Source: Polyangiaceae bacterium (GTDB taxonomy: Bacteria > Myxococcota_A > Polyangia > Polyangiales > Polyangiaceae). Taken from it: a stretch of DNA of 58,434 nt. Below the pieces are notes generated by a model. It made no database searches. It had not been told where the DNA came from and was given only the letters and a program-made list of their open reading frames with translations. Positions 1 through 58,434 of this stretch are shown here, in pieces. The position numbers and the translations under genes are program-made. Where the stretch lies: NCBI GenBank assembly GCA_022842465.1, contig JALHPN010000028.1, positions 1 through 58,434 of the forward strand. Direction: 5' to 3'. Each line of letters opens with the position of its first letter. Positions within the stretch are counted from its first letter, which is position 1.

Positions 1-156
1 GGCCCCGAGCCGCGCCCCCGCGTCGCGGCCGACCTCGCGCGCGCGGGCCGGACCGACGCCTACGCGGTGACCTCGACCGACGGAGCCGGCGTCAGCCGAG
101 GGCGCGACGACGGAACGCGTCGTGCACGGACCTCGGCAGAAGCCCGCTCGCGGTGA
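1..156 (+). CDS. Possible 3' end of a gene cut by the left edge
   Basis: The first forward frame is open from the window edge to a TGA at 154-156, giving a 51-residue tail with no recognisable motif. It is rich in Arg, Ala and Asp, as high-GC non-coding frames often are, so it may be a chance open frame. It ends about 20 nt before the BON gene, which would fit an upstream operon partner. Nothing more can be said without the sequence to the left. Confidence 0.2.
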   Translation, partial: GPEPRPRVAADLARAGRTDAYAVTSTDGAGVSRGRDDGTRRARTSAEARSR

Positions 157-176
157 GCGGACGAGGAGGAGCTCTC

Positions 177-626
177 ATGCGTCGCATGGATGGTCGGGTC
201 GACCCCGACGAAGACGATCTCACGGTTCGCGACCGACGCTACGAGAGCTTCGGCGAGCAGGGCGTCGCGCTCGCGACCTACGTCGTCCCTGGCCACGAGG
301 AGGCGGTCGACCACGTCGACGGCGGCTGGGCTCGCGGCGTCGATCGCGTCGGCCTGGGGGACGACCTCGGCGAGCTGGCGGTGCCGTCGTCGAGCTCACC
401 CGAGCTCGGGCCGAACGACCGCGTCCAGGAGCGCGTCCGCGCGCGTCTCGGCGCCGATCCTGCCCTCGACGATCGCGACCTCGACGTCATCGTCCACCAC
501 GGGGAAGTGACGCTGGGCGGGACCGTGAGCGACGACGAGCAGCGACGACGCGCCCTGGTCGATGCCGCGGCCGTCCGAGGCGTCATCGACGTCGTCGATC
601 GCATCCGGATCCAGAAGCCGCGCTGA
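177..626 (+). CDS. BON-domain protein
   Basis: A 149-residue protein. The last 65 or so residues form a BON module: a helix with VQERVRARLGADP, then beta strands containing VHHGEVTLGGTVSD, then an Arg/Ala-rich helix ending in VIDVVDRIRI. BON domains are about 60 residues and occur in osmotic-shock proteins, secretins and channels, where they are thought to bind membrane or lipid. There is no signal peptide, and the N-terminal 85 residues are acidic and probably disordered. I chose the ATG at 177 because AGGAGGA (164-170) lies 6 nt before it; a GTG at 153 is in frame but has no such site. The partner and precise role are unknown. Confidence 0.72.
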   Translation: MRRMDGRVDPDEDDLTVRDRRYESFGEQGVALATYVVPGHEEAVDHVDGGWARGVDRVGLGDDLGELAVPSSSSPELGPNDRVQERVRARLGADPALDDRDLDVIVHHGEVTLGGTVSDDEQRRRALVDAAAVRGVIDVVDRIRIQKPR

Positions 627-654
627 GGGCTCCGGCGCAGCCCGCCACGCGGCG

Positions 655-1479
655 TCAGCGCCGTGCGGGCAGCCCCGAGACACCCGCGAGCGCGCAGCTC
701 TTCTCGTAGAGCGTCCGCGCGAGGTCCGCGTCGCGCGCGGTCGCGGAAGGCTGCGTCTCCTTCTCGTAGGCGAAGTACTTCCCGGTCACGCCCTCGAGCT
801 CCGGCGCGAGCGCGAGGAGGACCGAGGTCGCGGCGCCCTCGGCGACGGAGTCCTTCCCGCGCGTCTTGAACCCTTCCGTGAGGAGCTTCGTCGAGACGAC
901 GCCGGGGTGGAGGGCGTTCACCGTCACCGGACCTGGCCCGAGCCGCTCGGCGAGCTCGGCGGTGAAGAGCACGTTCGCGAGCTTCGAAGCGGCGTAGGCA
1001 CGGTAAGGGTCGAAGCCCTCCGCCGTCCCGAGGGCCTTCATGTCGAGCTCGCCGCGCGCGTGCGCGACCGAGCTCACGTTGACGATCCGAGCGGCCTTCC
1101 CGTCGCGCAGCTTCGACAGGAGCGCGTGCGTCAACACGAACGGCGCGAGGTGGTTCACCGCGAACGTCGCCTCGAAGCCGTCCTCCGTCTCGACGACCTC
1201 ATTCATGTAGACGCCAGCGTTGTTGAGGAGCACGTCGATGCGCTCGGCGCGTGACGCGAGCTCCTCCCCGAGGGCGCGTACGGACGCGAGGCTCGCGAAG
1301 TCTCCCAGGGCGGGCGCGAGCGTCGACCCCCTCTTGATTGCTTCGAGCTCCGCCCGCACCGCCTCGGCCTTCTCGCGGCTCCGCCCGTGGACGATGACCG
1401 TCGCGCCGCGGCGAACGAGCTCCCGCGCCGTCTCGCGGCCGATACCGTCGGTGGCACCCGTGACGAGGATGGTGGGCAT
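655..1479 (-). CDS. Short-chain dehydrogenase/reductase
   Basis: A 274-residue classical SDR. The glycine-rich cofactor motif TGATDGIG is at residues 7-14, NNAG at 87-90, the catalytic Ser lies in NVSSVAH near 137, and the YxxxK pair is Y162/K166. Arg and Ser after the second strand (HGRSREK) suggest a preference for NADP(H). The layout resembles the retinol-dehydrogenase/WW-oxidoreductase-like branch of SDRs, but the substrate cannot be read from sequence. TAGGA lies 6-7 nt upstream of the ATG. It is convergent with the BON gene, 28 nt apart, and is the distal gene of the leftward series that starts at the VanW gene. Confidence 0.85.
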   Translation of the reverse strand: MPTILVTGATDGIGRETARELVRRGATVIVHGRSREKAEAVRAELEAIKRGSTLAPALGDFASLASVRALGEELASRAERIDVLLNNAGVYMNEVVETEDGFEATFAVNHLAPFVLTHALLSKLRDGKAARIVNVSSVAHARGELDMKALGTAEGFDPYRAYAASKLANVLFTAELAERLGPGPVTVNALHPGVVSTKLLTEGFKTRGKDSVAEGAATSVLLALAPELEGVTGKYFAYEKETQPSATARDADLARTLYEKSCALAGVSGLPARR

Positions 1480-1538
1480 GGGTTCCTAGGATGCCGGACG
1501 TCGCTCCGAGGAGGCGCCGCCCTCCCCTGACGTGATGA

Positions 1539-3677
1539 TCAGGGCAGTGCGGGCAGCCGGTCGGGCGCCGGAGGCGTTCCGAGCGGAGGCGTCGGGGTCG
1601 GCTCGGACGCACGCGAAGCGACCGCGCCGCTGCCGTCGTGACCGCTGGTCGCGACGGCGGAGGACTTCGCGCCCGGCGTGCCCGGCGTCCAGACGACGAC
1701 GCTCTCGCCCTCCGCAAGCACGTCGCCGCGCCCGCGTCGGTTGATGCGCTCCATGAGCCCCGGCGTGCAGCCGTGGCGCTTGCCGACGGTCTCGAGCGTC
1801 TCGCCGGCCCTCGCCGTGACGACGACGCGCCGCCGCCCCTTGTCATCGAAGCGCGCGAAGAAGTCCTCGCTGCCGGCGACGACGACGCGCACGTCCTTCT
1901 CCTCGAGGACGACGGCGCTCGACAGATCCGCGTCACGCGCGACGTAGAGCTGGAGCGACATCCCCTCGACGAGGCGCGCGGCCGGGTCGATCTCGTTCCA
2001 GCGACGGAGATCGTCGAGGGGCACCCTGAAGGTGGTGGAGATTTCGCGGAGCGTGTCGCCGAGCATCACCCGGTAGAACACGCGGCGCCGATCGGGATAC
2101 ACGAAGAGGTCCGGCGGCACGACGACCGTGGGCTTGTCGTCGAGCGATGCCGTCTTCCCCGACGTCGACGTCGACGTCGACGACGGGGTCGTCCCCTCGC
2201 CCTTCGGGACGAGCAGCACCGTCCCGCCGCGGACGACCTCACCCGGCGCGATCGCGTTCAGCTCCACGAGCTTCGCGACGGGCACCTTACGCGCTTGCGC
2301 GATCTGCTCGAGCGACTCGCCGAAGCGCACGACGTAGCGCTCGGTGGCCGCCGCGTCCTTCCGCGTGCGAGCGAGCGACTGCGAGCAGCCCGCCGCCTTG
2401 CCCGCCGGCACCAGCACCCGCCAGTCGTCCTGTCCTGGCGGCGTCCGCGAGGCGCGGAGCTCGGGGTTCAGCGCCTCGACCTCCTTCGTCCCCACGCCGC
2501 ACGCCTGCGCGACCGTGGCGAGCGCCGTCCCGGGCGCGACGGCGACGTCTTCGCCCTCGAGCGGCGGCTCGGGCGTCACGTCCTGGTAGCCGAAGGCGGC
2601 GAGGTTCTTCGTGACGATCGCCGCGGCGATGATCTTCGGCACGTAGAGCGTCGTCTCCCACGGGAGAGAGCCTTCGAGCCTCGAGAGCGCCCAGAAGTCG
2701 TTCGTGTTGAACCGACGCACGACCGAGAGCATCCCGCCGTAGCCGAGGTTGTAGGCGGCCATCGCGAGATCCCAGCTCCCGAACCTCCGATTCAGATCGA
2801 GGAGGAAGTCGGCCGCGGCCTCCGTCGCATGGACGAGGCTCATACGCTGATCGCACCAGCGATCCTGGGAGAGCCCGTAGATCTTCCCCGTCTCCGGCAT
2901 GAACTGCCAGAGGCCGACGGCGCCGACCGGCGAGCGCGCGACCGGCTCGAAGCCGCTCTCGATCATGGACAGCCACGCGAGATCCTCGGGGAGACCCTTC
3001 TTACGGAAGACCTTCCGGATGGTGTCGCGATACTTCCCCGAGCGCCGCAGCCACGTCGTCATGGTGGCGCGGCCGCGTGGGTCGTCCTTGAAGAGCTCGA
3101 GGTAGCGGACGACGCGCGGGTCCCAGCGAACGGGGATGTCCGGAAGATCGAGCTTCGCGAGCCAGCTCGTGTCCTTGCCGCTCTCGGTCACGGGTGGCGA
3201 CGACGTCACCGGCGCCGGGGGGAGACCGGACGCGTGCACCCGCGGCTTTTCGGGCGACGTCGAGACCGGGAACGCGAGCTCCGAGGGCCACGGCGAGAAA
3301 CCCTGCGCGGACGCCGGCGGGAAGAGCTCGCGCTCGGCGGCATGGAGCGCGCGGAGCTCGGGCGTGTCCGCGCCGACCGCGGTGTCGTCGAGGGTCGGGC
3401 CACCGGCCACGCTGCGACGGATCCCGGTCTCCGCCTTCGCGGCGCGCGCGGTCGTCCCGCTCACGGCGTTCTTCGCGGCCGGCGCGCTCCCCTTCGCAGG
3501 CGCTCCCCTCGGCGTCGCCCCGGCCGGCGGCTTCGTTGCCGTCTTCGTCGGCGCGGTCGACCCGGCGGGAGCGGCGGGCGACGACGACGGCGGCGCGGCG
3601 TGTGCGAGGTCGCCGGCCGCGAGCCCGGCGCCGAGGACGAGCACGAGGACGGACGGGTGTCGCCTGGAACGCGCCAT
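1539..3677 (-). CDS. Lytic murein transglycosylase with LysM repeats (MltD-like)
   Basis: A 712-residue secreted or lipid-free periplasmic protein. Residues 1-24 are a signal peptide, followed by a long Ala/Pro/Thr linker. The SLT (lysozyme-like) domain spans about residues 215-350, with the catalytic Glu at E240 in SMIESGF and the family motifs GLWQFMPETG and MAAYNLGYGG. Three to four LysM or LysM-like units follow, for example from YVVRFGESLEQIA and YRVMLGDTLREIS. It should cleave peptidoglycan glycan strands to 1,6-anhydro products. I used the ATG at 3677 because the frame stays open far upstream with only low-complexity sequence, and the signal peptide starts here. The preceding VanW-family gene lies 62 nt upstream. 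Confidence 0.88.
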   Translation of the reverse strand: MARSRRHPSVLVLVLGAGLAAGDLAHAAPPSSSPAAPAGSTAPTKTATKPPAGATPRGAPAKGSAPAAKNAVSGTTARAAKAETGIRRSVAGGPTLDDTAVGADTPELRALHAAERELFPPASAQGFSPWPSELAFPVSTSPEKPRVHASGLPPAPVTSSPPVTESGKDTSWLAKLDLPDIPVRWDPRVVRYLELFKDDPRGRATMTTWLRRSGKYRDTIRKVFRKKGLPEDLAWLSMIESGFEPVARSPVGAVGLWQFMPETGKIYGLSQDRWCDQRMSLVHATEAAADFLLDLNRRFGSWDLAMAAYNLGYGGMLSVVRRFNTNDFWALSRLEGSLPWETTLYVPKIIAAAIVTKNLAAFGYQDVTPEPPLEGEDVAVAPGTALATVAQACGVGTKEVEALNPELRASRTPPGQDDWRVLVPAGKAAGCSQSLARTRKDAAATERYVVRFGESLEQIAQARKVPVAKLVELNAIAPGEVVRGGTVLLVPKGEGTTPSSTSTSTSGKTASLDDKPTVVVPPDLFVYPDRRRVFYRVMLGDTLREISTTFRVPLDDLRRWNEIDPAARLVEGMSLQLYVARDADLSSAVVLEEKDVRVVVAGSEDFFARFDDKGRRRVVVTARAGETLETVGKRHGCTPGLMERINRRGRGDVLAEGESVVVWTPGTPGAKSSAVATSGHDGSGAVASRASEPTPTPPLGTPPAPDRLPALP
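2161..2184 (+). repeat. GACGTC/GTCGAC microrepeat inside the transglycosylase gene
   Basis: A perfect tandem array of the 6-nt unit GACGTC occurs inside the transglycosylase reading frame. It encodes the Ser/Thr linker STSTSTS between two LysM units. It is palindromic on both strands. Length variation by slippage would only change linker length in 2-residue steps, so it is probably tolerated. Confidence 0.6.
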
Positions 3678-3739
3678 GGGCGAACGATGCTCACAGCCCC
3701 CGCGGGGCGTCAAATTAGCGCCCGTCCGCGGTACGGCCC

Positions 3740-5479
3740 TCAGCGCCGCAGGGTCATCGACCGCGGCGGCTTCGCCTGCGCGGTCGTCGGCGCGTGCGCG
3801 CCTGGCGCCTCGACGAACTCGACGTCGCTCGACGGCGCGGGCGTCGCGTCGTTCGTCGCCGTGACCGGCGACGCGCTCGTCGCCGTCGTCGTCTTCGCGG
3901 CGGCGGGCGCGGGGCTCGGGTTGGCGCCGAGGTCCGCGTCCTCTTCGTCTCCGCCCGGGAGCTCCGGCAGGAGCGCCACGTCGAAGCCGACGGGCACCTG
4001 ATAGATCTCCGTCGTCGGCGGGTAGAAGTCGGTCGTCGACTCCTTCTTCCGCGTCCCGTCGGCGTACACGAGCACGCGCTCGCGTTTGACCTTGAAGCCC
4101 TTGATCCCGTGCTGCTTCACGCGGACCTTCTTGCCGCTGAGGGTCGCGTCCTCGACGATCTTCCGCTTGTACGGGATCATCTTCTCGACTTCGCGCCCGA
4201 ACGTCACCTGCACGGGCTTCGCTTTCCCGAGGAGCTCGACACGGAGCTTCGAGCCCTCCGTCTTCGCGTGGACGACGACGGGGAACGGGTGCGGGTTCCG
4301 GACCTTCAGATCGACGGCGGGGTAGACGACGGTCGAGTCGAGCCCCATCGGGATGTACGCGCTCGGACGCGAGTGCGGGAGGCGCTCGAGAACGTCGAAG
4401 CCCGCGAACATCGTCGCGGCGTGGAACGTCGACGCGACCTGGCACGTCCCCCCGCCCACGCCCTCGACCATCTCGCCCTTGAAGATCTCCCAGCTCTTCG
4501 CGAAGCCGTTCGACTCGCTCCGCTCGCCAATGACCTCGTTGAAGCTGATCATCTCCCCCGGCGAGATGACGAGGCCGTCGAGCTTCTGCGCCGCGTTGTC
4601 GATGTTCTTGCCGCGCATGCGCTGATCGCCGCCGCGGCCGAAGAACGTCTCGTACTCCGCCACGACCGTCTCGATCGAGAGCGCCTTCAGGAAGTCGGAC
4701 GAGATGCGCGGCGCGAACGTCGCGACGGGGAGCTCGAGCGCGATCGTGTCCACGCTCGACCCGGGCGCGCGCGCCGCCGAGAGCACGTCGCGCGCGACGG
4801 CCTCGATCTTCGCCACCGCGCCGTCCGCGTCGACGTAGCGGCCCTCCTTCTCCGGGATCGTCGCGTGCTTCTCGAGATCGAGACGCGCCGACACGGGCTG
4901 CGTGTCGTCCGTCTCCTTCATCGCCAGGAGCGCCTCGAACGGGAGCTCGCGCCGGAGCGTGAGCCGGAGCGGAACGTCCACGCTGCCGGCGCGGGCCTCG
5001 TCCGCGACCTCCGCCCGCGTGAGGAGATCCCCCGAGCGGCCGACGCGCATCGCGAGCGCGACGGTCTCGTCGACGTCGACCGTCACGCCGAGCTCACCGA
5101 GCGTCTTCGTCAGCGCGGGCTCCGCGCGGCTCGCGAGCGTCATCTTCACCGCGCGCGCTTCGAGCGCCTGCGCATGCCTGACGACCAGCGCCTTCACCAC
5201 GCTCGCATCTGCCCCGTCCGCCACCCGCTCTCCGTCGATCCGCACGCCCGGGAGGACGGCGCCGACGGGCAGCCAGCGCGTCTTGCCGTAGACCGCCCCG
5301 GCGCCGAGCACGGCGAGGAGACAGACCACGATCCCCGTGCGGATCCCCCAGCCGTGCGCGCGCGGCCTCTCTGCCGGCGGCGAGCTCCGTCGGTAGGCTC
5401 CCGGCGGCGGGCCCACGATCTGCCCGGGCTGGGGCCGCGGCGGAGGCGTGTACGGATGCGGCGGAGGGGGGAAGGACAT
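3740..5479 (-). CDS. VanW-family protein, membrane-anchored
   Basis: A 579-residue protein. Residues 1-45 are Pro-rich and cytoplasmic, and 48-65 form a single membrane helix. A putative peptidoglycan-binding (PG_binding_4-like) region follows to about residue 290. The VanW domain lies at about 300-430, with FNEVIGERS, the invariant GGGTCQVASTFH (C346), LPHSRPSAYIP and NPHPFPVVVHA. VanW proteins accompany some glycopeptide-resistance clusters but are widespread without them; their biochemical role is unsettled. The C-terminus has a G5-like basic stretch followed by a Thr/Ala-rich tail. A TATCCC hexamer at 5492-5497 lies 12 nt before the ATG on this strand. It probably shares a cell-envelope theme with the transglycosylase downstream. 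Confidence 0.83.
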   Translation of the reverse strand: MSFPPPPHPYTPPPRPQPGQIVGPPPGAYRRSSPPAERPRAHGWGIRTGIVVCLLAVLGAGAVYGKTRWLPVGAVLPGVRIDGERVADGADASVVKALVVRHAQALEARAVKMTLASRAEPALTKTLGELGVTVDVDETVALAMRVGRSGDLLTRAEVADEARAGSVDVPLRLTLRRELPFEALLAMKETDDTQPVSARLDLEKHATIPEKEGRYVDADGAVAKIEAVARDVLSAARAPGSSVDTIALELPVATFAPRISSDFLKALSIETVVAEYETFFGRGGDQRMRGKNIDNAAQKLDGLVISPGEMISFNEVIGERSESNGFAKSWEIFKGEMVEGVGGGTCQVASTFHAATMFAGFDVLERLPHSRPSAYIPMGLDSTVVYPAVDLKVRNPHPFPVVVHAKTEGSKLRVELLGKAKPVQVTFGREVEKMIPYKRKIVEDATLSGKKVRVKQHGIKGFKVKRERVLVYADGTRKKESTTDFYPPTTEIYQVPVGFDVALLPELPGGDEEDADLGANPSPAPAAAKTTTATSASPVTATNDATPAPSSDVEFVEAPGAHAPTTAQAKPPRSMTLRR

Positions 5480-5491
5480 CGCGGGTTCGAA

Positions 5492-5497
5492 GGGATA
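5492..5497 (-). promoter_or_regulatory. Candidate -10 element (TATCCC) for the VanW gene
   Basis: On the minus strand TATCCC ends 12 nt before the ATG at 5479, and no Shine-Dalgarno sequence is visible between. No clear -35 is seen. It belongs to the recurrent TAnnnT or TAYCCT set described in the findings. Confidence 0.3.
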
Positions 5498-5569
5498 CGC
5501 CCGCCCGAGTATCCGTCATCCCGCGGCGGAACTGAAGTAGACGAGGGCCCTTCCCCCCCGGGGACGGAT

Positions 5570-5575
5570 TAGACT
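5570..5575 (+). promoter_or_regulatory. Candidate -10 element (TAGACT), leaderless start
   Basis: TAGACT ends 6 nt before the ATG at 5582, the distance expected if transcription starts at or next to the start codon. There is no Shine-Dalgarno sequence and no convincing -35. Confidence 0.35.
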
Positions 5576-5581
5576 GCACTC

Positions 5582-6577
5582 ATGCGCAGCGACCCCCGGA
5601 CGGAGCAGGCCGTGCTCGCGACGGAGCTCCAGGGCCACGAAGAGGCTGCGGAGACGATCACGCGCGCGCTCGAGGGGGAAGGTGCGAGCGTCGGGCTCGG
5701 TGACCTCGGGTCTCTGTCGACGAAGACGTACTCGCCCTACCCCGGCGCCCCGCCTCGCCGAATCCCCGTCGTCGACCCGATCGCCCGCGCGCCGTCCCAG
5801 CCTTCCGTCGAGGCCCTCGTCGGCGCGCTCGCGACGTCGCTCGAGGGCGCCCCCGTCCACGTGCCCGGCATCGGCACGTTCGCCCGCGGCGCGGGCGCGC
5901 TCACGTTCCGACACGCTCCCGCCCTCGCCGCGCGGCTCGACGGGAAGCCGCTCGCGCCGATGCCCGAGGATGCCCTCGACGCCCTGCTCGCCCGGGTACG
6001 CGGCCGAGACCTCGCGGTCCGCGATCTGCAAGAGATGCTCCGCGATCGGCGCTCGACCCGCGAGCCGGAGGACGACATCCTCGTCGACCTCCCCGCCGGC
6101 CTCCCGAAGCTGCTCCGCGCGGCCATGGCCCGCTCGGCGGAGCTCGGGAACGACGATCGGTTCGGCTTCGTCACCCCGGTCCGCCGCGAGTGGACGTGGC
6201 GTGACTTCGCCTCGGAGGAGCGGGTCTCGTCCCCGCCGGACGTCTTCCTCTTGAGCGACTACCCGCCTCCGCGCACGCCGGGCTCGCGCGAGGTCTGGGT
6301 GCTCCCCCTGGCGGATCTGGGCCAAGAGGACCCTACCGTGATCTGGTGCTCGGGCCATGCGTCGATGGCGACGTCCCCGCATCGGGTGCCGCTCACGACG
6401 TGGATCCAGCTCTTTTCGCTGGAGACGGCGCTCGGACCGCTCGATCGCGGCTGCGCGGGGAAGGTGCGGGAGGCCGTCGTCGGGGCGTGCCCCGAGCTCG
6501 CCGAGATGACGTTCCCGCGGCGCTCCGTGGGCCCGCTCCCCGACCCGTACCTCCAGCAAGTCGTTCTCACCTGGTGA
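5582..6577 (+). CDS. Unknown protein with two possible degenerate HU-like modules
   Basis: A 331-residue soluble protein of no family I recognise. Its N-terminus contains two stretches that follow the core of the bacterial HU/IHF fold: a helix, a turn, then V-x-(L/V)-x-(G/D)-(I/L)-G-(T/S)-(F/L). They are residues 20-63 (SVGLGDLGSLSTKT) and 74-118 (PVHVPGIGTFARGAG, the better match). The DNA-intercalating Pro arm of true HU is not preserved in either, so DNA binding is uncertain. The C-terminal 150 residues are unrecognised, with WTWRDF and VIWCSGHASMATSP. It lies 46 nt upstream of a Ser/Thr kinase gene in the same direction, so it may be a kinase partner or substrate. The HU comparison is my reading and needs a profile or structure check. 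Confidence 0.6.
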   Translation: MRSDPRTEQAVLATELQGHEEAAETITRALEGEGASVGLGDLGSLSTKTYSPYPGAPPRRIPVVDPIARAPSQPSVEALVGALATSLEGAPVHVPGIGTFARGAGALTFRHAPALAARLDGKPLAPMPEDALDALLARVRGRDLAVRDLQEMLRDRRSTREPEDDILVDLPAGLPKLLRAAMARSAELGNDDRFGFVTPVRREWTWRDFASEERVSSPPDVFLLSDYPPPRTPGSREVWVLPLADLGQEDPTVIWCSGHASMATSPHRVPLTTWIQLFSLETALGPLDRGCAGKVREAVVGACPELAEMTFPRRSVGPLPDPYLQQVVLTW

Positions 6578-6623
6578 AGGACGCGGCCTTGGCTATCATC
6601 GCCGGCGCGAGGCGCGCGAGGAG

Positions 6624-8369
6624 TTGAAGACCTGTCCGCAGTGCAAGATGCGGTACCCGAACGAGGCAGAGTTCTGCTTCGTCGAAGGGTCGGATCTCAT
6701 GGATCTGCCCGACCCGCGCATCGGCACCCTGCTCGCGGGCCGCTACGTCATCGAAGAGGTGATCGGCGAAGGCGGCATGGCCACCGTGTACCGCGCGCGA
6801 CACAAGCTCGTCGATCGCCCGGTCGCGGTGAAGATCATGAACCCGATGCTCGCGACGGACCCGGTCGTCCGCGAGCGGTTCCGTCGCGAGGCGCGCAGCG
6901 CGCAGAAGCTCGCGCATCCCAACATCATCGAGATCTTCGATCAGGGCGACACCGAGGACGGCACCGCCTTCATCGTCATGGAGCTCCTCCGCGGCGAGTC
7001 GCTCGCCGCCGTGATCGCCCGCGGGGCGATGGACGTCGACCGCGCGATCAGCTGCATGATCCAGATCGCACGCGGCATCGCGCGCGCGCACGACCTCGAG
7101 GTCATCCACCGCGACCTCAAGCCCGAGAACATCTTCCTCTGCGCCCGCGACGACGGGACGGACCTCGTGAAGCTCCTCGACTTCGGGATCGCCAAGAGCC
7201 GGCACGACTCGCGGCTGACGAACCAGGGCGAGCTCTTCGGGACGCCGCAGTACATGGCTCCCGAGCGCATCATCGGCGGTGACACGAACGCCTCGAGCGA
7301 TCTCTACGCCCTCGGCGTCGTCTTCTTCGAGATGCTCACGGGCACCCTCCCCTTCGAAGCGCCCGACGTCACGACCTTCTTCATCAAGCACATGAACGAC
7401 CCGGCGCCGCCGGTCCGTTCGCTGAACCCGCGCGTCCCGGCGAGCCTCGACACGCTCGTCCAGACGATGCTGAAGAAGACGCCGGCCGAGCGCCCCGTCG
7501 ACGCGCATCGCATCCACCAGGATCTCCTCGACATCGTGCGCGAGCGCGAGATGGTCGCGCCGCCGACGGCGGACGAGGAGGAGCAGGCCGCGCTCTCGAC
7601 GCGCTCGCCCGTCACGATCGGCGCCGACTCGGTCGACCCCTGGGCGCGTCGCATCTTCGTCCTCGAGCAGATGCTCGCGCGGGCGTTCGGCGAGAAGGGC
7701 CGCGCGCCGGGCGACCTCCGGAAGCTGCTCGACGAGGTCAACGCGCTCGGGCGGCAGGTCGAGGAGCTGCGCACCCAGGCCGTCGGGGCGCAGCGCGAGG
7801 TGGAGACCATCGACGTCCGGGGGCGCGAGAAGCGAACGCAGCTCGGCTTCGCGGTCGACCAGCTCGGCGTCGACTCCTCCAAGGCGAAGGACGAGCTCCG
7901 GAACGTGCGCGAAGCGCAGCGTCGCGCGGAGAAGGACGTCGGCGAGGCCAAGAACCGCTACCAGGAGTGCTTCCGGGAGATCGTGATCTGGGAGGGCCGC
8001 GCGGGCTTCCTCGAGCCGTGGCCCGATCTCGCCGCGGCGTATCGCGCGGCGGCGGATTGCCTGGACGAGTGGAACGCCTACCGATCGGAGGAGCGGCGCA
8101 CGGCGGAGGCGTCGGAGGCCGCGGAGCGCGTCGTGGCGGATCTCGATTTCCAGATCCGCGAGCTCCGCGCGGCGCTCCAGAAGCACGAGTCGGAGATCGA
8201 CGAGGCGCGCAGTCGCTGCGAGGAGAAGCTCAAGGCGCACGGGGAGGAGACGGAGCGGCTCGAGAGCCAACTCCTCGATCTCACGGCGCGCTTCTGCACG
8301 CCCCTTCGCGCGCGGCCCGAGCTCCAGACGCTCTTCAAGGAGCTCGAAGCCGGCGTCGCCGCGGCCTGA
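6624..8369 (+). CDS. Cytosolic Ser/Thr protein kinase with zinc-ribbon N-terminus and coiled-coil tail
   Basis: A 581-residue Hanks-type kinase. The N-terminus CPQCKMRYPNEAEFC is a zinc-ribbon-like knuckle with only three visible cysteines. The kinase domain covers about residues 38-300: glycine loop GEGGMATVY at 48-56, ATP-binding Lys K70, catalytic HRDLKPEN at 162-169, DFG at D186 and APE in YMAPER. Residues 350-560 are charged and heptad-like, probably a long coiled coil. There is no membrane helix, unlike most myxobacterial kinases of this kind. I used the TTG at 6624 because a later ATG (6648) would remove the CxxC knuckle; GAGGAG abuts the TTG, so translation initiation is probably weak. 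It follows the HU-like gene by 46 nt. Confidence 0.88.
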   Translation: MKTCPQCKMRYPNEAEFCFVEGSDLMDLPDPRIGTLLAGRYVIEEVIGEGGMATVYRARHKLVDRPVAVKIMNPMLATDPVVRERFRREARSAQKLAHPNIIEIFDQGDTEDGTAFIVMELLRGESLAAVIARGAMDVDRAISCMIQIARGIARAHDLEVIHRDLKPENIFLCARDDGTDLVKLLDFGIAKSRHDSRLTNQGELFGTPQYMAPERIIGGDTNASSDLYALGVVFFEMLTGTLPFEAPDVTTFFIKHMNDPAPPVRSLNPRVPASLDTLVQTMLKKTPAERPVDAHRIHQDLLDIVREREMVAPPTADEEEQAALSTRSPVTIGADSVDPWARRIFVLEQMLARAFGEKGRAPGDLRKLLDEVNALGRQVEELRTQAVGAQREVETIDVRGREKRTQLGFAVDQLGVDSSKAKDELRNVREAQRRAEKDVGEAKNRYQECFREIVIWEGRAGFLEPWPDLAAAYRAAADCLDEWNAYRSEERRTAEASEAAERVVADLDFQIRELRAALQKHESEIDEARSRCEEKLKAHGEETERLESQLLDLTARFCTPLRARPELQTLFKELEAGVAAA

Positions 8370-8413
8370 CGCGGCGTGTACGTGGAGACGTACGGCTCCG
8401 ATGCGCTCCGCGC

Positions 8414-8440
8414 CTGAGTCTCATCGAACCGTAGACTCAG
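8414..8440. terminator. 8-bp perfect inverted repeat between convergent genes
   Basis: CTGAGTCT (8414-8421) and AGACTCAG (8433-8440) form a perfect 8-bp stem around an 11-nt loop. The right arm covers the stop codon of the methyltransferase gene. It sits where the plus-strand kinase gene and the minus-strand methyltransferase gene meet, so it could act as a bidirectional terminator. There is no T-run on either side and the stem is not GC-rich, so a protein-binding palindrome is an alternative. Confidence 0.4.
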
Positions 8441-9297
8441 TCGAGCGTGCGGGCGCCGACGTGCGCCTCGAAGGTGACGTCCGCCCTGCCCTCGAAGCGG
8501 CGCCGCATGGTCGCGATGGCCTCGGGAGACTCGTCCACCATGAGGAAGCGCCGGCCGCTCTCGAGCGCTGCGGCGCCGCTCGTCCCGCTGCCCGCGAAGA
8601 AGTCGAGGACGAGCCCGCCCGGTGGACACGACGCCCGCACGATGCGGCGGAGGACGCCGAGGGGCTTCTGCGTCGGGTACCCGAGCTTCTCCTTCCCCGT
8701 CGGGCTCACGATGGTGTGCCACCACGTGTCGGTCGGGAGCTTCCCGAGAGCCGCCTTCTCGGGACCGACGAGCCCCGGCGCCATGTAGGGGATGCGATCC
8801 ACCTCGGCGACGTCGAAGTGATAGCGATCCGGATCCCGGGCGTAGAAGAGGATGGTGTCGTGCTTCGCGGGCCAGCGCCTCGTCGTGCGTGCGCCGTAGT
8901 CGTAAGCCCAGACGATCTCGTTCAGGAACGCGTCGCGCCCGAAGATCCGGTCGCAGAGGACCTTCGCGTAGTGCACCTCGCGGTAGTCGAGGTGCAGATA
9001 GAAGCTCGCCGTCGAGGCGAGGACGCGATGCGCCTCCCGGATGCGCGGCTCGAGGAAGGCGAGGTAGTCGTCGAAGGAGTCCGCGTAGCCGGCGTCGCTC
9101 GCGAGGCGCTCGGTGCGGTAGCGGCGGCCCTGGAATCCCGTGCGGTCCCCTCCGTCTTCGTCGCGGACGGTTCGTACGCGCTCGCGACGCTGGACCTTCC
9201 CCGTGTTGAACGGAGGATCGACGTAGACGAGATCGACCGACGCGTCGTCGAGGGTACGGAGGACCTCGAGGCACTCGCCGTGCACAATCCGATTCAT
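8437..9297 (-). CDS. Orphan beta-class amino-methyltransferase (DNA N6-adenine or N4-cytosine)
   Basis: A 286-residue site-specific DNA methyltransferase. The catalytic motif IV DPPF is near the N-terminus (D27-F30) and the SAM-binding motif DFFAGSGTSG is near the C-terminus (about 231-240). That motif order defines the beta class. DPPF is used by enzymes that methylate the exocyclic amine of adenine or cytosine. FYLHLD and YPTQKPLGVLRR are further family motifs. The protein is of normal length, and no endonuclease or specificity subunit lies beside it, so it looks like a solitary, possibly regulatory methylase. AGAAGG lies about 8 nt before the ATG. The recognition sequence cannot be predicted. 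Confidence 0.87.
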   Translation of the reverse strand: MNRIVHGECLEVLRTLDDASVDLVYVDPPFNTGKVQRRERVRTVRDEDGGDRTGFQGRRYRTERLASDAGYADSFDDYLAFLEPRIREAHRVLASTASFYLHLDYREVHYAKVLCDRIFGRDAFLNEIVWAYDYGARTTRRWPAKHDTILFYARDPDRYHFDVAEVDRIPYMAPGLVGPEKAALGKLPTDTWWHTIVSPTGKEKLGYPTQKPLGVLRRIVRASCPPGGLVLDFFAGSGTSGAAALESGRRFLMVDESPEAIATMRRRFEGRADVTFEAHVGARTLD

Positions 9298-9344
9298 GCG
9301 CGGGGCCTTCTTACACCTGGTGGCGCCCGGCGCGGTGGTTAACG

Positions 9345-9893
9345 ATGTCGCCCATGCATGGCGTGCGCTGGACGCAGGAGACCCCGGCCCGGGCGGTCCT
9401 CCGATGGCACTGGACCTGGCCGGTCGCGCACCTCGTCGGGATGGGCTGGAACGGGGCGTTCCTCGTCTCCGGGCTCGTCGGGGCGACGACGAATCTCACC
9501 ATGGGGCTGGCCGGTGCGTTGGGATGCGCGGTCTTCGGCCTCTTCTTCGTGCGCGCGCTCCTCGTCCGCACCACGCTCCGCTTCGAGCGTGGCGTCTTCA
9601 CGGTGTCGTCGACGTGGAGAGGGGACGCGACGCTCTCGCTCGCCGTGGGAGACATCCGCTCCTTCGCCGCCCGTCACAACTCGACGACCAACGGCACCGA
9701 CGTGGTCGTCTTCTTCGGTCCGTCGGACGAGAAGGTGCTCCCGATCGACGTCGACCCTTTCAACATGGTCTGGAAGGGCACGGACCGTAAGGTCTGGGTA
9801 ACGAGCCCCGAGAGGGCGCGCCTGGTCGCCGCGCGCCTCGAGGAGATGCTCGAGCACGTCCGGCGGGGCGACAAGGACACCTACCGCGCGTGA
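9345..9893 (+). CDS. Small membrane protein of unknown function
   Basis: A 182-residue protein with two hydrophobic segments at about residues 24-46 and 50-70, followed by a soluble beta-rich domain (TTLRFERGVFTVSSTW, TDVVVFFGPSDEKVLPID). Two short membrane helices before a beta domain recall bacterial PH-like (bPH) proteins, but no diagnostic residue is seen. An ATG at 9354 is an equally possible start. The gene is divergent from the methyltransferase, 47 nt apart, and runs toward the DUF6986-like gene 33 nt downstream, which has its own ribosome-binding site. Confidence 0.6.
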   Translation: MSPMHGVRWTQETPARAVLRWHWTWPVAHLVGMGWNGAFLVSGLVGATTNLTMGLAGALGCAVFGLFFVRALLVRTTLRFERGVFTVSSTWRGDATLSLAVGDIRSFAARHNSTTNGTDVVVFFGPSDEKVLPIDVDPFNMVWKGTDRKVWVTSPERARLVAARLEEMLEHVRRGDKDTYRA

Positions 9894-9926
9894 CGGACGC
9901 CGGCCGTTCCTCTAGAAGGAGCCGTG

Positions 9927-11270
9927 ATGTCCACGACGCTCTCGGCCGCGCGTGTCTCCTCCCTCCTCGCCGCGGCGGCGGCGGGCTCCGTCGCCACCCA
10001 CCGTGAAGCAGAAGGCGGAGGTCGACGCCCGCTCCACGTGCTCTACGGCGGCGCTCACCTCTTCAAGGCGGAGAGCCCGGCCAAGCTCGGCAAGCTCGCG
10101 CTCGCGGCGTTCGAGGCGCACGCGGGGGACGCGAGCACGTTCGGCAGCCTCGTCGGGCTCTCGCTGGACGACGTCGCGGACGAGCTCTTCGCGCGGGTGC
10201 GGGCCAAGCTGCACGAGGCGCCGATCGAGGCGATGTGCATCGACTTCGAGGACGGCTACGGCTGGCGCTCGGACGCCGAGGAGGACGCCGACGCCGTGCG
10301 CTCGGCCGAGGCGCTCGCCACCTCCGTCGCTGCCGGGGCGAGGCGCCCGACGATCGGGATGCGCATCAAGCCCCTCACGGCGGACTCGGGCGCGCGCGCT
10401 GCACGGACGCTCGACCTCTTCGTGACCGCGCTCCTCCGCGCGCGCGCGGGCGTCGTGCCGCCCGGCTTCACCGTCACGCTCCCGAAGGCGACGAGCACGG
10501 GAGAGGTCCTCGCCCTCGCCGCGATGCTCCAGGACCTCGAGGAGGCGCTCGGCGCGACGCCGGGCGCGATCGGGATGGAGCTGATGTTCGAGTCGCCCCT
10601 CGCGCTCGTCGCCGCCGACGGGTCCCACCCTGTCCGGCGCCTCGTCGAAGCGGGCGGAGCGCGCGTCGTCGCCGCCCATCTCGGCGCGTACGACCTCACC
10701 GCCTCGTGCGGAGTCGCAGCGCCGGACCAGCAGCTCGATCACCCGCTCTGCGATCAGGCGCGGACGATGATGCAGCTCACGCTGTCACCCCTCGATGTCG
10801 CGGTGGTCGACGGCGCGACGACCCAGCTGCCGCTCGCGCCGCATCGCGCGGCGCCCGGCGAGGCGCTCGGGACGACGGAGAAGCTCGAGAACGAGAACGC
10901 CGTCCGGGACGGGTGGCACCTCCACGCGCTGAACGTCCGGCGCGCCCTCGCCATGGGCATCCACGCGGGGTGGGATCTCCATCCCGCGCAGCTCCCCGCG
11001 CGCTGGGGCGCCGTGTTCGCCTTCTATCTCGAGGCGCGGGCGGCGATGACGGAGCGGCTCGCGCGCTTCGTCGAGCAGGCCACGAGGGCCACCCGCGTCG
11101 GCCAGGTGTTCGACGACGCGGCGACCGGCCAGGGGCTCCTCGTGTTCTTCCTCCGCGGCCTCGCGTGCGGCGCGTTCGACGCCTCGGACCTCGAGGCGAC
11201 GGGCCTCCGGAGGGAGGAGCTCGCGTCCCGCTCCTTCGCGAAGATCGTCGAGGCGCGGTCTTCGCGATGA
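9927..11270 (+). CDS. CitE/HpcH-fold protein, DUF6986-like; candidate ureide or glyoxylate enzyme
   Basis: A 447-residue soluble protein with the TIM-barrel pattern of the HpcH/HpaI aldolase-citrate lyase-malate synthase superfamily. IDFEDGYG lies at residues 105-112. A probable metal Glu sits in ELMFES (E222) and a probable metal Asp in GAYDLTAS (D256). GWDLHPAQLP near 348 is also conserved in the DUF6986 proteins I recall. The substrate is unknown. Its position next to HIU hydrolase, allantoicase and allantoinase suggests work on a ureide-derived C2 unit, for example glyoxylate condensation, or a ureidoglycolate lyase-like role, since no such lyase is visible here. AGAAGGA lies 6 nt before the ATG at 9927. 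Its stop overlaps the next gene by 4 nt (ATGA). Confidence 0.75.
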   Translation: MSTTLSAARVSSLLAAAAAGSVATHREAEGGGRRPLHVLYGGAHLFKAESPAKLGKLALAAFEAHAGDASTFGSLVGLSLDDVADELFARVRAKLHEAPIEAMCIDFEDGYGWRSDAEEDADAVRSAEALATSVAAGARRPTIGMRIKPLTADSGARAARTLDLFVTALLRARAGVVPPGFTVTLPKATSTGEVLALAAMLQDLEEALGATPGAIGMELMFESPLALVAADGSHPVRRLVEAGGARVVAAHLGAYDLTASCGVAAPDQQLDHPLCDQARTMMQLTLSPLDVAVVDGATTQLPLAPHRAAPGEALGTTEKLENENAVRDGWHLHALNVRRALAMGIHAGWDLHPAQLPARWGAVFAFYLEARAAMTERLARFVEQATRATRVGQVFDDAATGQGLLVFFLRGLACGAFDASDLEATGLRREELASRSFAKIVEARSSR

Positions 11271-11728
11271 GCGTCGTCCGGCGGGCGGCGAACGCCGCGG
11301 AGGAGGCGGACCACCTCCTCGCGTTCTACGGCGACGACGCACCGCGCGTCATGACGCGGCTCGAGCAACAGCTCACGAACCTCGCCTCGCGCGCGCAGAT
11401 GCTCCTCCAGCTCGCCGGGCTCACGATCACGGTGACGGGCTTCAGCGGCGCGAACATCGCGCGCTCGGGGTGGCTCGCCGCGGTCCTCGTCGTCTCGGGG
11501 CTCGTGACGGTGCTCGTCGCGGCGTCGCTGTCGATGGGCGGGATCCTCCGCTTCGAGTGGACCACGCAGCTCGCGCCGTGCCCGCCGCGCGACGCGATCC
11601 TCCAGGTGATCGCGCTCCGCAACCGGAAGACGAAGGCGTTCTCGCGCTCGCTGGCGCTCCTCATCGTCGGGCTCTCGCTCTACATCGGGAGCGTGGCGAT
11701 CCTCCTCCTGAGCAACCTCCCGCGCTGA
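11267..11728 (+). CDS. Membrane protein of unknown function, coupled to the DUF6986-like gene
   Basis: A 153-residue protein. After a charged N-terminus of about 45 residues it has three hydrophobic segments: near residues 42-60 (QLAGLTITVTGF), 66-88 (WLAAVLVVSGLVTVLV) and 129-149 (LALLIVGLSLYIGSVAILLL). No family is recognised. Its ATG overlaps the stop of the upstream gene (ATGA at 11267-11270), so the two are probably translationally coupled. That makes it a candidate membrane partner of the DUF6986-like enzyme. Confidence 0.65.
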   Translation: MSVVRRAANAAEEADHLLAFYGDDAPRVMTRLEQQLTNLASRAQMLLQLAGLTITVTGFSGANIARSGWLAAVLVVSGLVTVLVAASLSMGGILRFEWTTQLAPCPPRDAILQVIALRNRKTKAFSRSLALLIVGLSLYIGSVAILLLSNLPR

Positions 11729-11752
11729 TCCCCTCGAACCGAAAGCGACCCG

Positions 11753-12442
11753 ATGCGTCATCGCCCTCCCTCTGCGCTCGCACTCCTCGTCCGCGGCCTG
11801 CTCCTCGTGCTCTTGCTCGGATGCGGGAGCGCGGCCGTGGAGCCTCGGCGCGCGCCGGGCCACCCGGGAAGCCGAAGCGGGGCCGAGCCGGCGGACGGCC
11901 CGACGACCGAACAGCGGGTGATCGTCGAGAAAATGCCGGACGGCAGCACGAAGAAGACGACGATCACGACCACCCGCCGCGTGGTGGAGGCGCCGTCGCC
12001 GCCGCCGCGCCCCGCCGATCCCTACCCCGCCGATCCGCGCGTCCGGTACAACGTCGAGCGCGTGAACGCCTACCGCGCGACGAAGGGGCTCGAGCCCCTC
12101 CTCTACGACGCGAAGATCAGCGCCTTCGCGAAGAGCGGCTCCGAGCGCCTCTCGAAGGACCACGTCGCGCACGCGCACTTCATGGCCAACGCGAAGGGCC
12201 ACCCCGCGTTCGGCCCGCGGAACGCCGAGAACCAGGGAGATCCGAACGGCGTCCCCTCGCTCGACCCCGATCCCGCGACGAACGGGCGGAAGCAGGTCGA
12301 CATCATGCTGAAGCTCATGTTCGACGAGGGCCCCGGCGGCGGGCACTACGACAACATGATGAACCCGCGCTACCGCCGGATCGGGGTCGGCTTCGTGGAC
12401 GCCGGCGGCAAGATGTACATGACGAACGACTTCTCGGACTGA
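11753..12442 (+). CDS. CAP (SCP/PR1)-domain lipoprotein
   Basis: A 229-residue predicted lipoprotein: hydrophobic leader ending in LLLGCGS (lipobox LLGC), a Pro/Thr/Arg-rich linker to about residue 95, then a CAP domain. The CAP part begins VERVNAYRATKGLEPL and contains HVAHAHFM and AENQG, which hold the His and Glu positions typical of the family, and GHYDNMMNPRYRRIGVG. Bacterial CAP proteins are extracellular and bind sterols, lipids or ligands; enzymatic activity is rarely shown. It lies 24 nt after the membrane protein gene and is convergent with HIU hydrolase. Confidence 0.78.
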   Translation: MRHRPPSALALLVRGLLLVLLLGCGSAAVEPRRAPGHPGSRSGAEPADGPTTEQRVIVEKMPDGSTKKTTITTTRRVVEAPSPPPRPADPYPADPRVRYNVERVNAYRATKGLEPLLYDAKISAFAKSGSERLSKDHVAHAHFMANAKGHPAFGPRNAENQGDPNGVPSLDPDPATNGRKQVDIMLKLMFDEGPGGGHYDNMMNPRYRRIGVGFVDAGGKMYMTNDFSD

Positions 12443-12455
12443 GCGAGCTCGTTCC

Positions 12456-12794
12456 TCAGCTTCCGCGGTACGTCGAGTAGCCGAACGGCGAGAGGAGGAG
12501 CGGCACGTGGTAGTGCGCCTCCGCGTCGCGCACGAGGAAGACGATCGCCGCCTCGGGGTAGAAGCCCTCGATCCCGAGGTCTCCGAAGTACGTGCTCGTG
12601 TCGAACGTGAGGCGATACGTCCCCGCCGTCAGCTGCCCTGACGGGACGAGATCCTTCACGCGGCCGTCGACGTCGGTGAGCGCGTGGCGAAGAGACGTGA
12701 AGGCATCGCCGTCCTTCCGCTCGAGGTGGACGGGGACGCCGTGCGCGGGCTTGCCCCGGGAGACGTCGAGGACGTGGGTGGAGATCGACTTCAT
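12456..12794 (-). CDS. hiuH: 5-hydroxyisourate hydrolase (transthyretin-like)
   Basis: A 112-residue protein of normal length for the family. It hydrolyses 5-hydroxyisourate to OHCU, the second step after urate oxidation. The N-terminal signature STHVLDVSRGKPAHGVPV carries the active-site His (H7), an Arg lies in the mid-region, and the chain ends in the family signature YRGS. There is no periplasmic leader, so the enzyme is cytoplasmic. Its ATG overlaps the stop of the upstream allantoicase/OHCU decarboxylase fusion by 4 nt, so HIU hydrolase and the next-step decarboxylase are translated from one message. Confidence 0.95.
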   Translation of the reverse strand: MKSISTHVLDVSRGKPAHGVPVHLERKDGDAFTSLRHALTDVDGRVKDLVPSGQLTAGTYRLTFDTSTYFGDLGIEGFYPEAAIVFLVRDAEAHYHVPLLLSPFGYSTYRGS

Positions 12795-14329
12795 CGCAGC
12801 ACCAGCTTCTCGAGGCGGAGGTTCGTGATCGCGAGCTGCTCGGCGGCCGCGCGGCGGAGCTCGGTCTCCGGGTCGCTCCCCATGCGCTCGCGCGCGATGG
12901 CGAGCATCTCCTCCGCCGTCTTCCCCGTCGCGCAGACGATGTAGATGCGCCCGAACTTCGCCTCGTAGTCCGCGTTCACGGCGCGGAGCTCGGCGAGGGT
13001 GGCTTCGCTCGCCTGGGAGACCTTCGCCTGCTCGCCGGCGCTCCACGACGCGGCGACCCGACTCTGCGCGGCCGCGGCCTTCGTCTCGCCGATCCGTGGA
13101 TGCGCGCGGAACGCCTCGTCCCAGTCCGCGGGCGCGAGGCTGTTCCACACGTCGGCGGCGCGCTCCTGCAGATCCGCCAGCGAGGCGAAGGAGCGCTCGT
13201 GCGTCATCGCAGACACCCAGGCGGTCGAGCCGCAGCAGGCGCGCATCGCGGACTCGAGCTCGGGCTCCGGCATCGCGCGGAGCGCGTACATGCCCGCGAG
13301 CTCGCGGCCGTGCTTCGTCACCTCTCCGTAGAGACGGAGCCGCGAGACGCCGCCGTCGGGCCAGATGCGCATGCGGACGTGCGTCGCCGGCATGCCGGCG
13401 CCCTTCTGTTCCGCCAGCTCCTCCTCGAAGACGTGCGCCGTGTGCGGCTGGAGCTTCGTGCGCGGGAGGAGCGGCACCCACGAGGCATCGCTCGCCCCGT
13501 CGGGGTCCGGCGCGCCGGGCGCCATGTGCGCGACCTCGATCGACGCGCTCTCGGGCGAGTTGCCCTTGAAGTGCGTCGTCTCGAGGACGGCGCGCTCGAT
13601 CGCCCCCTCCGCCGCGAGCCGGAGGACGACCCAGTCCGGCCCCGGGCGGCGGCTCCGCTTCGTCTCCCAGCCGTCGCCCATGTTGATGCCGCGCCCGGGC
13701 ATGACGAGGTTGTGGCGCGACCCGAAGAACATGTCGTTGCACGCGACGACGAGAGCGCCGTGCTCGGCGGCGGCGAGATCGACGAGCTGCGGCCGCGCGC
13801 GAGGTCCCATCCAGCGCAGATCGGGTAGCACCTCGCCGTGGACGCGGAGGCGCGCGACGCCGCCGTCCGGGTAGATGTGCAGCTTCAGATGCGTGAAGCG
13901 CTCGCGTGACGAGATCGAGAAGCGATTCTTCGAGTCGCCCTTCAGCTCCGACCGCGGGAGGATCTCCGTCCAGCGGACGGCATCGGAGGTGAGCGCGTCG
14001 ATGTCGGGATGGCCCGCGATGCTCGCGCCCTCGATCGCGCACGCCTGCGGGTAGTTCCCCTTGAAGTGCGCCGTGTCGACGACGACGCCGCGGAGGATGC
14101 CGGGGAGGCCGAGGCGGACGATGGCCCAGTCGTGGCCCGAGACACGCTTCCGGCGCGACTCCCAGCCGTCCATCCACTTGCCGCGATCGGTGTACTTCCC
14201 GGCGATGAAGACGGCCTCGTCCGCGTGCAGGAGGTTGTCCTTGCTGGCGAAAAAATCGTCGGTGGCGTAGAGGACGGACCCGCCGAGGCGCTCCGCGGCG
14301 AGGTCGACGAGCTCGAGGAAGTTCGACAT
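12791..14329 (-). CDS. Bifunctional allantoicase / OHCU decarboxylase fusion
   Basis: A 512-residue fusion. Residues 1-335 are allantoicase with its two repeated jelly-roll units: DDFFASKDNLL with DTAHFKGNYP, then NDMFFGSRHNLV with ETTHFKGNSP, each followed by a PDGGVxRLRxxGEV segment. Residues 345-512 are OHCU decarboxylase (UraD), with the signature AHPRIGE and the C-terminal ITNLRLEKL. Allantoicase splits allantoate to ureidoglycolate and urea; UraD makes S-allantoin from OHCU. These steps are not consecutive: allantoinase acts between them. A TACCCT hexamer (14344-14349) lies 14 nt before the ATG. HIU hydrolase follows with a 4-nt overlap. Confidence 0.93.
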   Translation of the reverse strand: MSNFLELVDLAAERLGGSVLYATDDFFASKDNLLHADEAVFIAGKYTDRGKWMDGWESRRKRVSGHDWAIVRLGLPGILRGVVVDTAHFKGNYPQACAIEGASIAGHPDIDALTSDAVRWTEILPRSELKGDSKNRFSISSRERFTHLKLHIYPDGGVARLRVHGEVLPDLRWMGPRARPQLVDLAAAEHGALVVACNDMFFGSRHNLVMPGRGINMGDGWETKRSRRPGPDWVVLRLAAEGAIERAVLETTHFKGNSPESASIEVAHMAPGAPDPDGASDASWVPLLPRTKLQPHTAHVFEEELAEQKGAGMPATHVRMRIWPDGGVSRLRLYGEVTKHGRELAGMYALRAMPEPELESAMRACCGSTAWVSAMTHERSFASLADLQERAADVWNSLAPADWDEAFRAHPRIGETKAAAAQSRVAASWSAGEQAKVSQASEATLAELRAVNADYEAKFGRIYIVCATGKTAEEMLAIARERMGSDPETELRRAAAEQLAITNLRLEKLVLR

Positions 14330-14343
14330 GGCTTCGGCCCGCG

Positions 14344-14349
14344 AGGGTA
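14344..14349 (-). promoter_or_regulatory. Candidate -10 element (TACCCT) for the alc-uraD/hiuH operon
   Basis: TACCCT on the minus strand ends 14 nt before the ATG at 14329. The same hexamer precedes the allantoinase gene. No -35 is obvious. Confidence 0.3.
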
Positions 14350-14359
14350 CACGAAGCCG

Positions 14360-14389
14360 CGCCCCGCTCCTCGGGGGAAGAGCGGGGCG
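14360..14389 (-). terminator. GC-rich hairpin downstream of the surface protein gene
   Basis: CGCCCCGCT (14360-14368) pairs perfectly with AGCGGGGCG (14381-14389) around a 12-nt loop. On the minus strand it lies 21-50 nt after the stop at 14410, where a terminator would be expected, and before the allantoicase start. There is no T-run, so termination could be inefficient or factor-assisted. Confidence 0.45.
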
Positions 14390-14409
14390 AGGATCAACCG
14401 GTCAGCTCG

Positions 14410-16836
14410 TCAGCGGAGCCAGATGCGGCTCTTCGTCCAGGACTGATCGTTCCGCCAGCGCGCGTCGTTCGCGTCGAGCGTCAGGAGCCACTGCCAGCCC
14501 TGGTTCGCGTGACCGTCGTTCAGGAGGCCGCCGTGACGGCTCACCGTGAAGGTCGTCGCGTCCTTCAGCGTGTGCGTGTAGGTCGACCACCACCCGAACG
14601 TGCCGTCGCCGGCGTGCGTGACGGCGTCGGTCGCCGGATCGTAGCCGGCCGCCTTGTTGAGGACGAACTGCGTCCCGAAGCCCGCGACGCTCTCGCCGGC
14701 CAGGGCGCCGGCGTCGTTCCAGAGCCGAGCGTCGCGCAGCCCGGCCCAGAAGCTCCAGTTCGCGCCGGGGTTCGTCTTCCGCTGGAAGTAGGTGCCGTTC
14801 GCGCCCCCGTTGCTGACGTTGTTGGCGAGCTCGACGCGAACGGTCTTGCCGCTCGCGGTGAAGAGCGCGTCGGTGTGCGCCTTGTTGAAGAAGGCCATGC
14901 TGGAGCTCGCGGGCAGCGTGCCCTCGGTGAGCGCCCCCGTGTTGACGTCGTCCGTCGGATTGAGCACGAGGTCGACGTACTCCGCGCTCGTGAGGGCGAG
15001 GAAGTTGCCCTGCCCGGTCTTGCCGGCGAGCGTCCAGCCGCCGGAGTCCGTGGTCATGTCGCAGTAGACGGCGAACGGCGCCATCGCGCCCGCGCCGTCG
15101 GCGTCGACGACGTACGTGCCGTCCCCCACGGACTGCGCCGCAGCGAGGATCTCGCGGCACGTCTTGTAGGCCGTGCGCTCGACGGCGCACTGCGCGCTGC
15201 AGCCGTCGCCGCCGGCGACGTTCCCGTCGTCGCACGTCTCGAGGCTCTCCTTCTTTCCGTTCCCGCAGATCGCGGACGGCCTCACCCACAGCTCGACGCG
15301 CGTGGTCGTGCCGTTGCCGCCGATCTCGTCGCCGGCCGGGATCCCACCTCCGAACTGCCCGAACGATCCGACCGCGTACCACCAGTCCGGGTGGGTGACG
15401 GATCCGTCGAGATAGGTGGAGCCGCTCGTCGAGAGCTCGAGGCCGCCCCACTGGTGTGACGAGAGATCGGCGCGGATGCCGCGGTAGCCCGTGACGCGCC
15501 CGGCGACGGTCGGATTCGACGTCTGCTGCCACACGTTCACCTTGGTCGGCGCGTTGGGCCACGTCATGCGGAGCTCGAAGCGCCCGTTCGCACGAAATCC
15601 CTCGAGGTGGGTGAGGACGGAGTAGAGCCCGCTCGTCGGGTCGTTCGCGTTCGAGAGCGCGGCGGCGCCGGCGTTGGCGAAGAAGCCGCTGGCCGTGTCG
15701 TGGTTGACGATGCGCGCCCAGCCTCCGCCGTCGTTCGTCATGTCGCAGTACATGGAGAGCGTCGGGTACGCGGCACCCGCGCCGTCGGCGTCGATCGGGT
15801 AGACGCCCGAGGTGACGACGCCGGCGGCGAGCAGCTCGGTGCAGCTCGTCCCGGTCGTCTTCACCTCCACGGTGATCTTGGCGGCCGCGCCGGTGAGCGC
15901 GCCGTCGTTCGCGGTGACCATGAAGGACGCCGTTCCGGCCGCGGTGGGCGTGAACGTGACGGTGTCGCCCGTCACCGCGCCGAGCGTGCCGTTCACCGCC
16001 GTGTTGGCGGCGAAGGTGAAGGGCCCGGCGTTGTCGACGTCCTTCGCGGTGAGCTTGATCGTCTGCGGCACGCCTGCGAAGCCGGAGACGGTCTTCGCGT
16101 CGACGACCGGCGCGTCGTTCACGGCGGTGACGGTGAGGGAGACGTTCGCGTTCGTCGCCGCGGCGCCGAGGCCCTGCGCCGAGAAGGCGAACGTGTCGGG
16201 GCCGGCGTAGTCCTTCGCGGGGGTGTAGGTGACCTTGCCCGCCGCGATCGCGCCGAGCGTGCCGTGCGCCGGCGGAGTGACGACGGCGAAGCTGACGGGG
16301 GCGACGCCGCCGGTCGCCACGAGGACGATCTCCTTGGCGGTGTCTTCCGCGGTCGTGACGGCCTGCCCCTGCGCGACCGCGAGGCTTGCGGCGACGACCG
16401 AGAGCGAGACCTTCGCGGGAGCGCTCGTCGACGCCCCGTCGCGCACCGTGAAGGTGAACGCGTCGTCGCCGAGGAAGTCGGCGAAGGGCGTGTAGGTGAC
16501 GACGCCCGTCTTCGGATCGAGGTCCTTCAGCGCGCCGCTCTTCGGTCCGTCCACGACCGCGAAGGTGAGCGCGTCGTTCTCGGGGTCCTTTCCGACGAGC
16601 GCGATCTTCACGGGCGCAGCCTTCGTCGTCACGACGGTCTGGCCGTCGGCCGTCGGCGCGGCGTTCGGGGCCGGCGGAGCCGACGTCCCGGCGTCGCCCT
16701 CTCCGGTCACGGTCGCGGACGGGACCTCGGTTTCGTCGTCGCCGCCGCCGCAGGCGACGCCGAGCGCGGCGAGGCTCGACAAGATCAGAGCTGCCGTCGT
16801 CGGCCTGAGACCGTTCTGTACACGCACCATTCGCAT
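14410..16836 (-). CDS. Large surface lipoprotein with Ig-like repeats and two fibrinogen-like modules
   Basis: An 808-residue predicted lipoprotein: leader ending in LGVACGGG, a short linker, then three cadherin/Ig-like units to about residue 330 (repeated VTYTPFADFLGDDAFTF and VTYTPAKDYAGPDTFAF patterns). Two fibrinogen-related (FReD-like) modules follow, each starting with SCTELL or TCREIL, then DADGAG and VYCDMTxDxGGW. A Cys-rich CGNGKKE...CDDGN repeat, common on myxobacterial surfaces, lies between them. It is probably an adhesin or sugar-binding surface protein. GAGGAGG lies 3 nt from the first ATG and 9 nt from the second (16830), so the start may be residue 3. It interrupts the ureide genes and has no evident metabolic role there. 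Confidence 0.82.
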   Translation of the reverse strand: MRMVRVQNGLRPTTAALILSSLAALGVACGGGDDETEVPSATVTGEGDAGTSAPPAPNAAPTADGQTVVTTKAAPVKIALVGKDPENDALTFAVVDGPKSGALKDLDPKTGVVTYTPFADFLGDDAFTFTVRDGASTSAPAKVSLSVVAASLAVAQGQAVTTAEDTAKEIVLVATGGVAPVSFAVVTPPAHGTLGAIAAGKVTYTPAKDYAGPDTFAFSAQGLGAAATNANVSLTVTAVNDAPVVDAKTVSGFAGVPQTIKLTAKDVDNAGPFTFAANTAVNGTLGAVTGDTVTFTPTAAGTASFMVTANDGALTGAAAKITVEVKTTGTSCTELLAAGVVTSGVYPIDADGAGAAYPTLSMYCDMTNDGGGWARIVNHDTASGFFANAGAAALSNANDPTSGLYSVLTHLEGFRANGRFELRMTWPNAPTKVNVWQQTSNPTVAGRVTGYRGIRADLSSHQWGGLELSTSGSTYLDGSVTHPDWWYAVGSFGQFGGGIPAGDEIGGNGTTTRVELWVRPSAICGNGKKESLETCDDGNVAGGDGCSAQCAVERTAYKTCREILAAAQSVGDGTYVVDADGAGAMAPFAVYCDMTTDSGGWTLAGKTGQGNFLALTSAEYVDLVLNPTDDVNTGALTEGTLPASSSMAFFNKAHTDALFTASGKTVRVELANNVSNGGANGTYFQRKTNPGANWSFWAGLRDARLWNDAGALAGESVAGFGTQFVLNKAAGYDPATDAVTHAGDGTFGWWSTYTHTLKDATTFTVSRHGGLLNDGHANQGWQWLLTLDANDARWRNDQSWTKSRIWLR

Positions 16837-16949
16837 TCCCTCCTCGGGTCGCGGGCGTCTCGTCGACGGAGAGCCGCACGATGCACCCTAGAGGGCCCGT
16901 CCCGCGCGATGCAACGAACCCGTCACGCCCGCGTCGGATCGGTAGGAGG

Positions 16950-18314
16950 TCAGCGGCGTCTCACCCACGCGCCTCGACGCGACGATCCGAAAGGAGAAGC
17001 CGCCCCGCGCTCGTAGATCGTGTGCCCCCGCAAGATCGTGCGCCGGACGACGCCGTAGAGCACCCGGTCCTGGTACGGGGTGATCGGGTTCTTGTGCTCG
17101 AGGGTCTGCGCGTCGACGGAGAAGGTGGCCTCCGGGTCCCAGAAGACGAGGTCCGCGTCGTAGCCGACGCCGATCCGCCCCTTTCGCCCGGCGAGCCCGG
17201 CGAGCCGCGCCGGCGCTTCGCTCATCCAGCGCGCGAGCTCTGGGATCGATCCGCCGCGCCGCTTCGCCTCCGTCCATACCGCAGCGAGGCCGAGCTGGAG
17301 GGAGCTTATCCCGCCCCAGGCCTTCATGAAGTCCCCGGAGCCGGAGCACTTCAAGAGAACGGTCGACGGCGAGTGATCGGTGACGACCTGATCGATGAGC
17401 CCCTGCCGGAGCGCGTCCCAGAGCCTGTCCCGGTTCGACGCCTCGCGGATCGGGGGCGCGCACTTGAAGGCCGTCGCGCCGTCGGGGATCTCCTCGGCGG
17501 CGAACGTGAGATAGTGCGGGCAGGTCTCGACCGTGAGGAGCGTGTCCTCGTCGCGCGCGCGACGGAAGGTGTTGAGCGCGTCGGACGACGAGAGGTGCAC
17601 GACGTGCGCGCGGGCGCCCGTTTCCTTCGCGACGCGGAGGACGAGGTCGACGGCCGCGTCCTCGGCGCGACGGGGGCGGGACGCGAGGTACGTCGCGTAC
17701 GCGCGCGGATCGAGCCCGCGCGCGGCCTTCTCGCCGTCCGAGAGGGGGTCGGGGAGCTCCGCGTGGACGAAGAGGGGCGCGTCGATCTTCGCGAGCTCGC
17801 GCATCCCTTCGCGGAGCTCCTTCTCCTGCACGTGGCTGAACTCGTCGACGCCGCTCTCGGCGAGGAAGCACTTGAAGGCGACGACGCCCTCGCGGAAGAG
17901 CTCGGCGAGCCCGCGCGGGTTCGACGGGACGAGCCCTCCGCAGAGGGCGACGTCGATCGTCGCGCGCGCCTCGAGCGCATCGAGCTTCGCGCGGAGCCCC
18001 TCGAGGGTCGTCGTCGGAGGGATGCTGTTCAGAGGCATGTCGACGACCGTCGTGACGCCGCCCGCCGCCGCGGCGCGGGTCGCCGTCTCGAAGCCCTCCC
18101 ACGCATCGCGGCCCGGATCGTTGATGTGGACGTGGGTGTCGACGAGGCCGGGCAGGACGACGAGATCCGCCGCGTCGAGGACGGGGGACCCGGGAGGAAC
18201 GGCCTCGAGCCCGGTGACGGCCTGGATGACGCCGCCGGCGACGTGGACCGCGGCGGGGCGCTCGCCTTCGGGCGTGATGACGCGACGTCCGACGACGACG
18301 AGATCGATCGACAT
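16950..18314 (-). CDS. allB: Allantoinase
   Basis: A 454-residue cyclic amidohydrolase that opens S-allantoin to allantoate. The metal ligands are in DTHVHINDPG (HxH), the carboxylated Lys in AFKCFLAESG, then HAELP and HLSSSDALN, and the catalytic Asp in DHSPST. GFETATRAAAAGGVTT and MPLNSIPPT are typical of allantoinases and set them apart from dihydropyrimidinases. Length is normal. The start at 18314 is preceded at 8 nt by TACCCT (18323-18328) and has no Shine-Dalgarno sequence. The gene is divergent from the SsnA-like gene across only 81 bp, so the two promoters are close and may be co-controlled. Confidence 0.94.
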   Translation of the reverse strand: MSIDLVVVGRRVITPEGERPAAVHVAGGVIQAVTGLEAVPPGSPVLDAADLVVLPGLVDTHVHINDPGRDAWEGFETATRAAAAGGVTTVVDMPLNSIPPTTTLEGLRAKLDALEARATIDVALCGGLVPSNPRGLAELFREGVVAFKCFLAESGVDEFSHVQEKELREGMRELAKIDAPLFVHAELPDPLSDGEKAARGLDPRAYATYLASRPRRAEDAAVDLVLRVAKETGARAHVVHLSSSDALNTFRRARDEDTLLTVETCPHYLTFAAEEIPDGATAFKCAPPIREASNRDRLWDALRQGLIDQVVTDHSPSTVLLKCSGSGDFMKAWGGISSLQLGLAAVWTEAKRRGGSIPELARWMSEAPARLAGLAGRKGRIGVGYDADLVFWDPEATFSVDAQTLEHKNPITPYQDRVLYGVVRRTILRGHTIYERGAASPFGSSRRGAWVRRR

Positions 18315-18322
18315 GAGACGGC

Positions 18323-18328
18323 AGGGTA
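18323..18328 (-). promoter_or_regulatory. Candidate -10 element (TACCCT) for allantoinase
   Basis: TACCCT on the minus strand ends 8 nt before the ATG at 18314 in the 81-bp divergent region shared with the SsnA-like gene. No Shine-Dalgarno sequence is seen. Confidence 0.35.
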
Positions 18329-18382
18329 CCGCGGGGAACGCGGACAACGTGCCTAGAAGTCGGCTCTCCCGGGCGAGCGGCT

Positions 18383-18388
18383 TATACT
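18383..18388 (+). promoter_or_regulatory. Candidate -10 element (TATACT), leaderless start of the SsnA-like gene
   Basis: TATACT is close to the consensus -10 and ends 7 nt before the ATG at 18396. The -35 region is poor, which may mean an activator is needed. It lies back to back with the allantoinase element, 54 bp apart. Confidence 0.45.
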
Positions 18389-18395
18389 CGGGGCG

Positions 18396-19763
18396 ATGAA
18401 ATCGTCCGAGAGCACGCTCCGATCGGCCGCGCCGGCCATCGACGACGTGCTCTCGTCGCGGGCGGCGGGGATCGTCGTCCTCGCGGGCGGCACGCTCGCC
18501 GAGCTCCACCCTGCGCGGATGGGGCAGGCCGACATCGTCGTGAAGAACGACGTCATCGCCCAGGTCGGCGGGACGGTCCCCGAGTCCCTCCCCCGCGTCG
18601 ACGTGACGGGCTGCATCGTGACGCCCGCGTTCGTCGTCGCCCACACGCACCTCTACATGACGCTCGCCGCGGGGATGCCGCCGCCCGCGACACCTCCCCG
18701 GACGCTCACCGATCACCTCCAGTGGGTGTGGTGGGCGCTCGACAAGGCGCTCGACGACGACCTCGTCCAGACCTCCGCCCTCGTCGGGGCGGCGATGGCG
18801 GCGAAGGCAGGTGCGTGCTGCGTCGTCGATCTCCACTCCTCGCCGCGTGCGATCGAGGGCTCGCTCGATCGCATCGCGTCGGCCCTCGACGAGGTCGGGC
18901 TCCGCGGGGTCCTCTCCTACGAGACGAGCGATCGCGACGGCAAGGGCCGGCGCGACGGCGGGCTCCGCGAGAACCGGCGCTTCCTCGACAAGGTGCGCGC
19001 GAAGACGACGCGGCACCGCGCGCTCGTCGGCGCCCACGCCCTGATGACGTTGAACGACGACACGCTCGACGGGCTCCGTGAGCTCGCCGACGCATACGAC
19101 GCCGGGCTCCACGTCCACGCGGCAGAGGACGGGACGGACGAGGTCGACGCGATCAAGACGAGGAAGTCCACCCTCCTCGCGCGGCTCGATCGGCTCGGGC
19201 TCGCGCGGCGGGGATCGGTCGCCGCCCACGGCGTGCATCTCCCGTCCGTCTACGTCGACCAGCTCGTCCAGGCCGGAGGGTTCGTCGCGACGTGCCCCCG
19301 CTCGAACATGGCGCACGGCGTCGGCCTGTTCGGCGGCGGCGGCGCGCGCATCGCGCTGGGGACCGACGGGCTCGATCACGACGTGCTCGCCGAGGCCCGC
19401 GCGTACGCCCTCCGTCACGCCGAAGCGCGAGACAACCTCGCCCGCGAGACGGGCGCGCGCATCGTGGCCGGTCAAGAGCTCGCCGCGATGGCCTTCGAGG
19501 AGACGGTCCCGCGCAAGCTCCAGGTGGGAGCGCGCGCCGACCTCGTCGTGCTGGAGTACGCGGGGGCGACCCCGTCCAGCCCGTCGAACCTGCTCGACCA
19601 CGTCGCGCGCGGCTGGACGAGCGGCCACGTGCGGGACACGATGGTGGCCGGTCAGTTCGTGGTGCGCGATCGAAAGCTCGTGAACGTCGACGAGCGCGAG
19701 CTCCTCCCGCGAGCTCGCGCCGCCGCCGGTCGGCTCTGGGAGAGGGTGCAGGGGTATACGTGA
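18396..19763 (+). CDS. ssnA: SsnA-type amidohydrolase
   Basis: A 455-residue metal-dependent amidohydrolase. It matches the E. coli SsnA family along its length: AELHPAR near the start, metal-binding AHTHLY, DLHSSPRAIEGSL (SsnA has DHHASPxxIGGSL), YETSDRDG, HVHAAEDG, AAHGVHL, CPRSNMAHGVG and the metal Asp in GTDGLDHD. The HxH, His, His and Asp ligands all appear present, so the enzyme should be active. SsnA belongs to a purine-degradation gene cluster in enterobacteria and gut anaerobes; its exact substrate there is not something I can state. Here it accompanies an aerobic urate route. Its stop overlaps the ATG of the kinase gene (TGATG), giving tight coupling. Confidence 0.87.
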   Translation: MKSSESTLRSAAPAIDDVLSSRAAGIVVLAGGTLAELHPARMGQADIVVKNDVIAQVGGTVPESLPRVDVTGCIVTPAFVVAHTHLYMTLAAGMPPPATPPRTLTDHLQWVWWALDKALDDDLVQTSALVGAAMAAKAGACCVVDLHSSPRAIEGSLDRIASALDEVGLRGVLSYETSDRDGKGRRDGGLRENRRFLDKVRAKTTRHRALVGAHALMTLNDDTLDGLRELADAYDAGLHVHAAEDGTDEVDAIKTRKSTLLARLDRLGLARRGSVAAHGVHLPSVYVDQLVQAGGFVATCPRSNMAHGVGLFGGGGARIALGTDGLDHDVLAEARAYALRHAEARDNLARETGARIVAGQELAAMAFEETVPRKLQVGARADLVVLEYAGATPSSPSNLLDHVARGWTSGHVRDTMVAGQFVVRDRKLVNVDERELLPRARAAAGRLWERVQGYT

Positions 19764-21541
19764 TGGTGGCCGCACGGTTGTTCAAGCCCGGCGAGAGCGT
19801 GCCCGGCACGAAGTACCGCGTCGTGCGGCAGCTCGGCGCCGGCGGCATGGGCGTCGTCTACCAGGTGACGAAGCCCCCGCAGATCGGCGGCGTCCTCAAG
19901 CTCATGGCCGCCGACCTCGCCGTCCACGAGGAGTTCCGCACGCGGTTCTTCGACGAGGTGCGCGTGCTCGCGCAGCTCGACCACCCGAACATCGTGCGCG
20001 TCTTTGACTACGACGCGCTCTCGGACGGGACCCCCTACTACGTCATGGAGATGCTCCACGGGAGCACCGTGCGGGACGTGCTCGGCAAGGTCTCACGCAT
20101 GCCCCCGCGGGTGGCCTTCGAGGTGACGCGCCAGCTCCTCGAGGCGCTCCACTGCGCGCACACGAACGTCATCCCCGTCGTGCACCGGGACATCAAGCCC
20201 GAGAACATCTTTCTCCACGCGCCGCGCCACGGTGAGCCGGTCGTCAAGCTGATCGACTTCGGCGTCGTCGCGATCGCGGACCGCGACCACGACGGGACGT
20301 TCGTCGGGACCTGGAAGTACGCGGCGCCAGAGCAGATCCGCGGGGAGCAGGCGACGCCGGCGACCGATCTCTACGCCGTCGGCCTCGTGCTGTACGAGAT
20401 GCTCGCAGGCGCAGGGCCGTTCGATCACTACGAGACGGGGCCCGCGGTCGCGACAGCGCACGTCCGCGAGACGCCCGCGCCCGTGAGCGGGCTCGCGCCG
20501 TGGGTGCCGGCGTCGATCGTCGCGCTCATCGCCTCGGCGCTCGCGAAGGATCCGAAGCAGCGCCCGAAGGACGCGTACGCGTTCGCGGAGAAGCTCTTCG
20601 AGCTCGAGTGGGCGAGCGACGGCAACGATCCGCACGACGCGACGAAGGAGGGGCCGGTCGGGCCGCTCCAGCGGGTGCTCACGGACGTCGGCGGCCTCGA
20701 GGTCAGCGGCGAGCGTGCGTCGGGGGGCAAGATCGCGGCGGCCGCGGTGCCGGAGTCGGCGAAGCACAAGGGCAGGACGATCGTGGGTGTGGGCGAGGGC
20801 GGGCGGCACGAGCCGACGAGCCCCGACGACGACGCGCTCCTCGCCGGGCTCCTCGCGCGCGAGCAGGTCGGCGCGGGTGGCGGAGGGATGTCGCGGAAGG
20901 CACGCGAGTCGGATCCCAATGGCGTGGGGGGGCCCACGCCGACGCCGCCGAGCGGACAGATCGTGATCCGGCCGTCGCCGAGCGCACCCGAGGTCGTGGT
21001 GGAGAAGCCGCGGCCTTCGGCGCACGACGCCGTGACGATGGACGCGCCGCCGAGCGATCCGCGGCTGCCGACGAGCGCGAAGAAGGTCGACACCGACACG
21101 TTCGCGGCGTCGGAGACGGACGCCGGGCGGAAGGCGAAGAAGAGGGACAAGGCCGACGCCTTCGGCCGCATCGGGCTTCCGGCCCTCGTGATGGCCGCGG
21201 CCTCGGCGGTGGCGTTCGTCGTCGTGCTGATGGTGATGCGACGGCCCGCGACGGACGTGACGGGACCAGGGCCCCTGCCGGTGATGAAGACGGAGGCGCT
21301 CGGGGCAGAGCCGCCACCGGTCGCCTCGGCCGGGATCCCGACGACGACGGGGGCGCCGGAGGGCAAGCCCGCGGTGATCACGGAGTCGACCGCGAAGCCG
21401 AAGCCGGCAGCGCGGCCTCCAGGCGCCGGCGCGATGAAGCCGACGGCGGCCCCGGCGGTGCCGTCGGCGACGGCGCCGGCTCCCCACGCGGCGCCGGCGG
21501 CCTCGAGCGCGACGCGGCCGGATCTCATCCGGAACCTCTGA
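19763..21541 (+). CDS. Membrane Ser/Thr protein kinase embedded in the purine island
   Basis: A 592-residue Hanks-type kinase. The kinase domain spans about residues 18-285: GAGGMGVVY, HRDIKPENIF, DFGVVAIAD and AAPEQ. The usual VAxK Lys appears as GGVLKLMA. A Pro/Gly-rich linker leads to one membrane helix at about 470-490 (LVMAAASAVAFVVVLMVM), then a 100-residue Pro/Ala/Thr-rich outer tail without a folded sensor domain. It starts inside the stop of ssnA (TGATG), and the AtoE-type transporter starts 1 nt after its stop. The three therefore form one operon, and control of ureide catabolism or transport by phosphorylation is plausible but unproven. Confidence 0.9.
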   Translation: MVAARLFKPGESVPGTKYRVVRQLGAGGMGVVYQVTKPPQIGGVLKLMAADLAVHEEFRTRFFDEVRVLAQLDHPNIVRVFDYDALSDGTPYYVMEMLHGSTVRDVLGKVSRMPPRVAFEVTRQLLEALHCAHTNVIPVVHRDIKPENIFLHAPRHGEPVVKLIDFGVVAIADRDHDGTFVGTWKYAAPEQIRGEQATPATDLYAVGLVLYEMLAGAGPFDHYETGPAVATAHVRETPAPVSGLAPWVPASIVALIASALAKDPKQRPKDAYAFAEKLFELEWASDGNDPHDATKEGPVGPLQRVLTDVGGLEVSGERASGGKIAAAAVPESAKHKGRTIVGVGEGGRHEPTSPDDDALLAGLLAREQVGAGGGGMSRKARESDPNGVGGPTPTPPSGQIVIRPSPSAPEVVVEKPRPSAHDAVTMDAPPSDPRLPTSAKKVDTDTFAASETDAGRKAKKRDKADAFGRIGLPALVMAAASAVAFVVVLMVMRRPATDVTGPGPLPVMKTEALGAEPPPVASAGIPTTTGAPEGKPAVITESTAKPKPAARPPGAGAMKPTAAPAVPSATAPAPHAAPAASSATRPDLIRNL

Positions 21542-21542
21542 G

Positions 21543-23039
21543 ATGTCGGGAGCGGATCTCCCGAGCTCGCTCGGCGGCGGGGCGAGGCCCCCGACCGAGA
21601 CGGAGATCGAGCCCGACGCCTCGTTCCTCGCGCGGGTGGCAGCGCGGTTCACGCGCTGGGCCGAGCGCTGGATCCCGGACGCGTTCGTGTTCGCGCTCGT
21701 CGCCACGTTCCTCGTCGTCCTCGCTTCGATCGTGAGCCTGTCGACGAAGCGCGGCGTGGGCGCGGCGGCGGTCGAGACGGTGACCATCTGGGGCGGCGGC
21801 TTCTGGGAGCTCCTCCCCTTCACGCTCCAGATGGCGCTCGTGATCATCACCGGGTACGTGGTCGCGACGACGCGCCCCGTCTACCGCGTGATCGCGCGGC
21901 TCGCGTCGGTGCCTTCGTCGCCGCGGGCAGCGATCGCGATGGTGGCGCTCTTCGCGATGGCATCCTCGTGGCTCAACTGGGGGTTCAGCCTCATCTTCAG
22001 CGCGATGCTCGCGAAGGAGGTCGCGCGGCGAACCTCGGGCGTCGACTATCGCGCGGTCGCGGCGAGCGCGTTCCTCGGGCTCGGGAGCATCTGGGCCCAG
22101 GGGCTGTCGGGATCGGCCGCCCTCCAGATGGCGACGCCGTCCGCGCTGCAGCCCGGCGTCCGCGCGATCGTCGACGGCGGAGGGCAGGTGCCGGGCGGCA
22201 TCATCCCGCTCTCGCGGACGATCTTCCTCTGGCAGAGCCTCGTCAGCGTGGGGGTCGAGATCGTGGTCGTGACGGCGCTCGTCTACGCCTATGCGCCCCC
22301 CGCGTCGCGCGCGCGGACGGCCGAGGCGATGGGGATCGATCTCGGGACCTCGCCGCTCGACGCGGAGGCGCCGGCAAGGCGCGGGACGCCGGGCGAGTGG
22401 CTCGAGCACGTGCCGATCCTCAACGTCCTCTTCGTGCTCCTCGCCGGGGGGTACTTGCTGACGTACTTCACGAAGAGCGGTCAAGGGCTGGATGCCCTGA
22501 ACCTCAACACCGTGAACCTCGTCTTCCTCACGGTCGGCGTCGCGCTCCACGGGACGCCGGCGCGGCTCATGCGGGCTGTGAAGGAGGCGACGCCGGGGGT
22601 CTGGGGCGTCCTCCTCCAGTTCCCGTTCTACGCGGGCATCGCGGCGCTCGTCGTGAAGACGCACCTGAACGAGGTGATCGCCGGGTGGTTCGTGTCGGTG
22701 TCCACGAAGGCGTCGTTCCCCGCCGTCATCGCCGTCTACTCCGCGGTCCTCGGCGTGTTCGTGCCGAGCGGCGGCTCGAAGTGGGTGATCGAGGCCCCGT
22801 ACGTGATGCAGGCGGCCCACGATCTGAGGGTGCATCTGGGGTGGATGGTCGCGGTCTACGACCTCGGCGAGGCGCTCGCGAACCTGCTCCAGCCCTTCTG
22901 GATGCTGCCGATCCTGGGTCTGTTCGGGCTCCGCGCGCGGGACGTGATGGGCTACACGTTCCTCGTCTTCCTCGTGCTCGCGCCGGTCGTGCTGGTCCTC
23001 GTGACCGTCCTCGGCGCCACGTTGCCCTATCCGCTCTGA
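21543..23039 (+). CDS. AtoE-family (short-chain fatty acid type) transporter
   Basis: A 498-residue polytopic membrane protein with about 10-12 hydrophobic segments. It carries features of the AtoE/TIGR00366 family: RWIPDAFVFALVATF, FTLQMALVIITGYVVA, ASSWLNWGFSLIFSAMLAKE and FVPSGGSKWVIEAPY near the C-terminus. Named members move short-chain fatty acids in step with protons. The true substrate here could differ: the gene directly follows ssnA and a kinase gene in a purine island and no purine permease is visible, so a ureide or carboxylate substrate is possible. Translation is probably coupled to the kinase gene. Confidence 0.85.
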   Translation: MSGADLPSSLGGGARPPTETEIEPDASFLARVAARFTRWAERWIPDAFVFALVATFLVVLASIVSLSTKRGVGAAAVETVTIWGGGFWELLPFTLQMALVIITGYVVATTRPVYRVIARLASVPSSPRAAIAMVALFAMASSWLNWGFSLIFSAMLAKEVARRTSGVDYRAVAASAFLGLGSIWAQGLSGSAALQMATPSALQPGVRAIVDGGGQVPGGIIPLSRTIFLWQSLVSVGVEIVVVTALVYAYAPPASRARTAEAMGIDLGTSPLDAEAPARRGTPGEWLEHVPILNVLFVLLAGGYLLTYFTKSGQGLDALNLNTVNLVFLTVGVALHGTPARLMRAVKEATPGVWGVLLQFPFYAGIAALVVKTHLNEVIAGWFVSVSTKASFPAVIAVYSAVLGVFVPSGGSKWVIEAPYVMQAAHDLRVHLGWMVAVYDLGEALANLLQPFWMLPILGLFGLRARDVMGYTFLVFLVLAPVVLVLVTVLGATLPYPL

Positions 23040-23149
23040 CGCTTCGTTAAGTCGGAAACGGTGCCGAGGCCGGGCGCCTGGAGTACCCTTTCCGGCCGCA
23101 ACGGCGGGGGCTTTCGGGCCTTCCCGCGAACGTTCCGAGCAACCGACCC

Positions 23150-23929
23150 ATGGCACGAGCCGATGACACGCCGGGCAAGAGCGGGGACCAGGGCGCGGAG
23201 GGATCCGTGAACAGCGAATCGACTGCGGATCAGGAGAAGCGCGAGGCGAGCGAGCTGCTCGCAGGGTTCGATCGCCCGGGGCGCGATCCGCGCCGGAGCT
23301 CTCCTGCGACGAAGGACTTCGTGGACTACTACGCGTCGGGCGGGAAGCCGGTGCGGAGGCGCGGCATGGCGGGCGCGGGGGCCGCGCACGGACCGGCGAA
23401 CGACGCTTCGACGGTCGAGCGACCCGCGGGGGTCGCGCCGCTGCCGCCGATGCGCCCCGAGTCGCCGACGTACATCCTGCCACGGGAGGAGCGTCAGCGG
23501 AGCGGGCGGCGGCTTCCGGCGTGGGCCGGGTGGCTCACGGCCGCGGGGCTCCTCGTGCTGGTGGGCACGGGCGTGGCGTTCCTGGCCACGATGGAGGACG
23601 GCGCGGGCGGCACGGCGCGTGGGACGTCGCCGGTGCCGAGCGCAGCGACGACGATCACGTCGGGCGCGACCGGCTCCACGCCGCCGCCTCGGGACGACAT
23701 CCCGCCGCCGGAGCCTTCCGGCGCCGGCGCGTCCGTGGTCGTGACGGCGTCGTCGGAGACCGCGGTGATCATCGCGGCGCCGAGCGCGCGTCCGGCGGCC
23801 TCTGCGAAGCGCGCCGTGCCGGCGGCTTCCGCGCCGGCGGCGACCTCGACCCCTTCCACGGCGACGACGGCTCCCGTCGGGACGCCGCCCCTTCCTCCGC
23901 GCGACGACCTGATCCGGGAGATGCACTGA
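23150..23929 (+). CDS. Single-pass membrane protein with low-complexity tail
   Basis: A 259-residue protein of no known family. Residues 1-120 are polar and cytoplasmic (FVDYYASGGKPVRRR is the only distinctive stretch). One membrane helix lies at about 125-146 (WLTAAGLLVLVGTGVAFLA). The rest is a Ser/Thr/Pro/Ala-rich tail ending in PPRDDLIREMH. The tail resembles the outer tail of the upstream kinase (its end reads RPDLIRNL, here DDLIREM), which hints at a shared attachment or targeting signal. TACCCT at 23084-23089 may mark its promoter, leaving a leader of about 55 nt. One base separates it from the TPR protein downstream. Confidence 0.65.
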   Translation: MARADDTPGKSGDQGAEGSVNSESTADQEKREASELLAGFDRPGRDPRRSSPATKDFVDYYASGGKPVRRRGMAGAGAAHGPANDASTVERPAGVAPLPPMRPESPTYILPREERQRSGRRLPAWAGWLTAAGLLVLVGTGVAFLATMEDGAGGTARGTSPVPSAATTITSGATGSTPPPRDDIPPPEPSGAGASVVVTASSETAVIIAAPSARPAASAKRAVPAASAPAATSTPSTATTAPVGTPPLPPRDDLIREMH

Positions 23930-23930
23930 G

Positions 23931-24896
23931 ATGCGACGCTACTTCTTGCTTTCGTGCCTGCTGGCCTCCTCGACGATGTTCGCCTCCCCGCGCGCGGCGC
24001 ACGCCGACGACGCGGCGGTGAAGGAGGCGCAAGCGCGCTTCGACGAGGGCGTCGCGCTGGCGGACGCGGGCAAGAACGAGGAGGCGCGCCTCAAGTTCAC
24101 GCAGGCGGCCGCGGTGCTGAAGGCCCCGTCCGTCCTCTTCAACCTCGCGCGCGTCGAGCAGCTCACTGGCCACGAGCTCGAGGCCCTCGACCACTACAAG
24201 CAGTTTCTGCGCGCCGCGGAGAACGATCCCAAGGTCACCGACGCCCTCCGCGACAAGACCCGCGCCTACATCGCAGACCTCTCCAAGAAGGCCGGACAGA
24301 TCGAGCTCGACGCCCCGCCCGAGACGCGCGTGACCGTCGACGGAAAGCCCGTCGACCGCAACCCCGCCGATCCGCTGCACGTGACGCCGGGCCGCCACAC
24401 CCTGGAGGGCGCCTACCAGGGCCGCGTGAAGTCGGTCGTCGTCGACTGCCCCGCGGGCGTCGTCACGAAGGCCAAGCTCGACTTCGACGGCCCCGTCACC
24501 GAGCCCCCGCCCGGCGGGGAGACCACGAAGGCGTGGTCGACCGGGAAGGTCGTCACGGTCGGCGCGCTCGCGGCGGGCGCGGTCGCAGGCGGCGTGCTCT
24601 TCGTCGTCTTCCGAAGCCAGGCGCAGGGCAACGTCGACGACGCGAAGGCCGCGCTGAACGGCTCGGGCTGCGTGGGCGTCACGAGCCCCGCGTGCGACCA
24701 GGCCGCCTCGCTGAAGGAGGATCGCGACACGAACCAGGCCGTCAGCACCGTCGCGCTCGTCGGCGGCGTCGCGCTCGCCGCCGGCGCCCTCGGCGCGGTC
24801 TTCTTGTGGCCGAACCAGGCGAAGGAGCGCGCCGCCAGGGCGACGCCCCTCGTCGGTCCGGGGTTCGCGGGCATGTCGGTCGGCGGCAGGTTCTGA
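23931..24896 (+). CDS. Periplasmic TPR protein with PEGA-like domain and membrane tail
   Basis: A 321-residue protein. Residues 1-25 are a signal peptide. A TPR-like repeat pair follows (AQARFDEGVALADAGKNEEA, then LFNLARVEQLTGHELEALDHY), then a PEGA-like beta module near 120-175 (DAPPETRVTVDGKPV, VTPGRHTLEGAYQG). Two hydrophobic segments lie at about 205-225 and 275-295, with two cysteines between them. Proteins of this design are abundant in Polyangia; function is unknown. It starts 1 nt after the preceding gene, and the glycine-rich lipoprotein gene follows 10 nt later with its own GAGGAG site. Confidence 0.72.
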   Translation: MRRYFLLSCLLASSTMFASPRAAHADDAAVKEAQARFDEGVALADAGKNEEARLKFTQAAAVLKAPSVLFNLARVEQLTGHELEALDHYKQFLRAAENDPKVTDALRDKTRAYIADLSKKAGQIELDAPPETRVTVDGKPVDRNPADPLHVTPGRHTLEGAYQGRVKSVVVDCPAGVVTKAKLDFDGPVTEPPPGGETTKAWSTGKVVTVGALAAGAVAGGVLFVVFRSQAQGNVDDAKAALNGSGCVGVTSPACDQAASLKEDRDTNQAVSTVALVGGVALAAGALGAVFLWPNQAKERAARATPLVGPGFAGMSVGGRF

Positions 24897-24906
24897 GGAG
24901 ACGGCG

Positions 24907-26346
24907 ATGCGTACCTGGCTCTTGATCACGACGGCGGCCGCCACGGCCTCCCTCTTCTTCGCCGCGGCCTGCACCGTCGGCAGCGACTGCGACTTCGGCC
25001 TCTGCTCGGGCGCCACCACCAGCCCCGACGGGAGCAATCCCGGCGACGGGGGGGACGGCGGCATCCCGGTCGACCCGTGCGTCGACACCCCGAGCGACCC
25101 GAAGTGCCTCGACGAGACGGGCGCGATCTTCGTCTCGAAGGCCGGCACCGGCGACGGCTCTCGCGCGAACCCCGTCGGCTCCGTGGGCGCGGCCCTGCAG
25201 AAGATCGACGACAAGCGCCGCCGCATCTACGTCTGCGAAGGCACCTACCCCGAGGACATCGGCTTCACGCCCGCGCAGAACGGCGTCTCCCTCATCGGCG
25301 GCTTCGACTGCGCATGGACGCCCAAGAAGGACGCCAAACCCGTCCTCGGCTCCAGCGCCACCCCGATGTCCTCCAAGGGGACCACCGGCCTCGCCCTCGT
25401 CGACATCGCCGTCGAAGCCAAGGACGCCACCGACGGCGGCTCCAGCATCGCCCTCTTCGTCAGCGGCGGTAGCGTCGCCCTCAAGGGCGTCAGGCTCGTC
25501 GCGGGGAATGGATCGAAGGGTGAAGGCGGGACGCTCAAGCCCAACACCTACAAGCCATCTTCGGACCTCGCGGGGAATTCGGGGACAGCTGGTGGCGGTG
25601 GGGAGGCGAAGACCATCACATGTGACGACGGGTCCACATCCGTCGGCGGAGCCGGGGGCAACGCGGGTACGGCCGGTTCGCCCGGGAAGCCCGATCTCGA
25701 CGGCGGCGCGGGAGGAAGCCTCGCGGCCTGCGAAGGTAGCAACACGGGTGGAGGAAATGGGGGGCCCGGCAGCTCACCCACGCCGGGTCAGAGCGCGACG
25801 ACTCTCGGAAAGCTGACCGCAGATGGCTGGATTCCGGAATCGGGGATGCCCGGCAAGAACGGTGGTCCCGGCCAGGGCGGCGGCGGAGGCGGAGGCGCCA
25901 ATGGGACCGGCGGCAGCGGCGGTGCCGGCGGATGCGGTGGAGCCGGGGGCGGCGCTGGCAAGGGTGGTGGCGCGAGCGTTGCGTTGGCCTCTTTGAACGC
26001 GGCTGTTCAGGTCGAGCGCGGCGAGCTCTCCGCGAAGAACGGCGGCGACGGTGGAAACGGCATTCTCGGTCAGGATGGGCAGACGCCTGGCGGCTCGCGC
26101 GGGACCGGCTTCAACATGGCCTGCAACGGCGGGAACGGCGGACCCGGGGGCAAAGGGGGTGCGGGAGGCGGGGGCGCGGGAGGCGTCTCGACAGCGATCC
26201 TCTACGTCGGCTCCGCACCCATCACCGACGCCCCGACCCAGACCAGGTTGAAGGCTGGCTCACCAGGGCAAGGCGGCCGGGACGGCACGCTCGGCACGGG
26301 TAACGTCGGCGTGCAGCCTGACGCCGTCGCCATTCTCGAACTCTGA
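24907..26346 (+). CDS. Glycine-rich surface lipoprotein
   Basis: A 479-residue predicted lipoprotein. The leader ends at FFAAACTVG (lipobox AAAC) and is followed by a Cys-containing region and an Asp/Gly-rich linker. Residues 70-195 resemble a pectate-lyase-like beta-helix start (IFVSKAGTGDGSRANPVGSVGAAL). From about residue 200 the chain is dominated by GGxGG and GNGGxGG repeats, like PGRS domains. There are no catalytic residues. The N-terminal half uses almost only GC-ending codons, while the glycine-rich half uses more GGA, GGT, AAT and ACA, so the two halves may differ in origin or constraint. It is convergent with puuD, 1 nt apart. Confidence 0.75.
   Translation: MRTWLLITTAAATASLFFAAACTVGSDCDFGLCSGATTSPDGSNPGDGGDGGIPVDPCVDTPSDPKCLDETGAIFVSKAGTGDGSRANPVGSVGAALQKIDDKRRRIYVCEGTYPEDIGFTPAQNGVSLIGGFDCAWTPKKDAKPVLGSSATPMSSKGTTGLALVDIAVEAKDATDGGSSIALFVSGGSVALKGVRLVAGNGSKGEGGTLKPNTYKPSSDLAGNSGTAGGGGEAKTITCDDGSTSVGGAGGNAGTAGSPGKPDLDGGAGGSLAACEGSNTGGGNGGPGSSPTPGQSATTLGKLTADGWIPESGMPGKNGGPGQGGGGGGGANGTGGSGGAGGCGGAGGGAGKGGGASVALASLNAAVQVERGELSAKNGGDGGNGILGQDGQTPGGSRGTGFNMACNGGNGGPGGKGGAGGGGAGGVSTAILYVGSAPITDAPTQTRLKAGSPGQGGRDGTLGTGNVGVQPDAVAILEL
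25560..26300 (+). repeat. PGRS-like Gly-rich coding repeat
   Basis: Degenerate repeats of Gly-Gly-x-Gly codons with interspersed Asn, Ala and Ser lie inside the lipoprotein gene. The units are irregular (3-9 codons), not a perfect tandem array. Confidence 0.6.
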
Positions 26347-26347
26347 C

Positions 26348-27556
26348 TCACTCCGCCTTCGCGCCTGCCTCGATCCAGCGCTTCAGCACGCTGCGCTCGG
26401 CGTCCGTGATCTGCGTGGCGTTGTTCAAGGGCATGTTCCGCAGCACCACGGCCTGCTGGTAGACGCTCTGCGCGTTCTTCTGGGCGAGCTCGGGGGTGTG
26501 GAGGGCGATGCCCTTGTTCTGCACGAGCGCGCCGTGGCAGATGACGCAGCGCTGCTCGAAGACCGCCTTGGCTTCGGCGTACGTCGCCGGGCCGGTCGGG
26601 CCGACGGCGGCTCCGGACGACGTCGGGGCGAGCGCGCCCACCAGGACCAGCACGAGCGCCGTGCCCGCGCCGGCGAACTCCCACGGGACGCGCCGGCCCT
26701 CCACCAGCGCCTTGTGGCGCGCGACGAAGCTGTGGCGGATGAGGGCGCCGGCGAGCATCAGGACCGAGAGGACCAGCCAGTTCCAGCGGCCTTGGTAGAG
26801 CCAGCCGTAGTGGTTGGAGAGCATCGCGATCAAGACCGGCAGCGTGAAGTATGTATTATGCACACTTCGCTGTTTCGCGCGCTGCCCGTGGATGGCCTCC
26901 ACCGGCTGGCCCGCCTTCAGCTGCGCGACGACCTTGCGCTGGCCCGGGATGATCCAGAAAAAGACGTTCGCGCTCATCGAGGTCGCGAGCATCGCGCCGA
27001 GGAGGAGGAACGCGGCGCGCCCCGCGAAGAGCTGACACGCGCCCCACGCGGCGACGATGACGAAGACGAGCACGACGGCGCCGACCCTGGCGTCACCGCC
27101 GACCTTGCCGTCCTTCTCGCCGAGCACGCGGCAGATGCGGTCGTAGAGGAGCCAGAACGCGACGAGGAACCCGAGCGCAGCCGCGATCGCGGCGCCTGGC
27201 GACCAGTCGTGCACCGTCGTGTCGACGAGGAACGTGCTCGCGTTGAAGAGGTAGAGGACGGTGAAGAGCGCGAAGCCCGAGAGCCACGTCGAGTAGCTCT
27301 CCCAGTAGAACCAGTGGAGGTGCTCCGGCAGCCGCTTCGGCGAGACCAGGTACTTCTGGGGGTGGTAGAAGCCGCCGCCGTGGACGGCCCAGAGCTCGCC
27401 GTCGACGCCCTTCGCCTGGAGATCAGGATCCGTCGGCTTCGTCAGGCTCGAGTCGAGGAAGACGAAGTAGAACGAGGACCCGATCCACGCGATCGCCGTG
27501 ATGACGTGCGTCCATCGCAGGAGCAGGTTGGCCCAATCGAAAAGGTACGCGTGCAT
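26348..27556 (-). CDS. puuD: Membrane urate hydroxylase with cytochrome c domain
   Basis: A 402-residue protein of PuuD layout. Residues 1-310 form a polytopic membrane domain with about eight helices and the family stretches LLLRWTHVITAIAWIGSSFY, GGGFYHPQKY, LHWFYWESYSTW and HNTYFTLPVL. A C-terminal cytochrome c domain carries the haem site CVICH at about 337-341 and an axial Met probably in LRNMPLNN. PuuD-type enzymes oxidise urate to 5-hydroxyisourate and pass electrons to the respiratory chain rather than making H2O2. The product feeds HIU hydrolase in this window. It lies 15 nt downstream of the H1-like gene on the same strand, so both are probably in one operon. Confidence 0.93.
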   Translation of the reverse strand: MHAYLFDWANLLLRWTHVITAIAWIGSSFYFVFLDSSLTKPTDPDLQAKGVDGELWAVHGGGFYHPQKYLVSPKRLPEHLHWFYWESYSTWLSGFALFTVLYLFNASTFLVDTTVHDWSPGAAIAAALGFLVAFWLLYDRICRVLGEKDGKVGGDARVGAVVLVFVIVAAWGACQLFAGRAAFLLLGAMLATSMSANVFFWIIPGQRKVVAQLKAGQPVEAIHGQRAKQRSVHNTYFTLPVLIAMLSNHYGWLYQGRWNWLVLSVLMLAGALIRHSFVARHKALVEGRRVPWEFAGAGTALVLVLVGALAPTSSGAAVGPTGPATYAEAKAVFEQRCVICHGALVQNKGIALHTPELAQKNAQSVYQQAVVLRNMPLNNATQITDAERSVLKRWIEAGAKAE

Positions 27557-27571
27557 CGAGCGCGGGCGCCT

Positions 27572-28903
27572 CTACTTCTTCTTCGCGGCCGCCTTCTTCT
27601 TCGGCGCTGCCGCCGTCTTCTTCGCGGCCGCCTTCTTCTTCGGCGCTGCCGCCGCCTTCTTCGCGGTCGCCTTCTTCACCGCGACCTTCTTGGACGCCGC
27701 CGCCGTCTTCTTCGCGGCCGTCTTCTTCGGCGCCGCGCTCGTCTTCTTCACGGCCGCCTTCTTCGACGCCGCGCTCGCCTTCTTCGCGGTCGTCTTCTTC
27801 GCCGCCGCCTTCTTCGGCGCCGCGGCCGCCTTCTTCGCGGCCGCCTTCTTCGGCGCCGCCGCGGCCTTCTTCTTCGCCGCGGCCTTCTTCGGCTTCGCCG
27901 CCGGCGCATCCTCGGCCGCCGGCGCGGTCTTCGTCTTCGCCGCCGCCTGCTTCGGCGCCGCCCCGCGCGAGGGGGCCCCGCGCGGCGTCGGCGCCTGCGA
28001 GTCGACGTCTGCGTCGTCCGCCTCGAGCTCCGTCGACGAGATCTTCGCCGCGAGCGCGTCGACCTCGGCCGAGAGCGCGTCGAGCTCCTCGACGAGCTCC
28101 TTCCGCACGGCCGGCCGCTCCTCGCGCCCGCCACGCGCCGCCCCGACCCCGCGCGCGGCGACCGCCCTCGGCGCCTCCGCCCAGTCCACGCCCCCCACGC
28201 TGACGGGCATGACCTCGACCTTCGGCATCGGCAGCGGCTCGATCTCCTCCACCGTCGCACCGGGCGCCATCGCGAGAGCGAGCGCCGCCTGGAGCGCCGT
28301 CCGCAGCCGCGCGTCCCGCGCCTCCACGGTCCCGTACGCCAGCGCGCCCGCCACGGTCGCCGTGTTCGCCAGGAACACCGTCCCAGCGTCGCCGCCGTAC
28401 GTGAGGACGTCGGCCACGCGTGTGCCGCGCTCCCCGTCCACGAACCACCGCACCTCGAGGCTCTTCAGGAACGCCGGGTCCCCGGCCCCGTCGAACCGCG
28501 CGCGCGCCGTGAGATCCTGCCCGTCCCAGGCGAGCCCCGCGAGCCGCACCTGCTCGGGGACGATCGCCCCCATCGCCTCGAACGATCGCGCCGCCTTCGC
28601 CTTCATCGCCCGCTGGACCTTCACGTGCATCGGCGGCGGCGGAAACCCGTGGGCACGGCGCGTGGCCTCGTCGAGCGCCTCCGGATCCGGAGGGGCCCCC
28701 GTCCACGACGACAGCACCGCCCGGACGACGTCTGCCGGGAGGGCGTCGAGCTCGGCGAAGGTCTCGAAGGGATCCCCCGCCGCAGCGGCGCCCTGCAGCG
28801 CCACGACCAGCTGCGCCGCTCGCTGCGCCTCGGGGCGCGTGCGGAGCTCCGCGGGCACGTTCGCGAGCAGCGACTCCTCGGGGGGAAGGCTCATGACGCG
28901 CAT
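27572..28903 (-). CDS. Unknown protein with histone-H1-like Lys/Ala tail, upstream of puuD
   Basis: A 443-residue protein. The N-terminal 250 residues are an unrecognised soluble domain (PPPPMHVKVQRAMKAKAARSF; VRWFVDGERGTRVADVLTYG). A likely coiled segment follows (KELVEELDALSAEVDALAAKI). The last 120 residues are repeats of AAKK, APKK and KKAAAKK, as in histone H1-like bacterial proteins and the tail of myxobacterial CarD, which bind DNA non-specifically. A DNA- or RNA-binding role is thus likely, but its target is unknown. I chose the start at 28903 because AAGGTGG lies 6 nt before it; an ATG at 28894 is also in frame. puuD follows by 15 nt. Confidence 0.78.
   Translation of the reverse strand: MRVMSLPPEESLLANVPAELRTRPEAQRAAQLVVALQGAAAAGDPFETFAELDALPADVVRAVLSSWTGAPPDPEALDEATRRAHGFPPPPMHVKVQRAMKAKAARSFEAMGAIVPEQVRLAGLAWDGQDLTARARFDGAGDPAFLKSLEVRWFVDGERGTRVADVLTYGGDAGTVFLANTATVAGALAYGTVEARDARLRTALQAALALAMAPGATVEEIEPLPMPKVEVMPVSVGGVDWAEAPRAVAARGVGAARGGREERPAVRKELVEELDALSAEVDALAAKISSTELEADDADVDSQAPTPRGAPSRGAAPKQAAAKTKTAPAAEDAPAAKPKKAAAKKKAAAAPKKAAAKKAAAAPKKAAAKKTTAKKASAASKKAAVKKTSAAPKKTAAKKTAAASKKVAVKKATAKKAAAAPKKKAAAKKTAAAPKKKAAAKKK
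27575..27915 (-). repeat. Lys/Ala-rich coding repeat (H1-like tail)
   Basis: Tandem degenerate units encoding AAxKKAAAKK and PKKAAAKK, with nearly identical codons (GCCGCGAAGAAG on the coding strand). The array is prone to slippage and mis-assembly, so the repeat number should be treated with caution. Confidence 0.7.
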
Positions 28904-28972
28904 CAAAGGCCACCTTGCGCCCGACGACAAGCGATTCCCCTCGCCGCGCTTCCCGGCTACCCCTCGTAGGGC

Positions 28973-31510
28973 ATGTGGGAAGCCCTCGAGCGCTGGTTTG
29001 CAGGCAACTTCATGCCCCACGGGCACTGCTACCTCTGGTCGCCGGCCATGGTCTGGCTCCAGGTCCTGTCGAACCTCACCATCGCCTTCGCCTACGTCGC
29101 GATCTCGGCCGCGCTCGCCGTCATCCTCCGTCGCATCCGGGACATCCCCTTCTCCCGGATGTACGCCGCGTTCGGCATCTTCATCGTGACGTGCGGCGCC
29201 ACGCATTTCCTCGACGTCGCGACGATCTGGCATCCCATCTACTGGCTCGACGGGACCGTCCGCGCCGTCACCGCGATCGCCAGCGCCGGCACCGCGCTCA
29301 TGCTCGTGCCGCTCGTCCCGAAGGCGGTCGGCCTCGCGCGCGCCGCGGAGACGGCGCACGAGCGCGGTCTCCGCCTCGAGAGCACCTACAAGGAGCTCGC
29401 CGAGGCGCACGAGAAGGCGAAGGAGCTCGAGCGCACCAAGACCGAGTTCTTCGCGAACGTGAGCCACGAGCTCCGGACGCCGCTCGCCCTCGTGCTCGGC
29501 CCTGCCGACAAGCTCCTCGCGAACGCGACCGATCCCGAGCAGCGCCGCGAGCTCGAGCTCATCACCCGGAGCGCGCGCACGCTCCTCAAGCACGTGAACG
29601 ACCTCCTCGACGTCTCGCGGCTCGACGTCGGCAAGGTGCACGCGCGCTACGCGCGGGTGGACGTCGCCGCGCTCGTCCGCCGGGTGGTCGAGCCCTTCGA
29701 GGGGCTCGCCCGCGAGCGGGCGACGCGCCTCGACCTCCACGTACCGAAATCGCGCATCGCCGAGGTGGACCCCGATCAGGTGGAGCGCATCGTCGCGAAC
29801 CTCGTCGGCAACGCCCTCAAGTTCACGGCGCGCGGCGGGGTCGTCCGCGTGGCGCTCGACAGCGGGACGAGCGAGCTCCGCCTCGAGGTGGCGGACGACG
29901 GGCCCGGCGTCCCCGAGCCGCTCCGCGAGAAGGTCTTCGAGCGCTTCGCGCAGGCGGACGAGGGCTCGACGAGGGCACACGGCGGCACCGGCCTCGGCCT
30001 CGCGATCGTGAAGGACTTCGTCGCGCTCCATCACGGTTCGGTCGCGATCGCGACCGCGCCCGAGGGCGGCGCGCTCTTCACCGTCCTCCTCCCCGAGCGC
30101 GCCCCCCGAGGCGAGGCGGTCGAAGCCGACCGACCGCGCAGGATGGCGACGACCACCCCTGCGCTCGCCCTCGAGGTCGCCACCGCCCGCGCCGCGACGG
30201 TCGACGCCGAGATCCGCCTGGCCGCGGAGCTCGCCCTCCAGAGCGCGGCGCCCCCCGAGAGCGACGCCTCCCCGCGCGCCCACCCGCTCGTCGTCGTCGC
30301 GGAGGACAACGCGGAGATGAACGCCTTCATCGCCGAGACCCTCGCGGGCGACGGCGAGCACGCGATCGAGGTCCTCCGCGCCCACGACGGAGATCAGGCG
30401 CTCGCCCTCGCGAAGCGCCGCCCCCCGGATCTCGTCGTCACGGACATGATGATGCCCAGGCGGAGCGGCGAGGAGCTCCTCGCCGCTCTCCGCGCCGACG
30501 AGCGCCTCCGCGACGTCCCCGTCCTCGTCCTCACCGCGCGCGCCGACGACGCCCTCCGCGTGCGGCTCCTCGAGAGCGGCGCGAGCGACTACCTCCAGAA
30601 GCCCTTCGAGGCCGCCGAGCTCCGCGCCCGCGCACAGAACCTCCTCGTCACGAAGCGCGCGCGTGACCTCCTGCGGACCGAGCTCGCGTCACGCGAGACG
30701 GACCTCGAGCAGCTCGCCTCCGAGCTCGCGGCGCGAAAGCGTGACCTCGAGACGGCGATCCTCACCCTGCGCGTCGCCCGCGATCACGCCGAGGCGGCGA
30801 GCCAGCAGAAGACGGCGTTCCTCGGGATGGTGTCCCACGAGCTGCGTACGCCGCTCACGGCGGTCCAGCTCCTCGTCGATCGTCTCGACGGGGAGAAGGA
30901 GAGCTTGCCCTCGAGGCTCCAGTCGACCGCCTCTCGCCTGTCGTCGGCGGTCACCCGCCTGTCGAGCCTCGTCGAGTCGCTCCTCCAGTACGCGCGCTTC
31001 CAGAGCGGACGGCTCACGGTGGAGCGGCAGGAGCTCGACGTGAAGGCGCTCGTCCGGGGCGCGATCGACGACGTCCGGATGCAGGCGCAGGGGAAGGGGC
31101 TCGCGCTCGTGTTCGACGACGAGGCGCCCTCGCTCACGATCGAGTCGGACCCGACGCTCCTCCGCGTCGTCGTCGCGAACCTCCTCATGAACGCGGTGAA
31201 GTTCACGCCGAGCGGGAGCGTGACGACGACCCTCACCGCGCGCGCCGACGGCGTGGCGCTCCGCGTCACCGACACCGGCCCCGGAATCGCGGCCGTGGAA
31301 CAGGCGAGGATCTTCGAACCGTTCCATCGCGTCGAGCAGGTGAGGAACACGCACGTGCCCGGCGTCGGTCTCGGCTTGTCCTTGGTGCGCGATCTCGTGG
31401 ACAATCTCGGGGGCACGGTCACGGTCAGCTCGGACGTCGGCGTCGGAACGACGTTCGAGGTCATCCTCCCCTCGTCCGTGACGCCACCGCGCCTCGAATC
31501 CACGACATGA
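28973..31510 (+). CDS. Ethylene-receptor-like hybrid kinase with two histidine-kinase cores
   Basis: An 845-residue membrane sensor. Residues 1-125 match the ethylene-binding domain of ETR1 and cyanobacterial Etr1: GHCYLW at 17-22, three membrane helices, and FIVTCGATH with Cu(I) ligands C74 and H78 (C65 and H69 in ETR1). The residue equivalent to ETR1 D25 is Asn here (N34), while Tyr (Y41) and Ile (I71) are kept. Then come a coiled coil, HisKA with H165, an HATPase, a receiver with D491 (VVTDMMMP), and a second HisKA (H622) with HATPase to the end. Its last 4 nt overlap a receiver-only gene. The ligand could be ethylene, another small molecule or copper itself. Confidence 0.88.
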   Translation: MWEALERWFAGNFMPHGHCYLWSPAMVWLQVLSNLTIAFAYVAISAALAVILRRIRDIPFSRMYAAFGIFIVTCGATHFLDVATIWHPIYWLDGTVRAVTAIASAGTALMLVPLVPKAVGLARAAETAHERGLRLESTYKELAEAHEKAKELERTKTEFFANVSHELRTPLALVLGPADKLLANATDPEQRRELELITRSARTLLKHVNDLLDVSRLDVGKVHARYARVDVAALVRRVVEPFEGLARERATRLDLHVPKSRIAEVDPDQVERIVANLVGNALKFTARGGVVRVALDSGTSELRLEVADDGPGVPEPLREKVFERFAQADEGSTRAHGGTGLGLAIVKDFVALHHGSVAIATAPEGGALFTVLLPERAPRGEAVEADRPRRMATTTPALALEVATARAATVDAEIRLAAELALQSAAPPESDASPRAHPLVVVAEDNAEMNAFIAETLAGDGEHAIEVLRAHDGDQALALAKRRPPDLVVTDMMMPRRSGEELLAALRADERLRDVPVLVLTARADDALRVRLLESGASDYLQKPFEAAELRARAQNLLVTKRARDLLRTELASRETDLEQLASELAARKRDLETAILTLRVARDHAEAASQQKTAFLGMVSHELRTPLTAVQLLVDRLDGEKESLPSRLQSTASRLSSAVTRLSSLVESLLQYARFQSGRLTVERQELDVKALVRGAIDDVRMQAQGKGLALVFDDEAPSLTIESDPTLLRVVVANLLMNAVKFTPSGSVTTTLTARADGVALRVTDTGPGIAAVEQARIFEPFHRVEQVRNTHVPGVGLGLSLVRDLVDNLGGTVTVSSDVGVGTTFEVILPSSVTPPRLESTT

Positions 31511-31860
31511 CCATCCTGATCGTCGAAGACGATGACGAGATCCGCGAGCTCCTCAGCGAGATGCTCACGGACAAGGGCTACGCCGTCCTGACGGCGTCCG
31601 ACGGCGAGGGCGCGCTCGAGGTGCTTCGCGGCAGCCCCGCGCCGTGCCTCATCGTCCTCGACCTGATGATGCCGAAGATGGATGGGTGGACGCTGCGCAC
31701 GAACCTCCTCGCCGATCCGGCCCTGGCGGCGATCCCCGTCGTCGTCCTCTCCGGCGCCGCCGATCTCCGCGGAGGAGCGACCGGGCTCCAGGCCGCGAAG
31801 GTCCTGACGAAGCCCGTGAAGTGGCACACGTTCCTCGACGTCGTCCGCGAGCACTGCTGA
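31507..31860 (+). CDS. Single-domain response regulator
   Basis: A 117-residue receiver domain with no output domain: acidic pocket EDDD at 7-10, phospho-acceptor D52 in VLDLMMPKMDG, a Ser (LSGA) at the Thr position, and the conserved Lys in LTKPVKW. It overlaps the hybrid kinase gene by 4 nt (ATGA), so it is almost certainly a partner of that kinase, either carrying phosphate onward or acting as a sink. It is convergent with the xanthine dehydrogenase gene, 6 nt apart. Confidence 0.92.
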   Translation: MTILIVEDDDEIRELLSEMLTDKGYAVLTASDGEGALEVLRGSPAPCLIVLDLMMPKMDGWTLRTNLLADPALAAIPVVVLSGAADLRGGATGLQAAKVLTKPVKWHTFLDVVREHC

Positions 31861-31866
31861 GAGGCG

Positions 31867-34800
31867 CTACTCCGCGGCGCGTGAGGCCGGCGCACGCGCC
31901 TCGCGGGACACGCGCGCCTTCACGGCCGCGCGGATCGCCTCGTGGGTGGCCGGCGACGCGAGGCTCACCTCGCCCCCCGGCGCGCCGAAGGCGGCGACCG
32001 CATCGCGAATGGCCTCGCGCACGCTGATCGCGAGCATCAGCGGCGGCTCACCGACCGCCTTGGATCCGTGGATGACGCCGTCCTGCGCCGCGCCCGCGAG
32101 GAGCGCGACGTTGAAGACCAGAGGCGCATCGCCGAGGGTCGGGATCTGGTACGTGCTCGCGGAGTGCGTGAGGAGCCTCCCGTCCGCGTTCCAGCGGAGC
32201 TCCTCGGCCGTGAGCCAGCCCATGCCCTGCACGAACGCGCCCTCGATCTGCCCGCGATCGATGCCCGCGTTGAGGGACTCGCCGACGTCGTGCAGGACGT
32301 CGACGCGGCGGACGCGCTTCATCCCGGTGAGGCCGTCGACCTCGACCTCGCTCACCGCCGCCCCGTACGCGAAGTAGTAGAAGGGCTTCCCCTTCCCCTT
32401 CGCCTTGTCGTAGCCGATGCCCGGCGTGCGGTAGTAGCCCGTCGCCGAGAGCTGCACCTGCTTCATGTACGCGCGGTCGACGACGCGCTCGAAGGGCACC
32501 TCGAAGCCAGGCGCCTGCGGCGCGCGCGCGACGCCGCGCTCGAAGACGACGGCGCCCTCCGGGATCGTCACCGACGACTCCGCTTCCAGGATCTCCGCCG
32601 CGATCGGCGCGAGCCGCTCCCGGAGCTGCACGCAGGCCGCGCGGACGGCCGCCCCGTTGAGGTCCGACCCGCTCGACGCCGCCGTCGCCGACGTGTTCGG
32701 CACCTTGTCGGTCTGGGTCTTCATCACGCGGACGACGTCCGCCGTGACGCCGAGCTCGCGCATCGCGACGCCGAGCACCTTCGTGTAGAGCCCCTGCCCC
32801 ATCTCGGTGCCGCCGTGGTTCACCTGCACCGAGCCGTCGCGGTAGACGAGGACGAGCGCGCCCGCCTGGTTCAGCCAGGTCGCCGTGAAGGAGATCCCGA
32901 ACTTCACCGGCGTCATCGCGAGCCCGCGCTTCACCCACGCGCTCTTCGTGTTGAAGGCCGCGATCTCCTCGCGGCGCGCCGCGAGCGCCGCCTGGCTCGC
33001 GAGCTCGGTCCAGATGCGCGGGATGCGCTCGTCGCCGAGCTCCTGCCCGTAGTGGGTGGTGTTCGTCTCGCCGGCGCCTCGGTAGAGGTTCCGCTCGCGG
33101 ACGGTCTCGGGCAGAACACCGAGGCGGCGCGCGATGCGATCGAGGATGTCCTCGATGACGACCATGCCCTGCGGCCCGCCGAAGCCGCGGAAGGCCGTGT
33201 GCGAGACGACGTTCGTCTTCGCGACGCGGCCGGAGACCTCCACCGCGGGGAGGTAGTACGCGTTGTCGATGTGGAAGAGCGCGCGGTCGCAGATCGACTC
33301 GGAGAGATCGAGCGCCCAACCGCCGTCGGAGACGAGCTCCGCGCGCAGCGCCGTCACGCGGCCGTCGTCGTCGAAGGCGACCTCCCAGCGCGCGAAGAAC
33401 GGATGGCGCTTGCCCGTGAGCTCCATGTCGACGTCGCGGTCGAGCTGCACGCGCACGGGCCTCCGCGTCAGGTGCGACGCGAGCGCGACGATCGCCGCCC
33501 AGCCGTTGCCCTGCGTCTCCTTCCCGCCGAAGCCGCCGCCCATCCGCGGCGCCTGGACGACGACCTTGTGGCGCGGCACGTCGAGCACGTGCGCGACGAC
33601 GGCCTGCACCTCGCTCGGGTGCTGGGTCGAGGACGTGACGAACACTTCGCCGTCCTCCCCTGCCTCCGCCCAGGCCGCCTGCGCCTCGAGGTAGAAGTGC
33701 TCCTGGCCGCCGATGTCGAGCTCGCCCGAGAGCCGGTGCGCGGCGCCGGAGAGGGCCGCCGCCACGTCGCCGCGCCGGATCACGTGCGGCTGGGTGTGGA
33801 AGCTCCCCTTCGCGATCGCGTCGCGGATCCCGAGGACGGGGTCGAGCCTCTCGTAGGTGACGGCCACCATCTTCGCGGCCGCCCGCGCGGCGTCGATCGA
33901 CGTCGCGACGACGACCGCGACGATGTGACCGTGGAAGCTCGCCTCGCCGTCGGTGAAGAGCGTCTCGTCGTGGCGCACGGCGCCGACGTCGTTCATGCCG
34001 GGCACGTCCTTCGCGGTGAGGACGCGGACGACCCCCGGCATCGCGAGCGCCGCCGCCGCGTCGATCGCGACGACGCGCGCGCGCGCGTGCGGGCTCGTGA
34101 CGGGCCAGAGGTCGAGCATGTCCCTCCGGCGCGCGACGTCGTCGACGTAGAGCGCGCCGCCGGTGACGTGCCCCTTCGCGCTCTCGTGCGAGAGCCCTTT
34201 CCCGTGATCGGCGCGCGCGTCCCACGCAGGGGCGGTCTCGAAGGCGATCGTCCCGTCCTCGGCCTCGCTCGTCACGCCGCGCGTGAACTTGTCGAAGAGG
34301 CTGACGACGAGGTCTTTCCGGTAGTCCTTGCCGGAGCGCTGGTCGTCGATCGGCGCGAACTCACCGGCGAGGAGCTCGCGCGCGCCCGACCACGTCGCCT
34401 CGCTCCACGGCTTCCCGACGAGGAACGCCTCCGTCTTCTTCGCACGGGACGGCATCGCCGCGACGCCGCCGTACGCGAGCCGGGCGTGGGTGACGACGTC
34501 GCTCGCGTCGGTGTCGACGACGAAGGCCGCGGCGGTGATGCTGATGTCGAGCTCCCGGCGCTTCGACACCTTGAAGGAGTCCATCCGGCGCCGCGCGCTC
34601 GCGGTGCTCCGCGGGAAGACCACCCACCGGACGATCTCGTCGGGCGCGAGCACCGTCTTCCGGTAGCCGACGAAGAAGTCCGCGAGCGGCACGGTGCGCG
34701 AGCTGCCCGTCTTCTCGAGGACCACCTCCGCGTCGAGCGCGAGCATGACGGGCGGCATGTCCCCGATCGGCGACGCGGTGACGAGGTTCCCGGCGAGTGT

Positions 34801-35703
34801 CGCGCGGTTCCGGATCTGGCGCGACGCGAACGCCCAGAGCATCTTGTCGATCATCGGGTACTCGCCGCCGAGCGCCTCCTCGAGCGCGGTCAACGTGGCC
34901 CCCCCGCCGACCTTCCACAGGCGGTCGTCCTTCACGATCGACGCGAGCTCGGAGACCCCCTCGGTCGAGACGAGGAGCGGGTAGCGCCGGAAGCTCTTGT
35001 TCACGTAGACGCCGATCTCGGTCGCGCCGCCGACGAGCTCCGCCTCGGCACCGTGCATCGCCTTGAGGGCGAGGAGCTCGGCGAGCGTCGTCGGACGGAG
35101 GAAGCGCTGGCCGCCGCCGTCGTACGCGACGGCCAGAGGGGCGGGGCGGCCCTCCTTTCCGAGACGGAGCTGGAACAGGTCCTCGCCCCTCCGCCGCTTT
35201 CGCGCCGCGAGCGCGTCGAGCATCGCCTCCCGGATGGGGCGGTAGCCCGTGCAGCGGCAGAGGTTACCGTTCAGCTGATCGCCGATCTTCGCGCGCACGT
35301 CGGCCGCCGCCTCGTCGACGTCCGTCCGGTAGTAGGCCTCGAACATCGAGACCACGAACCCTGGCGTGCAGAAGCCGCACTGCGAGCCGTAGCGCGCGAT
35401 CATCGCCTCCTGGACGGGGTGGAGCTTGCCGTCCTGGGCGAGGCCCTCCACGGTCACGATCTCCCGACCGGCGACCATCGGGAGGAGCGTGATGCAGCTG
35501 TTCACGGCGCGGTACGTCGTCTCGCCGCGGGCGTTCACGTCGACGAGCGCGACCGTGCAGGCCCCGCAGTCCCCCTCTGCGCAGCCCTCCTTCGTCCCCG
35601 TCCGCCCCGTCGCGCGGAGCCACGCGAGGAGGGTGGTATTCGCCGAGACGGCCTCGACGCGGACGGTCTGCCCGTCGACGACGAGCTCGAAGGAGGACGA
35701 CAT
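31867..35703 (-). CDS. xdh: Single-chain xanthine dehydrogenase
   Basis: A 1278-residue molybdo-flavoprotein that oxidises hypoxanthine and xanthine to urate. The N-terminal [2Fe-2S] ligands are C41, C46, C49 and C70. The second cluster has CGFCTPGF and CRCTGYRP (to about residue 150). A FAD domain follows (AELVGGATEIGV; ATLAGNLVTASPIGDMPP). The Mo-cofactor domain has GGGFGGKE, AFRGFGGPQG and the catalytic Glu E1219 in KAVGEPPLMLA. Most bacterial enzymes are split into XdhA and XdhB; here all domains are one chain, as in eukaryotic XDH. Stop and length look intact. It follows xdhC by 28 nt on the same strand. Confidence 0.95.
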   Translation of the reverse strand: MSSSFELVVDGQTVRVEAVSANTTLLAWLRATGRTGTKEGCAEGDCGACTVALVDVNARGETTYRAVNSCITLLPMVAGREIVTVEGLAQDGKLHPVQEAMIARYGSQCGFCTPGFVVSMFEAYYRTDVDEAAADVRAKIGDQLNGNLCRCTGYRPIREAMLDALAARKRRRGEDLFQLRLGKEGRPAPLAVAYDGGGQRFLRPTTLAELLALKAMHGAEAELVGGATEIGVYVNKSFRRYPLLVSTEGVSELASIVKDDRLWKVGGGATLTALEEALGGEYPMIDKMLWAFASRQIRNRATLAGNLVTASPIGDMPPVMLALDAEVVLEKTGSSRTVPLADFFVGYRKTVLAPDEIVRWVVFPRSTASARRRMDSFKVSKRRELDISITAAAFVVDTDASDVVTHARLAYGGVAAMPSRAKKTEAFLVGKPWSEATWSGARELLAGEFAPIDDQRSGKDYRKDLVVSLFDKFTRGVTSEAEDGTIAFETAPAWDARADHGKGLSHESAKGHVTGGALYVDDVARRRDMLDLWPVTSPHARARVVAIDAAAALAMPGVVRVLTAKDVPGMNDVGAVRHDETLFTDGEASFHGHIVAVVVATSIDAARAAAKMVAVTYERLDPVLGIRDAIAKGSFHTQPHVIRRGDVAAALSGAAHRLSGELDIGGQEHFYLEAQAAWAEAGEDGEVFVTSSTQHPSEVQAVVAHVLDVPRHKVVVQAPRMGGGFGGKETQGNGWAAIVALASHLTRRPVRVQLDRDVDMELTGKRHPFFARWEVAFDDDGRVTALRAELVSDGGWALDLSESICDRALFHIDNAYYLPAVEVSGRVAKTNVVSHTAFRGFGGPQGMVVIEDILDRIARRLGVLPETVRERNLYRGAGETNTTHYGQELGDERIPRIWTELASQAALAARREEIAAFNTKSAWVKRGLAMTPVKFGISFTATWLNQAGALVLVYRDGSVQVNHGGTEMGQGLYTKVLGVAMRELGVTADVVRVMKTQTDKVPNTSATAASSGSDLNGAAVRAACVQLRERLAPIAAEILEAESSVTIPEGAVVFERGVARAPQAPGFEVPFERVVDRAYMKQVQLSATGYYRTPGIGYDKAKGKGKPFYYFAYGAAVSEVEVDGLTGMKRVRRVDVLHDVGESLNAGIDRGQIEGAFVQGMGWLTAEELRWNADGRLLTHSASTYQIPTLGDAPLVFNVALLAGAAQDGVIHGSKAVGEPPLMLAISVREAIRDAVAAFGAPGGEVSLASPATHEAIRAAVKARVSREARAPASRAAE

Positions 35704-35731
35704 GGCGTCATCCTACCCGAAATCCGCGCGT

Positions 35732-36598
35732 TCACTCCGGCGCGAGGCCCTTCCGGAAGGCGACCATCTCAGCGGCGATCGCGATGGCGATCTCGGCCGG
35801 GGCGCGGGCGCCGATGTCGAGCCCGAGCGGCATGCGGACGCGCGCCCGGTCCGCCTCCGCGAAGCCCTTCGCTTCGAGCCGCTGCCGGGTGCGCTCCGCC
35901 TTCGCGCGGCTCCCGACGCCGCCGACGAAGGCGAAGCCACGGCGGAGCGCCCACTCGATGACCGCCTGGTCGAGCGCGTGGTCGTGGGTCATGACGAGGC
36001 AGGCGCCATGAACGCCGACGTCGCGTCCGCCCTCGTCGACGTCGGCGGCGATCGCGCGGACTCCGGGCGTCCCCTCCAGCCGCTCGGCCCAGGCCTCCCG
36101 CGCGTCGACGACCGTGACGGCGAAGCCGAGCCCGCCGAGCAGGGGGGCGAGGGCCGCGCCGACGTGGCCTGCGCCGACGACGAGGCACGGCGTGCGGACG
36201 GCGAGCGGCTCGAGGAGCACGTCGAGGCGCCCCCCGCAGCACATGCCGAGCTCGGCGCCGAGCTTGAAGGTCCGCACCTCGTGCGGCGTCGTCGCCGCGT
36301 TTCGCGCGAGAAACCCTTTCAGGGCGGAGAGCACTTCCCGCTCGACCGCGCCGCCCCCCACCGTCCCAAGGGCCGTCCCGTCGGCGGCGAGGAGCAGCTT
36401 CTGGCCGGGCGTTCCGGGCGCCGATCCGTGGCGAGCGAGCACCGTCGCCATGGCCGCGACCGTCCCGCGCTCGATGCAGGTCGCGGCGGCGCGGAGCACG
36501 CGTGCCGCATCCGCCGCCTCGGGGACCGCAAGCTCGTCCGCGCGCACGGGCTGCGGCACGAGCGCGAGGGGCGGGGGCGACGTGTCCGAGCGAGGCAT
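35732..36598 (-). CDS. xdhC: XdhC, molybdenum-cofactor insertion/maturation factor
   Basis: A 288-residue XdhC/CoxI-family protein. The N-terminal domain has ARHGSAPGTPGQKLL and GTVGGGAVEREV, then the signature GMCCGGRLDVLLEPL. A Rossmann segment CLVVGAGHVGAALAPLLGGLGF follows. XdhC binds the Mo cofactor, helps add its sulfido ligand and inserts it into xanthine dehydrogenase. It is the first gene of the xdhC-xdh operon. TAGAAT on the minus strand (36608-36613) lies 9 nt before the ATG. Confidence 0.93.
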   Translation of the reverse strand: MPRSDTSPPPLALVPQPVRADELAVPEAADAARVLRAAATCIERGTVAAMATVLARHGSAPGTPGQKLLLAADGTALGTVGGGAVEREVLSALKGFLARNAATTPHEVRTFKLGAELGMCCGGRLDVLLEPLAVRTPCLVVGAGHVGAALAPLLGGLGFAVTVVDAREAWAERLEGTPGVRAIAADVDEGGRDVGVHGACLVMTHDHALDQAVIEWALRRGFAFVGGVGSRAKAERTRQRLEAKGFAEADRARVRMPLGLDIGARAPAEIAIAIAAEMVAFRKGLAPE

Positions 36599-36607
36599 GA
36601 CCGAGAG

Positions 36608-36613
36608 ATTCTA
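36608..36613 (-). promoter_or_regulatory. Candidate -10 element (TAGAAT) for xdhC-xdh
   Basis: TAGAAT on the minus strand ends 9 nt before the xdhC ATG. The whole divergent gap to glgC is 56 bp, so this promoter and that of glgC must overlap or abut. Confidence 0.4.
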
Positions 36614-36636
36614 CATGCCGGGGCGGTCCTTCGGAC

Positions 36637-36642
36637 TATCCT
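36637..36642 (+). promoter_or_regulatory. Candidate -10 element (TATCCT) for glgC
   Basis: TATCCT ends 12 nt before the glgC ATG at 36655. No Shine-Dalgarno sequence is seen between. Confidence 0.35.
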
Positions 36643-36654
36643 CGAACGCCTCGC

Positions 36655-37935
36655 ATGGCCTCCCAGGGACCCACCTTCGACCCGAGCCAAGTCCTCGTCA
36701 TGATCCTCGCCGGGGGCGAGGGCAAGCGGCTCTACCCGCTGACGCTCGATCGCGCGAAGCCGGCGGTCCCGTTCGCGGGGCGCTATCGCATCATCGACAT
36801 CGTCCTCTCGAACTTCGTCAACTCGGGCCTGAACCGGATCAAGGTGCTGACGCAGTACAAGAGCGCGTCGCTCGAGGAGCACATCGCGCGGGTCTGGCGT
36901 CTGTCGCCGATCCTCGATCAGTTCATCGAGGCGATCCCTGCGCAGCAGCGCACGGGCCTCTCCTGGTTCAAGGGGTCGGCCGACGCCGTCTACCAGTGCC
37001 AGCACGTCATCACGGACGAGAAGCCGGAGACCGTCGTCATCTTCGGCGGCGACCACGTCTACAAGATGGACGTCCGGCAGATGATCCAGGCGCACATCGC
37101 GCGCCACGCGACCGTGACGGTCGCGGCGATCCCGGTCCCGAAGAAGGAGGCGCGCGACTTCGGCGTCCTCGAGATCGACACGAGCGGCCGCATCATCGCC
37201 TTCCACGAGAAGGTGCCGAACCCGCCGACGATGCCCGGGTCGGACGACCTCTGCCTCGCCTCGATGGGGAACTACGTCTTCCAGAAGGACGCGCTCATCC
37301 ACGAGCTCGATCGCGACGCGCAGCTCGAGTCGAGCAAGCACGACTTCGGTCACGACATCCTCCCGCGCATGGTCGCGGACGGGCAGGACGTCTATGCGTA
37401 CGACTTCGCGACGAACCGCGTCCCCGGCGAGGACGAGCGCGCGCGCGGCTACTGGCGCGACATCGGCACGATCGAGGCGTACTGGGAGGCTCAGATGGAC
37501 CTCATCTCGATCCATCCCCTCTTCAACCTCTACAACGAGCGCTGGCCGATCCGCACGGGCGTGACCCACGACCCCCCGGCGAAGTTCGTCTTCCGCGACG
37601 AGGCGCACGCGCGCGTCGGCATCGCGACCGACTCGATGGTCAGCCACGGCTGCATCATCTCGGGCGGTCGCATCCACCGGAGCGTCCTCTCCGTCGGCTG
37701 CCGCATCAACTCGTTCAGCGAGGTCGAGGAGAGCGTCCTCTTCGAGCGCGTCCGGATCGGGCGCCACGCGAAGATCCGGCGGTGCATCATCGACAAGGAC
37801 GTGGAGGTCCCGTCGGGGGTCGAGGTCGGCTTCAACCTCGAGGCCGACAGGAAGCGCTTCTTCGTCACCGAGAACGGCCTCGTCGTCATCCCGAAGCGGG
37901 CAAAGCTGGACGACGAGAAGATGTGGCGCCTCTGA
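36655..37935 (+). CDS. glgC: Glucose-1-phosphate adenylyltransferase (ADP-glucose pyrophosphorylase)
   Basis: A 426-residue nucleotidyltransferase that makes ADP-glucose for glycogen. Signatures are LAGGEGKRLYPLT near the N-terminus, KPAVPFAGRYRIIDIVLSN, FGGDHVYKMD, ARDFGVLEID, YWRDIGTIEAYWEAQMDL and the left-handed beta-helix repeats of the C-terminus (VSHGCIISGGRIHRSVLS). Length is typical. It transcribes away from xdhC. Glycogen genes do not follow, so it stands alone here. A small hairpin lies about 55 nt after the stop. Confidence 0.95.
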   Translation: MASQGPTFDPSQVLVMILAGGEGKRLYPLTLDRAKPAVPFAGRYRIIDIVLSNFVNSGLNRIKVLTQYKSASLEEHIARVWRLSPILDQFIEAIPAQQRTGLSWFKGSADAVYQCQHVITDEKPETVVIFGGDHVYKMDVRQMIQAHIARHATVTVAAIPVPKKEARDFGVLEIDTSGRIIAFHEKVPNPPTMPGSDDLCLASMGNYVFQKDALIHELDRDAQLESSKHDFGHDILPRMVADGQDVYAYDFATNRVPGEDERARGYWRDIGTIEAYWEAQMDLISIHPLFNLYNERWPIRTGVTHDPPAKFVFRDEAHARVGIATDSMVSHGCIISGGRIHRSVLSVGCRINSFSEVEESVLFERVRIGRHAKIRRCIIDKDVEVPSGVEVGFNLEADRKRFFVTENGLVVIPKRAKLDDEKMWRL

Positions 37936-37990
37936 CGAGTGGTCGGCCCGACGGCGCGACCTCGGCTACGCACCGGTAACGTCACAGGAT

Positions 37991-38007
37991 TGCCGTATTC
38001 GGCATTT
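37991..38007 (+). terminator. Weak hairpin with short T-run after glgC
   Basis: TGCCG TATT CGGCA (5-bp stem, 4-nt loop) is followed by TTT. It is short but lies in the least GC-rich patch of the 134-bp gap after glgC. It could instead be part of the promoter of the next lipoprotein gene. Confidence 0.35.
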
Positions 38008-38069
38008 GTGCGGGCGACGGTGAGATCCCCTTGCGCGGGTCCGGGTCGTGGGTCACACACTCCCACATC

Positions 38070-38693
38070 ATGCTCCTCCGGACGACATCGACCTTCGCGG
38101 CGCTCTCGATCCTCGTCGCCCTCGCGACCGGCTGCGCAGCGCCTTCGTCGGACGACGGCGGGCCGGTGCCCGGCGCGACGGAGGAGGCCGACCTCAAGAA
38201 GCAGCTCGCGGACGATGCCCTGAAAGGCAAGCTGCGCGGGATCCTCGCCGAGGCCTCCTTCACGTCGGAGAGCGACTACGGCTACGTCGTCCTCGAGGGC
38301 GAGACGTTCGAGGGCGCGCGCCTCTCCACGAAGGTCGTCCGCGAGAAGCTGAAGGCTGCCGTCATGGCCGCGAGCTCCTCGCAGCGCGACATCTCCCGCG
38401 CGGACTGCCGCGCCCAGCGACTCGACGTGAGCCGCGCGATCGCCGACGGCGACGCCGCGGAGGTCCCCGCCGACAAGGACGACGAGAGCTACACGTACGC
38501 GCGCCATGACAAGCAGCTCGGCATCGCGCTGAAGACGATGCGCTCGCAGCTGAAGAGCGTCGTCGGCTTCACGTTCGGCACGAACGCGAGCGGCGATCAG
38601 GACGAATTCGGCACCGTCCACTACGTCTACGTCGGCATCTCGAAGACGAGCGGCAAGCTCATCGCGATCATGACCGAGGCCGTCTACACCTGA
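38070..38693 (+). CDS. Lipoprotein of unknown function
   Basis: A 207-residue predicted lipoprotein with leader MLLRTTSTFAALSILVALATGC (lipobox ATGC). The mature part is mostly helical and charged (DLKKQLADDALKGKLRGIL), then KTMRSQLKSVVGFTFGTN and VHYVYVGISKTSGKLIAIM. No family is recognised. I used the ATG at 38070 because a signal peptide begins there; an in-frame TTG at 38031 would add 13 polar residues. The next lipoprotein gene starts 54 nt after the stop. Confidence 0.65.
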   Translation: MLLRTTSTFAALSILVALATGCAAPSSDDGGPVPGATEEADLKKQLADDALKGKLRGILAEASFTSESDYGYVVLEGETFEGARLSTKVVREKLKAAVMAASSSQRDISRADCRAQRLDVSRAIADGDAAEVPADKDDESYTYARHDKQLGIALKTMRSQLKSVVGFTFGTNASGDQDEFGTVHYVYVGISKTSGKLIAIMTEAVYT

Positions 38694-38747
38694 TTGTCCG
38701 TCGAACCTGAAATAACTCCGGCGCGTCAAGCGACCCCAGGAGACCTC

Positions 38748-39743
38748 ATGCGCAAGAAGCTCCGCTCCGCTGCCCTCGTCGTCGTGTCCCTCGCGCTCGG
38801 CGCGTGCTCGTCGTCGCCCCGCACGCTCTCCGAGCCGAGGACGCCGAGCCAGAGCGCTCCCCAGCGCGCCTCGACCATGTCCGTCGAGGAGGCGTCCCGC
38901 GTGCTCGAGGAGACGCGCGCGAAGGTGTACCCGAAGGGCGCCGACGCGCTCGACCAGCCGAAGTCGATGGACGACGTCCTCGCGATCCTCAAGTCCGACC
39001 GCATCGACCTCTTCGAGGGCGGCGCGAAGAAGGCGAAGGAGGAGCCCTCGAAGAAGGGCAAGGCCCTCGCCGCGCAGATCGAGATCGCGTGGGGCGAGAA
39101 CCTCCGCATCGTCGCGAACGTGATGGACCTCCTCCTCCCCGACCTCCGCGCCGAGATGCGCGAGCTCGAAGAGCAGGAGGCCGTGGGCAGGCTCGCGCCC
39201 GAGGACAAGAAGCGCAAGGACGACCTCGAAGCCGTCCTCGACCGCCACCAAGAGGTCGTCTCGGCGCTCTCGCGGATCGCCCCCGTGCACCTCGCGAAGG
39301 GCGCCAAGCTCGCGCAGGCGCTCGTCGCGGAGAACCCGGACGACTACGAGGGCTACCGCGTCCTCGCGGACTACTACCGCATCCGCGGCGAATGGGACCG
39401 CTACGACCAGATGGTCAAGCAGGTCGAGCAGCGCCACCCGCAGTCGAGCGGGCTCGTGTTCCTCCGCGGCCTCGCGCTCGCCGAGCGCGAGGGGGACATC
39501 GACGGCGGCGCGAAGCTGCTCTCCGAGGTCGTCGCGAAGGACCCCCAGTTCACGCGCGCGCAGGCCCAGCTCGTCTTCCTCGCGCGCGGCCTCACGAAGA
39601 AGCACGAGGAGTACCTGAAGCTGAAGGCGTCGAACCCGAAGCACCAGCTCGTGCTCCTCGCCGGGCCCGTCATCGAGACCGTCCACGCGAGCCGCGAGCG
39701 GCGCCGCCAGCGCATGCCCAAGCTCGACTTCCGCGTCCCGTGA
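38748..39743 (+). CDS. TPR-like lipoprotein
   Basis: A 331-residue predicted lipoprotein (leader ending VSLALGAC). The mature part is strongly helical and charged. Residues near 190-300 carry TPR-like pairs (LVAENPDDYEGYRVLADYYRIRGEWDRYDQM; GLVFLRGLALAEREGDIDGGAKLL). It may act as a periplasmic scaffold; the partner is unknown. AGGAG (38738-38742) lies 5 nt before the ATG at 38748, which fixes the start although the frame is open earlier. The downstream membrane protein gene begins 13 nt after its stop. Confidence 0.72.
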   Translation: MRKKLRSAALVVVSLALGACSSSPRTLSEPRTPSQSAPQRASTMSVEEASRVLEETRAKVYPKGADALDQPKSMDDVLAILKSDRIDLFEGGAKKAKEEPSKKGKALAAQIEIAWGENLRIVANVMDLLLPDLRAEMRELEEQEAVGRLAPEDKKRKDDLEAVLDRHQEVVSALSRIAPVHLAKGAKLAQALVAENPDDYEGYRVLADYYRIRGEWDRYDQMVKQVEQRHPQSSGLVFLRGLALAEREGDIDGGAKLLSEVVAKDPQFTRAQAQLVFLARGLTKKHEEYLKLKASNPKHQLVLLAGPVIETVHASRERRRQRMPKLDFRVP

Positions 39744-39756
39744 GAGGCCGCCCGTC

Positions 39757-41052
39757 GTGAGCCCGGCACCTCTCCTCGCCCGCGAGCGCGAAGCGTTCGC
39801 CGCGCATCGCGCCGCGATGGGGCGGGACGGGGCGCTCCGCGATCGCGACGTCGCGCCGCGAGGCACGCTCCTCCACGGCTTTCTCCTCCCTTTCTCGCTC
39901 GTCGTCGCGGCGCTCCGCGATCCGAAGCTCCGGCGCCTCACCCTCCGCCTCGCCGTCGTGCGCTTCCTCGCGCTCGCCGTCCTCGCCTCGTTCGCGATCC
40001 ACGCGAAGCCGCCGGAGACGGCCGCAAAGCGCGAGCAGCCCCGGAACGCCGTCCTCGTCACCCTCGAGCCGGACGAGAAGACCGGCGAGAAGCGCGAGAA
40101 GGTCAAGGTCGATCTCCCCGGGGTCCACGTCGACATCGATCCCGAGCACGGTAAGAAGGACGTCATCGTCGGGGGCAAGACCATCGAGGTGAGGGCGAAG
40201 AAGAGGACGAAGCACGCCGCCCACGAAGACGCCGCGCCTCGAGACGAGGCCGCGCACGCCGCGCCGCCTGGGCGCCTCGAGGTGCTCGTCCGGAAGGCGA
40301 GCGCCGACTGGGCGATCCTCGTCGCCGTCCTCGGCGTCCTCTCCGCCCTCGAGGCCTTCCTCGTCTTCCTCTCCCGGAAGTGGGACGACCAGCTCTCGTT
40401 CCACGTCTCTGCCCTCTCCGGTGTCCTCCCCGAGGACGCGGAGGAGCCCACGCCGAAGCTCACGTTCGATCTTCGGTGGCTCGTGCGAAAGCTCCTGCGG
40501 CGCCTGCGCGGCTATCTCGTCTTCGCCGCCGGCATCCCCGCCTTCCTCCCGCTCGTCCTCGTTCCCTCGGCCGGCGAGTGGCTCTTCCGCCTCGCGCTGA
40601 CGGGGTGGGGTTGGTACTGGCTCGGCGTCTTCTCCGCGTCGAAGAGCGCGCACGCGTGGGCCGACGGCGACGCCGCCGACGCGCCCACGCCGATTCGTGC
40701 GCTCCGCGACATCGACGCGCGAGCTCGCGTCTTCGCGCCCGTCCGCGCCTACGGCCGCATCTGGGCGCGCCTCACCCGCGGCGTGAATCCGGCCGCGAGC
40801 ACCTTCGAGCGGAGCCCGGCCGCGTTCCTCGGGCTGGCGCTCGCCCGCGCCGTGCTCTCGCTGCCTGGTCTCTACCTCCTCGCGCGGCCGTTCATCCCGG
40901 TCGCCGCGGGGCGGCTCGCGGCGGAGGCGGATCCCGGAGAGCGCTTCTGGGCCGTGACGGCTCAGCGCCCTTCTGCGTGGACCGCCGAGGAGCTCGTCCT
41001 CGGAGGCTCGGGCCTCGCGGGTAGCACTCTGCAGGCTCCGCGCCCCGGGTAG
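39757..41052 (+). CDS. Integral membrane protein of unknown function
   Basis: A 431-residue protein starting at GTG. Hydrophobic segments lie at about residues 41-60, 70-83, 190-212, 248-270, 275-292 and 345-375. A polar, Lys/Glu-rich loop between the second and third contains DLPGVHVDIDPEHG. No family is recognised. It is probably in an operon with the TPR lipoprotein 13 nt upstream. Its last 91 nt overlap the 3' end of the dioxygenase gene on the other strand. The final 25 residues after the last helix may be a non-conserved extension. Confidence 0.65.
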   Translation: MSPAPLLAREREAFAAHRAAMGRDGALRDRDVAPRGTLLHGFLLPFSLVVAALRDPKLRRLTLRLAVVRFLALAVLASFAIHAKPPETAAKREQPRNAVLVTLEPDEKTGEKREKVKVDLPGVHVDIDPEHGKKDVIVGGKTIEVRAKKRTKHAAHEDAAPRDEAAHAAPPGRLEVLVRKASADWAILVAVLGVLSALEAFLVFLSRKWDDQLSFHVSALSGVLPEDAEEPTPKLTFDLRWLVRKLLRRLRGYLVFAAGIPAFLPLVLVPSAGEWLFRLALTGWGWYWLGVFSASKSAHAWADGDAADAPTPIRALRDIDARARVFAPVRAYGRIWARLTRGVNPAASTFERSPAAFLGLALARAVLSLPGLYLLARPFIPVAAGRLAAEADPGERFWAVTAQRPSAWTAEELVLGGSGLAGSTLQAPRPG

Positions 41053-41768
41053 ACGCGCTTGTTCGCCCCCGGCGCGGCGTAACCGTTGATGAGGACGCGA
41101 CGCGGCTTCGTCGACGCGTTCGGCATGCTGCCGTGCACGGCATGAGGACCGAACAAGAGCACGTCGCCCGCGCGCCCCGTGACGGAGACCGCGCGGGACG
41201 CGTCGACGCGCACCGCGCCGTTCTCCTTCAGGAGCCGGCCGCTCGCGTCGAGCGCTGCCGCGTCCTTCGGCAGGAACTCGAGCGGGCCGTTCTCCTCCGT
41301 CATGTCGTCGACGAGGAGGATGGTCTGCACGTACGACCCGCGGCCGTTGACGTCCCGCCACGTGTCTCCGCCCTTGTCGCGGTGCTGGATGTCCTGGTGC
41401 CAATCGAACGACACGCCGTCGTTCGGCATCTTGTAGTGCGCCTGACACAAGAGCTGCTCGCAGCGCGGAGTCCCGAGCAGATCGAGCGCGGGCTCGAGGA
41501 GGCGCGCATCCTCGCTCAGGCGGAGCAGCAGGGGCTCCGCCCCTCCGGCCCACACGACGCGCTGCACGACGACGGGGCCCTCCGGCGGCACGCCGAGCGC
41601 GAAGAACGCGCCGTCGTGGTCCCCCGTGGCGCGTAGCGTCTGCGCGGTCGCATAGAGGCGCTCGAGCGCGGCGCGCGCGGCGGCCACCTCGTCGTCGCCG
41701 AAGACGCCGCGCCGCACGATGAACCCGCCCTCGTAGAACGCCCGCTTCTCGTCGTCCGAAAGCTTCAT
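40962..41768 (-). CDS. Phytanoyl-CoA dioxygenase family Fe(II)/2-oxoglutarate oxygenase
   Basis: A 268-residue PhyH-family oxygenase. The iron-binding facial triad is H124 and D126 (FDWHQD) and H212 in HAVHGSMPN, with R223 or R224 for the 2-oxoglutarate carboxylate. GPLEFLPKD and GDVLLFGPHAVHGS are typical. The substrate is unknown; family members hydroxylate acyl-CoAs, amino acids or natural-product intermediates. I used the ATG at 41768; the frame continues upstream, but only as Arg-rich non-homologous sequence. It overlaps the membrane protein gene tail-to-tail by 91 nt. Confidence 0.85.
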   Translation of the reverse strand: MKLSDDEKRAFYEGGFIVRRGVFGDDEVAAARAALERLYATAQTLRATGDHDGAFFALGVPPEGPVVVQRVVWAGGAEPLLLRLSEDARLLEPALDLLGTPRCEQLLCQAHYKMPNDGVSFDWHQDIQHRDKGGDTWRDVNGRGSYVQTILLVDDMTEENGPLEFLPKDAAALDASGRLLKENGAVRVDASRAVSVTGRAGDVLLFGPHAVHGSMPNASTKPRRVLINGYAAPGANKRVYPGRGACRVLPARPEPPRTSSSAVHAEGR

Positions 41769-41889
41769 GGCCCCTCTGGCTACGTGGAGAAGGATAACGA
41801 GCCGAGCCGGAGAACGCGAAGTTCGGGGCAAGAGCGCGCTCGCGCTTGCGGCGAGGCGGGCGCTCGCTTACCTCCTTCGCTCGTAGGCC

Positions 41890-42603
41890 ATGCGCACGAT
41901 CCTCGTCGGCGACGTCCACGGCTGCAAGGACGAGCTCGACTCCCTGCTCGATCGCGTCTCGTTCGTCACCGGAGATCGCCTCGTCTTCGTCGGTGACCTC
42001 GTCGCCCGCGGCCCCGACTCGCTGGGCGTCCTCGACATCGTGCGGACGACGGGCGCGCTGGTCGTCCGCGGCAACCACGAGCAGAAGCTCCTCTCCTATC
42101 GGACGGCGCGGGACGCCTGGCTGCGCCCGCGACCTGGGGCCGCGCCAAGAGAGCCCGTCGCCCCTCTCGGCAAGGTGCACCTCGACGTCGCGCGCGCGCT
42201 GAGGCCCGTCGACTGGGTGATCCTCGAGAGCTCGCCCTTCTTCATCGACCTCCCCGAGCACGACGTGAGGGTCGTCCACGCCGGCCTCGTGCCGGACGTG
42301 CCGTTCGACGCGCAGGCGCCCGACACGCTGCTCCGCATCCGCACCGTGCGCGTGAAGGGTGAGCCCGTGCTGTGGGGCACGCAGTACGAGGGCCCGCCGC
42401 ACGTCGTCTTCGGGCACAACGCGCTCGCCGGGCTGCAAGTCCACCCCTGGGCGACGGGGCTCGACACGGGCTGCGTCTACGGCCGCGCGCTCACGGCGAT
42501 GGTGCTGGCGGCCGACGAGCCCGTCCCGCGTGATGCCCGCGCACGACAAGCGCTCCTCGTCACGATCCCGGCACGCAGGGTCTGGTTCGATCCGGCGGCC
42601 TGA
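41890..42603 (+). CDS. Metallophosphoesterase (ApaH/PrpE-like)
   Basis: A 237-residue calcineurin-like phosphoesterase. The metal-binding motifs are GDVHG (7-11), GDLVARGPDS (35-44), GNHE near 62 and FGHN near the C-terminus. GCVYGRALTA is typical of the bis(5'-nucleosyl)-tetraphosphatase / PPP phosphatase branch. Substrates may be Ap4A-type dinucleotides or phosphoproteins; a kinase-phosphatase link with the Ser/Thr kinases is possible but speculative. The next gene starts 17 nt after the stop. Confidence 0.87.
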   Translation: MRTILVGDVHGCKDELDSLLDRVSFVTGDRLVFVGDLVARGPDSLGVLDIVRTTGALVVRGNHEQKLLSYRTARDAWLRPRPGAAPREPVAPLGKVHLDVARALRPVDWVILESSPFFIDLPEHDVRVVHAGLVPDVPFDAQAPDTLLRIRTVRVKGEPVLWGTQYEGPPHVVFGHNALAGLQVHPWATGLDTGCVYGRALTAMVLAADEPVPRDARARQALLVTIPARRVWFDPAA

Positions 42604-42605
42604 AC

Positions 42606-42611
42606 TACCCT
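42606..42611 (+). promoter_or_regulatory. Candidate -10 element (TACCCT) before the TPR-prmA-rsmE operon
   Basis: TACCCT ends 9 nt before the ATG at 42621 and begins 2 nt after the preceding stop. It could give the operon its own leaderless transcript in addition to read-through. Confidence 0.35.
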
Positions 42612-42620
42612 GCCGCCACC

Positions 42621-43541
42621 ATGAGGACCGGCGCACTTCTCCGAGCGGCTCTCGCCGCGATCTCGCTCGCGGCGTCGGCGTGGGCGCCTACGGCCGAGGC
42701 GCAGACGAAGCCGAAGCCCGCCGCGCCCGCCCCCGCGAAGCCGCCGCAGGACCTCGTGGAGCGCGGCAAGACGCTCTTCGACGATCAGCAGTACGAGGAG
42801 TCGATCCAGGTCCTCTCCGCCGCGCTCCTCCGTCCGAGCAACACGAAGGAGCAGAAGGTGGAGATCTACCGCCTCCTCGCGCTCGACTACATCACGCTAG
42901 GCCGGACGGACGAGGCGGAGAGCGCCGTCCGAGGCCTCCTCGTGATCGACCCCGAGCACCAGATCCCGGCGACCGAGTCGCCCCGCTTCCGCGACTTCTT
43001 CGCGCAGGCGCGCGCGCGCTGGGAGGCGGAGGGTCGCCCCGGGGTGGTCGTCGAGAAGCAGGCGCCGAAGCCCGTCGTGCTACGCCTCGCGTCGCCGCCC
43101 TCGAGCGATCCCGACAAGGCGATCGAGCTCCGCGGGCGCTTCGAGGATCCCGAGTCCCGCGTCACGAGCCTCCGCCTCTTCTTCCGCACCGGGACGAAGG
43201 GTGAGTTCACGGACGTGGAGGTGGAGCGCACCGAGAGGGGGTTCCGGGCCCAGATTCCTGCCGCCTCCGTGAGGCCGCCGATCGTCGAGTACTACCTCGT
43301 CGGCACGGACGTGAACGGCGAGCCGATCGTCTCGCGCGGCGAGGCCTCGCTCCCGCTCCGCATCGCCGTGACGGAGCCGAGCAAGGGCTGGGTGCTGCCC
43401 GTCGCGATCGGCGGCGGCATCCTCGGCGCGGCGGCCATCGTCGGCGGCCTCGCCCTCGCGGGCGTCTTCAAGAGCTCCTCGCCGCCGTCCGGTCCCGGGA
43501 CGTCGATCGTGAGCGTAAGCGTAGCGGAGGCATCCCGATGA
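42621..43541 (+). CDS. Secreted TPR protein with C-terminal membrane helix
   Basis: A 306-residue protein. Residues 1-28 are a signal peptide, followed by a TPR pair at about 45-115 (VERGKTLFDDQQYEESIQVL; LLALDYITLGRTDEAESAV), then a beta domain with VTSLRLFFRTGTKGEFTDVEVER and PPIVEYYLVGTDVNGEP. One membrane helix lies at about 256-280. The design resembles myxobacterial TPR-anchor proteins of unknown function. Its last 4 nt overlap prmA (ATGA), an odd pairing because PrmA acts in the cytosol. Confidence 0.75.
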   Translation: MRTGALLRAALAAISLAASAWAPTAEAQTKPKPAAPAPAKPPQDLVERGKTLFDDQQYEESIQVLSAALLRPSNTKEQKVEIYRLLALDYITLGRTDEAESAVRGLLVIDPEHQIPATESPRFRDFFAQARARWEAEGRPGVVVEKQAPKPVVLRLASPPSSDPDKAIELRGRFEDPESRVTSLRLFFRTGTKGEFTDVEVERTERGFRAQIPAASVRPPIVEYYLVGTDVNGEPIVSRGEASLPLRIAVTEPSKGWVLPVAIGGGILGAAAIVGGLALAGVFKSSSPPSGPGTSIVSVSVAEASR

Positions 43542-44410
43542 CGAGCGCCGAGCCGCGGTACCCGTATGTCCACGTCGAGGTGAAGGCGGAGGACGCGGAG
43601 GAGACGAGCGCGCTCTTCTTCGAGCTCGGCGCGCAGGGCGTCGAGGAGCGCGACGACACGACGATGTCGAAGACCGCCGCGAGCGGCCGAGCGACGCTGG
43701 TGGCGAGCTTCGAGTCCCGCGCGGACGCCGAGGGCGCGATGGCCCACCTCCAGGGCGAGCTCGGCCTCTCGCCGCGCTACGAGGAGGTCGTCGGCGACGG
43801 CTGGCGCGACGCGTGGAAGGAGTTCTTCCGTCCGTTCGAGATCGCGCAGGGGATCGTGGTCCGCCCGCCCTGGGAGCCCTACGAGGCGAAGGCGGGCGAG
43901 CAGGTCCTGCATCTCGAGCCCGGTCGCGCCTTCGGCACGGGCCTCCACGAGACGACGCGCCTCGTCGCGCGGGCCCTGCGCGAGCACGCGGGCGAGCTCA
44001 CGGGGAAGACGGTCCTCGACGTCGGGTGCGGCAGCGGCATCCTCGCGTTCATCGCGCTCACGCTCGGCGCCGAGAAGGCGATCGCGATCGACGTCGATCA
44101 GGAGGCGATCGACGTCACCCTCGAGAACGCCGAGCGGAACCAGCTCACGAGCCGGATCGAGGCGAGCACCACGCCGATCGAGGCCCTCGCGATGGCGTCG
44201 CCCGTCGTCCTCGCGAACATCGAGGCGCGGATCCTGATCCCGATGGCGAAGGAGCTCGCCGCTCGCGTCGCCCCGGGAGGGCTCCTCCTCCTCTCCGGCA
44301 TCCTCGTCCCGCAGAAGGACGACGTGCGCGCGGCGTACCCCGACATGGAGCTCGTCGCCGATCCGTCCCTCGGCGAGTGGACGCTGCTCGCCCTCCGCAA
44401 GAGGCGATGA
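43538..44410 (+). CDS. prmA: Ribosomal protein L11 methyltransferase
   Basis: A 290-residue SAM-dependent methyltransferase that trimethylates lysines and the N-terminus of L11. Residues 1-95 are the L11-recognition ferredoxin-like domain. Catalytic-domain motifs are FRPFEIAQGIVVRPPW, GRAFGTGLHETTRL, DVGCGSGILAF and LANIEARIL, where the NI pair matches the substrate motif. It overlaps the upstream TPR gene and the downstream rsmE gene by 4 nt each, giving a coupled operon; a prmA-rsmE pair is a common arrangement. Confidence 0.94.
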   Translation: MTSAEPRYPYVHVEVKAEDAEETSALFFELGAQGVEERDDTTMSKTAASGRATLVASFESRADAEGAMAHLQGELGLSPRYEEVVGDGWRDAWKEFFRPFEIAQGIVVRPPWEPYEAKAGEQVLHLEPGRAFGTGLHETTRLVARALREHAGELTGKTVLDVGCGSGILAFIALTLGAEKAIAIDVDQEAIDVTLENAERNQLTSRIEASTTPIEALAMASPVVLANIEARILIPMAKELAARVAPGGLLLLSGILVPQKDDVRAAYPDMELVADPSLGEWTLLALRKRR

Positions 44411-45150
44411 GCGTCCGGGCGCCCGTCCCTGATCTCGCGGCGGGGTCGCGCACGCTCCCGAGCGAGACATCGCACTATCTCTGCCGCGTCCTGCGCCTCC
44501 GCGCGGGCGACACCTTCGTCGCGTTCGACCCCTCCGCCACCCCTCGCCGCGAGGCCGATGCCGTCGTCGAGATCGCGTCCGGCGAGGCCGCGGTCGTGCG
44601 CCTCGCGGAGCCCCGGGCCGCGGCGGTCTACGCGACGGCGCCGCTCGTCGTCGTCTACGGGCTCGCGAAAGGGGACAAGGTCGACGCCGTGGTCCGCGAC
44701 GCGACCGAGCTCGGCGCGACGCGTCTCGTGCTCACGCCGACGGCGCGCGCCGTGGTGAAGCTCGACGCGAAGCGGGGCGAAGCGAAGGTCGAGCGCTGGA
44801 CCAAGATCGCCGAGCAGGCCGCGCGCCAGTGCGGCCGCGCCGATCCGCCGACGATCACGCTCGCGCCTTCGCTCGGTGACGCGCTCGCGTCGGCAGAGAC
44901 CGACACCGCCGCTCGATTCTGCCTCTGGGAGGAGGCCACGGCGCCGCTCGGCCCCCCGCTCGCGGAGGCGATCGCGCGCGGGAGCGGGCTCGCGTTCCTC
45001 ATCGGCCCCGAAGGCGGGCTCGCGCGCGGAGAGGTCGAGGAGGCCGTCGCGCGCGGGTTCGCCTCGACGTCGCTCGGCCCCTTCGTGCTCCGCACGGAGA
45101 CCGTGGCCGCGGCCGTCCTCGGCGCCGTGCGCATCCTCTCGCCCAGCTAG
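44407..45150 (+). CDS. rsmE: 16S rRNA (uracil-1498-N3) methyltransferase
   Basis: A 247-residue SPOUT-family enzyme. The N-terminal PUA-like part has HYLCRVLRLRAGD; the trefoil-knot part has ELGATRLVLTPTARAVV, RWTKIAEQAARQCGRADPP, FLIGPEGGLARGEVEEA and LGPFVLRTETVAAAVL. It methylates N3 of U1498 in 16S rRNA. The start is the ATG inside ATGA at the prmA stop. It ends the operon, 4 nt from the convergent lipoprotein gene. Confidence 0.94.
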   Translation: MSVRAPVPDLAAGSRTLPSETSHYLCRVLRLRAGDTFVAFDPSATPRREADAVVEIASGEAAVVRLAEPRAAAVYATAPLVVVYGLAKGDKVDAVVRDATELGATRLVLTPTARAVVKLDAKRGEAKVERWTKIAEQAARQCGRADPPTITLAPSLGDALASAETDTAARFCLWEEATAPLGPPLAEAIARGSGLAFLIGPEGGLARGEVEEAVARGFASTSLGPFVLRTETVAAAVLGAVRILSPS

Positions 45151-45154
45151 GCGC

Positions 45155-46270
45155 TCACGGCGCGCCGCGCCGCTCGAGCACGCTCATGTAGTACGCCGCC
45201 TCGTCGTGGGCCGGGTGACACGGCGTCGACGCGATCGCGTTCATGATCGCCGCGGCGCGCTTGCGCTCACCCATTCGATCGAGGGCGACCGCCGCCATCC
45301 AGCCGAAGCGATGCCGCATGAGCGGCTCGTCCGCCGTCTCGCCGCGGGCGACGCGCGCGACGGCAGGGGCCGCCTCGCGCCACCGCCCGCTGTCGAAGAG
45401 ACGCTGCGCCTGCACGGCCTCGTTCGACGGGCTCGTCCCCTTCGACCTCACGGGGCAGACGAGCTTCGGGAGCTCGCGGGGATCGAGGACGGGCCCGGTC
45501 GGCGGCGGGACGGGCGCGGCGAGCGGCTCGAGCTCGAGGGCGATCGGCTCGGCGCACGCCGGCGGACGACACCTCGAGGTCTCGAGCGCCCCGTCGTCCC
45601 ATCGCCCGCCCGGGCGGGCACGCCTCACGACGTAGCCGCCCTCGCGGAAAGACGAGACGTAGTGGGTCGCCCTCGCGCAGTCCGGGCCGACGAGGTCCTC
45701 CTTCTCCACGCGCGGCGCGAAGCTCTCGCGCATCGCGCCGAAGCGCATCGGCCAGTGGACCTTCGTGAGGTCGTCGAGCCAGGAGACCTCCTGGAGCGTC
45801 GTCCAGGTCTCCTCGAGGAGGAGCGCGTGCCCGTCGGCGCGCGTGACGAGCCGCTCGCCGCCGATGACGCGGCCGAGCGACGAGGCGCCGACGACGGTGT
45901 TCTCCTCGGCTTCGTCCCGCGGTGTCACGCGGTAGGTCGCCTTACGGCTGCACCCGAGGAGGGCGACGTCCGACCCGCACCCTCGCGCCGTGACGGCGAC
46001 GACGAGGAGCTGCTCTCCGCCCTTCACGCGCTCGGCGAAGGCGTCGCGGAGGCCCTGGTCGAGCCCGGCCAGCGACACGAGCGGCTCGGCGTCGACGTGC
46101 TCGCACGTGGCGAGCGCGCCGGCGCCCTCCGGCGCGGGCGGCCAGGACGATGGTGTGGTCAACGGCGCTACGCCCGGAGCGAGGACGCTCGCTCCGCCGC
46201 CACACGCCGACGTCGCCAGGATCGCGAGCGTCGCGGCAGTCCTCGTCTTCGGCCACCTCATCGCGCCCAT
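45155..46270 (-). CDS. Putative lipoprotein of unknown function
   Basis: A 371-residue protein with a leader ending ILATSACGGG. The mature part contains 8 or more cysteines (CEHVDAEP, ARGCGSDVALLGCSRK, ALETSRCRPPACAEP), consistent with a disulfide-rich exported protein. The C-terminal 90 residues resemble a short TPR/Sel1-like helical region (RWREAAPAVARVARGE; RKRAAAIMNAIASTP). No family is recognised. The start could be 46270 or the in-frame ATG at 46261; GAGA lies 2 nt before the former. It probably shares a transcript with the GH15-type gene 4 nt upstream. Confidence 0.65.
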   Translation of the reverse strand: MGAMRWPKTRTAATLAILATSACGGGASVLAPGVAPLTTPSSWPPAPEGAGALATCEHVDAEPLVSLAGLDQGLRDAFAERVKGGEQLLVVAVTARGCGSDVALLGCSRKATYRVTPRDEAEENTVVGASSLGRVIGGERLVTRADGHALLLEETWTTLQEVSWLDDLTKVHWPMRFGAMRESFAPRVEKEDLVGPDCARATHYVSSFREGGYVVRRARPGGRWDDGALETSRCRPPACAEPIALELEPLAAPVPPPTGPVLDPRELPKLVCPVRSKGTSPSNEAVQAQRLFDSGRWREAAPAVARVARGETADEPLMRHRFGWMAAVALDRMGERKRAAAIMNAIASTPCHPAHDEAAYYMSVLERRGAP

Positions 46271-46274
46271 TTTC

Positions 46275-48299
46275 TCAGTAGAGCGCGAGCGCCGTCCGGA
46301 CATACGCAGCCTCGCTCCAGACGAGCGGCATCGCGCTCACCCAGGTCTTCTTCTCCTCGTCGAACTGCTCGCCGAGCATGAGAGACTCGGTGGAGCGTGC
46401 CTGGCGCGTCATCGTCGCGAAGAGCGCGCGCGCGGCGGCGCGATCGCCGCGCGCGTCCCGGTGCGCGGACAGCCACGCGGCGGCGACCGGCCACGCCTGA
46501 CCTCCGTAGTAGCGATCGCCCTCGTACCGCCGGACCGAGCCCCGCTCCGTCGAGAGGCGCGCCGCGACGAGGTCGCCGAGGAGCGCGAGGCGCGGGTCGG
46601 TGTCGGGGAAGAGGGCGAAGCCGCCCTTGCCGAGCGCGAGGTTCGCGATCTCGACGCGATCGTCGGTGCGGGTCCCGCCGAACCAGCCGTTCGACGCCCC
46701 TCGCGCGAAGAAACCGCCCGGCGCGACGAGCTTCGTCTCCATCGCGGCGCGGATCCGAGCCGCCTGCGCCCTCCATCGCGCGGCGTGCTCCGCGTGTCCG
46801 AGCACGGCTCCGATCCGTGCCGACGCCTCGAGGCCGGCGAGCGCCGATCCGTTCGCGTACGTCCACGATTTGCCCGTCTCGAGCTCCCAGAGGTCTCGTG
46901 AGGGATCGACGAGCCCCGACTCGGAGATCCGCCCGAGGTGGTCGGCGACGCGCGCGACGGCCGGCCAGCGAGCCTCGAGCCACGTCCGGTCCCGCGTGAC
47001 GTCGTGCACCGCGGCGACGCCCCAGGGGAGCATGCCGGGTTGATCGTTCTCGTTGCCGGACGGTCCGAAGTCGAAGAACGCGCCGCTCCCGTCGGGGTAG
47101 TAGTTCACGGCGAAGCTCCCGTCGGGGAGGAGGAGCTTCTCGAGGAACACGAAGAAGCGCGCAGCCTCGTCGACGTAGCCTGCAGAGAGCGCGTCGATCG
47201 CCGTCTTCGATCCGTCGCGGGGCCAGACGAAGCGATAGCCGGGGCTCGTCAGCGTCGGCGCGGCGATGAACGCGCCGTCGCGGGTCTGGTGCTGGAGCAT
47301 CGTGACGAGCGCGCGGCGGTAGACGGGCAGCGCGTCGGCCGGGAGCGTCGCGGGGACGCGCGCGCGGGCGACGGCGCTCGCCCACTTCACGCGATCGGCC
47401 TCTCTCGCCTCGTCGAAGCCTCTCGCGATCGCCGAGCGCGCCTCGCGGAGCGACGCCGCCGCGTCGGCCCCGAGACCGATCGCGAACGTCACCGACGTCG
47501 AAGCCCCGGGGCCGAGGGTGCCGAGGCGCTGGGTCATCGCGCCGTTCACGCCGGCGATCCCGGCATCGACGCCGGTACATCCGCGGAGCGTGCCCTCTTC
47601 GGCCGCGCGACGAGCGTCGCGCTGGGCGCCCCACGAGCGGAGCGCATGGCCGCAGTGCACCGCCGCCGGGGCGCGGTCGGAGACGAGCGAAGCGGCGACG
47701 CCCGCGCCCGGATCGGTCTGCACGAACGCGCTCGCGTCGGCGTCCCAGACGAGGCGGTCGCCGCCGGGGAACGTGCCGAGGGTGAAGAACGCGTAGAAGG
47801 TGAGGTCCACGTCCTCGACGGGAGCGCGGCTCGCGTTCGTGAGGACGACGCGGCGAAGGTGCGCGTCCGCGTCGGGTCGCATCACGTCCTCGATGCGGAG
47901 GCGGAGCCCGTCCGCCTCGAAGTCGCTCTGGACGAGGCCCGTGTCGGGGAGCATCCGCTGCGCGACGAGCCGGAGGTCATGCGCCCACGCGCGAGGGCGA
48001 CCGCGCGCGCCGACGCCGACGTAGCTGTCCCAGAGGTTGTCGGACGTGTACCGGGGGTAGAAGAGCTCGACGAGGGCGCCGGCCTTCGCGCCCCGCCCGT
48101 CGCCACGCGAGACGACGCTCATCGCGTTGCCGTTGCCGACCTGCGCGAAGTTCGGGGTGTCGCCGAGGATCGTGGAGACCGGCTCCCAGGAGAGCGCGTC
48201 CGCGGCCTCGCCGGGGTCGGGCTCGTCGCTCGCGGTGGCGCAGGCGGCGAGGCTCACGAGAGCGGCGAGGAGGACGACCGAACGGGCGCGCGAGAGCAT
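46275..48299 (-). CDS. GH15-type glucoamylase-like lipoprotein
   Basis: A 674-residue predicted lipoprotein (leader ending LVSLAACA). The N-terminal half is a beta-sandwich as in bacterial glucoamylases (RIEDVMRPDADAHLRRVVLTN). The C-terminal half is an (alpha/alpha)6 barrel with GYRFVWPRDGSKTAIDAL, PWGVAAVHDV, DLWELETGKSWTYANGSAL (E472 is a good candidate for the catalytic acid) and YYGGQAWPVAAAWLS. It should cut glucose from alpha-glucan ends, or act on a related glycoside. I used the ATG at 48299 because the signal peptide begins there. A GlgC gene lies 10 kb away, but there is no direct link. Confidence 0.83.
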   Translation of the reverse strand: MLSRARSVVLLAALVSLAACATASDEPDPGEAADALSWEPVSTILGDTPNFAQVGNGNAMSVVSRGDGRGAKAGALVELFYPRYTSDNLWDSYVGVGARGRPRAWAHDLRLVAQRMLPDTGLVQSDFEADGLRLRIEDVMRPDADAHLRRVVLTNASRAPVEDVDLTFYAFFTLGTFPGGDRLVWDADASAFVQTDPGAGVAASLVSDRAPAAVHCGHALRSWGAQRDARRAAEEGTLRGCTGVDAGIAGVNGAMTQRLGTLGPGASTSVTFAIGLGADAAASLREARSAIARGFDEAREADRVKWASAVARARVPATLPADALPVYRRALVTMLQHQTRDGAFIAAPTLTSPGYRFVWPRDGSKTAIDALSAGYVDEAARFFVFLEKLLLPDGSFAVNYYPDGSGAFFDFGPSGNENDQPGMLPWGVAAVHDVTRDRTWLEARWPAVARVADHLGRISESGLVDPSRDLWELETGKSWTYANGSALAGLEASARIGAVLGHAEHAARWRAQAARIRAAMETKLVAPGGFFARGASNGWFGGTRTDDRVEIANLALGKGGFALFPDTDPRLALLGDLVAARLSTERGSVRRYEGDRYYGGQAWPVAAAWLSAHRDARGDRAAARALFATMTRQARSTESLMLGEQFDEEKKTWVSAMPLVWSEAAYVRTALALY

Positions 48300-48417
48300 T
48301 CGGGCGCCGATGTAAGCAAGGGTGGTACCCGCGAAATTCCGGCCCGTTACGCGCCTTCGCAGGCGTGATCTGGGTTCACCACGATCCACCCGGAGCGCGC
48401 GATGCCCCGGGGGCCGA

Positions 48418-50550
48418 TCACCAGACCTCGCAGCGGTTCTTCCGCATCATCTTCGCGCTCGGCTTGCACGCGAACGCTTGCGCGAACTCGGGCAGGTTCG
48501 AGAGCGGGCCGTTCACGCGGAGGTGAGGCGGCGAGTGCGGGTTCGTCGCCACGAGGTGACGCATCGCCTCGTCGCGGTACTTCGAGCACCACCCCTGGGC
48601 GAAGCCGAGGAAGTACTCCTGGTCGGCGAGCGCGGTCGCCTTGGCGTCCGCCGGCGCCTTCGCCGCCGTGCGCGCCGCGCGCATCGCGCGGAAGGCGAGC
48701 TTGACGCCGCCGAGGTCCGCGATGTTCTCGCCGAGCGTCAGCTTGCCGTTCACGTGGACGCCGTCGAGCACGGTGTAGTCGCTGAACTGCTTCTCGACGC
48801 AGCCCGCGCGGCGCTCGAACTCCGCGTTCACGGCCAGAGACCACCAGTCGCGGAGGTTCCCCTCCGCGTCGAACTGACGGCCCTCGTCGTCGAAGCCGTG
48901 CGTGAGCTCGTGGCCCATGACCATGCCGATGCCGCCGAAGTTCGTCGGCTGCGGCGCCTTGTTCCCGTAGAACGGCGGCTGGAGGATGCCGGCGGGGAAC
49001 ACCATTTCGTTCAGCTGCGCGTCGTAGTACGCGTTCACCGACGGCGGGCTCATCTGCCACTCGCCGCGATCGACGGGCTTGCCGACCTTCGCGAGCTGTC
49101 GGTTGTGCTCGAAGGCGGACGCGCGGCGCATGTTCGCGACGTAGTCCTTCGTGACGACGAGCTTCGAGTAGTCGCGCCACTTCTCGGGGTAGGCGATCTT
49201 GTTCGCGATCTTCGCGAGCTTCGCGTACGCGGCCTTCCGCGTGGGCTCGTCCATCCACGCGAGGCCTTCGAGGTTCCCGTGCATCGACTGCTCGATGCTC
49301 TGGATCATCGCGAGGACGGCGGCCTTGCCCTCCGCGCCGAGCGTCGTCTTCACGAAGGGCTGGCCGAGCGCCTCGCCCATCGTGCCGTCCACCACGCGGA
49401 CGCAGCGCTTCCAGCGCGGCGGCTGGGACTTCGCGCCCACGAGGGTCTGCTTCCACCGGAACTTCTCGTCGTCGAACGCCTTCGAGAGCTCGTTCCCGGT
49501 CTCGCGGAGCACGTGCCAGCGGAGGTAGGTCTTCACGTCGGCGAGGGCGAGCTTGCCGTCGAGCATCGTCGCGACGGCCTTCAGGTAGTCGGGCTGCGCG
49601 ACGTTGAACTCCTTCACGCCGGCCGCGTTCGCGCCGTCGAGGTACTCCGTCCAGCGGAAGCCGGGGACGAGCTTCGGGAGCTCCTCCTTCGTCGCGTGGT
49701 GCGCGATCTTCTTCGGCTCGCGGCGGTCTTCCTTCGTCATCCACGCCTGGGCGATGGCCGTCTCGACCTCGATCACCTTCTTCGCCGAGGCCTTGGCCCT
49801 GTCGTCGGTGTCGCCCGCGAGCTTCAGCATCGCGGCGACGTGCGCCTCGTACTTGCCGCGGAGCTCCGTCATCTTCGGGTTCGACTCGAGGTAGTACTCG
49901 CGCTCGGGCATCCCGAGGCCGCCCTGCCAGATCATCGCCACGACCTTCGTCGCGTCGCCGAAGTCCTGCGACGCGCCGATGCCGAGGAACGTGCCGATGC
50001 CGTCCGCCTCGAGCTTGCCGATCGTGCGCGTCAGCGAGGCGGCGTCCTTGATCGCGTCGATCTGCTTCAGGTACGGCTCGATCGGCTTCGCGCCGGCCTT
50101 CTCGATCGCCGCCTCGTCCATGCACGAGGCGTACATGCCGCCGAGCTGCTTCGCGTAGGGGTCGGTCGCCTTCTCGCCCTTCGCGTAGCCCTCGAGGATC
50201 CCCCTCAGGAGCTCCTCGTTCCGCTCACGGATCGAGTGGAAGCTCCGCGACCAGCTCGACTCGTCGGCGGGGATCTCGGTCTTCGCGATCCAGCCGCCGC
50301 ACGCGTACTGGTAGAAATCGTCGCAGGGCGGCGTGCTCGCGTCGATGGCGGCCTTGTCGACGCCCGGCGAGTCCGGCGGGTCCATCTTCGCGGAGGGCTC
50401 GCTCGGCGCCGGCGCGGCGCTCGCGGTCGCCACCGGCCTCGCGGTGGTGACCCCGGGCGTCTGCGGCGGAGCAGACTCCCCTCCTCCGCAAGCGAGGGCG
50501 AGGACGGACGACGCGGCGAACGGCACGACGAGGGTTCGATACGAACGCAT
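48418..50550 (-). CDS. M13-family metallopeptidase lipoprotein (neprilysin/PepO type)
   Basis: A 710-residue predicted lipoprotein (leader ending VLALACGGG). The zinc site is HELTH (H547, E548, H551), followed by GFDDEGRQFDAEGNLRDWW and, about 60 residues on, ENIADLGGVKLA with the third zinc ligand Glu. NAYYDAQLNEMVFPAGILQ and the C-terminal RCEVW are family hallmarks. It should cleave short peptides in the periplasm or outside the cell. The mature N-terminus is a Pro/Ala-rich linker, then PCDDFYQYACGGW. No Shine-Dalgarno sequence is evident. Confidence 0.94.
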   Translation of the reverse strand: MRSYRTLVVPFAASSVLALACGGGESAPPQTPGVTTARPVATASAAPAPSEPSAKMDPPDSPGVDKAAIDASTPPCDDFYQYACGGWIAKTEIPADESSWSRSFHSIRERNEELLRGILEGYAKGEKATDPYAKQLGGMYASCMDEAAIEKAGAKPIEPYLKQIDAIKDAASLTRTIGKLEADGIGTFLGIGASQDFGDATKVVAMIWQGGLGMPEREYYLESNPKMTELRGKYEAHVAAMLKLAGDTDDRAKASAKKVIEVETAIAQAWMTKEDRREPKKIAHHATKEELPKLVPGFRWTEYLDGANAAGVKEFNVAQPDYLKAVATMLDGKLALADVKTYLRWHVLRETGNELSKAFDDEKFRWKQTLVGAKSQPPRWKRCVRVVDGTMGEALGQPFVKTTLGAEGKAAVLAMIQSIEQSMHGNLEGLAWMDEPTRKAAYAKLAKIANKIAYPEKWRDYSKLVVTKDYVANMRRASAFEHNRQLAKVGKPVDRGEWQMSPPSVNAYYDAQLNEMVFPAGILQPPFYGNKAPQPTNFGGIGMVMGHELTHGFDDEGRQFDAEGNLRDWWSLAVNAEFERRAGCVEKQFSDYTVLDGVHVNGKLTLGENIADLGGVKLAFRAMRAARTAAKAPADAKATALADQEYFLGFAQGWCSKYRDEAMRHLVATNPHSPPHLRVNGPLSNLPEFAQAFACKPSAKMMRKNRCEVW

Positions 50551-50600
50551 GGGCCGCGTATGCCCCTCTTACGGCCGAGCGGCAAGCGTCCGCGATGGAG

Positions 50601-50606
50601 TATGAT
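50601..50606 (+). promoter_or_regulatory. Candidate -10 element (TATGAT)
   Basis: TATGAT ends 11 nt before the GTG start at 50618. The divergent gap to the M13 peptidase gene is 67 bp. Confidence 0.35.
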
Positions 50607-50617
50607 GGGCGACCCCC

Positions 50618-52144
50618 GTGCTCGAACGCATCGCGCTCCACCAGACTCGCCTCCGCACGCCGGGCCTCGGGCTCGAGGGCAAGGGCGTGGCGCTGGGAGC
50701 GAAGGGGATGGTCCTCCTCCCGTCGCTCGACCGGCTCGTCGCGTGGCTCAGCGTCTACACGCGCGAGCACTCGCTCGAGGACCTCATGCCGAGCCTCGCG
50801 ATCGAGATCGTGAAGAGCAAGCTCGGGACGCGCGAGATCACGCTCTCCTTCTCCGCCGAGTCGAGCGACCGCATGGATCGCGTCTCCGAGACGGCGCGCC
50901 TCGTCGGCGGCTTCACTTTCACGGGGACGAGCCGCCACTTCGTCCAGTACCGCGACGCCGCGGCCCCGTTCGGCTACGACGCGACGCAGCTCATCTCGAC
51001 GGACGCGGCGCTCGTGCTCTACCACGACCGCTTCACGCAGGTGTACGAGGTCGAGAAGACGGTCTCGCTCCGCTCGCTCCTCCTCCGGCTCATGCCGCAC
51101 GTCGATCCGTCGACGATCGAGGACAACGGGCCCCGCATCATCGTCGCGGAGCAGGGCCTCGGCCCCGCGCTCATCCACTACTTCGTGCGATCGCGCGTCG
51201 AGGGCGAGGTCGCCGTCGCGGAGTGGCCGCCGGAGAGCGCCTTCGACGAGGGGCCCGTCCGTCGCTACGTCCTCCGCATCCCCGATCTCCCGAAGCGCAT
51301 GCGGCCGCTCATGGCGAAGACGCCGGGGCTCGTCACCTTCCTCCCCGCCGCGCCCGGGGTCGCGGTCGAGATGGGCTACCGGCATCCCGTCGCGCTCCGC
51401 GCCTGCCCCGTGTTCGAAGCGACCGGCCTCGTCCTCCTCCGCGGGCGCGGGGACGAGCCGTGGACGCTCGAGAAGACGCCACAGATGGGAGACCTCCGCG
51501 CCTTCGCGCGCGTGGAGCTCCGGAGCGACGAGGCGCCCGAGGCGCTCGCAGCGAGCGGCTCCCGCCTGCCGGAGGCCGTTCGCGTCCCGCTCCGCATCGT
51601 CCCCTCCCCGGCACCGTGGAAGAACGTGACGGCGACGTGGATCTCCGCCGCGCAGGTCCCGCTCCTCCGGCGCATGGCCTACGCGCTGCCGCACCAGACC
51701 ATCCTCCGCACGCAGCTCGCGATCACGCCGCGCGGCGCGTTCCTGCGCTCGAGCGCGGGCATCGAGGCGATCCCGCTCGGGACGTTCTTCGTCGAGATCC
51801 ACCCGAACCTCTACATCCCCGCCGGCTACGACGTCACGCCGGCCGTCGCGCCCGAGGTGCTCTATCGCGCGCTCGGCGCGTCGAGCTCGCAGGTCCTCTT
51901 CATCGACACGAGCGCGAAGGCGATGGCCGTCGACGACGCGGCGTTCTCGCCGCTCGAGACCGCGCTCCTCGAGGCCCAGGCGTGGGAGCCGCTCGTCGCG
52001 GAGGCGATCCAGCGGGCGCTCACGGAGGCGCCGGTGGACCTCAAGCTCGAGTCGATCGGCCTCCTCCCCATGAGCGGCGTCGCGCCGCCCAACGAGCCGC
52101 CGGCGGACAAGGCCGCCCCGCAGCTCCCCCCGAAGGCGCCCTGA
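50618..52144 (+). CDS. Unrecognised protein, first of a two-gene operon
   Basis: A 508-residue soluble protein with GTG start, no signal peptide and no membrane helix. It is rich in beta strands and Leu/Ala. Distinctive stretches are VGGFTFTGTSRHFVQYRD, VTFLPAAPGVAVEMGYRHP, LVLLRGRGDEPWTLEKTP and FFVEIHPNLYIPAGYDVTP. The middle portion (about 200-300) could be a scaffold domain; no catalytic motif stands out. It is followed after 3 nt by a second unknown gene and the two are probably functional partners. Such pairs occur as accessory subunits of NTPase systems in multicellular bacteria, but I see no NTPase here, so I assign nothing. Confidence 0.65.
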   Translation: MLERIALHQTRLRTPGLGLEGKGVALGAKGMVLLPSLDRLVAWLSVYTREHSLEDLMPSLAIEIVKSKLGTREITLSFSAESSDRMDRVSETARLVGGFTFTGTSRHFVQYRDAAAPFGYDATQLISTDAALVLYHDRFTQVYEVEKTVSLRSLLLRLMPHVDPSTIEDNGPRIIVAEQGLGPALIHYFVRSRVEGEVAVAEWPPESAFDEGPVRRYVLRIPDLPKRMRPLMAKTPGLVTFLPAAPGVAVEMGYRHPVALRACPVFEATGLVLLRGRGDEPWTLEKTPQMGDLRAFARVELRSDEAPEALAASGSRLPEAVRVPLRIVPSPAPWKNVTATWISAAQVPLLRRMAYALPHQTILRTQLAITPRGAFLRSSAGIEAIPLGTFFVEIHPNLYIPAGYDVTPAVAPEVLYRALGASSSQVLFIDTSAKAMAVDDAAFSPLETALLEAQAWEPLVAEAIQRALTEAPVDLKLESIGLLPMSGVAPPNEPPADKAAPQLPPKAP

Positions 52145-52147
52145 GCG

Positions 52148-53254
52148 ATGGCAGCGGACGAGCCTCGAGCGCTCGCCGAGCGGCTCTTCGAGTCCTTCCT
52201 CGCGCCGCTCGTCCTCGGCGGCCCGATGCGGCCGACTCACGCGTTCGGAGGGAGAGCCGCCCTCTCGATCGGTGACGGCGTGGTGCCCGCCGACGTGGAC
52301 ACGCTCTCGCGGGTGACGCTCTCGCGCGTCCGCGTCGCGCGCAGGATCGTGCCGATCGACCGCTTCGAGCCGGCGCCGACGGGGCCCGAGTGGGCGCTCG
52401 CGGCCGTCCTCCACGATCTCGTGATCGCGACCCATCCTGCGTTCGACGCCGTCCTCCGGCGAAGCGCCCCCGCGCGGATGATCGAGATCGCCGCGCTCAC
52501 GCTCGAGCGGATCTCGAAGTCTGCCACCGTCGGCGAGATCCTGTCCCGCCACACGTGGCTCGGCCGCATGTTCGAGATCACGCGCACCGACGTCGAGGTG
52601 CGCTGGTGGACGGGGTCGCAGCGATTCTTGGGGGAGGATCCGCCGCAACGCCTCCTCGCCTGGCCCGAGATCCGGCGCGTCCAGCAGACGCGTACGCCGC
52701 ACGGCCTCATGGATCTCCCGACGGCGGGGTCCGCCATCGACCTCGCGAAGTTCACGTCGTGCGTGGTGCTCCTCCTCGGGCACACGCCCCTCTCGGATTT
52801 CGCGACGCTCGAGCGCCAAGTGCCCGTCTTCCAGTGGACGAGGGACAACCTCGCGCTCGCCGCGACCCACGCGGGGCGGACGGCGGTGCTCCGCGCGCTC
52901 GCGCAGAAGCCGAACCGGGCCGTCGACGCCGCGCTCGGCCGGGCGACGCGTCCCCTCTTCGCGGCGCGCGCGACGCGAGCCCTGCTCGTGGCGATCGATC
53001 TCCTCCGCGACCGCGCGCTCGCGGCGGCGGTGGCGCGGCTCGGGCACGATAGGGATCCCGAGCCGCTCGCGCCGCCCGCCGAGAGCGCCGATGCCGCCCT
53101 CGCGATCTCGGCCGGCGCCCTCGCCGCGACGTACTGGATCGGTCAGACCGGCGGAGGATTCAACGACCGCGACCGTCGCTCGGTGCTGGAGATCCTGAAG
53201 CCCGCCGCCGACGCGCCGTCCGCGCGGGACGTGCGCGCGCTCCTCGGCGGCTGA
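52148..53254 (+). CDS. Unrecognised protein, second of a two-gene operon
   Basis: A 368-residue soluble, mainly helical protein. Stretches include EWALAAVLHDLVIATHPAF, RHTWLGRMFEITRTDVEVRWWTGSQ and AALAISAGALAATYWIGQTGGGFNDRDR; the last could be a hydrophobic helix but has no flanking charge pattern of a membrane segment. No catalytic signature is visible. It starts 3 nt after the upstream stop and has no separate promoter, so it is co-expressed with the 508-residue protein. Confidence 0.65.
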   Translation: MAADEPRALAERLFESFLAPLVLGGPMRPTHAFGGRAALSIGDGVVPADVDTLSRVTLSRVRVARRIVPIDRFEPAPTGPEWALAAVLHDLVIATHPAFDAVLRRSAPARMIEIAALTLERISKSATVGEILSRHTWLGRMFEITRTDVEVRWWTGSQRFLGEDPPQRLLAWPEIRRVQQTRTPHGLMDLPTAGSAIDLAKFTSCVVLLLGHTPLSDFATLERQVPVFQWTRDNLALAATHAGRTAVLRALAQKPNRAVDAALGRATRPLFAARATRALLVAIDLLRDRALAAAVARLGHDRDPEPLAPPAESADAALAISAGALAATYWIGQTGGGFNDRDRRSVLEILKPAADAPSARDVRALLGG

Positions 53255-53269
53255 GCTCGTTCGTACGGC

Positions 53270-53298
53270 TTGGAGGCGCGCGGAGCGCTCCCTATCGT
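53270..53298 (+). promoter_or_regulatory. Sigma-70-like promoter with leaderless start
   Basis: TTGGAG (53270-53275), a 17-nt spacer, then TATCGT (53293-53298), with the ATG at 53305 only 6 nt further on. This is the clearest full promoter in the window and would produce a transcript that starts at or within a few nt of the start codon. Confidence 0.55.
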
Positions 53299-53304
53299 GA
53301 GGCG

Positions 53305-54306
53305 ATGCGCCTCGCAGTACCCATGGCCCTCGCCGTGCTCGGCACCGTGATCCCGATGGGATGCACGCTACCGAAGGGCGATCACAGCGGGTACGACCCG
53401 CGCTACGCGTCGCTCGAGAGCACGCGCCCCTCGACGGCAGAGGAGGCCGCCGCGGCGTCGGCGAGTCAGCCCGTGAAGAACGTCTTCGTCATCGTGATGG
53501 AGAACCACGACTGGCACGAGATCGCGGGTAGCCGTTCCGCGCCGTACATCAACGGCACGCTCCTCCGCGACGGCGCCCACACCGAGGCGTACACGAGCCC
53601 CGTTCATCCCAGCGAGCCGAACTACATCTGGATGGAGGCGGGCTCGACGCTCGGCATCACGGACAACGACGATCCGGCGCTCAACTACCGCACGACGAGA
53701 GCGCACCTGACCGCGCAGCTCGACGCGGCGGGCATCTCCTGGAAGAGCTACCAGGAGGGCATCGACGGCACGGACTGCCCGCTCTCGCGCCGCGGCCTCT
53801 ACGCGCCGAAGCACAACCCGATGATCTACTTCGACGACATGACCGACGCGCGTCAGCAGTGGTCGGCCAAGTGCATGCGGCACGTGCGCCCGTACGAGGA
53901 GCTCGCAAAGGATCTCGAGGCCGACACGGTCCCGAGGTACGTGTTCGTCACGCCAGATCTCTGCCACGACATGCACGACGACACGGGCTGCGAGACGCCC
54001 GACTCCGTGAAGAACGGAGACCTCTGGCTCTCGCGCGAGGTGCCGAAGATCCTCGCGTCGAAGGCGTACAAGGACGCCGGTGCGCTCTTCATCACGTGGG
54101 ACGAGAACGAGGGCGAGCACGGCGAGGCGATCGGGATGATCGTCCTGTCGCGCTTCGCGAAGCCCGGCTACCAGAACGCGCTCGTCTACTCCCACAGCTC
54201 GCTCGTCCGGACGGTGCAGGACATCTTCGGCGTGCGGCCGTACCTCCGCGACGCTGCGAACGCGACGCCGCTGACCGACCTCTTCGCCGCACCGTCCACG
54301 CGGTAG
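53305..54306 (+). CDS. Exported phosphoesterase (phospholipase C / acid phosphatase-like)
   Basis: A 333-residue predicted lipoprotein (leader ending VIPMGCTL). It belongs to the alkaline-phosphatase-like phosphoesterase family: VFVIVMENHDWHEIAGSRSAPYI, VHPSEPNYIWMEAGST (Ser/Thr nucleophile region), FVTPDLCHDMHDD (metal site), FITWDENEGEHGEAIGM and a final YSHSSLVRTVQDIFGV. It could release phosphate from phospholipid or monoester substrates outside the cell. Length is typical of the smaller acid-phosphatase-like members. Confidence 0.85.
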   Translation: MRLAVPMALAVLGTVIPMGCTLPKGDHSGYDPRYASLESTRPSTAEEAAAASASQPVKNVFVIVMENHDWHEIAGSRSAPYINGTLLRDGAHTEAYTSPVHPSEPNYIWMEAGSTLGITDNDDPALNYRTTRAHLTAQLDAAGISWKSYQEGIDGTDCPLSRRGLYAPKHNPMIYFDDMTDARQQWSAKCMRHVRPYEELAKDLEADTVPRYVFVTPDLCHDMHDDTGCETPDSVKNGDLWLSREVPKILASKAYKDAGALFITWDENEGEHGEAIGMIVLSRFAKPGYQNALVYSHSSLVRTVQDIFGVRPYLRDAANATPLTDLFAAPSTR

Positions 54307-54390
54307 CGAGGCTGTCGCGAGGCGGTGCGCCCTTCCCGTGCTCGGCGCGGTGGAACGGGGGCTAAGGTCCATGCCCAGGAGGTCAGACCC

Positions 54391-55212
54391 ATGCCCATCA
54401 TCGAGACGAAGGACGGGACCACGCTCTACGTGAAGGACTGGAACACCCGCGGCACGCGCCCGGTGGTCCTCGTGCACGGCTGGCCTCTGAACGCGGACAT
54501 GTGGGAGTGGCAAGCGCAGGCGCTGGCCGAGCGCGGACACCGCGTGATCGCCTACGACCGGCGCGGCTTCGGCCGCTCGTCGCAGCCGTTCGATGGCTAC
54601 GACTACGACACGTTCGCCGCCGACCTCGACACGATCCTCCAGAAGCTCGACGTGAAGGACGCGGCCCTCGTCGGCTTCTCGATGGGCGGCGGCGAGGTCG
54701 CGCGTTACCTCGGCACCTTCGGCGCGAAGCGCGTGAACCGCGCCGTGCTCATGGCCGCCGTCACGCCGTTCCTCCTCAAGACGAGCGACCACGACGGCGC
54801 GCCCGCGGAGGTCTTCGCCGGCATGATCAAGGGGATCAAGGCCGACCGCGCGAGCTTCTTCGACGGCTTCGGCAAGGGCTTCTACGGCGTCGACAAGGGG
54901 CGCGACGTCCCCCAGCCCGTCCTCGCGTGGACCCACCAGATGGCGATGATGGCCTCCTCGCGCGGCACGACCGAGTGCGTGAAGGCGTTCGGCCACACCG
55001 ACTTCCGCAAGGACATGGCCGCCTTCACGGTGCCGACGCTCATCCAGCACGGGGACGCGGACTCGATCGTTCCGATCGACATCAGCGCGCCGGCGGCTGC
55101 GAAGCTCATTCCGGGCGCGAAGCTCGAGATCTACCCCGGCGCCCCCCACGGCCTCTTCTTCACCCACGCCGGCGACGTGAACCGCGATCTCTTCGCGTTC
55201 GTCGCCGGCTGA
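54391..55212 (+). CDS. Alpha/beta hydrolase, non-haem haloperoxidase type
   Basis: A 273-residue hydrolase. The oxyanion strand is VVLVHGWPLN, the nucleophile S97 is in GFSMGGGEV, the catalytic Asp is in HGDADSIVPI and the His in APHGLFFTHA. The close match to the non-haem chloroperoxidase/esterase group (YDRRGFGRSSQP, FAADLDTIL) suggests esterase or perhydrolase activity; physiological substrate unknown. AGGAGGT (54377-54383), a near-perfect Shine-Dalgarno sequence, lies 7 nt before the ATG, so earlier in-frame starts are rejected. No leader, so it is cytosolic. Confidence 0.9.
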   Translation: MPIIETKDGTTLYVKDWNTRGTRPVVLVHGWPLNADMWEWQAQALAERGHRVIAYDRRGFGRSSQPFDGYDYDTFAADLDTILQKLDVKDAALVGFSMGGGEVARYLGTFGAKRVNRAVLMAAVTPFLLKTSDHDGAPAEVFAGMIKGIKADRASFFDGFGKGFYGVDKGRDVPQPVLAWTHQMAMMASSRGTTECVKAFGHTDFRKDMAAFTVPTLIQHGDADSIVPIDISAPAAAKLIPGAKLEIYPGAPHGLFFTHAGDVNRDLFAFVAG

Positions 55213-55257
55213 CGGGGAAGCCTCCCGGCGGCCCGGGCGTAGATCCCCGGGACGTCG

Positions 55258-55593
55258 ATGGCTGCGCCGTACCGGACCGTCTCCGCCGACGAGAGCGAGG
55301 CCCTCCTCGCCCTCGTCGCCGGGGACGTGAGCCGCGCCGACGAGCACCATCGGCAGCGGCTCCTCCTCGTCGGCCTCGCCTTCGCCTCGGTCGTGGCGCT
55401 CCTCGTCGGCGGCCTCGCCGGCATGGTCATCACCTCGCGCGCCTACGCCCCGCCCGCCCGAGCGTGGAAAGACCACACCGTCCTCCCGGTCCTCCACGCC
55501 CGCGTCCACGGCATCCGCGCGGAGCTCGCCTACGCGCGCGCCGCCCGCGCGCAGGCGCCACCACGAACTGGCGTAATCCCCCTCCCGCCCTGA
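55258..55593 (+). CDS. Small single-pass membrane protein
   Basis: A 111-residue protein with one membrane helix at about residues 35-59 (LLLVGLAFASVVALLVGGLAGMVI), a polar N-terminus with DESEALLALVAGDVSRADEHH and an Arg/Ala/Pro-rich C-terminus. It has no recognised family and no Shine-Dalgarno sequence. Codon bias looks coding and the helix is convincing, but it could be a chance frame. Confidence 0.45.
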   Translation: MAAPYRTVSADESEALLALVAGDVSRADEHHRQRLLLVGLAFASVVALLVGGLAGMVITSRAYAPPARAWKDHTVLPVLHARVHGIRAELAYARAARAQAPPRTGVIPLPP

Positions 55594-55819
55594 CCCCCCT
55601 CGGGGCGCGCGAGTGTCGCCCGCCGGTGACGCCGTCGAATCGGCACAGGCGGCAGAGGCCCGGAGGCCCCCTCGCCGGCGCGAAAAGGAGCGGAGCCGCT
55701 CCTCCCGATGCCTGACCTACCGTGACGAGCGTCCGACCGTCCGACCTACTCGGGGGCCCGAACCGCGTCGCCAGGTCGGAACGCCTCGACGAGTCCGTGG
55801 CACTCGCCCCAGGCCACGA
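55594..55819. other. 226-bp gap with a minus-strand terminator
   Basis: No credible reading frame is seen. The gap holds the tail region of the convergent lipoprotein gene, including the hairpin at 55683-55703. Confidence 0.5.
55683..55703 (-). terminator. Rho-independent terminator for the lipoprotein gene at 55820
   Basis: On the minus strand AGGAGCG-GCTC-CGCTCCT forms a 7-bp GC-rich stem with a 4-nt loop, and its final T begins a TTTT run before CGCG. It is the only hairpin in the window with a proper T-run. It lies about 117 nt after the lipoprotein stop. Confidence 0.6.
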
Positions 55820-56518
55820 TCACTTCTTGTTCTTGAACGTGACCTTCTCGGGCGCCGGCTCGACGACTTCCATCTTCTCGTAGGTCATCGTGCCGTTGAC
55901 CGGATCCGAGACGAGGCCCGTCGAGGCCTTGCTGAACGTGAAGCCGTACTTGCCGTTCACCTTCACCTTGGCGCCGACGGCGGGGAGCGGGAACGGAACG
56001 TCGACGTTCCAGATCTCGTCCTTGTACAGGTCCTTCGCGGGGTCCTTGACCTCCTTCAGGTTCTTGTACTTCTCCATCGCCTCGTAGACCGAGGCGTAGT
56101 TCTTCGCGAAGCCGAGGACGCGGATGCGCGGCTTGTCCTTGCCGGCGCCCTTCTCGTCCGCGATCCAGAACGAGGGGATCTCGGCCTTGCAGTCCTCGGG
56201 GTCCGCCTTGCCGGTCTTGTGGACCGCGCACGCGGGCGCGTCGGAGATGTTCTCCTCCACGATGTAGCCCTGGATGGTGATGTTCGACTTCGTCACCTCC
56301 TTGTCGTGGATGCGACTACGGAGGTGGTGCGAAGCGCCCGCGACGGTGTACGCGTCGCCGACCTTCACGGGCGCGTTCGTGAGCGTGGGCGGCGACGGCA
56401 GGCTCGGCTTGCGACCGGACCACGCCGGCGCAGGCTTGTACGGCTCCTCGGAGCTACCGCAGCCGGCAGCGAGGAGCGAGAGTCCGAGGACCGAAGCGAC
56501 ACGCAGGGTCGTTCCCAT
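55820..56518 (-). CDS. Lipoprotein of unknown function
   Basis: A 232-residue predicted lipoprotein (leader ending LSLLAAGC). The mature domain is beta-rich: VKVGDAYTVAGASHHLRSRIHDKEV, then ITIQGYIVEENI, a CAVHKTG...DC pair likely to form a disulfide, and IWNVDVPFPLPAVGAKVKVNGKYG. The order of strands recalls an OB-like or tRNA-anticodon-like fold in secreted proteins, but no family is recognised. I used the ATG at 56518 because the signal peptide begins there. Confidence 0.7.
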   Translation of the reverse strand: MGTTLRVASVLGLSLLAAGCGSSEEPYKPAPAWSGRKPSLPSPPTLTNAPVKVGDAYTVAGASHHLRSRIHDKEVTKSNITIQGYIVEENISDAPACAVHKTGKADPEDCKAEIPSFWIADEKGAGKDKPRIRVLGFAKNYASVYEAMEKYKNLKEVKDPAKDLYKDEIWNVDVPFPLPAVGAKVKVNGKYGFTFSKASTGLVSDPVNGTMTYEKMEVVEPAPEKVTFKNKK

Positions 56519-56565
56519 GGGGCGAGAGGTGTACCACGCCCGAAATCCAGGGGACAAGGGCCGGG

Positions 56566-56594
56566 TTTGCGCCGCGATCGGCGCCGCGTATCAT
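56566..56594 (+). promoter_or_regulatory. Sigma-70-like promoter with leaderless GTG start
   Basis: TTTGCG (56566-56571), a 17-nt spacer and TATCAT (56589-56594), 6 nt before the GTG at 56601. The geometry is the same as at 53270-53298. Confidence 0.45.
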
Positions 56595-56600
56595 GCCGCT

Positions 56601-57434
56601 GTGGCTGCAACTATCCGTGCGGCGGGCGCCGGTGATTACGAGGCGTTCTGCCGCCTCGTCCCCGAGCTCGGGGTCGACGATCCCACGCCGTCGCCGGAGC
56701 GGTTCGCCGCCGAAATGGCCCCACGGATGCTGCTCGCCGAGCGGGACGTCTCCTCCCGGCGGGAGGTCGTGGGGTACGTCCTCTTCGACGTGCTGGCCGG
56801 GGTCGCGTACGTCCGGCACCTCGTGAGCGCGCAGGCCGCGCGCCGCACGGGGGTCGGCCGAGCGCTCCTCTGGGCCGTCGCCGAGGCGGCGATGGCGCGC
56901 GGCGTCACGACCTGGGTGCTCAACGTGAAGCCGGACAACGTCGCGGCGATCACGCTCTACGAGAGCCTCGGCTTCCGGCGGACCTTCCGCGTGCACGCCG
57001 TCCGGATCGATTGGGCCGACGTCGCGCGCGTCGCGAGGGACGTCGCCGGCGTCGCCGTCACCGTCCTCGCGCCCGAGGACGACGCCGGCGTCGAGACCGC
57101 CCTCGGTCTCCTCTCCGGTCAGCTCGGATCCGCGCGCGCGCTCGGCGGACGCACGTTCCACGTCGCCCGGCGCGGCGACGCGGTCGTCGGCGTGAGCGCG
57201 TTCGACCCGGGCTTCCCGGGCACCTACCCGTTCAAGGCGGCGTCGCCGGAGATCGCGTTCGCGCTGCTCCGGGCGGCACGAGCCCACGCGCCGGCGGACC
57301 AGACCTTCGTGAACATGAAGCTCGACGACCTCGAGGCCGTGAAGGACGCCGTCCTCGCCGCCGGCGGCACGCTCCGCCTCGAGGTCCAGGCGCTCGCGGG
57401 CACGCTTCCGCAACCGATGCCGCGATCCTCATAG
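56601..57434 (+). CDS. GNAT-family acetyltransferase with a second, degenerate domain
   Basis: A 277-residue protein. Residues 1-145 are a GNAT N-acetyltransferase: EVVGYVLFDVLAGVAYVRHLVS, the acetyl-CoA loop ARRTGVGRALL and the C-terminal LNVKPDNVAAITLYESLGF. Residues 150-277 look like a second GNAT-like or GNAT-C domain that has lost the acetyl-CoA loop (VGVSAFDPGFPGTYPF; TFVNMKLDDLEAVKDAVLAAGG). The acceptor is unknown. I chose the GTG at 56601 because the -10 element lies 6 nt upstream and the GNAT fold begins here (ATIRAAGAGDYEAF); the frame is open further upstream without similarity. Confidence 0.75.
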   Translation: MAATIRAAGAGDYEAFCRLVPELGVDDPTPSPERFAAEMAPRMLLAERDVSSRREVVGYVLFDVLAGVAYVRHLVSAQAARRTGVGRALLWAVAEAAMARGVTTWVLNVKPDNVAAITLYESLGFRRTFRVHAVRIDWADVARVARDVAGVAVTVLAPEDDAGVETALGLLSGQLGSARALGGRTFHVARRGDAVVGVSAFDPGFPGTYPFKAASPEIAFALLRAARAHAPADQTFVNMKLDDLEAVKDAVLAAGGTLRLEVQALAGTLPQPMPRSS

Positions 57435-57442
57435 GTCCGCGA

Positions 57443-58072
57443 TCACCGTGCGTAGCGTGTGACCGTGCGCGGCCCCGTCGGCGCCGAGATGGTCTCCTCG
57501 ACCACGATCTTCGACGGGACGACGTCCGCGCAGACGCGCGCGCGATGGTCGGTGACGCGGACCGTGCGCTCGCCGGAGGCTCGGAGGACGCGACCTTCGT
57601 AGATCGCCGACCCGCAATCCATGCCGACGCGCCGGAGGAGGTAGCTGCGTCGGTCGGGGTCGACCACGACCTCGCAGACGCCGTTCACGACCTCCTCGAG
57701 CTTCGCGCATGCCGGGCCCTTTCGCAGGAGGAGGGCCGTGTGGATGTCGCAGAGTGACCCGGAGGGCCCCGCCGCGTCGTCGAGGGCGAAGGAGCCCTCG
57801 GTGATCGGGGTCGCGAGCGCGACGTCCCGCGGCGTCGCATCCTCGGGCTCGCCGCAGGCGTCCGGATCGATCGGCGGCGGCAGGTCGCCGGGCGCTCCGA
57901 CTCCTCCGTCGGTCGTCGTGCTCGTGCCGCTGGACGTCCCGCCGGGCTCGGGTGAAATCGGCTGGCTCTCTGCAGGGCCGATCTCGCCGAGCGAGACGGC
58001 GCCCCCGCATGCGGCGGTCGTCGTGACGATGGAGAGGAGTACGCAACGAAGGAGGAAGGGGTGGGCGTTCAT
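57443..58072 (-). CDS. Lipoprotein of unknown function
   Basis: A 209-residue predicted lipoprotein: leader ending IVTTTAACGG, a Ser/Thr/Gly linker, then a small domain with six cysteines (PDACGEPEDA, GSLCDIHTAL, GPACAKLEE, NGVCEVVVD, GMDCGSAIY, ARVCADVVP) suggesting disulfides. No family is recognised. AGGTGGAG lies 7 nt before the ATG at 58072 and decides the start over the upstream ATG at 58093. It may be co-transcribed with the truncated gene at the right edge. Confidence 0.7.
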   Translation of the reverse strand: MNAHPFLLRCVLLSIVTTTAACGGAVSLGEIGPAESQPISPEPGGTSSGTSTTTDGGVGAPGDLPPPIDPDACGEPEDATPRDVALATPITEGSFALDDAAGPSGSLCDIHTALLLRKGPACAKLEEVVNGVCEVVVDPDRRSYLLRRVGMDCGSAIYEGRVLRASGERTVRVTDHRARVCADVVPSKIVVEETISAPTGPRTVTRYAR

Positions 58073-58125
58073 GTCTAGGCTCCACCTGTTCATGGGAGCG
58101 ACGCCGGTTCGCGATCGCGGTTTCG

Positions 58126-58434
58126 TCACGGCGACGCCTGCGCGATCGCGCGGAGCCGCGCAGCGTGCGGCGACGCGGGCTCGCGCGAGAGGATGTCCCG
58201 AGCGAGCTCGGCGGCGCGCGCGCGGTCGCCGCTCGCCGAGAGCGCGAGCGCACGCAGCGCGGAAGCCTCCGGCGCCAGCATCGGTGCGCCGAAGCTCCGG
58301 TCGTGATCGTCGAGGAGGACGAGCGCGGTGCGCGCGTCGCCGCGGAGGAGCGCGGCGCGAGCGCGATCGACCGCGGCGACCTCACGCGCGAGGACCGTCG
58401 GACCCGTCAGGTCTTCGGGGCGCGCGCGGCAGCG
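58126..58434 (-). CDS. C-terminal fragment of a helical-repeat protein cut by the right edge
   Basis: An open minus-strand frame enters from the right edge and ends at a TGA (58126-58128), giving 102 residues. It contains REVAAVDRARAALLRGDAR, ALVLLDDHDRSFGAP, EASALRALALSASGDRARA and SPHAARLRAIAQ. This is the typical C-terminal TPR-like tail of a Polyangia protein often found near an RNA polymerase sigma factor gene; that association is from memory. The N-terminus and function are not visible. Confidence 0.6.
   Translation of the reverse strand, partial: RCRARPEDLTGPTVLAREVAAVDRARAALLRGDARTALVLLDDHDRSFGAPMLAPEASALRALALSASGDRARAAELARDILSREPASPHAARLRAIAQASP

Follow-up and report, generated by a model that had tools for sequence, protein, structure and literature searches.

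An SsnA-derived amidohydrolase gene beside allantoinase in the predicted oxidative urate cluster of a Labilithrix-type genus

The stretch of DNA analysed here (the window; 58,434 nucleotides of a Polyangiaceae bacterium genome that comprises 9.57 Mb in 431 contigs) carries an SsnA-like gene among genes for aerobic urate breakdown. The genes concerned, their neighbours and the gap between the two divergent start codons are as follows.

9924..11270, plus strand: DUF6986 protein; in 15 of the 20 further genomes of the order that were examined, a homologue lies close to HIU hydrolase
12456..12788 (also given as 12462-12785), minus strand: HIU hydrolase HiuH, over the TIGR02962 cut-off; start codon not fixed
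12791..14329, minus strand: allantoicase-UraD (OHCU decarboxylase) fusion, by profile search
16950..18314, minus strand: allantoinase AllB, TIGR03178 558.7 bits (cut-off 357.85)
18315..18395, no strand: divergent intergenic gap of 81 bp between the start codons of the SsnA-like gene and AllB
18396..19763, plus strand: SsnA-derived amidohydrolase of 455 aa, by ORF translation, profile scores, alignment and tree
19763..21541, plus strand: Ser/Thr protein kinase, whose start codon shares bases with the stop codon of the SsnA-like gene (TGATG)
21543-23039, plus strand: short-chain fatty acid transporter-type gene (PF02667), 1 base past the kinase
26348..27556, minus strand: PuuD-type urate oxidase (PF06181)
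31867..35703, minus strand: fused xanthine dehydrogenase XDH, over the TIGR02965 and TIGR02963 cut-offs
35732..36598, minus strand: XdhC-like maturation factor, TIGR02964 153.9 bits, below the cut-off of 161.6

Profile searches show that the aerobic route from urate to ureidoglycolate is complete in the window (XDH, PuuD, HiuH, the allantoicase-UraD fusion and AllB), as an earlier note made from the letters of this DNA had claimed; its description of a full-length SsnA with all apparent metal ligands, 81 bp from a divergent allantoinase, also holds as to the gene itself: the frame is free of internal stops, and the aligned protein has the full catalytic six (H83, H85, H241, E244, H278 and D324). 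A scan of positions 18200-18500, around the gap, returned zero sigma-70-like promoter or terminator matches, and no known RNA family reached its gathering threshold within the window. PuuD, which lies beyond the kinase and transporter genes, shares only 35-43% identity with its counterparts in five relatives in the genus, as against about 61-76% for the other cluster proteins.

The window shares PuuD, HiuH, allantoicase-UraD, AllB, XDH and DUF6986 with the oxidative urate cluster of the order, and differs from it in the SsnA-like gene: among 20 aerobic clusters in other genomes of the order (picked for HiuH; 12-20 kb examined, E 1e-6), none had an SsnA or a deaminase homologue, whereas allantoicase-UraD or a UraD part was present in 20, AllB in 19 and DUF6986 in 15. 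The allantoicase and UraD halves, fused or separate, were matched in 18 of the 20. Because DUF6986 adjoins aerobic urate genes here, in 15 of those 20 genomes and in one further genome of the genus (G119), it likely serves a step in, or after, ureidoglycolate handling.

The 455-aa protein is matched best by the two SsnA models in an NCBIfam profile search (PRK07203 at 320.8 bits, TIGR03314 at 304.8 bits; the third-best family reaches only 128.6 bits), and stays under both curated cut-offs (444 for PRK07203/NF005540 and 455.5 for TIGR03314); E. coli SsnA, the control, scores 710 and 738 bits. Such a score does not by itself exclude SsnA, since L048 and L049, SsnA rows from the same family but other genera, likewise fall below with 337-380 bits. 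A maximum-likelihood tree of 80 proteins, including 46 SsnA rows and 17 rows of the clade to which the window protein belongs, with 200 bootstrap trees, unites SsnA and the clade on a 100/100 branch, apart from guanine and 5'-deoxyadenosine-type deaminases; this is the phylogeny that the earlier note had proposed as a check, and it bears out the family. The clade's 17 rows form a 100/100 branch of their own, whose stem measures 0.93 substitutions per column. This branch is nested among the SsnA rows: SsnA without the clade was monophyletic in 0% of the 200 bootstrap trees, although this nesting does not follow from the strongly supported branches alone, and E. coli SsnA is a long branch. The tree and the first residue counts leave out 22 locus rows, mostly second copies and some of them short or badly framed, among them the sole rows of four genomes (G022, G078, G127 and G330).

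Judged by its sequence, the protein bears the name SsnA at family level only: the tree upholds the naming in the earlier note, and the two missed cut-offs do not. Copies from the genus are 62-71% identical to it, while other relatives in the phylum (377 genomes sampled) are at most 45% identical and the other 75 SsnA loci among the matches listed (80 of 580) at most 43%. Genes more than 45% identical are confined to the Labilithrix-type genus among the 377 phylum genomes sampled and the 12 genomes of the genus. Five clade loci among the listed 80 of 580 are the same DNA as five of the genus loci, and so not independent; DNA matching assigns those five relatives to 2 Labilithrix sp. and 3 Myxococcales bacterium MAGs.

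SsnA itself was left without a described role in this setting by the earlier note. Its function was published in 2025: according to the available portion of that report, SsnA hydrolyses YgfK-reduced yanthine to ureidomethylhydantoin as the major and 5-ureidodihydrouracil as the minor product (PMC12507026). The hydantoinase HyuA then opens the ureidomethylhydantoin ring, as stated in the accessible parts of two papers (PMC12507026; PMC12990295). From these two products we deduce that, in the SsnA reaction, water attacks a non-aromatic bicyclic purine at its amidine-like C4. What stands of the earlier note's claim is the aerobic setting: a search of a limited literature collection found no published description of an SsnA-like gene in an aerobic urate cluster.

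We compared residues in sets reduced at 97% identity, which took the clade from 128 to 122 rows and canonical SsnA from 121 to 119; the clade set represents the closest relatives, the best 120 of 3485 in the homologue listing. Most of the listed clade proteins depart from SsnA at four positions that SsnA conserves: position 88 is S/G/A in 119 of 119 SsnA and M/L in 117 of 122 clade proteins; position 146 is H in 119 of 119 and L in 71 of 122, with H kept in 49; position 299 is H/Q/E in 114 of 119 and T in 116 of 122; and position 307 is N in 117 of 119 and H in 110 of 122. The window protein has M88, L146, T299 and H307. Y87, W112, W113, D116, H147, S149, R180, H214, A215 and N304, found across SsnA, are retained. 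Positions 114 and 217 had seemed switched against 46 SsnA; against 119 the residues overlap, and neither is counted.

A predicted structure (mean pLDDT 79.6, from 26 close sequences) puts positions 146 and 299 at the ends of barrel strands 140-147 and 296-299, and positions 88 and 307 just after strands 79-84 and 296-299, although pLDDT is below 50 at 305-308, which includes 307, and at 327-345. In the model, the metal and catalytic residues sit at these same strand ends.

The neighbours of this fold are purine-nucleoside and heterocycle deaminases, in search listings that contain no solved SsnA structure, though absence from them does not count against a family. They lend some support to a purine-base deaminase (of guanine, 8-oxoguanine or isoguanine) that would feed xanthine or urate into the cluster, and so does the fact that no genus genome of eight had a guanine deaminase over the TIGR02967 cut-off (at most 11 candidates per genome scored), which leaves the entry of guanine unexplained. 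Against this, the window protein scores 55.9 bits on the guanine deaminase model TIGR02967 (cut-off 375.4) and 98.3 bits on the 8-oxoguanine deaminase model PRK08203 (cut-off 532). Guanine deaminases share the amidohydrolase fold and, in the alignment, the metal and catalytic pattern, but they split off at 100/100 in the tree; 10 aligned deaminases all have Gln88 and P-R-F at 213-215, where the clade mostly has M/L and A-H-A, and the window protein, with M88 and A213-H214-A215, is without the residues of the deaminase HxHxxQ and P-R-F motifs. G119 moreover lacks the SsnA-like gene and has no guanine deaminase over the cut-off, and the 20 aerobic clusters of the order hold no deaminase homologue. 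A role in place of guanine deaminase was rejected as the lead reading on residues, model scores and distribution, and we regard a deaminase of this kind as unlikely. A second homologue in the same genome (L062, 9439-10776, plus strand) was also tried as the guanine deaminase and set aside: it is of the 5'-deoxyadenosine deaminase type, just below the cut-off for that family (516 of 522 bits), and proteins like it are likely the source of many sub-cut-off guanine deaminase matches across the order.

The genes around SsnA homologues were typed by tblastn (E 1e-10) with reductive markers (YgeW, YgeX, YgeY, YqeA, HyuA, the N-terminal part of YgfK, and best hits of xdhA/xdhD type) and aerobic markers (HiuH, Alc-UraD, PuuD, and AllB only at 45% identity or more, so that AllB-type matches of 33-34% at L050 and L051 fall outside the count); XDH was not counted as aerobic, and some canonical SsnA genes (L135, L168, L181 and L190) have a fused XDH of the window's type next to them. 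Aerobic markers were found at eight of eight clade loci, in addition to the window, and reductive markers at none. At other SsnA loci of the Myxococcota the counts were 28 of 47 with reductive markers, 0 of 47 with aerobic ones and 19 with neither, and at the remaining SsnA loci among the matches listed (80 of 580) they were 49 of 75, 0 of 75 and 26. Pooled, and among the matches listed, 77 of 122 loci outside the genus carry reductive markers and 0 of 122 carry HiuH, Alc-UraD, PuuD or AllB; at least two genomes occur in both sets, and some of the 45 loci with neither kind of marker sit on short contigs. Co-occurrence with urate genes, which the earlier note had proposed to survey, is thus a feature of the genus (AllB adjoins the gene in eight of nine carriers) and was seen at none of the 122 listed loci outside it. 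Canonical SsnA is less frequent in the order among genomes with HIU hydrolase (3 of 16) than among others (58 of 123; p 0.035), a weak trend with kinship ignored, and for that reason given no weight here.

In place of the YgfK-XdhD-HyuA-YgeW neighbours of SsnA (E. coli b2879, TIGR03314/PRK07203), the SsnA-like gene has AllB, Alc/UraD and HiuH. As both the residues conserved in SsnA and the reductive context were looked for and proved to be altered or missing, we do not file the gene under SsnA proper; by sequence, it represents an SsnA-derived lineage. The earlier note had suggested that the combination could be a hybrid of the reductive and oxidative routes. A true SsnA would then act on dihydro-yanthine made by another reductase, with AllB and allantoicase in the places of HyuA and YgeW/YgeY; AllB is a hydantoinase-type enzyme, and ureidomethylhydantoin and allantoin are one CH2 apart. 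Chloroflexota have a different putative reductase, according to the sections available of the 2025 report (PMC12507026). However, YgfK (TIGR03315) and YgeX (TIGR01747) were over their cut-offs in none of the 12 genus genomes in profile searches that returned one of 14 control genomes each, E. coli being among the positives (the YgfK search scored no more than 31 candidates in a genome, out of as many as 51, and its listed matches start at about residue 400). With four conserved SsnA positions switched and reductive markers at none of the eight clade loci in addition, the hybrid route is weakened and appears very improbable.

The SsnA-like gene is carried by 9 of the 12 genus genomes, and AllB directly adjoins it in eight of these nine, divergently in seven and in the same direction in one (G146); in the ninth (G144) the two are separated by 1.8 kb, which may contain a 525-aa frame. 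Because of these eight direct adjacencies and the short distance in G144, the pairing of the two genes is more than chance, and its conservation across the species of the genus makes the SsnA-like gene a putative member of the predicted oxidative urate cluster. G146 splits off before all other members of the genus in a tree built from three cluster proteins; in its genome the SsnA-like gene (1008-2402), AllB (from 2423), Alc-UraD and HiuH share one direction, and the first gap is 20 bases. In two of the genomes without the gene (G026 and G055), neither HIU hydrolase nor allantoicase is matched either. G119, the third, encodes DUF6986, PuuD, HiuH, Alc-UraD and AllB, and its kinase stands directly beside AllB; since it is nested among the carriers in the same tree, G119 apparently lost the SsnA-like gene.

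A homologue of the kinase adjoins the SsnA-like gene on the side opposite AllB in eight of the nine carriers, in seven of them co-directionally, so that the linkage is not to AllB alone; the neighbourhood listings omit kinase, histidine-kinase and response-regulator matches, some surveys omit two further queries, and the survey of the 20 order loci did show Ser/Thr kinase matches. The gene could accordingly travel with the kinase, or have landed in the cluster by chance, and serve a function unrelated to purines; the overlap of stop and start codons in the window and the missing gene in G119 fit such an incidental neighbourhood. But the kinase of G119 adjoins AllB even without the SsnA-like gene, the gene of G100 keeps AllB with no kinase adjoining, and that of G146, where the kinase is oriented the other way, faces off from the kinase and reads into AllB. 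As the protein also groups with a urate-pathway family in the tree, we consider an incidental neighbourhood quite unlikely.

The catalytic six are complete in 119 of 119 canonical SsnA proteins and in 98 of 122 clade proteins among the matches listed, including the window copy and that of G146. The other 24 listed clade proteins miss at least one catalytic residue (Fisher p 3.5e-8 against 0 of 119, with relatedness ignored): Gln replaces the beta-6 His at position 278 in 18, and seven have lost a metal ligand, with an overlap of one. Six of the seven ligand losses are at H241, one of these also at D324, and one is at H85. Metagenomic rows may carry sequence errors; Gln278 is nonetheless found in four genus genomes (G100, G125, G130 and G145), of which G100 combines it with a lost metal ligand. 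On the tree, the erosion needs six changes for each label; on well-supported branches alone, the minimum is four for Gln278 and six for ligand loss.

Erosion of this kind would be expected if the protein were mainly non-enzymatic, partnering AllB or another cluster enzyme in a structural or regulatory role; inactive dihydroorotase-type subunits exist in other systems. The presence of AllB beside or close to the gene in nine of nine carriers would suit a partner as well, and so would the rates of change. For the four closest pairs of copies dN/dS is 0.15-0.17 for the SsnA-like gene and 0.11-0.15 for AllB, and for the next two, more distant pairs it is 0.27 and 0.34 for the SsnA-like gene. Because three of the four low-dN/dS pairs join Gln278 copies (0.152-0.165, near the 0.167 of the His278 pair), the coding sequences indicate that the protein is under constraint after the Gln278 change. 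On the other side, all 122 listed clade proteins retain H83 and E244, 121 retain D324, and the full catalytic set persists in 98 of the 122, the early-branching G146 among them. The doubly changed copy of G100 also evolves faster relative to AllB (mean ratio 2.00, against 1.12-1.68 in the other genomes and 1.52 over all pairs), as expected if catalysis mattered. A mainly non-enzymatic role is therefore possible but, in our view, improbable.

The reading we tentatively favour, on sequence and gene order, is that the protein is an SsnA-family accessory hydrolase recruited into the oxidative cluster, where it would act on a dearomatised urate-derived intermediate or by-product. Its first part, that a predicted metal-dependent amidohydrolase was recruited from the reductive pathway into the genus's predicted oxidative urate cluster and retooled there, we hold to be very probable. 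By analogy with SsnA, the candidate substrate of the retooled protein is a non-aromatic compound formed in the oxidative route, be it 5-hydroxyisourate, OHCU or something that either decays to. Water would be added at an amidine-like carbon, the resulting hydantoin or ureide could be used or disposed of by AllB and allantoicase, and the switched positions 88, 146, 299 and 307 may accommodate the new substrate. The same chemistry on oxidised urate derivatives appears the simplest assumption because the known reductase was not found, the cluster makes non-aromatic derivatives and AllB opens hydantoins; this naming of a substrate class, which draws on the analogy, is a more doubtful part of the reading.

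An accessory task may be, for example, the removal of escape products from unstable intermediates. Unstable urate-derived intermediates decay non-enzymatically, according to the accessible part of one source (PMC5270733). We take the role to be accessory and dispensable because catalytic residues erode in several lineages and G119 apparently lost the gene; given erosion in 24 of 122 listed clade proteins, a dispensable or a non-catalytic role fits equally well. The steps from 5-hydroxyisourate, OHCU and allantoin are already served by HiuH, UraD, AllB and allantoicase encoded here, and since each named intermediate has its own enzyme, no gap in the pathway calls for the SsnA-like protein. A stand-in role for a missing HIU hydrolase was dropped, since HiuH is encoded at 12462-12785. 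The possible side branch acting on another ureide, the second suggestion of the earlier note, comes close to the accessory hydrolase. A bolder version, in which an enzyme of an oxygen-free pathway was rebuilt as a new hydrolase of a dearomatised intermediate (5-hydroxyisourate, OHCU or an escape product) and performs a step absent from the textbook route, seems to us rather unlikely.

According to the available part of one paper, the enzymes of the oxidative and the reductive urate pathway are completely different (PMC12990295); a rebuilt hydrolase, if that version were true, would link the two pathways. The SsnA family is used as a marker of reductive clusters in the accessible text of the 2025 study (PMC12507026). 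Because a member of this family is here linked to oxidative genes, an SsnA match is no proof of anaerobic uricolysis, and aerobic uricolysis may include an undescribed hydrolytic step, or a non-catalytic role for this protein. The question is directly testable, as nature supplies copies whose catalytic residues are complete, partly eroded or absent.

Two further features were seen elsewhere in the window. Between PuuD and a hybrid histidine kinase, an open frame at 27572-30385 contains at about 27572-28950 (minus strand) long lysine/alanine-rich repeats that end it in the manner of a histone H1-type tail. At 50618-52144 (plus strand) lies an fvmX7 domain protein (FtsH ternary system, PF20005), which is possibly part of a conflict-type system.
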